From positions 1,615,504 to 1,679,503 of the forward strand of contig OZ038460.1 in assembly GCA_964036195.1 (NCBI GenBank): a DNA stretch of 64,000 bases. Reading direction: 5' to 3'. Shown in pieces: positions 1 to 64,000 of the stretch. The stretch is from Sphaerolaimus hirsutus (taxonomy: Eukaryota; Nematoda; Chromadorea; Monhysterida; Sphaerolaimidae). Made by a program: the position numbers and the translations under genes. Numbering within the stretch: the first letter of the stretch is position 1; each line of letters opens with the position of its first letter. The notes under the pieces were generated by a model. That model saw only the letters and a program-made list of their open reading frames with translations. It had not been told where the DNA came from and made no database searches.

Positions 1-180
1 GCTATCTATTAGCTATAGCTAATAGATAGCTGTCAGAATTGGGGGGGGGGGTATCAGGGGGTAGTAGCCAAAAATTGTGTTTCAAGATAATAGCTGAGCG
101 GCCTCCAGGATAGATAGATAGCTGGCCAATTTTGGGGGGGGGGGCAGCCCTACCCACCCCCCACCCCCTAGGAGACCCCT
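1..180. repeat. Fold-back/GATA-like dispersed repeat
   Basis: The stretch opens with an inverted GCTATCTATTAGC/GCTAATAGATAGC hairpin, followed by G-runs and GATAGATAGATAGC. The same vocabulary (AGCTATCTATCTATCC, TTTTGGCTA, poly-G/C) recurs at about 35600-36070 and 60270-60760 next to Amt exon 1, so it is one dispersed family. No coding signal is visible. Confidence 0.6.
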
Positions 181-234
181 GCATGTTCTCCTTTTTCTTG
201 AACATGGTGAATAATAAACAGCTCTGGTTCGCAG

Positions 235-3200
235 GCTATCTGTGTCTGTTCAACCCGTGCACACCTGGTTACAAGATGTGCATCAATGGGACAAAATCGC
301 AGGACACAGCACACCCAGCTGGCAAGTGCCCCAGCACAGTGGGCACAGGCACCGCTTGCTTCGTGCACCAGGACTGCAGCTCCGGGCAGAGGTGCTGCAG
401 CTCCGTCTGCACAAAGGCGTTGGCAATTGACCCAGCCCCTCAGGTTACCAGGATTTGATGTTGGCAGGTGCTAATACTCTGCCTCAGTTGCTGGATACTT
501 CCCAAAAGCAGGTTTTTGTGATTTGAAAACACATAACATGACATTTAAAAAGCCGGAATTACAGCTCAGCTGCGTTTGACGTGAAATGACGACGTCGTAA
601 AATTGATTACATCAAAATAGACAAAGGTACAGCATTGAAATTTCAGAATTAGATAGTTCTAGTAATTGTGTGTAATGTCCCAAAAAATTTTTATCAAATA
701 ATCATAATTTAAGTAGTTATTAATTTAACGTAAAATTTTTTTTGTGACATAAAATGTTTGACGTGAAATGCTGATGTAGAATGTGCAAATTTTGACGTAA
801 AATTAATAATATTAATAATCATTATTTTCTTAATTTTTTTAGGACATTACACACAATTACTAGAACTATCAAATTCTGAAATTTCAACGCTGTACCTATG
901 TCTATTTTGATGTAATCAATTTCACGACGTCATCATTTCACGTCAAACGCCACTGAGCTGTAATTCCGGCTTAAAGAGAGAGAAAGAGGCAAAAGAAGTG
1001 CATCCAGAAATGAGCAACAACTTTTCCTGTAATTCTTGTGTGCAGGTGACTATGTTGCTTGAGGGTTCACTGAAATCGGGTCTGGCCAACGATGGACGCG
1101 AGTTCAACTCCAGCGTGGGCCTGGTGCAGTCAGCTGGAAAAAATGTGCTTTTTGACACTGGACCTCTGACCTATGCAGCAAATATAATGAGTGCACTTGC
1201 ACAGAATGGACTGGGGCCAGAAGATATAGACACTGTGGTTGGGTCACATGGTGAGTCTTCTGTCATGGAAGTTGTAATGTGGACAAGGCCTTATATTATG
1301 TACATGACAGTTCAAACAGGACCACAGTCCCAGTACATGGTTCGGCAAATTTGTGGTCCTGGACTCCTGGTCCTGTGTAAAAATTCTGGTCCCGGTCCCA
1401 GACCCTGTTGAAAAACTGGTCCTGTTTGAAACCTAGTTGTGCACATATGGTGCACAGGTCCCAGACATATGGTGCACAGGAAGCCACATGATATCATCAG
1501 AGTATGACTCCAACCAAAAAATTCTTTTTGTCCTGACTTGTTGTAAGGTTTAAATGGAACCATGGTCCCGGTGCATGGTTCAGCAAAAAGTCGGAACTGG
1601 GGTGGTCCCAGTCCCCACACCACAGTCCCGGTCCCAGTCCCAGTCCCGACTATTAAAAAAGCCAGTCCCGGTCCTGGTTGCGATCCCGACCACCCAGTTC
1701 TGGTCCCGGTACCGGAATTTTATAATGGTCCCAACATGGGATGGAAAAAAATGTATTTTTCAATGACCTGGGTTGAAAAATTTTTATGAGAGGTTTTTTT
1801 GAAATACTCCCAAATATAGTTACAATGTTATCAACATATACACGTAAATATGCCAGACTAGTAGCAGTACTTATGATGTTATATATGGCAATATAGTGGA
1901 GCCATGTGATACTATTATAAGGTATGATTTCTGCCAAAAAATCTCTTTTTATGTCAACTTGTTACATAATTTTTGTCACTTTTCATCAAATGTTCATGGC
2001 TTCAAGTGAAACTGGACAGTGCTTGAATAATGTTAAAAGAAAAGGTCAGTCAGGAAAAAAGTCCATCTCGGTCTTGATCCTGACCTCCCAGTCCCAGTCC
2101 TGGTCCCAACATGGTTGGGTCCTGGTCCCTGGTCCCGGTCCAAAAAACTGGTCCTGTTTGAACCCTAACTCATTGGTTGTTGGTAATCCTAACGTTTTCG
2201 TACTGCAGAAGTATGTTGAAGTTACATTGGCAGGATCTCATATGTTTACTATACTAAAATATAGCCTCTGTTCACACTAACTAGTTTTCTGCCAGTAGTT
2301 TGCCAGAATGAAGTGTCTGTCAACTACAGTTGATGAAGATTGAAAATACCTCATTGTGGTAGTAACTGAATATGATCAAAAGCTAACTATGAACAGCCAA
2401 TTTGAGTTCACTAGTGCTAGTGTGTCTGGCAAAATTGTGGCTTAATATTACACAGTAGCATGTTTAAAAATAATATGCCATCAAAAGTTAAGCTCAACTA
2501 CTGATTGTGATACAAATAAAACTATGGCTTTAGCTTCTAAAAATATGAATTTCTGAAACATGCAGGTCACGCAGACCATTTTATGAACGTTGGTATTTTC
2601 AAGGATGTTGTTGTGCACTATTTTCAATTTGACATCTTAGGCGCAGTGTCAGTTGCATTGAATAATTTACAATCCATGCTTAATAGTTGTCTTCAAAGAG
2701 CAAAATAATGCAGTTTTACACCAAATGCAATTGCGGCAAACAAGACATACAATTTGTTCAATGACACCAAGCTGGAGGTGCTTGCCACGCCTGGCCACAC
2801 CCCACAAGACTCCTCACTGCTTGTTTACAATGTCACAGGTTAGTCCAAGCCAAGGGTATATTTACCATTCATTAATTGTTCATTGAATTGTTCACTACAC
2901 ATGAAAATCTTTGGTTAGAGTTTACATTCAATTTTTGTTGTGAAAAGTTGAAAATAACTATAGCATGTGAAAACTATAAATGTGAAAATAATAAATCTAT
3001 AGTTTGCAGACATTTCATTGTACAATATTGGAGAGTTAGAATTAACTCATGAATAGAGTGAACACAAACCTTGTGTCCCACCCGGACCTCAAAATTGAAA
3101 GAGAAAAAATATTTAAAGAAAAATGGACATTTAACCATGTTTGTGCATGCCACACCCTATTTATCTACATTTTCAATGTTGCTCATTGCAAGCGAAAGAA

Positions 3201-5975
3201 TTCCATTTAAACTACTTTTGTTTTTTATTTATTTTTTCATTCATTGGCTTTGTTCCAATCCTTAAAATGTTGCGATGCAATAATGCAGAGTTGTTAAAAG
3301 TACCGAACTGTTGTCAAAGTATACGTAAATGTTACAGTATTGATTTTTTACTCACCCCCTGAGTACAGAAAACGTAAAGAAATTTTTTTTACTTTTACTT
3401 ATGAGTAAACATGAGTAAAATACTTTTCCCTCCAGAACACGTATTTTTGAGTATTTTTGGAAAATTTTGGTGAAATTTTTAATGAAAATCACTTGTTTTC
3501 ATACCTTTTTGACGATTTTGACCATCAAATTCACAAGTAAATGTGTTATGTGCAGGGTTGGCAAAATCTCAGAAAAGAATAAAAATAAAATAAAAATAAA
3601 ATGGAAAATTGAAGAATAAAATAAAATAAAATGGAAAATTTCAAAATAAAAATTCGGATTTTTGTACATTTTTTGTAAAATTGTATACAAATTCATATTT
3701 TTGTAAAAATTGTATAAAAATTCATATTTTTTGTAAAATAAAATTTATGTTGTTTATAGTTCAACCTGTCCATTTGCAGAGCTGGGGCAGTCCCAAGCCA
3801 TGTAAAGTGTCAAAATGTCATATGAAATGGAATGGAAAGTGTCAATTTTCATGAAAATGTTTAGTCAAGTGTCAATTGTCATCACAAATATAGATTAAAG
3901 TGGAAACTGTAAAGCAAATTGTATCCAAATTTTTTTTTTGCATCCAAATCGTATCTTTTGTATCCTAATCTTTTCTTTTGTATCCAAATCTTGTTGTTTT
4001 TGTAACCAAATCTTATGTGAACATATGGATACAAAAACATAAGATTTAGATACCAAAATATAAGGTTTGGATACCAAAACATAAGATTCAGATACACAAC
4101 TTACACTCTGCATGACATTTGCCATGACAATTATACTTTGCTTGACATTTGAGATGCCAATTGACTATTTACTACATTTGTCATGACAATTGACACTTTG
4201 CATGATGTTTTACAAATGCGCCCAGCACACTCCAGTAATCCTTCTACTGAAAATGCAAACCATTCTTATCGATCATTGTAACTTTACACTTGCAACTAGC
4301 TAACAATACCTAGTGCATGCAACTTTTGCAAAGTAATGGAAAAATTTGTCACACGTTTTTCATGTTCAGGTCTGATTATCACATTTTTCTGACCTTGCAT
4401 GCAAGATTCTGATTTTTTTTGTAAATTTTCTGTAAAATTTTTGTAAAATTTTTGTAAAATGGTCCATTTTATTTTTTTATTATTATTTGGAATAAAATAA
4501 AATAAAATAAAATGAAACAAGAATAAAATAAAAATAAAATACATTTTTATACAATTTTTATACAATTTGTATACAAATGATTTTTATAAAACCAACCCTG
4601 GTTATGTGCCTATTTTTAGAATTTCCTATTTTTCTCTTTTTCTCCCCCTTTTTCTCCATCTACCGTAAATGCTCTATTAGGACAACCCCCCTCCAAAAAA
4701 GCGACCTCTCCAATAGTACGACCCCCTTTGGCACATTTTGTGAGTATAGAGCGACCCTCTCCAATAATGCGACCCCCTCCAATAATGCGACCCCCAAAGA
4801 AAACAAAAAATGGACGTAAGAAAATAATGTCGCAATCTTCGTACACCGCTAATTCGGAGGACAAGGTGGCCACCAGTTCACCAGAGCCAGTGGGCAATTC
4901 ACAATGGTATATTTTTTACTTATGCTATATTACAAGGGCAATATTTCTTTACAATGCCATGCAGTTAAGTTGTTCAGGTGTTGAAAAATACAGTGCGACC
5001 CTTTCCAATAAAGCGACCCCCCCAATAATGTGACCCCCAACAACGTGCTGAAAACAATAAACCGACAGTCGCCTTATTGGAGCATTTATGGTATGCCTTG
5101 AAAAAGCGTATAAAAAGCCTATCTGAAATATGTATTCTGTACTCAAGTACTTTCAAAAAGTGTGTGTAAAAGCGAGTACAGCTACTTTTTCAAAGTATAC
5201 GTAAACGTATTTACTCAGTACTCGAGTATACATACTTTTTGAGTAAACATAAATACGTTTGAACAACTATGCAATAATGACATTCTGCACCATCCAGTAG
5301 AGAGATTGATGGAATTGTTTGTAGGGTGATATGTCTGCGACTACACCAAACAGAGCCCTGTAAGCAAAATGTTACAAAAAGACTACCTGTGAATTGCCAA
5401 AAGTACCAAGAAAACATTCAAATGTTTCTATGGGCTTGTTTTTCCACCTAAACATTAGCATTTATAAGGATATAAGTTGCACTTTTGCATTAAAATATGT
5501 TCAAATGCATCACAAAAAATTTCTGAGTGTGGTGTGCCAAACATACAATAGAAAGTTTTGCTTGCATCAAGATTTGGCAGTAATCATCTCAAACATTTGG
5601 ACAGAAATGAATCATAGTCATATTCTCTGAACCCTAGCTAGCAGCAGTTGCATATAATATTCATTCATAGTGGGTGAACCTCAGCTAAACAAATGACACC
5701 AAAACACAGGCAAAGGCACAGTGGGTCTAGTGGGAGACACATTCCTTTTTAGTGATGACTACAAAATACCACTGAACCCAGTAAGTCACTATTCACAAAA
5801 TTTGAACTTGATTTCTTCATATTACTAATGAGCATAATTAAAATTGCAGGCAACTGCCCAGTATGCGAATAGCCGCAAGCTGGTTGGTTGTGTGGCGGAC
5901 TGGATTGTGCCGGGCCATGGGCCAATTTTCCAAGTGACCCCTGACCACAGGAAAGGATACAATTGCACTACATGA
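235..5975 (+). CDS. Secreted MBLAC1-like metallo-hydrolase, copy A (5' exons outside window)
   Basis: Six exons are visible: 235-443, 1046-1250, 2566-2647, 2714-2838, 5710-5780 and 5850-5975 (stop 5973-5975). Exon lengths and phases are identical to copy B at 9120-12352, so exons 1-3 (signal peptide, His/Gly-rich segment, first cysteines) should lie left of the window. The first visible exon encodes the Cys-rich, WAP-like part (FVHQDCSSGQRCCSSVC). The rest is a metallo-beta-lactamase fold with all metal-binding motifs: GSHGHADH across the 1250/2566 junction, TPGHTPQD, VGDTF and VPGHG. All introns read GT-AG, although the first donor (GTTACC) is weak; retaining that intron would stop translation four codons later. 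The family resemblance is to MBLAC1, a hydrolase that is normally not secreted. No frameshift or stop is seen, so the copy looks intact where visible. The substrate is unknown. Confidence 0.85.
551..972. mobile_element. MITE with TGACGTGAAATG subrepeats in intron of copy A
   Basis: The ends are inverted: AAGCCGGAATTACAGCTCAG at the left, and at the right the reverse complement of the same sequence. Inside are further inverted arms carrying GACGTGAAATGACGACGTC and CATTTCACGTCA. The corresponding intron of copy B lacks it. A related element with the same start (GCGGGAATTAGAGCTCAGCG) and the same subrepeat lies at about 20668-21031 inside an Amt intron. No transposase is present, so it is non-autonomous. 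Confidence 0.7.
1310..1433. mobile_element. GTTCAAACGGGACC-family MITE
   Basis: The ends are inverted GTTCAAACAGGACCACAGTC and GGTCCTGTTTGAAACC. The element sits in the intron before the HADH-motif exon of copy A. A counterpart is at the equivalent place in copy B (11061-11178), so the insertion predates the gene duplication. The best preserved copy is at 58071-58230. Confidence 0.65.
1547..2169. mobile_element. Larger GTTCAAACGGGACC-family element
   Basis: It starts with a GGAACCATGGTCCCGGTGCA-type end and finishes with GGTCCTGTTTGAACCCTAA. Inner GTCCCGGTCCCAGTCCC runs flank an AT-rich core. It lies in the same intron of copy A as the shorter family member at 1310. Confidence 0.5.
3553..4600. 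mobile_element. hAT-type element, CAGGGTTGG family, nested
   Basis: The termini are CAGGGTTGGC and AACCAACCCTG, flanked by the exact 8-bp repeat GTTATGTG (3545-3552 and 4601-4608). The interior is A-rich (AAAATAAAATAAA) and contains a fold-back core with ATCCAAATCTTATG repeats and a GGGGCAGTCCC-start palindromic element (about 3779-4222). The same family in the opposite orientation forms the 1.9-kb insertion at 29984-31882. Confidence 0.8.
4661..5093. mobile_element. TACCGTAAATGCTC fold-back element, nested
   Basis: The ends are TACCGTAAATGCTCTATTAG and AGCATTTATGGTA. Internal subterminal runs carry GCGACCCCCTCCAATAATGC. It belongs to a large class of elements with ends of the type TACCGTA-TTTNCTCG that recurs through the window. 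Short frames across it are shadows of the repeat. Confidence 0.6.
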
Positions 5976-7569
5976 TAACTGATCATCTTGACTGATTAGA
6001 TGACTATGGCAAAAACATTTGGTGGTGATTCTTCTGTTGTTTTGTAAAATTCATTATATTTAATATATATCTACTATTTAAAGTGCATTGCTGTGAGTAC
6101 AGTGTTTATAATGAATGTATGTATTAATCAATAGAAACAATTAATTATATGATAAATTATTGCCTAGTGCCTGGTAAATCACAGTGAATCACAGTGCCTA
6201 GCGAATTTGAATTGAGGTAATGGTGCCCATTACTCACCAGCAAGTATGTTAAGTGTTGTGTTCTTGCATGTGGTTGGTGCAGTTACTTCGTTAACTTCAC
6301 GTTTCCCCCCATGGACTTCTTCCCCCCGTGGTGTGAAGCATTAGCGTTATGTCCGTGCGGACATAACGCTAATGGAACACGACAAAACGCTAATGCAACA
6401 CGACAAAACGCTCATGCAACACGGACAAAACGCTAATACAACACACTCTGGGGGAAGTTGTCCACGGGGGAAAAGTACCTGGAATCCAGTTACTTTGGTT
6501 GGATGCAGCTGAGAATTTGTGACGTGGATCACCAAGTGACTTCTTCTAACCCAGCTGTGACAGTCAGGCTGATTTTACAATAATGAGAAAGTTGTATTAT
6601 TAGTTATATTCAGTAGAAATGCAGTGATCAGTGCAGAAAGTATATGGTAGTTGAACCCATTTTAAACCAGCTCATGTTTGAAGATAACATGTAGCCAGAT
6701 GTTACATGCCAGTATAAGTATGAGCCCCAATTTAGTGGTTTGGACTAGTCAAAATCAGTGTGAAAACAATCCTGAAGTGTGAATGTCAAGAAGCAGAGCT
6801 GGCTAAACAAGCATCAGATATCAAGCAACTAAACCCCTACCAGCCACTTAATGTGTGATACAATTTCTCTTGTTTTATTACCTGACTTTATGGAAGACTG
6901 AATAAATGATACCTGAGCATTTTTGGGATGAGAAAGCACTGAATGTAGAAACCTGAACCTTGTCACTAGTACCAAATATCACTACATGTATGCCAAACCC
7001 ATCATATTTATCAACAAATAGAAACACTTCATCTCACCATCACAAGTCCTTGGGCTAGGATTCCATTAGTGGTTCTGCATTGCATAGTTTGGCATCAAAA
7101 ACATAATGGGTAATGGAGACTAGGTAACCAATCAATATCCTCAGCTTCACCATTTTCCCAGCGCTTTTCCCTCACTAAATGTGAGCACAAATATTTTGCA
7201 AAAAAACTTCTCTTGGGCCAGGAGGTAAAAAATAATCTGTGGGATGACTACTAAACTATGTAGCATTTACTTGGTGTCAGTATTCAGTAAACAATTCAGT
7301 ATCACAGATTGGTTAACCAAATTCAATGAATGGACAATATCTAGTAATTTAGGATCACTGGTAAAAGAGTGCTCACTTTGTATGATCTCACGCAGTGGAG
7401 AGTAAACCCTAAACCCTAAACCAGTGGTGACAAATAGCAGCACCTAGTTATATACCCAAAACCAAACAGTACAAAAACACCAAAACACAAACAGAGATAC
7501 TTATATTCTGTTTGTTTTTTTGCTATCAAGCTCACCTGGAATAAGTGCATCAGTCAAAATTCAAAAAGC
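5976..7569. other. Intergenic region after copy A
   Basis: No gene is recognised here. At about 6290-6500 a small fold-back segment has CCCCCCATGGACTTC facing GTCCACGGGGGAAAA, with a hairpin GCGTTATGTCCG/CGGACATAACGC and four imperfect AAACGCTAATGCAACACGAC units between. Three CCCTAAA units occur at about 7404-7422, too short to call telomeric. The rest looks like ordinary AT-rich intergenic DNA. Confidence 0.4.
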
Positions 7570-7895
7570 CTCCAATATAAGGTATACTTTATATTGATTT
7601 TGTCAGCTTTTTTCAGTGTTTTGATATGCCTTATATTAGAGGGTACCTTATATTAGAGGTATACCTTATATTGTTTTTGCCAGATTTTGCAAACATATAA
7701 TCAACAGTGAATGACAACGCAATTATTTTCAAACTGGAATGGAACAAAATGGTAAACCGGGCCTAATGAAGTTGACACAGAGTTGTCTGAGTGACCTGCA
7801 GCACCATTTTCATCGTTGCCCCCCATGTTTGGCAATGGTTGTTACAATTTTTATGTTTTGGCACAGAGCCAGCTGTGTCTTATATTAGAGATATA
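7570..7895. repeat. TTATATTAGAGGTA repeat element
   Basis: Iterated AGGTATACCTTATATTG and TTATATTAGAGGTA motifs in both orientations match the better preserved element at 32434-32890. Its right end abuts the copy C gene fragment at 7904. Confidence 0.5.
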
Positions 7896-7903
7896 CCACT
7901 AAC

Positions 7904-8054
7904 TTGGATATGACATCTTAGGCACAGTGTCAGTTGCTTTGACTAATTCACAATCCACACTTCCAAAATCCACAATCCAAAATGATGCTGTTTTACACCA
8001 AATGCAACTGCGGCAAACAAAACATACTATTTGTTCAATGGCACCAAGCTGGAG
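7904..8054 (+). pseudogene. Fragment of a third MBLAC1-like copy
   Basis: Sequence matching the end of the HADH exon (GYDILG), the following short intron with its GTCAGT donor, and the start of the next exon (TPNATAANKTY) is present. It breaks off at the codons for KLEE, just before the TPGH motif. Nothing resembling the other exons is found around it. It lies between copies A and B, so it is probably a remnant of a tandem duplication; no product is expected. Confidence 0.8.
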
Positions 8055-8128
8055 GAGATTTAATTCTCGTGTAATGCGCCCTACGTGCACCTAATGCACC
8101 CAAAAGCAGACAGCCACCCTACAGATTA

Positions 8129-8530
8129 TTACTGTATTTCCTCGAAATACCCCCAGGGGGTTTATTTTTTCAGAGTGAGAATTTTGAGGGGGGTTAAACG
8201 AGGGGGGTATTTTGAGGGGGGTGGGAGGTATTACGAGGGGGGGGGGTATTTCGAGGGGGGTTTGATTTCGCGAAATTTTTTTTAAATTCCAGTACTAAAT
8301 TGTTGTTTGTAACGTGCACAGACATAGAAAAATGCAACAAAAACGGCCATGTATAAGACTCTATAGACTTATATTTATACGTACCTAGACGGTATAAACC
8401 ATGTTCTAACTAGTGATGGAATGGCGCCATGGCGCTGGTGCCCTTTAATGGCGCCAGAGGGCACCAGCGCCATGGCGCCATTGGCTCTTGGCGCCCGTTT
8501 CTGTGGCACCATTATTTTGAATGGCGCAAT
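8129..8530. repeat. Half fold-back element and GGCGCC palindromes
   Basis: The TACTGTATTTCCTCGAAATA end and GGGGGGTATTTCGAGG runs belong to the dispersed TACCGTATTTCCTCG family, but no right end is seen. At 8412-8530 TAGTGATGGAATGGCGCC starts a run of GGCGCCATGGCGC palindromes. This resembles the end of a TAGTGATG-type hAT element; a complete relative is at 40695-41628. Confidence 0.45.
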
Positions 8531-9015
8531 GCAATCAAGTCAACGCAAGTTTCAACTAGTGTGTGGGTCCCCAATAGCGACCATTTGCGGTCACTGAGTT
8601 GGATTATGCGGCCATTATCGGTGACGCAAACAGAAATCATGCGTCTTTAAACTTGTTGGTATGAAACGCAAGCAACTTGGACGCGTGCCAAGTTTAAGTG
8701 TTCCCACTCGTACAAAAACCCCTGTAGAACAATAACTTCCAAAAAGTCCGCCGAGTTGACAATAAATGAACTGTCAAGAGCAACGCAGATTTTTGAAGCA
8801 TCATTTAGTGACAGCATAGCATGGAAAATTTAACAAATCAAAATGCATAAAAGAATTGAGCAAACAAACATACTGCCTAACTGTATTGGAACAGCTGATT
8901 TGCTGCAAAATCATCTGACATGTTCTTGCTGAAGGCAGAGCATTTGCTTTGCACTGAACTAGCATGCTGATCAAACAAAGTGAAATTTTATCCAGGAAAC
9001 ACACATTGTGAACCA

Positions 9016-9023
9016 TATAAAAG
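9016..9023 (+). promoter_or_regulatory. TATA box of MBLAC1-like copy B
   Basis: TATAAAAG lies 97 bp upstream of the ATG at 9120, a plausible spacing for a start site near 9045-9055 and a short 5' UTR. No competing TATA motif or ATG lies between. This is inferred from sequence only. Confidence 0.5.
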
Positions 9024-9119
9024 GACACCCATTTATTCAATCAAACATTCAATTTCAATTGATTGAACAAAAGGCTGATTTGTGCAAAAAACATTGGATT
9101 TGGATACACACACTTCAAA

Positions 9120-12100
9120 ATGCAGCTCTTCCTGATATTGGCAATCTTTGTAGTGACATGCAGCCAGGCAATGGCATTTGGTAGGTTTTGGTAGGCATTT
9201 GAAGGATAAGAAGTGGCCTAGGTTCCAACCAATTTTCTGGGGGACACAGAATAGGGTTATCGATTTCTTGCTGGAGATGTTTTGAAAGTTATTGGTAATT
9301 GTTTCAAATATGACAAATGTAACCCTTAAAAAGTTGAAAATGACACTGAAAGGATTTGTAAAATGGTGGAAAACGTATGATCAATCCTAGACGCCAGAGC
9401 TAATTTTATAAACTGAGTTATCAACATTTAGAAAGATTTATCAACCTCAAACCTATCAAACCTCAAATGATCTCTCCATCCATTTTTACCTGAAATTATT
9501 GAATAACTCACCTATTGGCGGCTGGCGCACCGCACACTTCAAAGTGTAATGGGAAGTTCGGACGATTTTTGCATGGGTGTAATTCAATGGCCGAATTAAA
9601 AAGAGGGTGGAATTAAAAATCGTCCGAACCGACCCAAATTTCAGTAGTTTTTTAGATGTGTCGTAAATAAAATCGTCCGAACTGACTTTATACATCTGCC
9701 CGGGCGGAAATTGAAACGTTGGGACACGATCGATACACTTTGCAGTGTGCAGTGCACCTTTGTTTACGTTTTCACTTCTGAATGAATATTCGATTACCCT
9801 GACATAGATTGCTCAAAGGTCACGTCATTGTTACAGACAAACGAAGGTTCGGCTTTGGTGGTCACCATGCGCATGGCGGACATGGCCATGGCGGTGGAGG
9901 ACACAGGCCAAGGTAAATATACATTTTTTCTGGATTTTAATTAGCACACAAGTCAGAAAACATTGAATTTTTGTGCAATGCTAATGCAATACCAGTGTTG
10001 GCTATGTGATATTCATGTAAATATGTTGGTAAATCAAACCCAAAACTTCCAGATAGAGTAATTTAATTTAATTTAATTAAAGGTAGAGCGGATCAACGTA
10101 CAAGCAATTTTACTCATACATAAGGGACAGCCAAGATTAGGTCTGGTCCTTCCGCACAGGATACAGTAAAATGACAGTGAAATGAATAAAATTACATTAA
10201 TAGCAAGGTGCAAAGTTGTATCATAAAATTCACTCTGTCAGACCACCATTCTGGGGTCAGAACCAAAACCAAACTGCCGCCAAGGACGACTGCACAGCGA
10301 GGGTGTTGCAGCGCCAACAATGTGACTTCAACCACCCCTGCCCAACTGGTCAGTAAACAGCAGCAATGTTGTGAACCATTTTTCTACATGTTTTCAGTTT
10401 TGAAAATGGCAAACCATAGTTCTGGTTTGCAGGCTATCTGTGTCTGTTCAACCCGTGCACACCAGGTTACAAGATGTGCATCAATGGGACCAAGTCGCAG
10501 GACACAGCACACCCAGCTGGCAAGTGCCCCAGCACAGTGGGCACAGGCACCGCTTGCTTCGTGCACCAGGACTGCAGCTCCGGGCAGAGGTGCTGCAGCT
10601 CCGTGTGCACCAAGGCGTTGGCCATTGACCCAGCCCCTCAGGTCACTAGGATTTGATGTTAATTGAAAGTCATAAATGCTGTGCTTTATTCAGCTGTTGA
10701 ATAGTGATACTTTTTAAAACAATGCTTTCATATTCATTTATAGAATAGTCAATAAAGCATCTGTAGAAACATGCTATTTACATGTTGTGCAATTCTCGTG
10801 TGCAGGTGACCGTGTTGCTCGATGGTGCCCTGAAGACAGGTCTGGCCAACAATGCCCTCGAGTTCAACTCCAGCGTGGGCCTGGTGCAGTCTGCGGGCAA
10901 GAATGTGCTCTTCGACACTGGTGATCTGACACATGCACCAGACCTGATGGATGCACTTGCGCAGAATGGACTGGGGCCTGAAGATATTGACACAGTGCTG
11001 GGGTCACATGGTCAGTCTTTGGTGATGGAAGTTGTAATGTGGACATATACAGTGGACATTGGGTTTTAACAGGACCACAGTCCCAGTACACGGTTTGGCA
11101 AGTACATGGTCCTGTCTTGAGAAAAAAAATCTGGTCCCAGTCCTCGACCCTGTTCAAAAACCGGTCCTGTTTGAACCCCAGTGGACATAGAGTGCACGTA
11201 AAGCCACATGATATCAGTGGAGTTTGAATCCAGCCAAATAATCTATGTTTTTGTGGTGACTTGTCAGTATATTGCCAGTAATCAAATGTTTATAATTTCA
11301 ACAAGTGAAATTGGAGATTTCTGAAACATGCAGGTCATGCAGACCATTTTGCTAACATTGGTATTTTCAAGGATATTGTTGTACACTATTTTGGATTTGA
11401 CATCTTAGGCGCAGTGTCAGTTGCATTGAATAATTTACAATCCATGCTTAACAATTGTTTTCAATGAGCAAAATGATGCAGTTTTACACCAAATGCAATT
11501 GCGGCAAACAAGACATACAATTTGTTCAATGACACCAAGCTGGAGGTGCTTGCCACGCCTGGCCACACCCCACAAGACAACTCTCTGCTTGTGTACAATG
11601 TCACAGGTAAGTTCATCATAGAGTAGAATAAATTCATCATATTTTTGTTGGAAGATGCACCACACACTGGAATTTTTCCCATACACTCAAATGCTTTTAG
11701 GTGCAGAACTACAAATGTGAAAATAATCAATCTATCAAACAGAAATCTCTAAAATGAAAAAAAGTTAGGCCTACATGTGAACTGCTTAAAGGACCAGGAC
11801 TTTGTAAAATTTTTCTTTGTGATGGGCTGAAAATTAGACTTTGTTAGGATATATAAGTTCTACATGCAAAAAAAACATTAGAATGCATACCTCAAATGCA
11901 TTTCAGTGTGTGGTGTGCCAAACATACAATTAAAGGTTTTGCTTGCATAAGGATTGAGCAGGATAAGGATAACTGATAATTGACAGAAACAGGTCATAGT
12001 CATATCCTCTGAACCCTAGTAGCAGTTGCATATCATTTTTACTCATCATGGGCAATCCTCAGCAAAACAAATGACACTCAAATGCAGGCAAAGGCACAGT

Positions 12101-12352
12101 GGGTCTGGTGGGAGACACCTTCCTCTATGGTGATGACTACAAAGCTCCACTGAGCCCGGTGAGTTACCAGTCACAAGTTTGAACTTTATTACCTTATATT
12201 ACTAATGAGACTAATTCCAATTTCAGGCCACTGCCCAGTATGCGAACAGCCGCAAGCTGGTCGGCTGCGTGGCGGACTGGATCTTGCCAGGCCACGGGGA
12301 CATGTTCCAAGTGACACCCGACCACAGGAAAGGCTACAATTGCACTACATGA
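9120..12352 (+). CDS. Secreted His-rich/WAP-like/MBLAC1-type metallo-hydrolase, copy B (complete)
   Basis: There are nine exons: 9120-9180, 9837-9912, 10242-10348, 10433-10641, 10806-11010, 11334-11415, 11482-11606, 12088-12158 and 12227-12352. They join in frame to 1062 bp (353 residues). Residues 1-20 are a signal peptide (MQLFLILAIFVVTCSQAMAF). Residues 21-46 are basic and His/Gly-rich (GGHHAHGGHGHGGGG). Residues 63-140 hold twelve cysteines and end in a WAP-like C-C-C-CC-C pattern. Residues 152-353 are a metallo-beta-lactamase domain with ligands His219, His221, Asp223, His224 (HGHADH), His275 (TPGH), Asp298 (VGD) and His335 (LPGHG). The last part (GTVGLVGDTF...CVADWILPGHG) follows MBLAC1. 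All introns are GT-AG; the exon 4 donor (GTCACT) is weak. The exon 8 start was set at the CAG acceptor; a second AG six bases on would drop two residues. Domain calls are firm. Secretion is inferred, and the substrate is unknown. Confidence 0.9.
11061..11178. mobile_element. GTTCAAACGGGACC-family MITE in copy B intron
   Basis: It starts with GTTTTAACAGGACCACAGTC and ends with GGTCCTGTTTGAACCCC. It is at the same intron position as the element at 1310 in copy A and so serves as a marker of the duplicated segment. Confidence 0.6.
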
Positions 12353-13625
12353 TAACTGACCATCTGTATTAATACGATAACATTTGGTGGTAATTCCATT
12401 TGGTGGTGATTGTTTTGTTGGTTTATTACATCTATTTATTTTTTATTATATGTTGTCTTTCATGTACATTGGTGTGAGTAGATTTATATGTATGAATACT
12501 AAACTGTTGTTTCATTTTCTCTATACATAAATTGAATGGTCATAAACTTTTTGATAGAAATGAATATATATATATATATACAACAACACCTATGTAAACT
12601 TTCGAGTTTCACATAAAAGTGCAACAGCAGTTTCACCATTGTCAAAGCTGATAAAGCTGTCTGGAACACATCTGAGATTGGCATTTACCAAATCATAAAT
12701 TTGACCTCCATCAATGTGGCCACACAAGCTAGTTTTCAATGTTCCTTTTTGAAAACTCTTAAATCAGCATTGAACGCATTGAGTTTTCTAGAATCAGTCA
12801 TTTTTACTCTCCGTCAACTGTAGATGATGGGCACCTCATTCTAGAAAACTGCATTCAATGCAGATTTACAAGTTTTCAAAACTTTGGTTGAAAACTAGCT
12901 TGTGTGGCCACAATGGCAGTTGACAGACCTCTATTTTCAGTAAACTCACATGTGTTATATAGAAACTTGTCAGCTTTTGACCAGTGTATGTGCAGCAAAG
13001 TTGCAAAAAAGTATTTACCTTTACTCAAAAAATAGATATACAAATATTTTTATATTATCCTGTGTAAATAGTTGATTCAGTATTCAGTTTCGTTCAGTGA
13101 TTAACTTCAAAATACTCTGATTTATGTACACCTTGAAAAGTTCAGTATTTTTAACAACTCTAGTGCGTAGAGCGCCAATAAGAACATAATATGGAAAAGA
13201 TCTCGAAAAAAGTAAAAATCAAACCGTTGTCACCTCAACCCGCCGTTTTGTGCTCGTTGGCGCTCGGCCAACTCCTGTGCGGCCAGCACCACCGATTTCC
13301 TCCTGCGATTCGTTGAACAGTTTGTCAACTGACAGAGAACCGGCAAGTAACCGATAAGAAAAAAAGGCTTAACTGATCGGGTGGGCGCGCCAGCTTGATC
13401 CCTCGCTGCCGAGGGAGGGCGCAAGCGACCCACCCATAATATGGTCAGACACACCAAAATGCGGAAATCGCAAAATTTAAATCGGAATAACTTCGGCACG
13501 CGACAAGCTACGGCAAAACCCATTATACCATTGAATAGCCCGTGTCGAAAAGTACCCCCATGCAAATTTTCGGATCAAATGGTTGAGTTGGGAGGAAGTT
13601 ATTACACATTTTCTTTTCTAGGCAG

Positions 13626-13659
<34 letters not shown>

Positions 13660-14054
13660 CTTCATCTTGTTCTCCCGACAATCTTCAAACTGCAATAACT
13701 TCCTTGAAACACGACCGATTTTCATGGTTGATAGCTCATATGAAAGAGCATATGATGCCATTTCTTATTTTCGGAAAAATTTTTTCACAGGCTCCGCCCA
13801 CATTGGGACGGTATCTGTTTGAAATTTTCAAACCTCAATAAATTTAAAATTTGAATACAAATGCGGCAATAAAAAAAATTTGTTGATGTGCGCCATGACT
13901 AGAGCTTTCAAATGAGCCAATTTTTGGCAATTTTGGTACACATTTACAAAAGTTATTCAAGTTTGCTTATTTTGTGTAAAATGCGCAAACATGCCTGAAC
14001 TACTGCTTGATGTGATACTGAGCATGTGACCTTGCATGGTGATTACTATCAGGT
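12353..14054. other. 3' flank of copy B with repeats
   Basis: No gene is supported. At 12712-12910 a fold-back element has arms GGCCACACAAGCTAGTTTTC and GAAAACTAGCTTGTGTGGCC. A (GTT)n microsatellite occupies about 13626-13660; the frames over it are artefacts. A GC-rich patch at 13230-13440 includes a CCCTCGCTGCCGAGGGAGGG hairpin. The remainder is AT-rich without recognisable features. Confidence 0.4.
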
Positions 14055-14298
14055 CATAAATGTCTAGTGGTTAATGTCAAGTCAAATGTCAAGTTATAAA
14101 TGTCAAGTGATAAATGTCAAGCGATAGATGTCAAGTGATAAAATATTAAGTGATAAAATATCAAGTCAAATATCAAGTGATAAATGTCAAGTGGTAGATT
14201 TCAAGTGAAATGTCAAGTGATAAATGTCAAGTAATAAATGTCAGGCCAAATGTCAAGTGATAAACGTCAAGTGATAAAATATTAAGTGATAAAATATC
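14055..14298. repeat. TGTCAAGTGATAAA tandem array at contig end
   Basis: Degenerate short units (AATGTCAAGTGATA and AAATATCAAGTCA variants) run continuously up to the N gap. Such an array is a common cause of an assembly break. Its true length is unknown. Confidence 0.7.
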
Positions 14299-14498
14299 NN
14301 NNNNNNNNNNNNNNNNNNNNNNNNNNNNNNNNNNNNNNNNNNNNNNNNNNNNNNNNNNNNNNNNNNNNNNNNNNNNNNNNNNNNNNNNNNNNNNNNNNNN
14401 NNNNNNNNNNNNNNNNNNNNNNNNNNNNNNNNNNNNNNNNNNNNNNNNNNNNNNNNNNNNNNNNNNNNNNNNNNNNNNNNNNNNNNNNNNNNNNNNNN
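14299..14498. other. Assembly gap (200 N)
   Basis: Exactly 200 N, the same size as the other two gaps, so it is a placeholder and not a measured distance. The next Amt exon downstream of exon 13 should lie in or beyond it. Confidence 0.98.
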
Positions 14499-14530
14499 CG
14501 GGTTCATGTCGGGCCAATCAAAGCTCGCAC

Positions 14531-17500
14531 CTGGTAATAGCCAGCGGCGGGCCGGGCGTGATGGGCAGCGTCGGGTCCACCTGCGCGGTTGTGCTGCCCG
14601 AAATGGTGCTCACGTGCATTTTGTACGCATCTTGGGGTGAGTGCTTCAACGTGTCGCTGGGCGTCAGTTCATTGAGCAACTGCGGGGGGGGGGGGGTAAT
14701 TGTTGTTGGAATTTTAGAAGGTGGGGCGTGTTTTTGTTGATTTCTTGTTGTTGTCTTTGTGTGTGTGTGTTTTTGTAGGAAAGGGAGCTAGGAAAAACAA
14801 CAAACACTCATTCTAGCCTATTTTTAACCTTTTCAAGGTTAAATTAAGCTAGAATGCAGAGTTGTTAAAATACCGGTATTTTTGGAAAGCGTAAGCGTAA
14901 GCGTAAATACACTTTACCAATTTTGAGTATGGATACTGAAAGCGTAAGGTATTTTTAAAATACCTAGGAAAGCGTAAATAAAAGCGTAAGCGTAAAAAAT
15001 TTTTAGAGGCTTTTTGCTCAGTGAATTCTTTCCAAATCAAGCTCTCGGTGACATTTTTCCACTTAGTATACCGGTAGTCTGCCCTCATATTTTGTTTGGT
15101 TATTTATCGGCAGCAACACTTAAGTCATCCTCATCGTCTAACGTGGAGTTAGTGCTGTCAACGGCGTTAAATCGTTGTTGGGATCCATTTTCAGCAACAA
15201 AATTTCTAATCTGAAGCTACGATTTTGCTTGATGACACAGTACATATTAACAGGACATTCATATTGCGACACAATTCGTACATGTGCCACCATTTCCAGT
15301 GCATTACTGCACACACGCAGTCCCGTTCTCTCTTCTTTTATGGTTTTACGCTTTTTCAAAAGCGTAAAACTTAACTGTTTGAAAAGCTTTTTTACGCTTT
15401 TAGTACCCGGGTATTTTGACCGGGAAAGCGTAAAAAAGCGTACAGGTATTTTATGAAAGCGTAAGCATAAGCGTAAGTATAAATACCCATTTACCCGGGT
15501 ATTTCGGGTAAGCGTAAATACGCTTTCGCAACTCTGCTAGAATGAGTGTTTGTTGTTTTTCCAATTAATTTATTGCCTCAGGCAACTGTGGAGAAGGGCA
15601 ACCAAATTCTTTTTCCGTTGCCTCGTTCCCCATGGAGCTGCTTCATTGCGAAACGTTGCCAGCTAAATTGGTTGGAATGCGTCAACAGATGCCATGGTTG
15701 CCTCGTATACTCCAGCGACATTACACCTTACAATGAAATCTACCATATCGCATCTGAATAACAGAACAAACAAAAATATTTTCATTATATTTATCAAAGC
15801 AATTTGATAAATATGATTTAAAAAAATTATGTTTGTTCTTTTATTCAGATGGGATATGGTAGATTTCGTTATAAGGTGTAATGTCGCTGGAGTATACAAT
15901 AACACATGGCAATGGTTGCCTCGTGCGACTGTGCAACATCATCTGGGGGGCAGTCCTACACACTGTAAATTGTCATGTAAAGTGTCAATTAATGCAAAAT
16001 GTCAAAAATGCAGTAATAAAATCTTTTTATTCTATTTTGATTGACACTTTGTAATTTGACACTACACTTAACACTTTACCCGACACTTTACAAAGTGCGG
16101 GACTGCCCGCTGGGTGGGGGGGGGGGCTTACTAACCGATCTCATAACCGAGTCGACATGTTCATCGGGCAGATTCATATCCCTGATCGCCCGTTCGAGCC
16201 TTATAGCAAAAGTCTCCGATCGGACTTTGTGCTCCATCCAGTCGGCGCCCATCATTTCCTCCATGGGCGACATTCGGTCCAACCTGGGGCCAGATCCAAT
16301 TGGAAGGTAGGGCGCATGTAGGGCGCCCCAGATGACGTGTAGGTCAATAACAAGTCATCGAGAAATTGATTGATTCATGCGATTATCGACGATAAATGCG
16401 TCAACGTGAAATTGGTATTGTGGATTGAAATTGAATTTGTCGTTCAAATTATGAAATAGCGTCTTTCACTTTTGTGTTTTAGAAGTTGCTAGGTATTTCA
16501 TTTGACTTTCATTTTACGCCAACCAGTAAGTAAATGCGTAGGTATCTTTACTCACACATCCGGCGCCTTAAATAGCGCCCTACGCTCTATTTGGATCTGG
16601 CCCCTGAGCAAGTTGAGAATGGCGAAAATGATCATCGTGCACACGGTCGTCCACACGCCGATGGCGCATAGGCCCAAAAGTTGCACGCCCAGGGGGCAGT
16701 CCCAGACCCTGGAAAATGCCCTGGAAAATGTCAAGTGTCAAGCAAAGTGTCTGACTTCATGGAAAATGTGTAAAATGTCAAATGTCAAGCAGTGTATGCT
16801 CTGTAAGATGTATAATGTCATGTAAAGTGTATAAAGTCAAGCACAATTTTCTAGAATTTCACAATCAAATGAACTGCAAAGTGTCAAAAGTAATGTAAAA
16901 TGCCCTGTAAAATGGCAACCGTTCGTTTGTTATTTTCCAAGGCATTTTGCATGACGTTTTACACTTTGCATGACATTTGACATTTTCCAGATAATTTTAA
17001 AGGGTCTAAGAGTGGCACCAGAAGTTCCAGCCCCCCGCCGCATAAGAGGCCTTCCATGCGCCGCCCGTTCTGCGACGGTGTTTTGAATTTAATTTTAAAA
17101 AAATTGATTTTTCACGTAAAGTTGTGCTCATTACTAATTTGGCATTTGTATTTTACAGTAGTGAATGTACAGATTTATTCATAAATGTTTATATTTTGCG
17201 TCTAACTGATATGGGTGACGGAATAACTGAATTTTTTCAAGATATCGGTTAGTTTCAGTCCCCCATTTCTAACTTTTGTATACTTAAGCTTCGTTATTTG
17301 GTGTTCCCACAGTAAAGAAAGACAGGTGCCAGTTCCGCAAAAGGAAAAGTGAGGAGTTAAAAGTTAAGAGTTGAGTAAAATGACAAATGGCAAGTTAAGA
17401 GTAAAGTTAAATGATAAATGATGAGTTAAGAGACAAGAGTAAAGTTAAATGACAAATGTTTAGTTAAGAGATAAGAGTAAAGTTAAGAGCCAAGCAAGTG

Positions 17501-20500
17501 TATCCAAATCTAATTTTTTCGTATCCAAATCTTACGGTATTGTATCCTAATCTTATGTTCTCATAAGATTTGGATACAAAAACATAACATCTGAATACGA
17601 AAGAATAAGATTTGGATACACTTGCTTGACTCTTAACTTTACTCTTTTCTCTTAACTAATCATTTGTCATTTAACTTTACTATTAAATTTACTCTTGTCT
17701 CTTAAACTCATCATTTATTACTTTACTCAACTATTAACTTTTAACTCTTAACTTTTCCACTTGCAGAACTGGCCCCCAGGACACATTTAAATACAGATTA
17801 ATTCGAACAAGTAAATGTCATAGGTATTTAGATTTTCGCGCCTGTTGTCAATAGCAACGCAATGCTCAAACTCACAGGTTTAGCTAATAGTATTGACGTA
17901 AACATTTATTTTAATTGTTCATCATACTTGATTGAGATTTAAGTTTCATGCGAGAAATTCTTACTAAAGATCTTACCGTAAACCCTCGAATAGTCCTCAA
18001 TGGGGGGTTTTTCGTCAGAATTTTGGAGGGGGTATTTTTGAAGTATTTAGTTCTACAGAAATATCATGTTACAACTTCAACAACTTCTATCAATTCATTT
18101 CTATCAATGTAAAGTCCAAAGTAAAGTGTCATATTTTATGGAAAATGTCAGTTAAAATGAAAAAAAAGAAGTTTTTTTACTGAACTATTGACATTCTGCG
18201 TGACATTTAACAAATTTTTACCACATTTAATAAACGAAAATTTCTGACGAAATAATACCCCCTCGAATAAGCCCCCTCGGAATACCCCCTCTCAAAATTT
18301 CCACTCTAAAAAAAATAAACGCCCTGGGGGTATTTTGAGGAAATACGGTAATTACTGTGTCCTATGCAAAGCAATCATATTGATTTAACAATTTGTGCAA
18401 TGAAACATAAGAATTACCTAATCGGTACACTGAATAAATTAATAAATACCGAGTTACCGACGAAGACATGAGTAATTTTGGACACATAGGTAAATACTTT
18501 GCGGTTCACCGAGTAGGTATACCGTATTTGCTTGAATAGTTCTCCCCTTGAATGATACCCCCCCCCCAATTAATGTAATTCATTCAATGAAATCATCGCT
18601 AGTGTGCATCAACTGCTAAATAAATCATTCTTCTAATGAACATTTACATAATACCTTTTTTATACATGGGCGTCTTTCCCATCCATCAAAGATGGGGGAG
18701 TTTTTCGAGGGGGGGATTATTTCTCCCTCAGTCAGCAGGAGAGAGTTATTCGAGGGGGGAGTTGTTTGAGGGGGCGGGGACTTATTCAAGGATTTACGGT
18801 ATTGCATTTTCGAATGAAATGACAATATTGTCATCCAAAAAAAACATTTACGCAAGAAAAAATAATGATCCTCAATTGTAAAAAAGTCAAAAAAACAAAA
18901 TCCACTTCCCATCATTCCCAGCCCAAAACGTACCAAAGTCATCATGTCGAAATCATTGCAGCCGAATATGCCGATGGCCAGCGTGCCCCAGACGGCTGCG
19001 ACCAGGTGCACTGGCGTGGCGCCCACCTGGGGCAGTCCCGGACCCTGTAAAATGCCCTGGAAAATGTCTAATGTCATGCAAAGATCTAAAGTCATGGAAA
19101 ATACCCTGGGAAATGTCTAATGTCATGCAAAATGCCCTGTAGAATAGCAAATGTCATGCAAAATGCCCTGTAGAAAAGCAAATGTCATGCAAAATGCCCT
19201 GTAGAATGGCAAAGTGTCTAGCTAATGTATGTTTTCTATTCTGTAGGGCATTCTCCATCATATTAGGCACTTTGCATGACATTTTACATTTTGCAGGATA
19301 TTTTCCATGACTTTAGACTCTTTACATGACATTTTACATTTTACATGGCACGTTACAGGGTGCGGGAGTGGCACCGGGTCGTCGATCTGCAGCTTGATGA
19401 GCAGCTCCACCGCGGCGAGCGCCAACAGCGCGCCGATGGAGCCGACCTGGGAATGGGGCGGGGTCTGAATAACGGGGCAGGCCTGATACGCACATCTGCC
19501 CGATACGCACATTTGCCCTTTTTTTTCACTTGACACTTTTTCAAGTGATTTGCAGATATGAGTAAAGTGAAAAAAAGTTGCGCAATGACATTAGTGAACT
19601 TTTTTCACTTCACTCATATCTGAAAATCACTTGAAAACGTGTCAAGTGAAAACAACGGGCAAATGTGCGTATCGGGCAGATGTGCGTATCAGTGCACCCC
19701 CCTGAATAACGAGCAACGAACTTCTGGTAAAAGTGTTAATATTTTGAGTATTTTTTTCTAAAATGACTTTTCTCATTTTCGAATTTTTTTCAGGAAATCA
19801 AATAGTTTTGGAATCAAGTTTTCAAATTTTCGATTTTTTTTCCACTAAATAATCACATTTTCGAATTTTAAGGCACAAACACAGAAAAGGCACAATCCGG
19901 GCAGCCCGATTTAAATTCGGGCAATGCACTCACAATAAGCGCAGTAATCGGGTTGAGCACTGAAGCGCCGGCGGTGATTGACACCAGAAGGCACTCCCAG
20001 ACCCTGTAAACCTACCTGTAAAATGGCAAATGTCATGCAAAGTGTCTCAAGTCATGTAAAATTCAGTGGAAAATGGCAAACGTTCATTTGCCATTTTCCA
20101 GGGCTTTTTACAGGGTCCGGGAATGGCACCAGGCCGGCAAGTATAGACGTGATGATGCAGGCCACGTCGTAGGCGCCACCGTGCAGCCAGTAGCTCGCAA
20201 CCTGCAACCTCGCAATTTTTGCCCGACAAGTTTTTGTCGGGTTGCCCGATTCATTGTATTTATGTACGATTATGCGTTATGATAACGATAGTAAAACTTT
20301 ACTGTCGGGCATCGGGCATCGCATAATCCCACGCCCAAAAACTCGGGAAGCCCGACAAAACCCAAGTCGGGTAAACCAAATAACCCACCATTCCGAGCAA
20401 GCCGCCGCCTATACTTCCATTGATGGTGACCACGCCCACTTTGGCAGCCGTTTTCCACAGGTTGCCCACTATGCCGAATGTGGAGCCGCAGTTGAACGCA

Positions 20501-22916
20501 AGCCACGCCCACCAGGGGGCCACTTCGGCAAGTTGCAAAGTGACCAGAAAAGTGACAAGTGCTGAGAAGTGCTCTGTTGGGGTTGTTGGTGAATATACTC
20601 GACGGACCGCAATCAATGCGCAGAAAGATACTTATGTCTTAGTCGACAAAGCACGAGCAGGATACTTAAGCGGGAATTAGAGCTCAGCGTCGATTCGACG
20701 TGAAATGATGACGTGAAATGTTGTCGTGAAATTAATTACACGAGTGTGGATCATGCTACGGGTCTACAATTTTCTAAGGATAATATATGAATCAATACCT
20801 TAATCGTGTCCAATACTGAGTGTTATCAGCCACAACTAGAGCGAATTGAAAAATTCAATTTTTATCATTTCACGTCATCATCATTTCACGTCACAGTGTC
20901 AGGGAACAACTTGACATTTCACGTCAGACTATTGCAAGCAGCAGTCTGACGTGAAATGTCAAGTTGTTCCCTGACACTGTGACGTGAAATGATGATGACG
21001 TGAAATGATAAAAATTGAATTTTTCAATTCGGCAAACTAAGTAATTTCCAAATAGGTTTTTCAATAGTTTTTCGTCCACGCTGGAATGAATATTCGAAAA
21101 CATCGTATTATTGTTCGCCTACCACTTCACTTACCACCCACAATAGTTATCTAAACTGCTCCAAACGCTTTTACCCCAATTTCGTCACTTGTCACTTTCG
21201 TCACAACACTTTACACCTTGCCGAAGTGACACCAAAGCATGAAGGTGCCCGTGAGAGCCGTGACGGGGCTGCTCAGCCCAAATTCATGTTCGTGTTGCGT
21301 CGTGAATCGGCCGTAGCGAGGGCCCAACGCTTTTGCCGCCACAAGAGCGGAAAAGCCGCCTGATAATGATAAAAATAGAATAGAACACCTGGTGCTTGCT
21401 AGGAAATTCACGTTTAAAAGCGTAGATACCGTAATACCCAGAATCACCCCTTGAAAACGCCCCCCCCCCACCCCCGAAAAAAATACTATTCCGAAATTAT
21501 CATTTCACGGGGTATACCTAGCGTGGAGAGCTATTATACCTAATCTGCTGAGAGAAATAGCCCAGCCTCCATTTGAAGGGAACCCTGAAAATCAGTCTAC
21601 TTTTCACAAAGTGCACAAAATAATAATCAGCCAAATGCGCGAACTTAAATACAGGGGACACACACATTTCTGTGTGCGGTGCCACTGTGGCTCCGCCCAC
21701 ACGCGCCTGCCTAAAGTCTCAACTTTTTCCCACACACACTTGTGATTTTTTGTAAACCGAAAACGCGTATTTCTGGGCTTGGATTCGCTAGTGTGCGAAT
21801 GAAAATTGTGCGCGAGCGGGCGGATGCACATCGAAATATGTGCGTTCTCTGTAAAATACAAATCGTTACAACTTCCAAAAGTCTACCGTAATCTACCAAA
21901 AACTGCTCAAATAAAAGTCCACGCCATAGCAATATTCAGCCACACACAAAAAAGTGACCCACCAGTGGAATGGACCACAGTGCCGCCAGCAAAGTCGTAA
22001 AATCCAATATTTTTGAGCCAGCCGGTCTCGTTCCACACCCAGGAGGCGGGGATCACGTAGACGAGCACGTTGAGCATGCTGTAGATCATGTAGCCGTGCA
22101 GCTTCATCCGCTCCGCCACCGCGCCGCTGAGAGTGTCACCGCTGGTGATGTTCCGGTGTACCGAAGGGCACCAGCACCGGTGCTGGTGCGGTGCCCTTGC
22201 AGTTTTAAGAGGTGCCATGTCGGTGCCGGTGTCATTTTTTTCAGACCAGCACTGGTGACGGTGCGGTAGAGTTGTCAAAATACTGGTATTTTTAGAAAGC
22301 GTAAATACACATTTCAAATTTTGAGTATTTTTACTAAAGCATACGATATTTTTAAAATACCGCAAAAGCGTAATTTTTTAGAAAGTGCCCCGCTGTTTAG
22401 CATCATAAAACACCATTGTTTTCATTTTAGAGGAATCGATAAACCGATTCCTTGCATTATTTGACGTTTTCATTTTTCAACAAGATCATCATGTAATAAC
22501 AATGTGCCAAAACAGAAAGAGTACACAGAAAAATATATTCAACAGAAATTTTGAAAACTCATAAAAAGCTTTAAATCCATTTGAGTTTGCCAAGAGACTA
22601 TTTTAACCCCCATCAACTGTAGTCGATGCACACCTCATTATGGCTTCAAAGCTGATTAACGAGTTGCCAAAATTTCGTTGAAAATCAACGTCAACCAGCT
22701 GGCACACTGCCAACTCAAGTGTCAACTCAATGTGAACCTGACAATCGTGGTCGCAGCGGTAGCAAATGTGAACTGGAAGAAGTAGTGCACGTAGGCGCTG
22801 CCCACGTCGGCGTCCTTGGGCGACCGCGAGAACAGGGAAGTCGCCCATGCCGCAGAACCAGTTCGACGGCCGGCCGAAACAAAGTCCGTAGCCAACCGCC
22901 CAGTACACCATCCCGC
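14531..22916 (-). CDS. AMT: Amt-family ammonium transporter, exons 2-13 (copy 1)
   Basis: Exons in gene order: 22738-22916, 21963-22126, 21233-21359, 20389-20512, 20130-20201, 19934-19984, 19375-19446, 18934-19026, 17019-17069, 16604-16689, 16136-16283 and 14531-14679. Phases agree throughout except for one extra base in exon 2. Family landmarks include SGAVAER, DFAGGTVVHSTGG with the first pore histidine, FNCGSTFG, LAGLVSITAG, KLQIDDP followed by VGATPVHL with the second pore histidine, and LELLGVQLLG. Together they indicate an eleven-helix plasma-membrane channel for ammonium/ammonia. Exons 12-13 encode a cytosolic tail, and exon 13 ends at a donor next to the gap. Exon 1 is not in this contig; matching exons are at 36219-36453 and 60903-61137. 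Exon 2 carries CCC where CC is needed near 22835, so the copy is either a pseudogene or has a base error. Five introns are inverted-repeat elements, listed separately; for exons 4/5, 6/7 and 10/11 I chose the boundaries that keep the family motifs intact. Confidence 0.88.
14857..15536. mobile_element. hAT-type element, CAGAGTTG family, 8-bp TSD
   Basis: The termini are CAGAGTTGTT and CAACTCTG, and the 8-bp duplication CTAGAATG is exact (14849-14856 and 15537-15544). Subterminal AAGCGTAAGCGTAAATAC motifs occur in both orientations. It lies in the Amt intron between exons 12 and 13. There is no coding capacity. Confidence 0.85.
15705..15897. mobile_element. Fold-back MITE in Amt intron
   Basis: The arms are GTATACTCCAGCGACATTAC and its inverse, continuing into AATCTACCATATC...GATATGGTAGATTT. 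The flanks repeat GGTTGCCTCGT on both sides, a likely target duplication. Relatives with GATATGGTAGA...TTATTCAGAT lie at about 49650 and 52010-52200. Confidence 0.65.
15946..16108. mobile_element. GGCAGTCC-family palindromic element beside exon 12
   Basis: The ends are GGGGCAGTCCTACACACTGT and GTGCGGGACTGCCC, with TGTCATGTAAAGTGTCAATT-type subrepeats inside. It is the same family as the Amt intron elements. Here it lies within an intron whose donor is an ordinary GTTAGT at 16135. Confidence 0.65.
16284..16603 (-). mobile_element. TIR element forming Amt intron 11/12
   Basis: On the gene strand the ends are GGGGCCAGATCCAAATAG...GTAGGGCGC and the inverse GCGCCCTAC...GGATCTGGCCCC, with AGG on both sides as a direct repeat. 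Removing exactly the element gives an uninterrupted family sequence (NLLRLDRMSP), but those ends are not GT-AG. A conventional solution exists: a GTGAGT donor 48 bp inside the element (exon 11 extended to 16556) joined in phase to the CCCCAG acceptor, which would exonise one arm and add 16 residues to the cytosolic tail. Confidence 0.7.
16690..17018 (-). mobile_element. TIR element forming Amt intron 10/11 (GT...TG)
   Basis: On the gene strand it starts with GTGCCACTCTTAGACCC and ends with GGGTCTGGGACTGCCCCCTG, an inverted pair. Inner GGAAAATGTCAAATGTCATG motifs also face each other. CTGG is repeated at both junctions. Joining CTG to GGC restores the conserved LELLGVQLLG. The only AG near the 3' end (TTTTCCAG, 19 nt upstream) would shift the frame. 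Confidence 0.8.
17326..17780. mobile_element. GTGCCAGTTCCGCAA-family TIR element
   Basis: The ends are GGTGCCAGTTCCGCAAAAGG and TTGCAGAACTGGCCCCCAGG, in inverted orientation. The arms consist of AAGAGTAAAGTTAAATGAC-type iterations, with a central ATCCAAATCTTATG fold-back. It lies in Amt intron 9/10. The larger relative is at 52361-53283. Its end sequence overlaps that of the intron-forming elements. Confidence 0.7.
17976..18351. mobile_element. TACCGTAAA-CCTCGAATA fold-back element
   Basis: The ends are TACCGTAAACCCTCGAATAG and TTTTGAGGAAATACGGTA. It contains GGGGGTATTTTTGA and AATACCCCCTCGAATAAGCC runs. It lies in an Amt intron, followed at about 18524-18805 by a second, asymmetric element of the same class. 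Confidence 0.6.
19027..19374 (-). mobile_element. TIR element forming Amt intron 8/9 (GT...AG)
   Basis: On the gene strand the intron starts GTGCCACTCCCGCACCCTG and ends CAGGGTCCGGGACTGCCCCAG, so its own inverted repeats supply both a GT and an AG. GGTG occurs at both junctions as a direct repeat. Splicing yields IDDP/VGATPVHL, the exact family sequence. Inside are repeated ATGCCCTGTAGAATGGCAAA units. The same intron, equally 348 bp long, is in the second copy at 28975-29322. Confidence 0.85.
19985..20129 (-). mobile_element. TIR element forming Amt intron 6/7 (GT...TG), 145 bp
   Basis: On the gene strand it starts GTGCCATTCCCGGACCCTG and ends CAGGGTCTGGGAGTGCCTTCTG. CTGGTG flanks both sides as a 6-bp direct repeat. 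Exact removal restores LAGLVSITAG. No register within the direct repeat gives GT-AG. An AG nine bases upstream would also stay in frame but would insert three residues (CLL) into this conserved motif. The second copy (29689-29833) has the same length and structure. Confidence 0.82.
20513..21232 (-). mobile_element. TIR element forming Amt intron 4/5 (GT...TG)
   Basis: On the gene strand the ends are GTGTCACTTCGGCAAGGTG and CAACTTGCCGAAGTGGCCCCCTG, and TGGTG flanks both sides. Exact removal gives FMLWWAWLAFNCGS, matching the family. A GT-AG alternative (donor GTCACT, acceptor GCCGAAG) is in frame but inserts four residues (LAPW). Inside lies a nested TGACGTGAAATG element, including a perfect palindrome at 20842-21031. 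The second copy (32119-33066) has the same ends but a different filling. Confidence 0.8.
20842..21031. repeat. Perfect long palindrome in Amt intron 4/5
   Basis: Two arms of roughly 89 bp are exact reverse complements around a spacer of about 12 bases. Each arm holds several ATTTCACGTCA motifs. It is part of the TGACGTGAAATG MITE also seen at 551-972. The exact match implies a young insertion or conversion between arms. Confidence 0.85.
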
Positions 22917-22926
22917 CTGGGGGGGG

Positions 22927-23527
22927 GGTAATTAGGTAGACCTATTTCGACTGATAGGAGAGCTCCGTTCTATTGTTTCGTCAACTTTTTTACCTGCCGT
23001 TGTATTGGAGGTGTCTTTCTATTAAAGGTTGCCGTTGTGTTTTTTTCACCAACTTTTCATCACATTTTTCATTCTACAATGGGTTTTTTTTGTGAAATAT
23101 GAGCAACATTCAGAGCATTTATTTGAATTTTGATATCATTATTTCAATGATTTGAATTGAACATTCTCGTCATTCACTTTCCTCTATTTGTGTACTCTGG
23201 TACTCTCCCTACGTCATTTCTACCTGCCGTACTATTGGAGGTGCCCTTCTATTGCAGAGTTGTTAAAAGGTACGTACGTTTACTCAAAAAATACGCGTAC
23301 CTGAGTACGCGGTAAATACATTTACCGTATTACCTCGAAATACCCCCAGGGGGTTTATTATTTCGCCAGCAAAATTTGAGGGGGGATAATTCGGGGGGGG
23401 GGGGGGTTATTCTAGGGGGGGTCTACTATTTCGCCAGAAATTTTCGGAAATTCCCCATACGCAGACGTAGAAAAATCGAACAATCACATAGATTTATATG
23501 TGTTTATAGACATATATTACTGTATAT
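22927..23527. other. Upstream flank of Amt exon 2
   Basis: Intron sequence without exons. Around 22960-23260 are GTTCTATTG and TACCTGCCGT motifs of an element whose better copy is at about 38740-39190. From 23252, a CAGAGTTGTTAAAA hAT end leads into the TACCGTATTACCTCG cluster. Confidence 0.4.
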
Positions 23528-26487
23528 TACCGTATTACCTCGAATTATTCCCCCCCCTTGAATTAACCCCCCCCCAAAATGGGCTGGGGAAATAATAAAC
23601 CCCCCCTCGAAATACCCCCCCTCAAACGATGTACATCATGTGTGCAATGTATATGATGTATTTATTACTGCTATTTGCATTGCAACTACACATAGACTAG
23701 TTTGTGTAGCTATCTACGTTTTTATGTCTAAATATATCCTGTTTGGGACACATTTATTACCTGTTTTGGGTACGAAAATGCCTACTTTTTACTATGATCC
23801 TTACGAAAATTTCTGACTAAATAATAAAACCCCCCTCGAATAAACCCCCCTCGAATTAACCCCCCCTCAAATTTTGCTGGCGAAATAATAAATCCCCATG
23901 GGGGTATTTCGAGGTAATACGGTACACAAAAACCCTTCCCTAACGTCACTTAATCATCAGTTTTAACGTGTGTTCTGCATAGTACATATCACAAACTGCG
24001 GTATTTGTCATGTACGTTCATGTTACACTCAATCTTAGGGGGGGTATTTCGAGGGGGGGGGTTTATATATTTCCTCAGCCGAAATTTAGGGGGGGGTATT
24101 TCGAGGGGGGGGGGGGGGGGTTAATTCAAGGGGGGGATAATTCGAGGTAATACGGTACATATACCGTATTACCTCGAATTAGCCCCCCCCCTTTGAATTG
24201 ACCCCCCCCCCCCACCCCCCCCCCCCCTCGAATAAACCCCCCCCCTTCGGAATGATGTACGTCACGTACATAATAAATACGTCATGTATGCAATGTACAT
24301 GATGTATATTACTGTTAATGTACATTGCAGCTACACAGACTAGTTTGTGTAGCTATATACGTTTTTTATGTCCAAATATATCCTGTTTGGACACATTTTT
24401 TACCTTTTTTGGGTATGAAAATGCCTACTATTTACTACGGTCCTTACGAAAATTTCTGACTAAATAATAAAACCCCCCTCGAATAAACCCCCCTCGAATT
24501 AACCCCCCCTCAAATTTTGCTGGCGAAATAATAAATCCCCATGGGGGTATTTCGAGGTAATACGGTACACAAAAACCCTTCCCTAACGTCACTTAATCAT
24601 CAGTTTTAACGTGTGTTCTGCATAAGTACATATCACAAACTGCGGTATTTGTCATGTACGTTCATGTTACACTCAATCTCAGGGGGGTATTTCGAGGGGG
24701 GGGTTTAATATTTCCTCAGCCGAAATTTAGGGGGGGTATTTCGAGGGGGGGGGGGGGGGGTTTAATTCAAGGGGGGGGGGGGGATAATTCGAGGTAATAC
24801 GGTACATATACCGTATTACCTCGAATTACCCCCCCCCCCCCCTTGAATTGACCCCCCCCCCTCGAATAAACCCCCCCCCCCTTCGGAATGATGTACGTCA
24901 CGTACATAATAAATACGTCATGTATGCAATGTACATGATGTATATTACTGTTAATGTACATTGCAGCTACACATAGACTAGTTTGTGTAGCTATATACGT
25001 TTTTATGTCCAAAATATATCCTGTTTGGACACATTTATTACCTGTTTTGGGTACGAAAATGCCTACTTTTTACTATGATCCTTACGAAAATTTCTGACTA
25101 AATAATAAAAAACCCCCTCGAATAAACCCCCCTCAAATAACCCCCCCTCAAATTTTGCTGGCGAAATAATAAATCCCCATGGGGGTATTTTCGAGGTAAT
25201 ACGGTACACAAAAACCCTTCCCTAACGTCACTTAATCATCAGTTTTAACGTGTGTTCTGCATAGTACATATCACAAACTGCGGTATTTGTCATGTACGTT
25301 CATGTTACACTCAATCTTAGGGGGGTATTTCGAGGGGGGGGTTTAATATTTCCTCAGCCGAAATTTAGGGGGGGTATTTCGAGGGGGGGGGGGGGGTTAA
25401 TTCAAGGGGGGGGGGGGGATAATTCGAGGTAATACGGTACATATACCGTATTACCTCGAATTACCCCCCCCCTTGAATTGACCCCCCCCCTCGAATAAAC
25501 CCCCCCCCCCCTTCGGAATGATGTACGTCACGTACATAATAAATACGTCATGTATGCAATGTACATGATGTATATTACTGTTAATGTACATTGCAGCTAC
25601 ACATAGACTAGTTTGTGTAGCTATATACGTTTTTATGTCCAAATATATCCTGTTTGGACACATTTATTACCTGTTTTGGGTACGAAAATGCCTACTTTTT
25701 ACTATGATCCTTACGAAAATTTCTGACTAAATAATTAAAACCCCCCCTCGAATAAACCCCCCTCAAATAACCCCCCCTCAAATTTTGCTGGCGAAATAAT
25801 AAATCCCCATGGGGTATTTCGAGGTAATACGGTACACAAAAACCCTTCCCTAACGTCACTTAATCATCAGTTTTAACGTGTGTTCTGCATAGTACATATC
25901 ACAAACTGCGGGTATTTGTCATGTACGTTCATGTTACACTCAATCTTAGGGGGGGTATTTCGAGGGGGGGGGTTTAATATTTCCTCAGCCCGAAATTTAG
26001 GGGGGGGTATTTCGAGGGGGGGGGGGTTAATTCAAGGGGGGGGATAATTCGAGGTAATACGGTACATATACCGTATTACCTCGAATTACCCCCCCCCCCC
26101 CTTGAATTGACCCCCCCCCCCCCCCTCGAATAAACCCCCCCCCCCCCTTCGGAATGATGTACGTCACGTACATTAATAAATACGTCATGTATGCAATGTA
26201 CATGATGTATATTACTGTTAATGTACATTGCAGCTACACATAGACTAGTTTGTGTAGCTATATACGTTTTTATGTCCAAATATATCCTGTTTGGACACAT
26301 TTTTTACCTGTTTTGGGTATGAAAATGCCTACTATTTACTACGGTCCTTACGAAAATTTTCTGAGGAAATAATACAACCCCCCCTCGAATAATCCCCCCC
26401 CCCCCCCCCCCCTCGAATTAACCCCCCCTCAAATTTTGCTGGCGAAATAATAAACCCCCATGGGGGTATTTCGAGGTAATACGGTAC
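23528..26487. repeat. Tandem array of ~635-bp fold-back units
   Basis: Units begin with TACCGTATTACCTCGAATTA at about 23528, 24166, 24809, 25444 and 26068, and end with TTCGAGGTAATACGGTA, so whole elements are joined head to tail. The spacing is 625-643 bp, varying mostly in poly-G/poly-C run length. Each unit holds a conserved core with ATGATGTACGTCACGTACAT and GTTTGTGTAGCTATATACG. Frames that recur in each unit on the minus strand arise from this core and end in homopolymers; I do not take them as genes. Confidence 0.85.
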
Positions 26488-26809
26488 TTTTTCAAAAAAT
26501 ACCGTACGGCACTTGTACGCGTACACTTTCAAAGCGTACGCATACGGAAAATTCAATGTGGGACATATTTATAAAGTAACTACACTGCTAAATATCAAAC
26601 ATATACAATTGTGAAAGAATTGCGTGCTAGGTATGCCTAATGTAAAAGATAGGACGCACAATCACAGGCCTCATTGTGCCCATTCGTGTGTGTTTTTGCA
26701 CACAATGCAGTCACTATTTATTAGTACAAATGCCCTTTACAAACACGATCCACAATCTTGACAAACAGGGTTAGTAGATGGCAAAGTTGCTTCCCCAAGA
26801 AAGCAATTG

Positions 26810-27668
26810 CACATGTATAGGGGGTTGACTTGAGTTTTTAGGGGCTGAGTTTACAATTGAGGGTTGAGTTGATGGGTGTTTATAAATTAGGGTTGAGTTG
26901 ACAGAAGTTTAAAAATAAGGGGCTGTTGACACAAGTTCACAAATTAGAGGCCGAGTTTATGGGAGTTGAGTTGATGGGTGTTTGCCAAATTAGGGGCTGA
27001 GTTATGGGAGTTAACAATAACATTACCATAATCCTTAAGTGAGGCCCCAGGGCTAAAAAATATAAATTGTGATATAATGCATTTGTGGGTTACTGATTAC
27101 AATGATTTGAAATATGCACTCCATTCTGACAAGTACATTACAATAACCCTGAAAATTGAACCCAAAATGGGCCAAAACTTTCAAATTGTGAAATGATGCA
27201 TTGTGGGTTTCTAATTGCACTGATTTGATATATAATGCACTCCATTTTTGACACTACATTACCATAACCCTGAAAATGAACCACTGGGGCCAAAAACTTC
27301 AATTTGTGAAATGATGCAATTTTGGGTTTCTGATTGCACTGATTTCAAATTTAGGTTTCTGATTGCACTGATTTGATATATGCACTCCATTGACACTACA
27401 TTACCATAAACCCGTTAATGAACCCATGGGGCCAAAACTTTCAATTTGTGAAATGATGCAATTTTGGGTTTCTGATTGCACTGATTTCAAATTTAGGTTT
27501 CTGATTGCACTGATTTGATATATGCACTCCATTGACACTACATTACCATAACCCGTTAATGAACCCATGGGGCCAAATACTTTCAATTTGAGAAATGATG
27601 CATTTTTGGGTTTCTGATTGCACTCATTTAAAATATGCACTTCATTTTGACACTACATTACCATAACC
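26810..27668. repeat. Short tandem repeats up to contig end
   Basis: At 26820-27010 there are repeats of the type GGGGTTGAGTTGATGGGTGTT. From 27060 to the gap, four to five imperfect units of roughly 115-145 bp carry CTACATTACCATAACCC and GTTTCTGATTGCACTGATTT. The array runs into the N gap, so its length is uncertain. Confidence 0.7.
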
Positions 27669-27868
27669 NNNNNNNNNNNNNNNNNNNNNNNNNNNNNNNN
27701 NNNNNNNNNNNNNNNNNNNNNNNNNNNNNNNNNNNNNNNNNNNNNNNNNNNNNNNNNNNNNNNNNNNNNNNNNNNNNNNNNNNNNNNNNNNNNNNNNNNN
27801 NNNNNNNNNNNNNNNNNNNNNNNNNNNNNNNNNNNNNNNNNNNNNNNNNNNNNNNNNNNNNNNNNNNN
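27669..27868. other. Assembly gap (200 N)
   Basis: This placeholder gap lies between the two Amt copies. The contig on its right begins within the intron upstream of exon 10, which is why exons 10-13 are missing from the second copy. Confidence 0.98.
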
Positions 27869-28304
27869 TTTGATCAATTAGTTATGCCAATTTTAACAAA
27901 AATTGTACGTTTTTGTGTAAAAAATGCGTATTTCGTCAAATGACTTGATAGAAAAATATTTTCAAAATTTTGACGAAAGAATAATTCCCCCCTCGAATAA
28001 TTCCCCCTCTCGAATAGTCCCCCCCCCCAAAAAAAAGTCTGGTAAAATAATAATCCCCCAGGGGGATTATTCAAGCAAATACGGTATATTTAACAACAAT
28101 GTGGTTCACTTATAGACGCACAGACTTGCTGTGTCTTACTTTAATGAATGTCTAACAAAGGTCCACTTTCATGCATAAGATGAAACGTTTTTTTCAGGTG
28201 ATAAATTTTTATTTTAATTATGATGACGCCATTCAGAAAAAGGAATAGCATGCAATCCGTGGAGTAATGCCCTATTTCGGTGACGAACGATCTACCGAAC
28301 TATA

Positions 28305-28738
28305 GTAAATCCTCGAATAAGTCCCCGGGGAGTTATTTTTTCCTCAGAATTTTTTTAGGGGGGACTTATTCGAGGGGGAAGTTATTCGTGGGGGAAGTTA
28401 TTCGAGGGGGGAGTTATTATTTCGTCGGAATATTCATGAATATGCATGATCAAGATATTGTCTTTATGGGGATAAATGTGCATAAACGTAAAATACCGAT
28501 TATATTTAATGTAATTTATTCAATCAAATCAACGCTAGTGTACATCAACTGCTAAATAAATCATTCTTCTAATGAACACTTACATAATACATTTTTTATG
28601 CATGGGCGTTTTTCCCATCCATCAGAGTGGGGAGTTTTTCGAGGGAGGGAGTTTTTTCTTCCTCAGTCAGCTAGCAGGGGGAGCTATTCGAGGGGGCGGG
28701 GGGAGTTGTTCAAGCGGGAGGGGACTTATTCAAGGATT
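28305..28738. repeat. TAAATCCTCGAATAAG fold-back elements
   Basis: AGTAAATCCTCGAATAAGTC and GGGACTTATTCGAGG runs, then a second element ending TTATTCAAGGATTTAAGG. The latter corresponds to 18524-18805 in the first Amt copy, in the same intron position. Confidence 0.55.
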
Positions 28739-28974
28739 TAAGGTGATGCATTTTCGAATGAAATGACAATATTGTCATCCAAAAAGACCACTTTCTCATG
28801 AAAATAAATAATAATCCTCAATTGTAAAAAATTGTCAAAACAACAAAATCCGCTTCCCATCATTCCCAGCCCAAAACGTACCAAAGTCATCATGTCGAAA
28901 TCATTGCAGCCGAATATGCCGATGGCCAGCGTGCCCCAGACGGCTGCGACCAGATGCACTGGCGTGGCGCCCAC

Positions 28975-29322
28975 CTGGGGCAGTCCCGGACCCTGTAAAA
29001 TGCCCTGGAAAATGTCTAATGTCATGCAAAGTGTCTAAAGTCCTGGAAAATACCCTGGGAAATGTCTAATGTGATGCAAAATGCCCTGTAGAATGGCAAA
29101 TGTCATGCAAAATGCCCGTAGAATGGCAAATGTCATGCAAAATGCCCTGTAGAATGGCAAATGTCATGCAAAATGCCCTGTAGAATGGCAAAGTGTCTAG
29201 CTAATGTATGTGTTCTATTCTGTAGGGCATTCTCCATCATATTAGGCACATTCCATGACTTTATACTCTTTACATGGCATTTTCCATTTTACATGGCACG
29301 TTACAGGGTGCGGGAGTGGCAC
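28975..29322 (-). mobile_element. TIR element forming intron 8/9, second Amt copy
   Basis: Same ends and length (348 bp) as 19027-19374: GTGCCACTCCCGCACCCTG to GGGACTGCCCCAG. It shows that the element was in place before the copies separated. Confidence 0.8.
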
Positions 29323-29688
29323 CGGGTCGTCGATCTCCAGCTTGATGAGCAGCTCCACCGCGGTGAGCGCCAACAGCGCGCCGATGGAGCCAACCTGGGA
29401 ATGGGGCGGGGACTGAATAACGAGCAACGAACTTCTGGAAAAAGTGTTTAAATTTTAAGTATTTTTTTCTAAAATGACTTTTCTCATTTTCGAATTTTTT
29501 TTCAGGAATTCAAATAGTTTTGGAATCAAGTTTTCAAATTTTTTTCCACTAAATAATCACATTTTCGAATTTTAAGGCACAAACACAGAAAAGGCACAAT
29601 CCGGGCATCCTGATTCAAATTCGGGCAATGCACTCACTATAAGCGCAGTAATCGGGTTGAGCACTGAAGCGCCGGCGGTGATTGACAC

Positions 29689-29833
29689 CAGGGGGCACTC
29701 CCAGACCCTGTAAACCCACCTGGAAAATGGCAAATGTCATGCAAAGTGTCTCAAGTCATGTAAAATTCAGTGGAAAATGGCAAACGTTCTTATGCCATTT
29801 TCCAGGGCATTTTACAGGGTCCGGGAATGGCAC
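29689..29833 (-). mobile_element. TIR element forming intron 6/7, second Amt copy
   Basis: 145 bp as in the first copy, but the 3' end reads GAGTGCCCCCTG instead of GAGTGCCTTCTG. The TG end is thus conserved while neighbouring bases vary. Confidence 0.8.
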
Positions 29834-29983
29834 CAGGCCGGCAAGTATAGACGTGATGATGCAGGCCACGTCGTAGGCGCCACCGTGCAGCCAGTAGCTC
29901 GCAACCTGCAACCTCGCAATTTTTGCCCGACAAGTTTTTGTCGGGTTGCCCGATTCATTGTATGTACGATTATGCGTTATGAT

Positions 29984-31882
29984 CAGGGTTGGTTTTATAA
30001 AAATCATTTGTATACAAATTGTATAAAAATTGTATAAAAATGTATTTTATTTTTATTTTATTCTTGTTTCATTTTATTTTATTTTATTTTATTCCAAAAT
30101 GTAAATAAAATAATAAAATGGAACCATTTTACAAAAATTGTACAAAATTTTTACAAAAAATCGAATCTTGCATGCAAGGCCAACAAAATGTTATCATTAG
30201 ACCTAAACATGAAAAACTTTCAAGTGAAATTTTTTTCATTACTTTGCAAAACGTTGCATGCAGTAGGTATTGTTAGCTAGTTAAAAGTGTAAGGTTACAA
30301 TTATTGATAATGATGGTTAGCATTTTTGGTAAAACAACTACTGAAGTGTGCAGGGTGTAAAATGTCATGCAAAGTGTCAATTATCATGACAAATGTAAAG
30401 TAAAGTGTCAAATGTCATGTCAAATGTCAAGCAAAGTGTCAATTGTCATTATAAATGCCATGCAAAGTATAAATTGTTTATTCAAATCATCAAATATTTT
30501 TGTATCCAAATTTTATGTTTTTGTATCCAAATCATTTTGTATCAAAATCTGATGTTCGCATCATTTGGATTCTCCAAATCTGATTTGGATACAAAAACAA
30601 CAACAAGATTTGGATACAAAACAATAAATTTGTGCTTGATACAAAGATACAACATGCTTAACACTTGACACTTAAACTTATATTTATCATGACAATTCAC
30701 ACTTTACTTTACATTTGTCATGACAATTGACACTTTGCATGACATTTTACATGACATTTAACACTTAAAAGGCTTAGTACAACACACAGTTCCCAAAATA
30801 GACAGGTAGAAACTCGAGCAACACAATAAAATTTTTACAAAAAATATGAATTTTTATACAATTTTACAAAAATTCGATTTTTTGTACAATTTTACAAAAA
30901 ATTTACAAAAATTCAAATTTTTTTACAATTTTTATTTTTATTTTGAAATTTTCCATTTTATTTTATTTTATTTTATTCTTAAATTTTCCATTTTGCTTTT
31001 ATTTTATTTTTATTATTTTCCAGAGTTGTACAAATACTGGTATTTTTGGAAAATGTAAACGTAAACGTAAATACCTTTTCCAAATCTAAAGTATAAATAC
31101 TAAAACGTAAGGTATTTTTAAAATACCAAGGAAAACGTAAAATAAAACGTAAACATAAAAATTATATAAAGTGCTTCCGCTATCAGAGAATACAAAAAAA
31201 ACACAATGTTTTTTTTTTACAACATGTGGATGTTCATATGATCTCCATTCTCCATCGACATTTTCTTCTTACCTGTATTTTATAAATATTTAGAATTATG
31301 GGATCGGGATATTTAATTGGGATTGGAGTTGAAATTTTGTGTCATTGTCAACTGTGGGTCTAGGGCCATAAGGTGCCAATTCCATAACAGGAGAACAAAA
31401 AACATTTATGAGTGAGAAGTAATGGCAAGTTGAATGGCAAGCAAAAATCGACAGAAAAGTAAATTTGTAAGTGAAATGGCAAGTGAAAAGACAAATGGCC
31501 AGTCATGAGAAAACACTAAAAATGTCTTTTACGTTTTATTTGCATCTCAGTTCTCCCTCACAAAAATACTTTCCTTCAACTTTTTACTTACAAATTGGTG
31601 TTTTAGTTCTCCAATTGCGGAATTAGGACTCCTCAACATTAGAACATGTTGAACTCATCATAATACACTGCATTTGTGAAACAATACGGTTCCGTGCAGC
31701 AAATTTTATACGTTTTCTCTGGTACCCGGGTAATTGTGCCAGGAAAACGTAACAAAGCGTAACGGTATTTTTGGAAAGCGTAAACGTAAACGTAAGTATA
31801 AATACCCAAATAACCGGGTATTTCGGGTAAACGTAAATACGTTTTCGCAACTCTGTTATTTTCTGAGATTTTGCCAACCCTG
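29984..31882. mobile_element. 1.9-kb hAT-type insertion with exact TSD and empty site
   Basis: The termini are CAGGGTTGG and CCAACCCTG, and the 8-bp duplication GTTATGAT is exact (29976-29983 and 31883-31890). The first Amt copy has a single GTTATGAT at the same intron position (near 20276), which is the empty site. It is A/T-rich and contains a TGTCAAATGTCATG fold-back (about 30358-30765) and the nested hAT at 31021-31855. No transposase is seen. Confidence 0.9.
31021..31855. mobile_element. hAT-type element, CAGAGTTG family, nested
   Basis: The termini are CAGAGTTGTA and CAACTCTG, and the exact 8-bp duplication is TTATTTTC (31013-31020 and 31856-31863). It lies inside the CAGGGTTGG element and is therefore younger. 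Subterminal GTAAACGTAAATACC motifs are in both arms. Confidence 0.85.
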
Positions 31883-32118
31883 GTTATGATAACGAAAGTA
31901 AAACTTTACTGTCGGGCATCGGGCATCGCACAATCTCACGCCCAAAAACTCGGGAAGCCCGAGAAAACCAAGTCGGGTAAACCAAACAACCCACCAATCC
32001 GAGCAAGCCGCCGCCTATGCTTCCATTGATGGTGACCACGCCCACTTTGGCAGCCGTTTTCCACAGGTTGCCCACTATGCCGAATGTGGAGCCGCAGTTG
32101 AACGCAAGCCACGCCCAC

Positions 32119-33066
32119 CAGGGGGCCACTTCGGCAAGTTGCAAAGTGACCAGAAAAGTGACAAGTGCTGAGAAGTGCTCTGTTGGGGTGGTTGGTGAAT
32201 ATGCTCGACGGATAGCGAAGTGTTTGTTTTTAACCGTTGATGTCATCGTGATATTCATGACATGTTTCATTCGGAAAAATGCATAGCATGATGGTGTTGA
32301 AGTAGAAGTAAAAAGACGAACATTTGGATGATATATATATATATATAAATACACTTATCAAATATTCTAAAATGGTTTTTGAATTTGCAAATTTTTCCGG
32401 TAAAACTCAAATTTCTCAAATTTATTTTTATACCGTATTACCTCTAATATAAGGTATACCTTATATTGTTTTCGTCAGATTTTTCGAGCCAAAAGTGATG
32501 CCTTATAATAGAGGGTACCTTATATTAGAGGGTACCTTCAATTATTTTCACCAGATTTTAAAGAAATTTTACCAGCAGTGAACAACGATACAATTCATTT
32601 TTTCAATTGGAATGTACGAAATAGGTGGTACAGTATCACTACAAAATGGCAGAAGTCAACGAAGAGTTATCGCAGTGCCCTTCGGCACCATTTTCCGCCA
32701 TGTTTGGCGACCCTTTTAATGATTTTGCGCGTTTTGGCACGCAGCCAGCTGTGCCTTATATTAGAGGTATGCCTTATATTAGAGGGTACCTTATATTTAT
32801 TTCGTCGCGTTCAAAATAGCCAAAAGTTATACCTTATATTAGAAGGAACCTTATATTAGAGGGATGCCTTATATTGGAGGTAATACGGTAAATTGTTTTT
32901 CTTCCACCCTACAAATAAAAAATTCAATAACCTCGAATTTTTATTCCTCTATCACTTCACTAATCACCCACACAACAGTTAAATACCTAAACGCCTCCAA
33001 GCACTTTCACCCATTTCGTCACTTGTCACTTTCGTCACAGCACTTTACAACTTGCCGAAGTGACAC
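32119..33066 (-). mobile_element. TIR element forming intron 4/5, second Amt copy
   Basis: The ends match 20513-21232 (CACTTCGGCAAGTTG arms, TGGTG direct repeats, 3' CCCCCTG). The interior differs: the TGACGTGAAATG MITE is missing, and a TTATATTAGAGG element (32434-32890) is present instead. Confidence 0.8.
32434..32890. mobile_element. TACCGTATTACCTCTAATATAAGG element
   Basis: The ends are TACCGTATTACCTCTAATAT and TTATATTGGAGGTAATACGGTA. Internal TTATATTAGAGGGTACC repeats occur. It is inserted within the intron-forming element, only in the second Amt copy. Confidence 0.75.
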
Positions 33067-33578
33067 CAAAGCATGAAGGTGCCCGTGAGAGCCGTGACGG
33101 GGCTGCTCAGCCCAAATTCATGTTCGTGCTGCGTCGTGAATCGGCCGTAGCGGGGGCCCAACGCTTTTGCCGCCACAAGAGCGGAAAAGCCGCCTGATAA
33201 TGATAAAAATAGTATAGAACACATGGTGCTCGCTAGGAATTTCACTTTTAAAAGCGTAGATACCGTAATACACAGACTCACCCCTTGAAAAACGCGCCCC
33301 CCACCTCCGAAAAAAATACTATTCCGAAATTATCATTTCACAGGGTTTACTCGAGGTAATAGCGTAGATAGCTACCTAATCTGCTGAGAGAAATAGCCCA
33401 GCCTCCATTTGAAGGGAACCCTGAAAATCAGTTTACTTTTCACAAGGTGCACAAAATAATAATCAGCCAAAGCGCGAACTTAAATACAGGGGACACACAA
33501 ATTTCTGTGTGCGATGCCACTGTGGCTCCGCCCACACGCGCCTGCCTAAAGTTCACTCACCCATCTCACTTTTTTCCC

Positions 33579-34130
33579 CCGTATTTCCTCGAAATACCCC
33601 CCGGGGGTGATTGTTTCATAGTGCCCCCGAGAGGGGGGGGGGGGTTAAACGAGGGGGGGGGTATTATATCACAGGAAATTTTTTGAAATCCTAGTACAAA
33701 ATTGTGGTTTGTGATGTGCGCTGGGGTAGAAAAATGCATCAATAACTGACATGTATCAACTCCTGTATACTAATATTAGTACGTAGATGGTATAAACACT
33801 GTTCTAACGTGATTCCAACATTGTTTTAACGTGTGTTCTGCACTACGCAGAACACACGTTAAAACAATGTCGTTATCACGTTAGAACAGTGTTTATACCG
33901 TCTACACACTAATATTAGTCTACATAACCTTATAAATGGCGGTTTTTGTTGTATTTTTTGACGTCTGCGTACGTTTCAGACAACAATTTCGTACTGGGAT
34001 TTGAAAAATTTTCTTGTGAAATAATAACCCCCCCCCTCGAAATACCCCCCCCTCGTTTAACCCCCCCCCCCACTCTCGGGACCACTATGAAACAATCACC
34101 CCCCGGGGGGTATTTCGAGGAAATACGGTA
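33579..34130. mobile_element. CCGTATTTCCTCGAAATA fold-back element
   Basis: The ends are CCGTATTTCCTCGAAATACC and GGTATTTCGAGGAAATACGG. The core is itself inverted (AACACACGTTAAAACAATGT pair around a CTACGCAG centre). It sits where exons 2-3 would be expected, near the left border of the missing Amt segment. Confidence 0.75.
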
Positions 34131-34376
34131 CCTTGGTACTCTTCCAACGTAATTTCTACCTGCCGTACTATTGGAAATGCCGTTCTATTGGAGCCGCCCG
34201 GGGGGGATGTGAATAAATGTTCGAGACTTTCTCCAAGATAATTTTCCGATTTTTAGGTATATTTATTGTCTGGCACAGTTTTTGAAGTTTCTAAATTTTC
34301 CCCACTGTAAATATTTTGAATTTCGGAATCTCTTTGTAACCATTTTAAATTTATCATAGAAGGATTTCATCTCAGC

Positions 34377-34767
34377 CACAGCAAAAAATAGGTGTTTGGA
34401 TGCGGGGTGAAGCGTCGTGAAGTGTCTTCACGCCGACGCTTCCCGACGCTTCACCAAGCTGCTCTGCAGTTCCACACGCTTCACAAAATTTTTCGTGACG
34501 ACACGTCACGCTTTTTATATGGTGCTGGCACGCAAATGTATAGGTGCGTGAAGCGTGTGGAAGCGCCAAGCAGCGTGAAGTGTCTTCCACATTTTTGGAA
34601 GCGTGTGAAGCATTGGAGAAGCTAGGTGAAGCGTTTGGAAGACTCTTCACTATAAATTTCAGGATTCTTGGTGAAGCCCGCTGAAGCGTGTGGAAGCGTG
34701 TGGAATCGCGCCGCTTCACGCGCATCCAGCCCGCTTCCCGACGCATCACACGCATTTTTTGCTGTGA
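34377..34767. mobile_element. CACAGCAAAAAAT fold-back element with GAAGCGT repeats
   Basis: The ends are CACAGCAAAAAATAGGTGTT and CGCATTTTTTGCTGTG, inverted. The interior is a dense series of GTGAAGCGTGTGGAAGCG and its complement. Long frames on both strands here reflect the lack of stops in the repeat; there is no recognisable protein. Confidence 0.65.
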
Positions 34768-35112
34768 GCTGTTTCCGCCATGGAGCCAATTCCGCAAGAG
34801 GAGAAGTAAAAAAACAATTTGAGAAGTGAGAATGTCAAATACCATGTAAAATAAAAGGTTTACAACGCTTTTAACATTTTACTTGTCATTTCACGTCTCA
34901 AATCGTTTTATACTTCTCCACTTCCGGGATTGATCCGGGACTTCCTAGTACACGATGCCATCTGCGGGTTTCTATTGTAGAGATTGTTTTGTTAAAAAGG
35001 TTTAAATACAGGTAATTGGAGAAAAGCCTAAGACTCAGTCCCATGTGGTGTGGTCGAATTCAAAGCCTAAGTCCTCTGTGGTCAAATTCGATTTGAATGT
35101 GGGAGGCGCGAT

Positions 35113-35305
35113 ACGCTAAAGTGCCAATCCCAGACCCTGTAAAAAGCCCTGTAAAATGTCAAATGTCATGCTAGTAAAGCAATATGGGTCGAAACTAGCT
35201 TTTCCTATTTTTGCCATTTTGCGGGGCATTTTCCATGACTCTTGACACTTTGCGTGACATTTGACATTTTACTAGTTTTTTACAGGGTCTGGGAGTGCTC
35301 CCAGA
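35113..35305. mobile_element. Dispersed copy of the intron-forming TIR family
   Basis: The ends are GTGCCAATCCCAGACCCTG and CAGGGTCTGGGAGTGCTCCC, with CCCTGTAAAATGTCAAATGT inside. It is the same family as Amt introns 6/7, 8/9 and 10/11 but lies outside recognisable coding sequence. Confidence 0.75.
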
Positions 35306-35448
35306 CGCAATCTACGTAAATATTCACATGACTCCAGCGATGGGATGGGATTACGATTGGCTGTGTCGAAGTCGACTGTTATTCAAGAGGGACTGGTAAA
35401 GGTACAACTTAAAAAACAAACAGAAAAAAACTAATACCATTAGGTATA

Positions 35449-36218
35449 CCAATTGGAACGGCGCACACTAGTTAACATAATTTTTAAACTAAAAATTAAG
35501 TCAATTAAAAAACAGCTTACACGCATTTACATTTACCAGGATGAGATGTCTGTCAACTCAACTGCACTTGACTGACATAAAAAAAGTCCACGCCGGTCAG
35601 GGGTCTGGTAGGGGGGGGGGGTTACCCCCCCCCCCCAAACGCTCCAGCTATCTATCTATCCCGAGGCGAAATTTTTGGCTACCATCCCCTGAACCCCCCC
35701 CCCCCCCCCCAAATCGCTATCTATCCTGGAGCGATTTTTGAGAAATTTACCATAATTTTCACTCAAAATCGCTACTTTTCATACCTTTTTATAAATTTTC
35801 ACCGTCAAAATTATCAATGTGTATGTCTTATCGCACATTTTCAGCTATTTTTAGCCATTTATGTGCTTATGTATCTATTTGTACCTACTCTCAACCTATT
35901 TTTAGCTTTGTTTCACCTATTTTTAGCGATTTTTCCCCTTTTTGACTAAACCTCAAAATAGCCAACCTATATATTGAACCCCCCCCAAACCCCCCCCCCC
36001 CCCCCCAAAAAAAATATATATTTTTTTCAGCTATCTAGCGATTTACTATCTATCTGAACCCCCGCGGGGGTCCAAATCTACAAGACCCCTGACGCCGGTA
36101 AACTTGAGCAGATTTTTATCTTTGTGCGAATTCAGCAAGAGGCCAAGCGACAGGAAAAACAGCAAGTGCTAAATGAACTTACAAATGTCAACTAAATGTC
36201 AACCAAATGTCAACTCAC
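35449..36218. repeat. Duplicated flank 3' of Amt exon 1 (repeat-rich intron)
   Basis: CCAATTGGAACGGCGCACAC through the GATA-type and poly-C segments to exon 1 is repeated at 60110-60902 with few differences, chiefly in homopolymer lengths. It contains CTATCTATCTATCC repeats of the family at 1-180. Confidence 0.8.
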
Positions 36219-36580
36219 CAATAGTCACGTCAACTACATTCTTCACCATAATATTAGCCGCGTTCTTATAAGACACCGAGCCAGCCTCCAACAGCCCAAA
36301 TCCACTCTGCATGGTCAATATCAAGAACGCGTTGGCAAGTATCCAAGCGGCGTCGTCTTTTCCCATGTACTCGGTAGCGAAATCTGCCGCGCTGCCGTTC
36401 ATGGCGCCCGATGTGCCGTTGCCGCGCGACGCCAAGGGACGTTGGCGCGACATTTTTTTTTTGGGGGGGGGGTCGGGGGGGGGGGGATAGCAGGATTAGG
36501 GGGGTTGGAGGGACTAGTATGGTGTGGTGATTGGTTGTCCTTGGGCGGCTAGCTGTTCATGTCCTGGGACATGTTTTGGT

Positions 36581-36775
36581 GGCAGTCCCGCACCCTGTAA
36601 ATTGCCAGGTAAAAAGTTGAAGTTGAAAGTTTCAAGTAAAATTTCAGATAAATTTGTCAAATGTCATGCAAAATGTCAAAAGTTCAGTAATAATATGCTT
36701 TCTTTTTATTTTAATTGACATTTTACATGACACTTGACACTTTACGTAACACCTTACAGGGTGAGGGACTGTCCC
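36581..36775. mobile_element. GGCAGTCCCG-family element upstream of Amt exon 1
   Basis: The ends are GGCAGTCCCGCACCCTGTAA and TTACAGGGTGAGGGACTG. It lies about 130 bp upstream of the start codon in the gene's orientation, possibly in the 5' UTR or an upstream intron. In the copy at 61260 the right half is replaced by the palindrome starting at 61347. Confidence 0.7.
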
Positions 36776-36796
36776 TTAGGTGAATGTATTTAGAAA

Positions 36797-38220
36797 TACC
36801 GTATTACCTCGAATTATCCCCCTCAAAATGGGATGGGGAAATAATAAACCCCCCTTGAAATACCCCCCGGAATGATGTACATCATGTATGCAAAGTACAT
36901 GATGTATTTATAACAGCTAATTTGCATTGCAGCTGTACAATACTAGTTTGTGCAGCAATCTACGTTTTCATGTCCAAATATATCCTCTTTGGACATATTT
37001 ATTACCTGTTTTGGGTACACAAATGCCTACTATTTACTACGATCTTTACGAAAATTTCTGACGAAATAATAAAAAAACCCTCGAATTAACCCCCCCTCCT
37101 CAAATTTTGCTGGCGAAATAATAAACCCCCATGAAAGTATTTCTAGGTAATACGGTAGTAGATGTGTGCACAAACTACCGTATTTCCTCGAATTACCCCC
37201 CTCGAAATACCCCCATTACTCGAAATACCCCCTTACTCGAAATACCCCCTCTCAAAATGGGTACTATGAATCAATAACCCCCCCCCCAAATTGAGTGTAA
37301 ATAGAACGTCAATGACACAAGCTGCGATTCATGACCCATGCAATGCATAACACACGTTAAAACCAATGATTGTGTTACGTTAGAACATGGTTTACACCAT
37401 CTACCGTATTACCTCGAAATACCCCCATGGGGGTTTATTATTTCGCCAGCAAAATTTGAGGGGGGGTTAATTCGAGGGGGGGGTTTATTCGAGGGGGGGT
37501 CTTATTATTACGTCAGAAATTTTCGTAAGGATCATAGTAAATAGTAGGCATTTGCATGCCCAACTCAGGTGATAAATGTGTCCAAACAATATATATTTGG
37601 ACATAAAAACGTAGATTAGCTTCACAAACATGTCCATGTGTAGCTGCAATACAAATAAACAGTAAAATACATCATGTACATTGCATACATGACGTATTTA
37701 TTATGTACATGACGTACATCATTCCGAAGGGGGGGGGTATTTCGAGGGGGGGGGGGTTATTATTTCCCCAGCCCATTTTGAGGGGGGGTTAATTCGAGGG
37801 GGGGTTAATTCAAGGGGGGGATAATTCGAGGTAATACGGTAAATACTTATATAAGGCTGTAGACTCTTATATATGGTGGTTTTTGTCGCATTTTTCTACG
37901 TCTGCGTACATTATTAGTACCGTGAGTTCAAAAAATTTCTGGCGAAATAATAACCCCCCCCGCGAATTACCCCCCCCCCCCTCGAAATACCCCCCCTCAA
38001 AATTCTCACTCTGAAAAAATAAATCCCCTGGATGTATTTCGAGGAAATACGGTACTTATTGTCATAAAAGTGTGCAATAAAGCGGGAACGCCATTGGTAA
38101 CGCGCCCGCGTCATTTCGAGTGGGGTCTATTAATTCAGTGGTTATTTTGAGAGGGGTGTTTCGAGAGGAGGGGGTATTTCCAGGGGGGGGGTATCTCGAG
38201 TGGGATATTTCGAGGAAACA
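36797..38220. repeat. Cluster of TACCGTATT-CCTCG fold-back elements
   Basis: Several elements with TACCGTATTACCTCGAAT and TACCGTATTTCCTCGAATTA ends follow one another (about 36797-37160, 37178-38055 with an inner one at 37405-37842). Their cores share ATGTACATCATGTATGCA with the array at 23528-26487. No genes are seen. Confidence 0.65.
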
Positions 38221-39327
38221 CGGGAATGAAGAGTCCTTCCTAAGCTACCTAGGTACCTATTTGAACACAATTATTTGACAACATCTTTTTATACAAAAAG
38301 CGCACCCCCAAACGCCGCAAGCAATTTTCTACATGTTCAATTTCTTAGATGACAAAACAAACAGTGACAACAGCGACCAGAGTCGCGATTTTCTTAGCCC
38401 GAAAAACTTTTTATTGGGCCACGCGATTTTTATATTTAGAAGAAGTATATATATCCTGGAATCATTATTTGCCCAACACAGCGACAATCTTACCTACCGT
38501 AATTGCTCGAACAATTCCACTGAGGAATTATTTTTTCGTCAAACTTTTTTGAGGGGGGACTATTCGAGGGGTGGAATTATTCAACCAAATACGGTATATT
38601 TAATCGTGCGATTTTTCATATAATGAACAAAAACAAAATGAATGACTGCCACAACATCATTGTCGGGTCAATTTAAAAACGCGCCGGATTTAATTGGCAG
38701 CGCGGCACCGCCTGTTGGAACTGTCATGGGACGGAGTATTTTAGCGCAAAATACGTATAACGTATTTCTTCTAATAGAAGAGCGCCGTTCTATTTTTTTC
38801 GTCAACTTTTTTCCTGCCGTTCTGTTGGAGGTTGCCGTTCTATTTTTTTCTTCAACTTTTTCACACATTTTTCATTTGTTAACCAGTTAGGTATGTTTCT
38901 AATCAAACTTGAGCACCGTTTTCACATCAGAGCATCAATTTGTACGGTAGTTTATTATCAATTTATTAGCATCAATGTAGTTTATTTGAATGCCTTGAAC
39001 GTTCTCGTCATCCATTTTTGTGTTTTGGCATTCTTCCAACCTAATCTATACAGTTAACAAAAACGATCTATTGGAGGCTGCCGTTCTATTGTTTTCGTGA
39101 GTGCAAAAAAAGAGCAAAAACCTGCCGTTCTATTGCAGGTGCCGTTTTATTGGAGGTATGCCGTTCTATTGGAAGAAATACGGTACTTGACATCGGATGT
39201 TAATTCAGATATTAGCTGATAGGTCACAGAACGGTGGAATGCATTCACCGTAACATTTATTTCTCAATACATACAGTATTGCGGCATGCGCATTTGAAGA
39301 TGGTTCCGCTATGCGTCAACTACCTAC
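38221..39327. other. Repeat-rich stretch without recognised gene
   Basis: It contains a short TACCGTAATTGCTCGAACAA...CGTATAT element near 38497-38596. A GCCGTTCTATTGGAGG-type repeat occupies 38740-39190 and ends AGAAATACGGTA. The open frames here have no recognisable protein features. Confidence 0.4.
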
Positions 39328-39783
39328 CGTATTTCCTCGAAATACCCCCCGGGGGGTGATTGTTTCATAGTGGTCCCGAGAGGGGGGGGTTAAACGAGGG
39401 GGGGGGGTATTTCGAGGGGGGGGGGGTTATTGTTTCACAAGAAAATTTTTGAAAACCAAGTACGAAATTGTCGTCTGAAACGTACGCAGACGTCGAAAAA
39501 TGCAACAAAAACCGCCATTTATAAGGTTCTGTAGACTAATATTAGTATGTAGATGGTATGTACACTGTTCTAACGTGACACCGACATTGTTTTAACGTGT
39601 GTTCTTCAGTACACAGAACACAAACTACAGTTATTGTCATGTACGTTCCCTTTACACTCAATTTGGGGGGGGGGGTATTTCGATGGGGGGGTGATTGTTT
39701 CATAGTGGTCCCGAGAGGGGGGGGGGGTCAAACGAGGGGGGGGGGGTATTTCGAGGGGGGGGGTATTTCGAGGATATACGGTA
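39328..39783. mobile_element. TACCGTATTTCCTCG fold-back element
   Basis: The ends are ACCGTATTTCCTCGAAATAC and TTTCGAGGATATACGGTA. A nearly identical element is at 57361-57806 (core AACACAAACTACAGTTATTG), a recent family expansion. It spans poly-G runs. Confidence 0.75.
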
Positions 39784-40174
39784 AACTCTGAATTGACATC
39801 GAAACCAGTTGACACCCGGTGTCAACTAGAAAATGAACATACATGGCCCGCCCGCGCACACTAGTTGACATCGCAAATAAATGCTAATGAATGTCAATTA
39901 AATGACGCACAACATTTTCTTAAACAATGAATGAACAATACAATGAAAATCAACAAAACGATGTAAATTAAGTATTATTATGCAAAATTAACTACCTATT
40001 ATACCTAGGTACGCTCTATCATATAAGGAAAGTTGAAATAACATAGTAAACCAAAATGTTGACACTAATTTTGACGTCAATTAGTGTGTGCCCTATCTTG
40101 AGTCCTATAGAAAAACTTTCAGCCCGGACAGAAAAAAGCGAAAAAACACAGGTGAGAGAAGGGAACAGCTTAGC

Positions 40175-40659
40175 TGAGTTGTTAAAAGTACTGAACTTTT
40201 TTCAAAGTATACGTAAACGTAAAGTATTTATTTTTTACTCATCCCTTTAAAGTAATTTTTTTTACTTTTACTCATGAGTAAACATGAGTAAACGTACTTT
40301 TCCCCGCAGAAAACGTAAAACGTGAGTACTTTTGAGAAATGTCGGCATAATTTTCAAGAAATGTCGCTCAAAATCAGTCATTTTAATAACTTTTTTCGTA
40401 TTTTACACAATTTTTGACTATATTTATCGTTCTATACCCAATTTCGACTAGTTTCCCGTATTTTTAGCTCATTTTCTCCCGTTTTTCCCTTCTATGCCTT
40501 TAAAAACCTACCTATATACAAGATGATCTGAAATATGTTTTCTGTACTCGAGTAAAAAGCGAGTACCAGTACTTTTTTCGGGGGAAACGTAAACGTATTT
40601 ACGCTGTACTCGAGTATACGTATTTATCGAGTAAAAGTAAATACGTTTTAACAAGTATG
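40175..40659. mobile_element. hAT-type element with TSD CAGCTTAG
   Basis: It starts CTGAGTTGTTAAAAG and ends TTTTAACAAGTATG. The exact 8-bp duplication is at 40167-40174 and 40660-40667. GTAAACGTAAAGTATTTA motifs mark it as a diverged CAGAGTTG-family member. Confidence 0.8.
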
Positions 40660-40694
40660 CAGCTTAGTTAGGTGTTGAAACGGTTTGTTAGAGA

Positions 40695-41628
40695 TAGTGA
40701 TGTAAAGGCACCGGGGCACCGGTGCCCCGGTGCTGGGCACCGAAGGGCACCAGCACCGGTGCTGGTGCGGTGCCATTGCAATCTTCAGGGGTGCCATGCC
40801 GGTGCCGGTGCCATTTTTTTCAGAATGGCACCGGTGCCGGTGCGGTGCGGTGCCATTTTTTTGCCGGTGCCAAAGGTGCTAGCACCAGGGCCAAAGTAAA
40901 GGCACCGGGAAAGGCACCGGCCAAGGCTTCATGTGCTGTGCAATTTTGTCCATAGTATGTGCTTATTCATATTTCAAAAAAGTGATATATTTACCCAACC
41001 GTTTTTGCCTATTTTGTAAACCTCCCATCAAATAAATATACCTACTGTGAAATCCATTATACCCAATACGTTATCTGATGAGCGAATCTAAAATTTTGTT
41101 GAATTTTAAATCATTTTTATATTTTATAATTATCTTACTTTTTAGTTCAAAATTTGTTGTCAGTTTATGACAGAGATAGTTCCATTCTCTGTACAGCAAC
41201 GACTCCGATCAGTAGACAATAGTGGCTATGGACATTGTAGTGAATTAAATATTTTATCTTTCATTTGTAATCATTGTAATTGCTTCATAAAAGTGATTGC
41301 CACATCATTCTGATCATTTTAAGTGCTAAACCATCAAAATCGGTTGAAAATTCATGGAAATATGCACTTCCAAAGGTGAGACCACTGAGAAACTGCCCGA
41401 TATTTACTTCAGAAATTCCAGCCCGGTGCGGTGCATTTCGGTGCTAGCACCGGCAACCCGCCGGTGCCCTTCGGTGCCGGTGCCATTTTTTCCAAAAGGC
41501 ACCGGTGCCGGTGCGGTGCGGTGCCATTTTCTGGCCGGTGCCCCAGGGTGCCAGGTGCCCTTTTCATGTGTTGGCAAAGGTGCCGGTGCGGTGCGGTGCC
41601 ATTCTTCCCGGTGCCTTTAACATCACTA
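40695..41628. mobile_element. hAT-type element TAGTGATG with GGCACCGGTGCC arms
   Basis: The termini are TAGTGATGTAAAGGCACCGG and CCGGTGCCTTTAACATCACTA, and the exact 8-bp duplication is GTTAGAGA (40687-40694 and 41629-41636). The arms are dense in GGCACCGGTGCC palindromes, while the roughly 450-bp core is AT-rich. Related GGCGCC-palindrome elements are at 8412, 42270-42445, 47880-48003, 58430 and 59300. Confidence 0.85.
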
Positions 41629-41876
41629 GTTAGAGAATGTGAATGTGTTTACAATTTTTTATCTGTGTACCTTTACATGCAGTCTATCGGCAATATCAAT
41701 AGGTATGCATATAATAATATAATAATTTTCTAAAAAAATACATGAGAAATATGGTCAAAGACGCAATCAAAATCATGTTGTTTTTTCACTGGACAGTGCA
41801 TATTTTCCGTTGCTGTACCGTAAACCGTAAAACTGGAAATATACCGACCGCACGTTCTCACAGAATGCTAAGTAAA

Positions 41877-43012
41877 TACCGTATTTCCTCGAAATACACC
41901 CCCCCTCGAAATACTCCCCCTCAAAATGGGCACTATGAATTTGTGGTAAGGGAAATGCATAACAGACGTTCAAAACACTTACTGTGTTACGTTAGAACAT
42001 CGTTTAAATAAGGCTGTAAAAACTTATAAATGGTGGTTATTGTTGCATTTTTCACGTTTTTCTCTCAAAATCTTCACTCTGAAAAAATAACCCCCCCGGG
42101 GGTAATTCGAAGAAATACGGTACATAATTTACTGACAAATGTGGCGTAATAAATCAGCCACATTTGTGGGAGGGCGATGTTTGAATGTTTAAAAATAATT
42201 GAGACATCCACTTCTTAAAGTCGATAAGACCTAAGTTTCGAAAATTGAGTAAAAGAATAGATAATGGCATCTTCAATTGACCCTGAACATTATTCGCCAC
42301 TGTCGATGTCACCAGGACCATGGCGCGAAGCGACAAAAGCGACACGATGTTTTTCTGACTCCCAGCGCCAGGCGCCACTGGCGCCAAGGACCCGAGGCAC
42401 CATGGCGCTAGCGCCAGGCATCAGCCATTACATCACTAGTCACTACTAATAAAAATATCTGTAATTGGGAGCTTTTAAAAACGTCATAACAACGTTTTTA
42501 CATCCCTATTGTCCCCGAGAAAACATGTGATCAGTGTACTATCTATTTAATAAAAACAATTAAAAAAAATCTGAATACCGTATTTCCTCGAAATACCCCC
42601 AGGAGGTTTATTTTTCCAGAGTGAGATTTTTGAGGGGGGGGGGTCAAACGAGGGGAGCATTTCGAGGGGGGGTTAATTATATCGCCAGAAATTTTTGAAA
42701 TCCCAGTACAAAATTGTCGTCTGAAACGTATACAGATGTCGAAAAATGCAACAAAAACCGCTATGTATAGGACTGTATAGACCTGTACAAGTATGTAAAC
42801 GGTATAAACACTGTTCTAACATAACACAGTCATTTTTTTCACGTGTGTTCTGCGTTTTCCGGAGCTTTTGTCATCTACGTTCTATATACACTGAATTTGG
42901 GGGGTATTTCGAGGGGGGGGGGGTTATAAACTCATAGTGTCCATTTTGAGGGGGGAATTTCGAAGGGGGGTATTTCGAGGGGTGGGTACATCAAGGAAAT
43001 ACGGTAGTTGTA
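41877..43012. repeat. Fold-back elements and a GGCGCC-rich element
   Basis: TACCGTATTTCCTCGAAATA...GAAGAAATACGGTA spans about 41877-42122 and again about 42577-43006. Between them, 42300-42447 carries GGCGCCACTGGCGCC palindromes ending CATTACATCACTAG, a TAGTGATG-type end. No gene is recognised. Confidence 0.6.
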
Positions 43013-43086
43013 CATCTGTAGGAGGATACTGCTAAAAACACACTGGTGCAACTGCTGCATTTTGATCAGTTGCTCATACAAAAATT

Positions 43087-43372
43087 TAGGGTTTTTTCGG
43101 GTATCAAGTTCGGTACCGGCCATATTTAAGTGCCGGTTCTTGGCTCCCGTCCGGGTATCAGCTTCGGTTATGGTTCTCGGCTCACACATATAGAAAAGGT
43201 ACAAAATGTTGTCGCCCTCGCCGGGACTCGAACCCGGGACCTTTCACTGAGCGTGTGAATGCTCTAACCGACTGAGCTACGAGGAGGCCACATTTTGCAC
43301 CGCTCTAACTATATGCTTGGAACCTCGGTCCGATTCGGGTCGGGTCGGGTCGGGTCGGGTCCCAAACCCTAC
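43087..43372. mobile_element. TIR element containing a tRNA-like sequence
   Basis: The ends are TAGGGTTTTTTCGGGTA and CGGGTCCCAAACCCTA. Internally, ACAAAATGT and ACATTTTGCAC bracket the tRNA-like segment at 43213-43286. CGGGT is repeated five times near the right end. Confidence 0.55.
43213..43286 (-). tRNA. tRNA-like sequence (anticodon position GCT), probable pseudogene
   Basis: On the minus strand all four arms form: acceptor with one C-C mismatch at the end, D arm GCTC/GAGC, anticodon stem TTCAC/GTGAA, T arm CCGGG-TTCGAGT-CCCGG. Both internal promoter boxes are present (TAGCTCAGTCGG and GGTTCGAGTCC). The anticodon loop ACGCTCA reads GCT, which would be serine, but the long variable arm of serine tRNAs is missing and position 33 is C, not T. 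It is therefore more likely a mobile tRNA-derived segment than a working tRNA gene. Confidence 0.5.
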
Positions 43373-43534
43373 TACACGCGGTAAGAAAAGTTAAAGTATA
43401 CATCAGTCCCAGTGACTTTACACCCTGCGCGCGCGGTTCTCGGAAGCGTCAAGTATCTAGCGGAAGTGAATCATGTTCGCCGAGCACACTGAACAAAATG
43501 ACAGTCTCCATAGGGACAGCATCCATATGACATT

Positions 43535-43765
43535 GGGCCCCCACACACTGGATGTCAACTGAATTCGTGTCAACTAAATGTCAACTGAATTTAAGTGATA
43601 CTGTGATTTCAACTTATCTATCTGATAGAGCATAGTTAATTTTACATCATGACACTTCATTTTCATTGTTCCTGTTAAGTGTGATGCTTTTTACAAACTT
43701 CTTGTTTTATTCAATTGACACTGAGTTGACGCGAATTTGCGATGTCAATTAGTGTGTGTGGGCCC
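43535..43765. mobile_element. GGGCCCACACACACTA fold-back MITE
   Basis: The ends are GGGCCCCCACACACTGGATG and TTAGTGTGTGTGGGCCC, with GATGTCAACT facing GATGTCAATT. ATTG flanks the right end and CATT the left. Similar GTTGACA/AGTGTGTG elements lie at 39795-40095 and 48225-48468. Confidence 0.65.
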
Positions 43766-44142
43766 ATTGTGGCGGGCTCTTAAAAACAAAGTAAACCCGG
43801 CGCACTAGCTGCGATGAATATTTATAACCCGAGTAAATAAAACTGATATTTATTGTCTATTAAACATGCATCATGCATCCGCTAGGATCTATTTAGAGTA
43901 GGTAGATAAAATTTCCAATCAAATAGATTGAATTTGCATGATCGCCGGAGCGGATCGACTCAATCTCGCGCAAACGCGTTCTCGAAAATTTTGAGGGGGG
44001 GGGGTATTCGAAGGGGGTTTATTTTTTCGACCGAAATTTTATGAAATTCCACATATACTCGGACGTAGCAAAAGTCAACAATAACATAGATGTAGTTATA
44101 AGCGCCGATATTATGAGTATTTCAGATAGGCTTTTCAGATAT

Positions 44143-44276
44143 ACCGTAAATCCTCGAATAAGTCCCCGGGGGAGTTATTTTTTCCTCAGAATTTTTTGAA
44201 GGAGGGCTTATTCGAGGGGGGGTGTTATTCGAGGGGGGGGGGTATTCGAGGGGGACTTATTCGAGGATTTACGGTA
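44143..44276. mobile_element. Short TACCGTAAATCCTCG fold-back element
   Basis: The ends are TACCGTAAATCCTCGAATAA and TTATTCGAGGATTTACGGTA, essentially a 134-bp hairpin. It is a minimal form of the element class at 28305. Confidence 0.75.
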
Positions 44277-45173
44277 AGTACAATTCAAGGCATTGAAGGG
44301 CAAAATTGAAAAAAGCAAAAAATAGACAAAAATGTGCATATAAGCACAAATATTGCCAAAAATAAATAGCTGTAATAGGCAAAAAGCGCATGAACTAGCG
44401 AATTTGATAGTGAAAATATGCGAAAAAATATGAAAATTAGAGATTTTGAGAGAAAATGATAACAAAAAAACCCACTTTTACATTTTCTAGGGAAAAAGTA
44501 TTCTACTCATGTTGACTCAAAGAGTGAGTAAAAGCGAAACAATTGACTTAATCTTTCTGTACTCAGAGGGTGAATCAAAATAAATACTCTTCATTTACAA
44601 TAACTTTGAACTTCAGTACTTCCGTGAAAAGTACTCTGTTTATTTGATGGAATCGGATTGAAAGCACTTGGATTTTCAAATCCCGGCGTTTATCGGGATT
44701 GAGACTTTAGAGCCCGTTTTAAACTTCCTTCTGTACTTGTTCAATCAAAAAAGGTATTGAGTTTGTGCTTCTATAAAAATAGGTTTCCCTATCCCATTGG
44801 TTTGTTTGTTTGTTTTATGGTTACGTGGAATGCCGTTAACGGCTGAGACTATACCTGATGTTGTGTCTCTCCCTTCACGCTCTCCTACTTCAATGTTTTT
44901 CATTAATTTCCCCCTACATCACCAATATCCTTCCCATGTTTGAAGGTATTAACTACTTACTACATGTTTTCATAATCAGAGATACTATAGATTATTTCAC
45001 GGATTCCGGGACGATTTTCTTTTCACTACGATTTACTGAAAATAATCAAATCAAAACTTTAACAATTAACGAGCGGATTACATTAAAAACAGAATGTCAA
45101 ATGACAAACTAACAACAACATATACACATAGAGAAAAATATAAAAAACAGTGCACTTTTCGAACTTTTCACAT
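44277..45173. other. Non-coding stretch
   Basis: Nothing specific is seen beyond AT-rich sequence and degenerate GAGTAAAAGCGA motifs of the CAGAGTTG-family interior. It is the 3' flank of the minus-strand gene ending at 45174. Confidence 0.3.
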
Positions 45174-45961
45174 TTACATCGGGAATTCCCAGCCAAACAC
45201 CTTATCTTCTACAAACATCCGCCGTCCAAGGCCAGAGCTCCTTATAGCTTTACCACACCTAGTATGATACGTCGGTCCGGTAAAGAAGCCCTTGATTTTT
45301 ACAGTGCCCGTTTTACCAGGCTGGCAACACCATTCCCTCATGTGCACCAGTTCGCCCTTAATTCCGCTCAAATTTTTAATCACAACATCAATATCCCCGG
45401 AACCGTCAGATATCGGGCCCACCAGTATCTGCGTGCATCCATTTTCCGGCATCGTAATCGTGCCTGCGCCAAAGAAAAGGTGGCGTGTTTGAATTTATAA
45501 CATGATTGTGTACTCTCTGAACCCGGTACTTTGCTATCAGTCTCTACTTTCCACTATTTTTCCTTAAGGTATAAAATACTCATTTCACCTTTTCCTTAGT
45601 ACCAGATATTATTCCTTTTCAATTACAGTAGGGGATTCTCCTTTCAAGACTTACCATTGGACCATTTTTCCTCCCTTTCATCTAAGTCCCTCTTGATGTT
45701 CGGCACCGATAGGCAGAATTTTTGCACATTCGGGAGCCGATTAACGTAGAGTGTCAGCCCCTCACCCCACAGCTGCTGCCTTTGGTGCTCTTTCGGTTCC
45801 CACAACGTGAACACCTGGCGCGGAAAGATGGTGTTCCATTCGAACGCTTTCCTTTTGCTCTCCAAGTTCGATCGATACGCAGGTTCTGTGCGGTTTTGCG
45901 ATAGGTAGCATATATTAGTTGCGACAACGTTGACTGGGGGTGACCAGCCTTGCAGTTGTCT
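45174..45961 (-). CDS. Unrecognised gene, two 3' exons
   Basis: Exons 45655-45961 and 45174-45463 join in phase (donor GTAAGT, acceptor TTTGGCGCAG) and give 197 codons plus a stop at 45174-45176. The upstream exon opens at a TATGTAG acceptor, so more exons should lie upstream. No stop interrupts either exon. The first exon is mixed charged sequence (NRLPNVQKFCLSVPNIKRD). The second starts GTITMPENGCTQILVGPISD, carries a Cys-Cys and further cysteines, and ends VFGWEFPM. There is no membrane segment or signal peptide in the visible part. I do not recognise the family. A truncated LINE lies immediately upstream in the presumed intron. Continuity over two exons with good splice sites is the evidence that it is real. 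Confidence 0.6.
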
Positions 45962-46003
45962 CTACATATAAGCACAAGCTTAGCCCTAACAGTGTGATTC
46001 ACC

Positions 46004-47063
46004 CTAACCATAAGTCAACCCTTTCCTTATCAAATCACTACATTTTTGTCTATGATTATGGCATGTTTTCCCATTAAAAATTGAATTGTAACTCGTGGCA
46101 CTCCCCATGTCTATCACAAATTTACAGGGTATTGAACATTTTGAGTTTGTTAGAGTTTCCCTTTCTATCACATTGCCACGACACATCTTAATTATATGAA
46201 ACATGTCCATGGGAATTTTGACACCATTGGAGCTGCAATAGCTACAGTATTTTCTATGTTTACCCATATGAAAGCGCAAGCCATTATGCCGCGCTCGAAA
46301 CCACTCCATTTCATTGTACCTCACACTCATAATTTCAGTTTTATTTACACCTATTTCTCTATACTTTGCTACTTTTTGGCTTCTAGCTATGTTTAGAATT
46401 TCCTCCCTCCTTATTTCAATCAATTGTAGTTTTATTTCCATTTTAGTCTTACCTTCAGTTAGTTTTTCTGGCCATCTTATACATTTACACGCTTCAGCAT
46501 AATGTGTTGCTGCCGTGTTATCTATTTCCAACCGAGTATTTTTTTCTAATGTTTTATCTATGTTCATTGCTCTTTTGAGCAGCCGTTCTTCAGGCAGCCC
46601 TCTTCCATAATTAGTGTATGTTAATGTCAATTGTCTAATTTTGTCTGAGGGTAAAAGCGTATCCAAGTCTTCACACAGGCTAGCGCTGCTACAGTTGATT
46701 GGAAGACCACAGACTTTTTTCATTGTCTGTATATATATCCTGTCCAACATGCATATCTGCTTTTTATCCATTCCTGTTACCTCTACTCCATACAAGCTTG
46801 CACTTTCTACATATACTTTCCATGTTGTTAGTCCATAGTACACTGGTTTTGTTGTTCTCCTAGCTGCTGATATTGCCAGTGAGCTAAGTTTTCTCATTCT
46901 CTGTATAATTTCTTCCTTATGTTTCCTATATGGATCTTTATCTGAGCATATATTCACACCTAGGTATTTTATCTCATCACATTCTTCTATTTCTTGTACA
47001 ATCTTTGTAGAGTTGTATCCTAACTTCCATAGTTTTCCTTTTTTTCTCTCACCCCAACCCTTT
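46004..47063 (-). mobile_element. 5'-truncated LINE, C-terminal part of reverse transcriptase ORF
   Basis: An open frame reads from about 47063 to a stop at 46004. It begins with EEC-DEIKYLGVNICSDKD, the typical end of the RT thumb region of non-LTR retrotransposons. It continues through the helical post-RT region (YGVEVTGMDKKQICMLDR) and ends with a CCHC-type knuckle (CSYC...HIIKMC). The RT catalytic motifs, endonuclease and first ORF are absent; the frame is lost at about 47064. It is therefore a dead fragment. Its frame is otherwise intact, suggesting a fairly recent insertion. It lies on the same strand as, and just upstream of, the unrecognised exons at 45174-45961. Confidence 0.85.
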
Positions 47064-48000
47064 GGTTAGTCATGAAAACAAACACACGACCAGTGCGTTT
47101 TTTAAATGAAGACAGATGATAAAAAAATTTAATCATAAGGTTGATTTAAAAAAAATGCAAATACCACATATCCTCGAATAAGATCCAGAGGAATAATTTC
47201 TTCATCGGAGTTTTTGAGGGGGAGTTATTCAAGGGGATGAGTTATTCGAAGGGGAGTTATTATTTTTATAGTTAGTTTTCCTCATTCGGCCAACAGGGGG
47301 AGTTATTCAAGAGGGTCTTATTCGAGGTATACGGTAGGTGAATCCGGTTACTTTACACCCTGCACGCGTGGTTCCCGCTGGAAGTGTGCCAACGATGGTT
47401 AACGCGTCCGAGTTTCATAAAAAGATGACAAAATTGATTGTTGTTATAATGTTATTCATCAACATATTCACATCGATGAATAGTTTTCATATTTTTACGG
47501 AAATCAGATGATTTAATAATCATTGGCACGCTTCCAACACGAGACATAAATCAGTGCGAGGGCAGAGTATGATGTACGCCGAGTATAATAATAATTTTTA
47601 ACCAATTTTACCATAATAAAAATATATGATAGAGCGGACCGACGCACGAGACTGATCTTGTTTACTCATACACCTGATTTGTTTGAAAATGTTTTTGTGA
47701 GAATACTGTGAAAAGTGAAAATAAATGAATTTTTATACCTTTTTCATACTTTATTTTCAAATTTTTCATCTTATTTTACTCCCAAATTTTTCAGTTTATT
47801 TTTCTGAGGTTTTGCCAACCATGCTCACTGAATACGGTCTAATTACCGGCTATTGACCTATAATAAACTACTTTTAAAAAGCAAAAAGCGCCACGGCGCT
47901 TCTGGCGTTTGGCGCCATTTCGCTCCCGCGCCATTGGCGCTAGGGGTTCGGAAAAGCGCCATGGCGCTTGGCACCAAAGTCTTGGCGCTTTTTACATCAC
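47064..48000. other. Repeat-rich intergenic stretch
   Basis: A degraded ATCCTCGAATAAG...ATTCGAGGTATACGGTA element occupies about 47170-47336. TTTTGCCAACCATGC near 47811 looks like a decayed CAGGGTTGG end. GCGCCATGGCGC palindromes ending TACATCACTA occupy 47880-48003. No gene is recognised. Confidence 0.4.
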
Positions 48001-48224
48001 TACTCTTGACATCCTACTTTACTCTTGACTTCGCCACTTGCGGAACCAGCACAAGGGGGCAGTCCCCAAAGTGTCAGCTGTGTATCCAAATCTCATGTTT
48101 GTGTATTCAAATCTTATGTTTTTTTTGTATCCAAATCTTATGTTCAACATAAGATGAACTGGAATCAGAGTTAACACGCAGACCAGTTTACACATAGTGA
48201 TAACTAGTGCGCGTAGCACCAATG

Positions 48225-48468
48225 TGCCTACACACACTAGTTTTCACCGTGACGTCGTGTGAAAACTGAATTTTTTCATATTCAAATTAATGAACACTGT
48301 TGAATGATTTAATTTAAACTAAATTTGAATTTAAATTAATGAAAGTTTAAGTTTGAAAATTTGAAAACTAAAACTAATATAGCATACGATAAGAGTAGGC
48401 TGAATGTCGCCATGTGGCCATTTCTGTTTTCACACAAGTCACGGTGAAAACTAGTGTGTGTGGGGCCA
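48225..48468. mobile_element. ACACACTAGTTTTCACCGTGA fold-back MITE
   Basis: The arms are ACACACTAGTTTTCACCGTG and CACGGTGAAAACTAGTGTGT, inverted, with CACACTAG ends. The interior is AT-rich. No coding. Confidence 0.7.
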
Positions 48469-51400
48469 TTGAGGCAGCTTTAACTGTACTCGTACGTGTC
48501 AGAAATGGGTGACGAGGTCCGGAATCATCACATGGATTGGAACGCGGTAGATGACCACCAGACCGTGAAAAAGACACGGTACGGTAGCTAACGTGCGGAG
48601 AACACAAAGCTAATTTAAAATGTAATGCTAATTTTAAAAAATTGTTTGAAGAGACACATGGATGCTAAATACATGCAAATAGAAAGAAGGTTGATATTCA
48701 GGTATAATATACATAGGTACCTACTAATTATCGTATATCTGTATTTATAATATTTTTAATCAGAATATTAAGTAAAGTGCATGATGAACATATTGTATAA
48801 GTGGGGTTAAATTATTTGCAAAAACCTGTACGTCAGAATGGAAATTCCGTAAATCCTGCAATGAAGTCAATGATAGTGAACATCAGCTGCAAAAGAATAC
48901 ATTCTTTTCAATGAACCCACACATAAACTCGACGGACATTATGGAAGTCAATGCTCTACGGGATTTTCGTACAACTGCGTATATTCGTAGTTGGCACTCG
49001 TCCAAGTTACCGTTTGAGAGAATGTTACCCAGTATGAAAGATGCAGGATTTCCGTCTGCGTCACCAAAAATGGCTGCGGAATGTGATTAAGCGAACGCAA
49101 TTGGTCGCTAATGGCGGCGCACACACGAGTTGACACACATGTTGATTTAATTGGATACCGCGGTCATTTTCGTTGACGAGAGCGGAAATCTAGCGTATTT
49201 TACCTCATTCGTATTCAACGCAAAGGTAACTTGGACGCACTGGGAAGTTCATACGTTCTTTTTTGAAGGAATTCGTCGAGACTGCGACGATAAGATCCGA
49301 CCTAAGACCTTACAATCTGACTTTCTATAACGATTTGTCTATCAAACTCATCTCGTTCTCGCATAAAAAGTTGGATTGAATCAAAAGTATCGTGAACCGA
49401 ATGGAATCCGTCCATTCAAGTTCGAATTAAAAAAGATACGTCATTGGTAACCAAGGGCCGAATACCTGATTCGTTTCATGTCTGCCGAGTTTACAACTTA
49501 TTTTTACATGAAAGTCTTTCCAACCCATCAAAAAGGGGGGTAGTTTCAAGGGGATTTAATCGAGGATGTACGGTATTTGTATTTTTACACACATATACAA
49601 CAATTATCTTTACGGTAAAATTGTGCATCAAATCGACCATAATCATAATTTTTATTCAGATTGGATATGGTAGACTTCTTGGACATAGGAAATATGGTAA
49701 CGCGATAGGCTATAGCTGTGATCGTAATAGTGGCATCCTAATACAAATAAATGTCGCAAAAATAAGAATATTGATGTAGCCCGCAAGCCAACCTCGGATC
49801 GATGGTAAGGATTCCAAAAATAAGCAATTTGTGGAAAATATAATTCAGAAAATCTTCCAAAGAGAAAATATAACCACCTAAAAATCTTGGAAGGCTGGGG
49901 ATGTCAAGAAATCATTCATCCTACATTTTTAAAAATCAAATCAAACACTTCAATCTCCCCAAATTTTGGAATGCTAAATATTTATTATGCATTTAATATG
50001 TTGCAATCAATGAAAGTCAAACATAATGTTTTAAAAGAAATTAACTTTATTGCAACGATATTTTGGTCTAGACTAATGAATAAGAACAACTTATAATAAG
50101 GTAATAATAATAACAACAACAACTAATAATAATTACTAATAATAACTAGTTAATAATAATTACTAGTTAATAATAATTAGTTTACAGGAAAAATTAGTTG
50201 ATGACAACATTTTTATTAAGACATTACTGACTTGATAGTTTCATTTGACATTGGTCACGTAACATTTGTAACATGCCATTTATCAACTGAAAGTTGTCAC
50301 TTGTCTTTGATTACTTGACATTGATCACACATTTAGTTATCACTTAACATGTATCATTTAACATATCATGTGAAAGTTATCACTCCACTAAGGATGGCCA
50401 AGATTTTTTTCAAAGGTTTTTTTAATAAAAAACGTTTTATTAAAAAAAACCCTGACCATCGAAACCGATTTTTTTTTTTAAACCTTGGCCAAAATTTTTA
50501 ATACTAAGCACTAGGTATTTTGCAATTTTTTTTTGCACAAGTGCGCAATTTCACCTGTACTTTACCATTTGTGGTGATTTTCATTGGTTTTTAGTGTAAA
50601 AGCTTCCATTTGTTTGTGCTATATCTCATAATAAGCCACGATGTGCTAGTGTAGTAAACTGGTGAAAAATATAAATTAGAAAATCACTTAATTGTATTTT
50701 ACAAATTCCACATGCAAGCTGTTAGGCTTTCATAGTGTGTGAGGGTGCCCCCAAGTATTTACTGTATATACCCAAGGGGGTACCCCCCTCAGGCCACCCT
50801 TCATGCAGAAAAATATTTTTTTCCACATTTTTTCTGGAAAATATAAATGAGAATTCCATACAAATTTTTGTTTCTGATGAAATTTTTTTTTCTGGACATT
50901 TGAGTCCAAAAAGTTCTTTTGACATTGGTAGATTGTAAGTATCTGCAACTTTTCTACACCCTCAGAACCCCTAGAAGCCCCACACAATGACAGCATTGTT
51001 GATCAAACCCAAATTTTTTTTGAGAAAGTGGTCAATCCAATATCCCAAACTATTCATGGAGTGCATGGGGGCCAGGATTGGCTTGCTCAGTGTCAGGGGC
51101 AACATGTGGTTGCTCCTGGGCCCCATTTTTGCACTCAAGTATTTTTATAGCTAATGATAAAAATGGCTCTGTTTAAAGAGGGCACTCGCGTGACAGCGCG
51201 TCCGGCGCCTGCAGTGTTAGGACACAGATGATGAAATGATTGTGCCCATTGAATGTGGGCACTAATTATCTGTCAAAAATGTATAGGGACAATGGTTTTA
51301 TTCACCTGGACAATGGACAATGGTACTCTCACCTGTCTGATTTACCTGTATATGGTGACTCATGACCATATCTGGGAGCTTTTGAAAAAAAACGGTTTTA

Positions 51401-52009
51401 TTAAAAAAAAACCGTTTTTGAAAAAAATGGTTAATTCTCCACGCCCAGAACTGGCCCCTGGAGATTTCGCTTTTTCCAACTTCAGACAGACTTTAGTGAG
51501 ACGTAAATACCGCAAATCCTCGAATAAGTCCCCCCTGTTTGCGAGGTGAGGAGAAAATAACTCCCCCCTCTTGAATAATGCCCCCCTCTGGATGAAAACG
51601 ATACAATATAAAAATACACAAAATTATTAGCTTAGAGCAGCGACAGCAAATACATTATGTGTATGCAGTGTGTCATCGTTTCACTGTGAATTTTTTTTGA
51701 ATGTTCACACATAAGTTTGAATAAATTCCCGCAGTAGCGCTGCGCACACCGCCAATATTTGGGAAACTCATTGTTTTGAACAAATTAAAGTTTACCACAA
51801 TGAAAAGTCTGTTAACTACTGCTGACGACGACCAAAAATCATCCATTCTGGTAAACTCAATGTATTAAAAAACAAATTTATCTTTTTCCCAAATTTCGAT
51901 GGTGTACATCCTAGCAGTGAAAATAGTCAGAATGGCAAAACAGCCTTGTAGAAAAAAAATAAATGTAAGATTGAAGCAAGATTGAAACATGGCTATACTC
52001 GGCGGACAG
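48469..52009. other. Long stretch without recognised genes
   Basis: Both strands were read for domain-like frames and none were convincing. It contains AT-rich trinucleotide-like (AATAAT) sequence at 50090-50180. Poly-A/T hairpins with AAAAAACGGTTTTATT lie at about 50400-50480 and 51375-51430, and a degenerate CTCGAATAAGTCCCC segment at 51510-51590. The frame at 49444-49779 overlaps a MITE fragment (GATATGGTAGACTTC). Confidence 0.35.
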
Positions 52010-52200
52010 CACACCTAGTATTAAAACCTACCATAATTTAATGAATAAAATCTTGTGATAAATTTCGTAATAAATTATTCCATAGTAAAAACGAAATATT
52101 GCGATGAAAAAACGGTATGATTTTTGGTTCATTATTCAGATGGGTTATGGTAGGTTCTCATACTAAGTCTGATGTCCGCCGCGTATACGTTAAATGTAGA
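52010..52200. mobile_element. GGCGGACA...TGTCCGCC fold-back MITE
   Basis: Ends of the type ACTCGGCGGACAGCACACC and GATGTCCGCCGCG are inverted. The inner arms AACCTACCATAA and TTATGGTAGGTT match the element at 15705-15897. Confidence 0.6.
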
Positions 52201-52360
52201 ATCCCTACTAATTATATACAATGTTTTATTCATTCAGTGTTAACGTCAATCACTCAGTTCAGTGTTTCCTGAGTGGCAAATTACAAGTTATGATTTATCA
52301 AGGAGATAGTATATTTAGCGTTTTGTATTGTTTTATTTGGCTCTACGCCAGATGTCAACC

Positions 52361-53283
52361 AGGTGCCGGTTCCGCAAGTGGACAAGTTAAGAGTTAAAAG
52401 TTAAGAGTTGAGTAAAATGACAAATGGCGAGTTAAGAGTAAAGTTAAAGTTTAAGAGAAAAGTTAAAGTTTAAGAGAAAAGTTAAAATTTAAGAGAAAAG
52501 TTAAAAGTTGAGTTAAAGGTTAAGAGTTGAGTTAAAGGTTAAAAGTTGAGTTAAGAGTTAAAAGTTGAGTTAAGAGTTGAGTTAAGAGTTGAGTTAAGAG
52601 ACAAGTGGAAAATGATGGTAAAAAAATATAATAAAATAAAAATATGAAATTGGTATCGATACGGCTGTTCGCTGGCATGGTGCCAATGTTGTATGCACGT
52701 CATTTGAAAATAACGTATCCAAAAAAATTATCGCTAAAAAAAGAAAAAATCGCCGAACGTTGTTTTGCAATGGCCGTGCAGGGACAAAATATGATTGAAG
52801 ATCAGCGTATCGCGCTTCTGCAACGAATGACGCATTTGTCTAATTAAATCAACTTTTAACTCATTTTTTAACCTTTAACTCAACTCTTAACTTTTAACTC
52901 AACTTTTGACTCAACTTTTAACCTTTAACTCAACTCTTAACTTTTAACTCAACTTTTGACTCAACTTTTAACCTTTAACTCAACTCTTAACTTTTAACTC
53001 AACTTTTGACTCAACTTTTAACCTTTAACTCAACTCTTAACTTTTAACTCAACTTTTGACTCAACTTTTAACCTTTAACTCAACTCTTAACTTTTAACTC
53101 AACTTTTGACTCAACTTTTAACCTTTAACTCAACTCTTAACTTTTAACTCAACTTTTGACTCAACTTTTAACCTTTAACTCAACTCTTAACTTTTAACTC
53201 AACTTTTGACTCAACTTTTAACCTTTAACTCAACTCTTAACTTTTAACTCTTAACTTGTCTACTTGCGGAACTGGCCCCAGGG
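52361..53283. mobile_element. GTGCCGGTTCCGCAAG TIR element with 50-bp tandem repeats
   Basis: The ends are AGGTGCCGGTTCCGCAAG and CTTGCGGAACTGGCCCCAGG (AGG on both sides). The left arm iterates AAGAGTTAAAAGTTGAGTT. The right arm is a regular 50-bp tandem repeat (52871-53250, seven full units and part of an eighth) starting ACCTTTAACTCAACTCTTAA. Between them lies a 67-codon frame (52644-52847) without known relatives. Smaller family member at 17326-17780. Confidence 0.85.
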
Positions 53284-53710
53284 TTCATTCAAACGGGATG
53301 CCGATCCCGAATCCCGAAGATACAATCCCAATCCCGAAATCTGAAAATCCAAATCCCGAAAATTTTCAAATCGCGATCACGATCTAGGAATTTTTTTTGG
53401 AAATGATAAAGTGAAAAAATCACTTTGCACTGAGAAATGTGCATTGTGCAGAAACGTCCAGTGTAAATACTTATAAATGCCACCTCTCTGACATTGAAGT
53501 GTGTATAGACCCTTTTTCGTGAAAAATTTAAGATAAACGCTCAATACCAAAACTGTGGCCAAAATATCGATCCTCATCTCAATTCCGGAACCCTAAACCC
53601 GATCACGAAAACACAAAAAAAAACAATTCCGATGCCTTGACCCCAATCCCGATCACAAAAATTCGAAATACCAATCCCGATCCCGAAAAGTCAATCTCAT
53701 CTGAACCCTA
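53284..53710. repeat. AATCCCGATCCCGA repeat element
   Basis: Ends of the type GGGTTCATTCAAACGGGAT and ATCTGAACCCTA resemble the GTTCAAACGGGACC family. The interior has many ATCCCGATCCCGAA-type iterations. No gene. Confidence 0.5.
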
Positions 53711-53929
53711 GTGTCAACTGGGCTCAGATTTTAGTGGGAAGGCAGGCACGCCCGGCAAATATGGATGCATCAATATAATGATCGATTTTCATACAAATTT
53801 TTATGGATTTGGGTACATAAAATTGAAAAGGCGATTGCCCGCAATGTTTGCCATATAATCGTTACATAGTTTTTTGTTGAAAATATGAAATCTAAAATCT
53901 GAATTGACAGTGAAAACAATTAACCCCCG

Positions 53930-55300
53930 GTCCCAGATTTAATTGGGCAGACAAACTTTTGCCCTCCCTGCCTGGCACCTGACACGCCCGTCACGCCTGC
54001 CAGGCACCTGACACGACGTGCCCTCACTCGTGCCAGATTTGCCCGAAAAATGGCTAACGAGATTTAATTGTGAGGGCATGACAGACAAAACTGAAAAGAA
54101 AAGGAAATATCTGCCCTGTACCCTGGGGGTGCAGGGCAGACATAATTTACTACAAAAACGTACAAAAAAAACGTGAGAAAGCTTGACAGCCGGCCAAAAT
54201 TTGAAAATCGCCTAAAATATTTAAGTAAAGTACCGTATTACCTCGAAATACCCCCATGGGGGTTTATTATTTCGCCAGCAAAATTTGAGGGGGGGTTAAT
54301 TCGAGGGGGGGGGGGTGAATTCGAGGGTTTTTTTTATTATTTTGTCAGAAATTTTCGTGAAATTCATAGTAGAGAATACGCTTTTTCACACACAAAAATG
54401 GTCATAAACGCGACAAAAATAGGTAGTATTGGGACTATAGATGTATTTACATCTGTACACAAATGAGCGTATAAGTGTATCTGCAATGCTAATTAGTAGT
54501 AATAAGTACATCATGTACATCGCATACATGATGTACATCATTCGGGAGGGGGGGTATTTCGAGGGGGGGTTTATTATTTCCCCAGCCCATTTTGAGGGGG
54601 GGTTAATTCGAGGGGGGGGGGGGGGGGTGAATTCAAGGGGGGGGGGATAATTCGAGGTAATACGGTAGGTTAGTTTAAGCTCTATCTATGTATATAAACA
54701 AAAATAGCGATGTTGACGGTGAAAATTTGCATCCTTAACAAACTTTCACCTTCAAATTCGCCATTTTCAGCTACATAAATTGTTATTTACCTATTTTACT
54801 TGTATTAGTAGCGATTTCGAAATTTTGGCCAGCTGCCAAATTCACTTATTCCATTTTCCTTTTTCTTTTCGGGAGTAAAATCCCGCCAGACTCGCCCGTT
54901 GCGCCAGGCGCCTGACAGCTGCCGCCCGACACGCAATTGAATCTCAGTCTGCCTGGCAGTCGGGCGGCGGCTGTCAGGTGCCTGGCGCGAGGGCGGGTCG
55001 GGAGGGATTTTACTCCAGAAAAGAAAAAGAAAAATGGAAGATGTGAATTTGGCAGCCTGCCAAAATTTCGAAATCGCCATGAATACAATTTAAATAGGTA
55101 AATATCCATTTGCGTAGATGAAAATGGCGATTTTGTAAGTGAAAGTTTGTTAAGGCGCCAAATTTGAGCGGTTTTGAGGAAAAAAGGGGCGGGCGGGCGG
55201 ACGCGGGCATGCCTGTCCAATTAAATCTCGACTTGCCAGACACGCCCGTCATGTCCTCCCTCTCAGGGATAATCTGCCCAATTAAATATGGGGCCCGGTG
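53930..55300. repeat. Nested inverted repeats around CCAGGCGCCTGACA
   Basis: Outer sequences CCCAGATTTAATTGGGCAG and CTGCCCAATTAAATATGG are inverted. Inside are a TACCGTATTACCTCG element (54231-54667) and a strong fold-back at about 54811-55078 with TAAAATCCC and GGGATTTTACTCC arms around CAGGCGCCTGACAGC. Frames here are repeat shadows. Confidence 0.6.
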
Positions 55301-55718
55301 TATACCTAAATATATACTAGGGTGCAGTGATCCATCGAGAAATGTTTTTTTAAATAGTCGATAGGCGCGAGAAAAGTGCTATAGAAATCCGATATCCGGT
55401 GTGATTAACTATCAAGTTATGCCGATTATTTCGATGAAAATAAAAATTGGAATGTTGCCAAATTTTATTAAATACGCAACGAGTCCTGCATGCAAAAATA
55501 TGTGGTGTATTATGAGCGAAATGGAAAATCGTTTCGTAAACATTCGACAACGTTTTTTGTACTACATGTTAAAGCTGCTGATCAATATATTTTTCCACCA
55601 TGACATTTTTATACAGACCCTCGTCATGTGGAATTCTCCCCATGTCAAATAAGTTAACTGACAATTTACCGAGCGGTTCGCAATTAACGTTCCAAAAATG
55701 GGTTAATTTTAGAAAATA

Positions 55719-56365
55719 CAATTGAGGCGTTTAGTTCTAAAAGTCGACAAGTCCAAAATATGAAAAGTTTGCGTTAGGCCCGGAAACGTCATCTGGGGCT
55801 ACTCTCGCACATTTTTCATAATTTTCCATTAATTTTTTGACCTCACAAGCCCATATGGCATAGTGCCAGTTTTGACATTTTGTGAAAAATGCAAAAAAAT
55901 CAGCAAGAAGTCGACAAGTCCACTTAGTTTAGAGCAAGAAGTCGACAAGTCCATCCTCTTCATCTTTTTTTATGGGAAAAAATAGCAAGAAATGTGATAT
56001 GTCCGTCATGGACAGCTACTTGTAAAAGTCGACAAGTCCATAAATTGCCCATAAAGGAGAATCATCCAGGCCAGGAACAAAAATGTTTGTTAGTGAAAGA
56101 AGTCGACAAGTCCATTTCCCTCCCCAAAACAGTTTTGCTCTGTCCAAATGGAATTTTATGGAAACCCCATTTTTCACGTATACGTTGAGAGTAGGGGCTG
56201 AAAATTTGATACTTTATTGTCAATATTTGGAACTTAATGGTAGGCGCGAGAGCGCCAAATTGGACACGCAGGATGAACCTGCAATTGGATCGGAAACTTA
56301 AAATGCGATTTACTCAAAATCGCATTTTGTGGACTTGTCGACTTCTAGAAGTAGACGCCTCAATT
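55719..56365. mobile_element. Element with iterated GTCGACAAGTCC
   Basis: The ends are CAATTGAGGCGTTTAGTTCT and AGACGCCTCAATTG, inverted. The 12-mer GTCGACAAGTCC, usually preceded by AA, occurs five times in one orientation (about 55743, 55910, 55940, 56027, 56102) and once inverted near the right end (about 56333). The pattern resembles subterminal transposase-binding sites. No transposase is seen. Confidence 0.65.
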
Positions 56366-56599
56366 GAATCTGACCCAGGAAATCTCTCCAAAAATATAAT
56401 TTAATCCCTCCGAATAAAACGAGATAATAAAAACAAATAAATACATAAATGATATTTTTGTGTTCTTCTCATAAAATATATAATTCGATCAATCCCAAAC
56501 ACCCTCCGGGAAAATATAAATAAATATGATTTTTTTTACATTTCCGCAGATTAAAAAATTTTCCGTTATTTTTGGAACGCCATTCGCAATCACAATTTC

Positions 56600-57180
56600 A
56601 CAAAATCACGCCCACGTACCAGGGGCGGCCTCATTGTTGTGATTTAGCTCTAGGCAAAATACTTCACAGAGTAGCCAACATTTTGCTAAAGCCGACCGAT
56701 ACGTGAAACACTGTCTGGAGCGAAATTTAATTTGCCCGATGTTTTGTTTTGTCGGGCAGCCCGATTCATTGCGACCGAAATTGTACGTTTCCTGATTCGA
56801 GGTGATTTTGTTTCGTGGCTTCGATATCGATAGGTGTGCAAACGATATCGAAAATTGTGAAAATGCCAAATCTCGATATGGGTGTGTAGAGAAAGGTAGT
56901 GCAAAATATACAGCGCCACCAGCAGGAATTGAACCCACGGCTCTCCTTTAGAGCACGAGCGCGCTAGCCGCCATAACAAAACGTACATGCTGCAATGCAA
57001 TGCCCTTAAATGTACAAGATAGCTTCCTTGGCACGTGGCAAGGCAACCCTCCTTCAAAAACACATTAAATCTGGCGACAAATTATCTCTCGAAAATTAAC
57101 AATTCCAGACAAAACCATTCGGGCTGCCCGACAAAAAAAAACAATCGGGTAATTTGAATGCCGCCCCTGGCCCACTCCGA
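56600..57180 (-). repeat. tRNA-related SINE-like sequence in an inverted element
   Basis: On the minus strand near 56922-56985, TGGCGGCTAGCGCGC and GGTTCAATTCC resemble A and B boxes of a tRNA promoter with a CTCC/GGAG stem between. Outer segments (TTGTCGGGCAGCCCGATTCA and GGGCTGCCCGACAAAA) are inverted. CCCGACAA motifs also occur in the Amt introns near 20220 and 29930. It is a candidate tRNA-derived SINE; no terminal A-rich tail was identified. Confidence 0.35.
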
Positions 57181-57360
57181 ACACTAGCGCGTAGAGGGGC
57201 GGCAAGGCGCCGGTGCATTGAAGGCAGGCCCAGGCTATAAATGCCGATGTAGCTGCACCAAGAGTAGCCGGGAAGATTAGACCTGTGTGGGTTTGTGGGC
57301 GGTGTTTAAGTACACGGTAAATTAGTGACCATTATCATTTTTCAAAGTTTCATATTTACT

Positions 57361-57806
57361 ACCGTATTTCCTCGAAATACCCCCCCGGGGGGTGATTGTT
57401 TCATAGTGGTCCCGAGAGGGGGGGGGGGGGGGTATTTCGAGGGGGGGTTATTATTTCACAAGAAAATTTTAGAAAACCAAGTACGAAATTGTCGTCTGAA
57501 ATGTACGCAGACGTCGAAAAATGCCACAAAAACCGCATTTATAAGGTTCTGTAGACTAATATTAGTATGTAGGTGGTATGTACACTGTTCTAACGTGACA
57601 CCGACATTGTTTTAACGTGTGTTCTGCAGTACACAGAACACAAACTACAGTTATTGTCATGTACGTTCCCTTTACACTCAATTTGGGGGGGGGGGGTATT
57701 TCGAGGGGGGGTGATTGTTTCATAGTGGTCTTGAGAGGGGGGGGGGGGGTCAAACGAGGGGTGGGGGTATTTCGAGGGGGGGGGGTATTTCGAGGAAATA
57801 CGGTAT
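57361..57806. mobile_element. TACCGTATTTCCTCG fold-back element
   Basis: The ends are ACCGTATTTCCTCGAAATAC and TTTCGAGGAAATACGGTA. Nearly the same as 39328-39783, apart from poly-G length. Confidence 0.75.
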
Positions 57807-58070
57807 GTAATTTTTATTACTACTATTACAATGTAGTTTCATATTTACTATTTACTAAGGCAGTGAAGTGTACATATTACTATATGAGTGCACACGTGCC
57901 AATTTTCAGATAATTTGTGCTTGTCGCTCATACGCGCACTTCCTGTTGTCGCAGGCGTATTGCGGCTGCGATTAAGCATGCTAATTTATCACACTTAAGC
58001 ATGCAATTATATAAAAAAGATTAAAAAATTCATCGATGTGAATACGTTGACGTACAACTTTGTAACAGTA

Positions 58071-58230
58071 TTAGGGTTCAAACGGGACCGCGGTCCCGGT
58101 ACATGGTTCGGCAAAAAGTCGGGACTGGGCCGGTCCCGGTCCCGGTCCCGACACCCCAGTCCCGGTCCCGACATTAGAAAATTTCTGGTCCCGGTCCCGG
58201 TCCGAAAAACTGGTCCCGTTTGAACCCTAA
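58071..58230. mobile_element. TTAGGGTTCAAACGGGACC MITE, best preserved copy
   Basis: The termini TTAGGGTTCAAACGGGACC and GGTCCCGTTTGAACCCTAA are exactly inverted over 19 bp. The core is built from GGTCCCGGTCCCG. It defines the family seen at 1310, 1547 and 11061. Confidence 0.85.
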
Positions 58231-59004
58231 ACAGTATACCGTATTACCTCGAATTAACCCCCCTAAAATTTGGTTAAGGAAATAATAGACCGCCCCTCGA
58301 ACTATCCCCCCTCAAATTTTGCTGGCGAAATCAGGAACGTTGACGAAATCCAGAATTTTGGAGCGGGGGAGTGCTGCTTGTTTACGGAGCCCGGCGAACG
58401 GGGGGGGGCTCAGCCCCCCCCTACATGTTTACCTACATGGTGGCGGAATGACGTCATGGCACTGGCGCCATTCTTAGGAGCCACGCCATGGCGCCATTGG
58501 CGTTGGCGCCAAAAATCGCTTATATGTATGTAAATATACATACATGCGACAACCCCGCCATCTCGTGTATTTATGAGAAAATTGAGGGTACAGGGCCGAT
58601 TTTGTCATATTTTTTGCAGTATACGTTCAAAAGTGGTACTGAAAGTTGCATTTTCAGCTACTTTTTCACGTCTCCCTTGGAGGGGGGCCCCTTGGATGCG
58701 TCCTTGGGCGAAATAATAAATATTTATAATTATATAAAATATTTCGAGGTAATACAGTAATAGACTTTTTAAAGCGCATGCATTAAATATTTTGACACAC
58801 TTCCAGCACGAACCACGCATACAAGGTGTAAAATCACTGGAGTACCTACGTGAAATCATAAATGATTAAATGGTTTAGCCAAGTTAAAAGCGAACCTATA
58901 AGTGACAAGCATTAGCACATGACCTATGCCTTCTTTTGACTTACCAGTTTATGATCACTTATCCACCTATTACTCAATTACCACCAATTGTGGGCGGGGC
59001 TTAC

Positions 59005-59132
59005 CTGCGGCAGCGAGCGACAAGGCGCACCAGAGGGTCCACTTCTGTCTGTTCATGGCCACCAAGCACACTACCGCGGCGCACACATGCGCCACCAGCG
59101 ACGAAACAAGCACCCAGAAAAAGATGTACCAC
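59005..59132 (-). CDS. Single exon of a TMEM170-like membrane protein
   Basis: The 128-bp exon has an acceptor TCCGCACGCAG and a donor GTAAGC, phase 1 at both ends, and 42 open codons. The translation starts WYIFFWVLVSSLVAHV, continues as a hydrophobic helix, then NRQKWTLWCALSLAAA. The pattern W-Y-x-x-F-x-W-x-L-V-S-S-L-x-x-H-V-x-A followed by a short charged loop and a second helix is what I recall for TMEM170A/B, small ER/nuclear-envelope membrane proteins. Neighbouring exons were not found: upstream lies a gap at 59910, downstream lie repeats. The assignment rests on one exon. Confidence 0.5.
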
Positions 59133-59544
59133 CTGCGTGCGGAAGTACATATTTTTTATGTAGTGAAAATACACTGAATTGCACCCCGGGCAGGGACGTA
59201 GCCAGTCAGCGGGGGCAGGGGAGAGGGCGGATTGTATACGGAGCCTGGCGAACGGGGGGGGGGCGGCCCCCTCCTAATATTAAACCCCTCTAGTAAAGAA
59301 ATCGTGCCATGGCGCCGGCGCCATTCGTAGGCGCAACTGGCGTTGGCATTGGCGCCAAACACCGCTGTATACGTCTGTATTTACAGGCATATACATCGAC
59401 GTGAAGAGGACTTCAGTGAAGTCCTTGAAAACAGGCATAAAAGCACATATTCCCAGGACGCAATTTCACACGGGGATGGTCCGGCCGTAAAGTAAACCCG
59501 GCCGTAAAGTAGAGGGTGCTACTTTAGGCCGGGCATCATTACGG

Positions 59545-59824
59545 CAGAGTTGTTTAAAGTACTGAACTTTTCCAACGTAAACTATTTTTTTTAGTCACAC
59601 CTGAATACAGAAAACGTAAAGTAAAAAGTTTCTACTTTTACGCTGCGTAAAAGGTGAGTAAGGGTAAATATCTGTAAATGCTCGTTTTCTGTACTCGCGT
59701 ACTTTCAAAAAGTACGCGAGTAACTGAGTACCGGTATTTTGTCGGGACGGAACGTAAACGTATTTACGCAGCACTCGAGTATACGTATTTATCGAGTAAA
59801 CGTAAATACGTTTGTACAACTATG
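59545..59824. mobile_element. hAT-type element, CAGAGTTG family
   Basis: The termini are CAGAGTTGTT and CAACTATG. The flanks CATTACGG and CATTACAG match in 7 of 8 bases. It has GTAAACGTATTTACG subterminal motifs. Confidence 0.7.
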
Positions 59825-59909
59825 CATTACAGCCGGATTTAGTTTACGGCCGAGATCTCGTCATTTCACACACTTAGATCAAAAGTAGGTAAATCCGGCA
59901 CCAAATAAG

Positions 59910-60109
59910 NNNNNNNNNNNNNNNNNNNNNNNNNNNNNNNNNNNNNNNNNNNNNNNNNNNNNNNNNNNNNNNNNNNNNNNNNNNNNNNNNNNNNNNNNNN
60001 NNNNNNNNNNNNNNNNNNNNNNNNNNNNNNNNNNNNNNNNNNNNNNNNNNNNNNNNNNNNNNNNNNNNNNNNNNNNNNNNNNNNNNNNNNNNNNNNNNNN
60101 NNNNNNNNN
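59910..60109. other. Assembly gap (200 N)
   Basis: Placeholder gap. The contig on its right starts with sequence already present at about 35449 in the previous contig, which suggests redundant haplotype contigs. Confidence 0.98.
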
Positions 60110-60902
60110 CCAATTGGAACGGCGCACACTAGTTAACATAATTTCTAAACTAAAAATTAAGTCTATAAAAAACAGCTTACACGCATTTACATTGACCAGG
60201 ATGAGATGTCTGTCAACTCAACTGCAGTTGACTGACATAAAAATAGTCCACGCCGGTCAGGGGTCTGGTAGGGGGGGGGGGGGGTTACCCCCCAAACGCT
60301 CCAGCTATCTATCTATCCCGGATGCCGCTCAGCTATCTATCTATCCCGAGGCAAATTTTTTGGCTACTATCCGCTGAACCCCCCCCCCCCCCAAATCGCC
60401 AGCTATCTATCTATCCTGGAGCGATTTTTGAGAAATTTACCCTAATTTTCACTCAAAATCGCTACTTTTCATACCTATTTATATATTTTCACCGTCAAAT
60501 TATCAATGTGTATGTCTTATCGCACATTTTCAGCTATTTTTAGCTATTTATGTGCTTATGTACCTATTTGTACCTACTCTCAACCTATTTTTAGCTTTGT
60601 TTCACCTATTTTTAGCGATTTTTTCCCATTTTTGACTTCTAAACCTCAAAATAGCCTATATATTGAAACCCCCCAACCCCCCCAGATTTTTTTTCAGCTA
60701 TCTATCCCTTTCAGCTATGTAGCGATTTACTATCTATCTGAACCCCCGCTGGGGTCCAAATCTACAAGACTCCTGACGCCAGTAAACTTGAGCTGATTTT
60801 CATCTTTGTGCGAATTCAGCAAGAGGCCAAGCGACAGAAAAAACAGCAAGTGCTAAATGAACTTATAGATGTCAACTAAATGTCAACCAAATGTTAACTC
60901 AC

Positions 60903-61137
60903 CAATAGTCACGTCAACTACATTCTTCACCATAATATTAGCCGCGTTCTTATAAGACACCGAGCCAGCCTCCAACAGCCCAAATCCACTCTGCATGGTC
61001 AATATCAAGAACGCGTTGGCAAGTATCCAAGCGGCGTCGTCTTTTCCCATGTACTCGGTAGCGAAATCTGCCGCGCTGCCGTTCATGGCGCCCGATGTGC
61101 CGTTGCCGCGCGACGCCAAGGGACGTTGGCGCGACAT
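60903..61137 (-). CDS. AMT: Amt ammonium transporter exon 1, second occurrence
   Basis: The 235-bp exon, start ATG at 61135-61137 and GTGAGT donor at its end, encodes the same 78 residues plus one base as 36219-36453 (DDAAWILANAFLILTMQSGF, then LLEAGSVSYKNAANIM). Phase 1 at the donor fits exon 2 at 22916, which would read TIG-GMVYWAVGYGL. Since the contig with exons 2-13 has no exon 1, this one or the copy at 36219 is its partner. The N-terminus (MSRQRPLASRGNGTSG) is basic and probably extracellular. Confidence 0.85.
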
Positions 61138-61346
61138 TTTTTTTGGGGGGCGGGGGGGGGGGTAGGGATAGGAGGATAGGGGGGGGGGGGTTGGAGGGAC
61201 TAGTAGGGTGTGGTGATTGGGTGTCCTTGGGCGGCTAGCTGTTCATGTCCTGGGACAGGTTCTGGTGGTGGTTTCGCACCCTGTAAATTGCCAGGTAAAA
61301 AGTTGAAGTTAAAAATCTCAAGTAAAATCTCAGACAAATTTGTCAA

Positions 61347-63175
61347 ATCTCATAAAAAATGGCTAACGCCAACAAAAAGTGGACACTGCACCAATGTATT
61401 GCTGTCAGGTGTATGCATTTGAACGCAGAAAAGAAGTATATCACTTACTGTCCTACAGTGCATCTGTCAGTTTGAGCTCTGAAAAGGAGTATATCACCTG
61501 ATGTTACATAATGTGGTTGAGCTCTTAAAAGAAGTACACTACCGTGCAGAATAGTTGAGACTTTTTGCGCTGCATGATTTATCTTGCCAGAATTTCGAAA
61601 TGGTCGATATGCAAAACATTTGGATACTATACATGGGTACCCTGGGGGGTCGACTACGCATGCCTGGGATGACTGCCCCTCAAGTTCAAATCTGCGTATA
61701 TTCCTAGTGTACAAACATGTTAACTCAGTTTGTTCATGTTTCAGAATAGTTGAGACTTTTCTTGTTTTGGGCAGTAGCAATTCATGATCTCACTTAAAGT
61801 CTAGATCCAATTCCGATGTTCATTTTTTACAAAATTTTCACCATGGCAACTGCTTGCCTGCATCACTGAGCTCTGTGTGCAGCAAGAAACATTCTAAGCA
61901 TGAACAGCATATGGCAATGCATAAATGGAAATGTGGCATTTATTTATTTTTGCTGCAGTTTTGCATCCATTGCCAGCAACTCAGAAATGGGGGTAGGCAT
62001 ACTACTGAGTGGGGCTATTTGATGTGTAAATTTGAGGTTTTGGCTTTGCTCTATTAGGGAGAAAAGTTGGCCCAACTGTGAATGAGTAATTATTAATGCA
62101 ATTATTTTGGATGGAATGAAGATGGAAGTTTGTAAGTGCTATAACTTTTGATTGGAAAGAGATATTGAAAAAACGTTTTTGTCATGATAATTCTCTCTGA
62201 CTAAAGTATGTTATAGACTGTTTAATAACCAAAATTTCATGCTGCAAACCCCAGTAAAATAAGCATAAAATATTTAGACACCATTGAATTTTTTTGAAGT
62301 GCCATAACTTTTGATTGGAATTAGATATTGAACTCATTTTGTTTTAAATGAATCCTCGTTGTCTAAAGTATATGATAGCATGTTAAAAAATTATTTTTTT
62401 CATGTTCAAAAACTGGGTCAAATTGACATACGGAATTTAGACATCACTAAACCGACCACAAAAAAGAATCTGCAGGCTGTCCCGATAATTTTAAGTGTTG
62501 AATGATTCAAATCAGCCCAGAAATGATTGAGTTATTAAGCTTCAAAGACACTCATCCAGATTGCCCATTTTTTGTATATTTTTTGAACATCTTTTTATAG
62601 ACCTCCCTTATCTCGGGCCTGGGAGATTATTTGAGCAAACAAAATTTTTTCGTAGTAGCCCCAACATCAAACCCCAACATAGTCAAATGGCATCAAAATT
62701 GGACAAGGGACAAGAAATTGGGAAGCAAAAAAAGTGCGGTGGACCCCAGCCTACTGTTTCTCTATGTGTGAAAAGTCTCAACTATTCTGCACGGTAGTGT
62801 ATATTAGAGGTTTCTTCAAGGAACAGTGGTGAAAACTAGTACAATTTCACCCAACTTTATCAGACCAGCGTGAGCTCTGTGGAAGTGATGCACACTTCAG
62901 ACATACAAAAAGCTCACGCTGGTGTGATAAAGTTGGGTGAAATTGTACTACATTTCACCACTGTTCCTTGAAGAAACCTCTAATATACTTCTTTTAAGAG
63001 CTCAACCACACTATGTAACATCAGGTGATATACTCCTTTTCAGAGCTCAAACTGACAGACGTACTGTAGGATAGTAAGTGATATACTTCTTTTCTGCATT
63101 CAAATGCATACACCTGACGGCAATACATTGGTGCAGTGTCCACTTTTTGTTGGCGTTAGCCGTTTTTTATGAGAT
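61347..63175. mobile_element. 1.8-kb palindromic element with nested palindrome
   Basis: The left arm begins ATCTCATAAAAAATGGCTAA and continues through about 210 bp (AAGTGGACACTGCACCAATG, AGCTCTGAAAAGGAGTATAT). The right arm is its inverse, ending GCCGTTTTTTATGAGAT. Inside, near 62801-62987, is a second near-perfect palindrome with TTAGAGGTTTCTTCAAGGAA arms. The centre is AT-rich and without a convincing ORF. It interrupts the GGCAGTCCC-family element upstream of Amt exon 1 relative to the copy at 36581. Confidence 0.75.
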
Positions 63176-63199
63176 ATACTTCTTTTGGGGGGCCACAGG

Positions 63200-64000
63200 C
63201 CCACTAAGATATCTCTTTATTATTATATAAACAATGATGTCATGATTCAGAAAACTTTATAATGTGTGCTCCACAGAGTATAACATAAAATTAAAAATCA
63301 ACCAAAAATAAAAATTAAAAAAATAAAATAGATAAAGAATTTTTTAATAGAAAAAATTATAAAAATCATCTATAAATGAATAAAAAAATAAATATAATTG
63401 AAAAAAATGTAAAACAAAACAAACAATTTTATGAAAAAAGTTAAATACAGTAAACAGTAAAAAAAAACAGTAAAATAATAACATTTTTAAAAATAGTTAA
63501 ATTTTACATAAATTACATTAAAATACTATTTACAGAATTTAAATACTAAAAATTACAAAATACTATTTAAAAGTCAAATACAAATACAAATAAACAGAAT
63601 GAAAAAAATCAAATTTAAAAAAAATGATTGAATGTTAGATAAAAATGAGATTAAAATGCTAAAAATGACAACAGAACATGAAAAAATAAAATTGTAATAA
63701 AAAATAAACATTTAAAAAGTAATAAATAAAATAGATACAATAATAAAATACAAATAATAAAAAATTGATTAAAAGATAAATGAATAAAGCATTGAAAAAT
63801 ACAAGCATTGAAAAAAGTTGAAAAAATAATTCAATAAAAATATAAAAAATGATAAAATAAAATGTACACAAATAAAAGTATATAAGCAACAAAAAAATTT
63901 TATATAAATATAAATGAAATATAATAAATATCATGATGAAATTTAAAAAAAAAAAAATTTAAAAAATAAAACATAATTAGAAAATATGATAAACTTATTC
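63200..64000. repeat. A-rich low-complexity sequence
   Basis: Around 800 bp composed mostly of AAATAAAATA-like words on the plus strand. The 91-codon minus-strand frame is a by-product of T-rich codons. Nothing else is seen. Confidence 0.7.

What the first reader, a model, noticed from the sequence alone, without database searches (positions are those of the whole stretch)
16284..21232. Amt introns that are TIR elements inserted into coding sequence (introner-like)
Five of eleven introns in the first Amt copy begin and end with inverted repeats and have a short direct repeat at the junctions (GGTG, CTGGTG, TGGTG, CTGG, AGG). Removing exactly the element restores uninterrupted Amt family motifs. 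Related elements occur outside genes at 35113, 36581 and 15946, so the family is mobile. Intron gain from MITE-like 'introner' elements is known in several lineages, and non-canonical MITE-derived introns have been reported in the larvacean Fritillaria. The specific element family here is, to my knowledge, undescribed.
Basis: partly seen in the sequence, partly recalled or inferred. Interest (0 to 1): 0.93.

Follow-up and report, generated by a model that had tools for sequence, protein, structure and literature searches.

The report
Transposon-made introns in an animal genome
In an unnamed animal genome, small jumping-DNA remnants sit exactly where introns should be in an ammonium transporter gene and in several other genes, which suggests that transposons are making new introns there, some with unusual splice ends.

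Summary
Five of ten Amt introns are inverted-repeat elements that end exactly at the intron borders; the other five are GT-AG introns without border repeats. The left-end 19-mer occurs 41 times in the 348-Mb genome, 0 times reversed. In the 39 copies outside the window, the three bases before it are CAG or CTG in 32 (background 2.8%). The target duplication is thus best read as CWG. A CAG target gives CAG|GTGCCAC...GCCCCAG|, a GT-AG intron: the element supplies the donor, the duplicated CAG the acceptor. Pfam domains above cut-off were found at six other loci, all on the GTG-first strand; in four the domain spans the excised junction. CTG targets often leave no canonical placement, as in Amt introns E and I. 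CWG duplications and GGG-type ends fit the NuwaI group of Harbinger-like transposons (PMC4482050), but no matching transposase was found. The host is an animal, probably an ecdysozoan; its Amt groups with a nematode's. No RNA was available: splicing is inferred. Best reading: introners made from NuwaI-like MITEs, in a lineage for which my searches found none in print.

The parts
16101..22916 (-). Amt gene copy 1, exons 1-11 as numbered here (further exon upstream)
   Evidence: Exon reconstruction; homology
20513..21232 (-). Intron C: TIR element (own family), left flank TTG, right CTG; GT..TG at best placement; contains a nested fold-back at about 20842-21031
19985..20129 (-). Intron E: 145-nt TIR element, family 1, CTG on both sides; GT..TG; folds into one hairpin (-66 kcal/mol, z -5.75)
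19027..19374 (-). Intron G: TIR element, family 1, left CCG, right CAG; GT-AG
16690..17018 (-). Intron I: TIR element, family 1, CTG on both sides; GT..TG
16284..16603 (-). Intron J: TIR element (own family, GGGCCAGATCC ends), CAG on both sides; GG..AG
22127..22737 (-). Intron A, GT-AG, no border repeat
21360..21962 (-). Intron B, GT-AG, no border repeat
20202..20388 (-). Intron D, GT-AG, hairpin 13/16 nt inside the borders
19447..19933 (-). Intron F, GT-AG; holds an inserted fold-back that copy 2 lacks
17070..18933 (-). Intron H, GT-AG; holds an antisense CAG-flanked element at 17326-17779
28882..33193 (-). Partial Amt copy 2 (exons 3-8) with the counterparts of elements C (33066-32119), E (29833-29689) and G (29322-28975)
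15944..16112 (.). Family 1 relative at the 3' end of Amt, CTG on both sides
35121..35301 (+). Family 1 relative within the Amt locus, no matching CWG flanks
36579..36775 (+). Family 1 relative upstream of a first coding exon; flanks TTG and TTA
17326..17779 (+). Family 2 element (GTGCCAGTTCCGCAA) with CAG flanks, antisense inside intron H
52363..53281 (+). Family 2 element (GTGCCGGTTCCGCAAG) with CAG flanks, no gene context known

Best explanation
These introns are introners: non-autonomous DNA transposons (MITEs) that insert at CAG or CTG, duplicate that trinucleotide, and are removed from the transcript together with one copy of it, so that the coding sequence is restored exactly. Shown: inverted repeats reach the intron borders; one element end reads GTGCC and the other, as reverse complement, mostly GGGGC or GGGCC; CWG stands before the GTG end in 32 of 39 copies outside the window; known protein domains continue across four excised junctions in other genes; the GTG end is 5' on the coding strand at the six other loci whose strand was identified and in the four GTG-ended Amt elements. 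Inferred: the GTG end is the 5' splice site and the downstream copy of a CAG target is the 3' splice site, so that a CAG insertion is a ready-made GT-AG intron. CTG insertions start as GT..TG introns, which are tolerated (perhaps helped by the hairpin that brings the ends together) or later change to CAG. Also inferred: the mobilising transposase is of the NuwaI kind (PHIS/Harbinger superfamily), from the CWG duplication and GGG ends.
For: Border repeats in 5 of 10 Amt introns, far above shuffles. 41 exact genome copies of the end, 0 of the reversed control. CWG left flank 32 of 39, background 2.8%. The same triplet on the right in 16 of the 36 loci with a right end, near-duplicates included. 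Pfam above cut-off for 6 of 41 sense ORFs and 0 of 39 antisense ORFs; domain spans the junction in L016 (7tm_3), L018 (ASC), L023 (carnitine acyltransferase) and L036 (7tm_1). Second elements in the same 5-kb stretch have the same orientation in 6 of 6 loci. Amt copies 1 and 2 share C, E and G, and their exons 3-8 differ at 9 of 539 bases, 6 synonymous by my reading, while the surrounding aligned blocks differ by 3-13%.
Against: No RNA. Exact restoration follows from any clean insertion, spliced or not. Copy 1 has one extra base in exon 1 and copy 2 lacks exons 1, 2 and 9-11, so these Amt copies may be damaged. 4 of 5 Amt elements and up to 11 of 25 deduplicated loci allow no canonical placement (L028 may be TAG-ended, and some right ends are unsure). 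An unbiased scan for TIR pairs with equal flanking triplets did not single out CWG (CTG 4, CAG 3 of 189 pairs). Of three window relatives outside the coding sequence only one has CWG on both sides. No empty site for this family and no matching transposase was found.
Confidence: 0.75

Rival explanations
1. Ordinary transposon insertions into exons of dying or duplicate genes. Exact restoration is then only a trace of the target duplication, and nothing is spliced.
For: Frameshift base in exon 1; incomplete copy 2 and an N run nearby; non-canonical ends in 4 of 5 Amt elements.
Against: Otherwise open frame over eleven exons with intact GT-AG introns beside the elements, although the element arms have diverged; sense orientation at 6 of 6 other loci with a known strand and 0 antisense domain hits; few non-synonymous differences between copies; several element-bearing loci show conserved domains across the junction.
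Confidence: 0.13
2. The elements are cut out of the DNA in body cells, precisely, as Harbinger-type MITEs can be, and not from the RNA.
For: Precise excision is known for the rice MITE mPing (PMC4561436, title and start of abstract in a search listing). It would remove the need for canonical splice ends.
Against: DNA excision has no reason to prefer one orientation, yet the GTG end is 5' on the coding strand at all loci where the strand was identified; GT..AG ends at 14 of 25 loci.
Confidence: 0.05
3. Old, ordinary introns that were later invaded near their ends by mobile elements.
For: Nesting does happen: intron D has a hairpin 13/16 nt inside its borders and intron H holds an antisense element.
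Against: In the five elements the repeats reach the border itself, and the same arrangement recurs at other loci with CWG flanks.
Confidence: 0.05

Closest known systems
Introners (Gozashti et al. 2022, PMC9860276; abstract passages and section 7 read)
   Same: Repeated TIR/TSD elements that form introns; the element brings one splice site and the target duplication the other; length of the mRNA unchanged.
   Different: Host group: that survey found introners in only two groups among animals and land plants, both animals. Here the duplication is CWG and a large minority of copies has non-AG ends.
NuwaI transposons, PHIS/Harbinger superfamily (PMC4482050; passages read)
   Same: 5'-CWG-3' target duplications; inverted repeats usually starting GGG; found in animals.
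   Different: One end here usually reads GTG; no transposase or Myb/SANT ORF was linked to these elements; not described there as introns; the 16 animal genomes listed there include no nematode.
Introner elements of Amoebophrya (PMC7789003; passages read)
   Same: Non-canonical introns with inverted repeats, short direct repeats over the borders and a predicted hairpin.
   Different: A dinoflagellate; no family-specific inverted repeats were found there, whereas here families with constant ends and one target site are seen.
Non-canonical introns of Fritillaria borealis (PMC13326754; abstract, introduction, one results section and passages read)
   Same: An animal with many introns that break the GT/AG rule; introner transposons with weak splice sites are named there as a possible source.
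   Different: AG/AC and AG/AT dominate there; here GT..TG, GT..CG and GG..AG occur beside GT-AG.

Membership tests
Introner | Related sequences forming introns at many separate gene positions | tested here: met
   41 exact end copies; coding domains at six other loci besides Amt, four of them spanning the junction. Total number at intron borders unknown.
Introner | Mobile-element traits (TIR, target duplication) | tested here: met
Introner | Element and/or duplication supply the splice sites | tested here: inconclusive
   GT-AG possible at 14 of 25 deduplicated loci and 1 of 5 Amt elements; no RNA
Introner | Efficiently spliced in transcripts | not testable with these tools
Introner | Recent gain: empty site in a relative or paralogue | tested here: inconclusive
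   Paralogue pairs showed empty sites for other TIR elements, none for this family, which had been selected for presence
NuwaI (PHIS/Harbinger) | CWG target duplication | tested here: met
   CWG left flank 32 of 39; same triplet right in 16 of 36
NuwaI (PHIS/Harbinger) | Inverted repeats starting GGG, 12-61 bp | tested here: inconclusive
   Right ends mostly GGGGC/GGGCC, left ends GTGCC by choice of the search pattern; element J GGG at both ends
NuwaI (PHIS/Harbinger) | DDE transposase between such ends | tested here: inconclusive
   163 DDE_Tnp_4 matches; ten copies returned and three fetched show other ends or no such ends in the stretch held, whose right ends were not all reached
NuwaI (PHIS/Harbinger) | Second ORF with Myb/SANT domain | not tested
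   -

The most novel reading that the evidence does not exclude
An animal lineage without reported introners is undergoing intron birth by several NuwaI-like MITE families that target CWG. A CAG target makes a finished GT-AG intron at once; a CTG target makes a GT..TG intron that the spliceosome nevertheless removes, probably with the help of the hairpin, and that then ripens to AG by point mutation. One genome would hold all stages of splice-site formation side by side.
Probability: 0.45. Interest if true: 0.92.

Novelty: new variant of a known kind. Interest (0 to 1): 0.8.

Why it matters
Where new introns come from is a long-standing question, and in animals transposon-made introns are known from very few groups (PMC9860276, passages). 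A transposon whose target site CAG is also a good acceptor gives a simple, testable route: insertion alone makes a GT-AG intron. The CTG copies form a natural series for asking how far a spliceosome tolerates non-AG acceptors and how they are repaired. A study of ten Caenorhabditis species found 168 gained introns and no source sequence for them (PMC9169325, passages).

Tried and rejected
Larvacean host: not supported. The best Amt hit is a nematode (52%), and the tree puts the gene with Plectus (95/85) and with three unnamed proteins (100/98), on a long branch. COI (14 in-frame TGA; read with the invertebrate code) is 89% and 79% identical to two unnamed proteins; the named proteins among the 120 listed lie at 64-67% and are mostly insects. 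The species stays unidentified.

Splicing at internal sites: the arms contain GTAAAA and TTTTACAG, but keeping the stretch after TTTTACAG adds 19 nt in the copies I counted (E, I and several loci), out of frame; in Amt G it is 18 nt and would put residues into the conserved IDDPVGA segment. Counted by eye. Thought unlikely, not excluded.

Target duplications of 4-6 bp: rejected, since genome-wide flanks agree in CWG only.

Second gene as a control (metallo-beta-lactamase-like, window 911-1408): Pfam hit, protein search empty, not pursued. Solved structures: L024 and L035 no match, L038 weak (best E 0.11; RNF216 E 0.14). Viral contigs: 0 matches. Random sampling of the genome was not possible. 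Amt paralogues elsewhere and a count of degenerate ends were asked for repeatedly and never answered.

Dropped rows: of 39 loci, 3 have no right end (L012, L040, L044), 8 are near-duplicates (L020, L027, L031, L032, L034, L039, L046, L047) and 3 have unclear ends (L010, L029, L033); 25 remain, of which L011, L022, L025, L026 and L028 have doubtful right ends. In one search the right end was set to the nearest CAG or CTG where no equal triplet was found, which favours these two. The Pfam test used 50 junction ORFs from 19 loci (26 sense, 24 antisense; L025 and L038 sense frames chosen because they looked coding) and the longest sense and antisense flanking ORF of 15 loci (30 ORFs). I had listed more ORFs than I sent. 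L019's domain lies about 1.7 kb from the element, so that it belongs to the same gene is assumed; L029's domain ends before the junction.

Full report
What is there. The window is a piece of an animal genome (contig 16 of an assembly of 348,482,957 bases in 762 contigs). On its minus strand lies an Amt gene. I defined eleven exons (22916 to 16101) and ten introns between them; tblastn with homologues also finds first coding exons at 36360-36205 and 61044-60889 and a partial second copy, exons 3-8, between 33193 and 28882. The spliced protein is 52% identical, with 100% query coverage, to an Amt of the nematode Plectus sambesii.

The five elements. Introns C, E, G, I and J end in inverted repeats that reach the intron border (scores 54-72, shuffle maximum 28); A, B, F and H do not (14-22), and D has a hairpin 13 and 16 nt inside. 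A, B, D, F and H are GT-AG. Of the five elements only G allows a canonical placement (GT-AG); C, E and I are GT..TG and J is GG..AG at the best placement, and no sliding of the cut gives GT-AG, GC-AG or AT-AC (4 of 5 against 0 of 5, one-sided Fisher P 0.024). E, G and I are one family; C and J are two others with similar outermost bases. Intron E with its flanks folds to -66 kcal/mol, shuffles -41.75 on average, z -5.75.

Genome-wide. The 19-base end GTGCCACTCCCGCACCCTG occurs 41 times, its reversed control not at all. I fetched the 39 copies outside the window. The left flank is CAG in 18, CTG in 14, AAG in 4 and CTC, TTG and CGG once each; CAG plus CTG make 2.8% of triplets in the same stretches. 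The target duplication is thus best read as CWG; in Amt it is exact in E, I and J and changed in C (TTG/CTG) and G (CCG/CAG). Because the GTG end was part of the search pattern, donor frequencies cannot be taken from this sample.

Coding context. After excision of the element with one duplication copy, ORFs across the junction were compared with Pfam. Above the curated cut-off: L016 7tm_3 (E 2.5e-29), L018 ASC (2.9e-12) and L023 carnitine acyltransferase (1.7e-8), L029 SH3_2 (1.4e-5) and L036 7tm_1 (6.4e-19); a flanking ORF of L019 gave VWA7_N (9.4e-14). All six are on the strand with GTG first; 6 of 41 sense and 0 of 39 antisense ORFs passed. With Amt this makes seven of seven genes in sense (sign test P 0.008). 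In L016, L018, L023 and L036 the domain spans the junction. L036 has no canonical placement (GT..CG), so the non-canonical class is not confined to Amt. Six loci hold a second element with distinguishable ends, each in the orientation of the first (L013, L017, L023, L024, L028, L029).

Acceptors. Of 25 deduplicated loci with an assigned right end, 14 allow GT-AG and 11 do not, though L028 may end in TAG and a few ends are doubtful. Of 14 with CAG on the left, 10 have CAG on the right, 3 CTG and 1 another; of 10 with CTG on the left, 4 have CAG on the right, 3 CTG, 2 CCG and 1 TCG; the remaining locus is CGG/CTG. I read CTG/CAG as repair towards AG; this is inference.

Selection. Amt copies 1 and 2 share C, E and G, so these insertions predate the duplication. 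Exons 3-8 differ at 9 of 539 bases (8 of 538 aligned, plus the last base of exon 6), 6 of them synonymous by my reading (P 0.010 if three quarters of random changes are non-synonymous), while the aligned blocks that contain them differ by 3-13%, with indels. This favours function with the elements in place, but weakly: copy 2 lacks exons 1, 2 and 9-11, and copy 1 carries one extra base in exon 1, an assembly error or a lesion.

Mobility. Comparison of duplicated loci shows filled and empty sites for other TIR elements, for example a 227-base insert in copy 1 flanked by ctgaataacg, but none for this family, whose loci I had selected for presence.

Comparison with known systems. Anatomy and logic are those of introners, in particular those in which the element brings one splice site and the duplication the other (PMC9860276, section 7). 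That survey found introners in only two groups among animals and land plants. CWG duplications and GGG ends are the stated marks of NuwaI transposons (PMC4482050, passages). The genome holds 163 matches to the DDE_Tnp_4 domain; the ten copies returned and three fetched later show other ends, or no such ends within the stretch held. In the searched library, introner with Harbinger gave one fungal paper (listing only) and NuwaI with intron two unrelated matches; of the papers listed for introner with nematode I read passages of PMC9169325 and PMC13326754 and saw no report of nematode introners. The library lacks most subscription journals, so this is no proof of novelty.

Verdict. Splicing itself remains inferred.

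Noticed in passing
L049-L058 and other places: A DDE_Tnp_4 transposon of about 2.7 kb or more is present in many copies whose 300-aa frame mostly carries the same number (4) of in-frame TGA codons: an already broken copy amplified in trans, or TGA that is read or edited.
   Followed up: partly
window 19475-19701: Fold-back element inserted in intron F of Amt copy 1, flanked by ctgaataacg on both sides; copy 2 has the empty site.
   Followed up: partly
window 29984-31882: 1.9-kb insert in Amt copy 2 that copy 1 lacks; part of it matches window 3572-4600 in reverse orientation.
   Followed up: no
window about 22830 (minus strand): One extra C breaks the frame of the Amt exon between GDF and LFSRSPKD; assembly error or lesion.
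   Followed up: partly
window 911-2840 (+): Metallo-beta-lactamase-like gene with at least one GT-AG intron and no border repeats seen; parts recur near 10.2-12.5 kb.
   Followed up: partly
window 23515-26487: Large head-to-tail repeat with shift of about 630 bases within the Amt locus.
   Followed up: no
L031-L034: Four similar loci with a 121-nt element and an AAG left flank; other TIR elements are present in some copies and absent in others.
   Followed up: no
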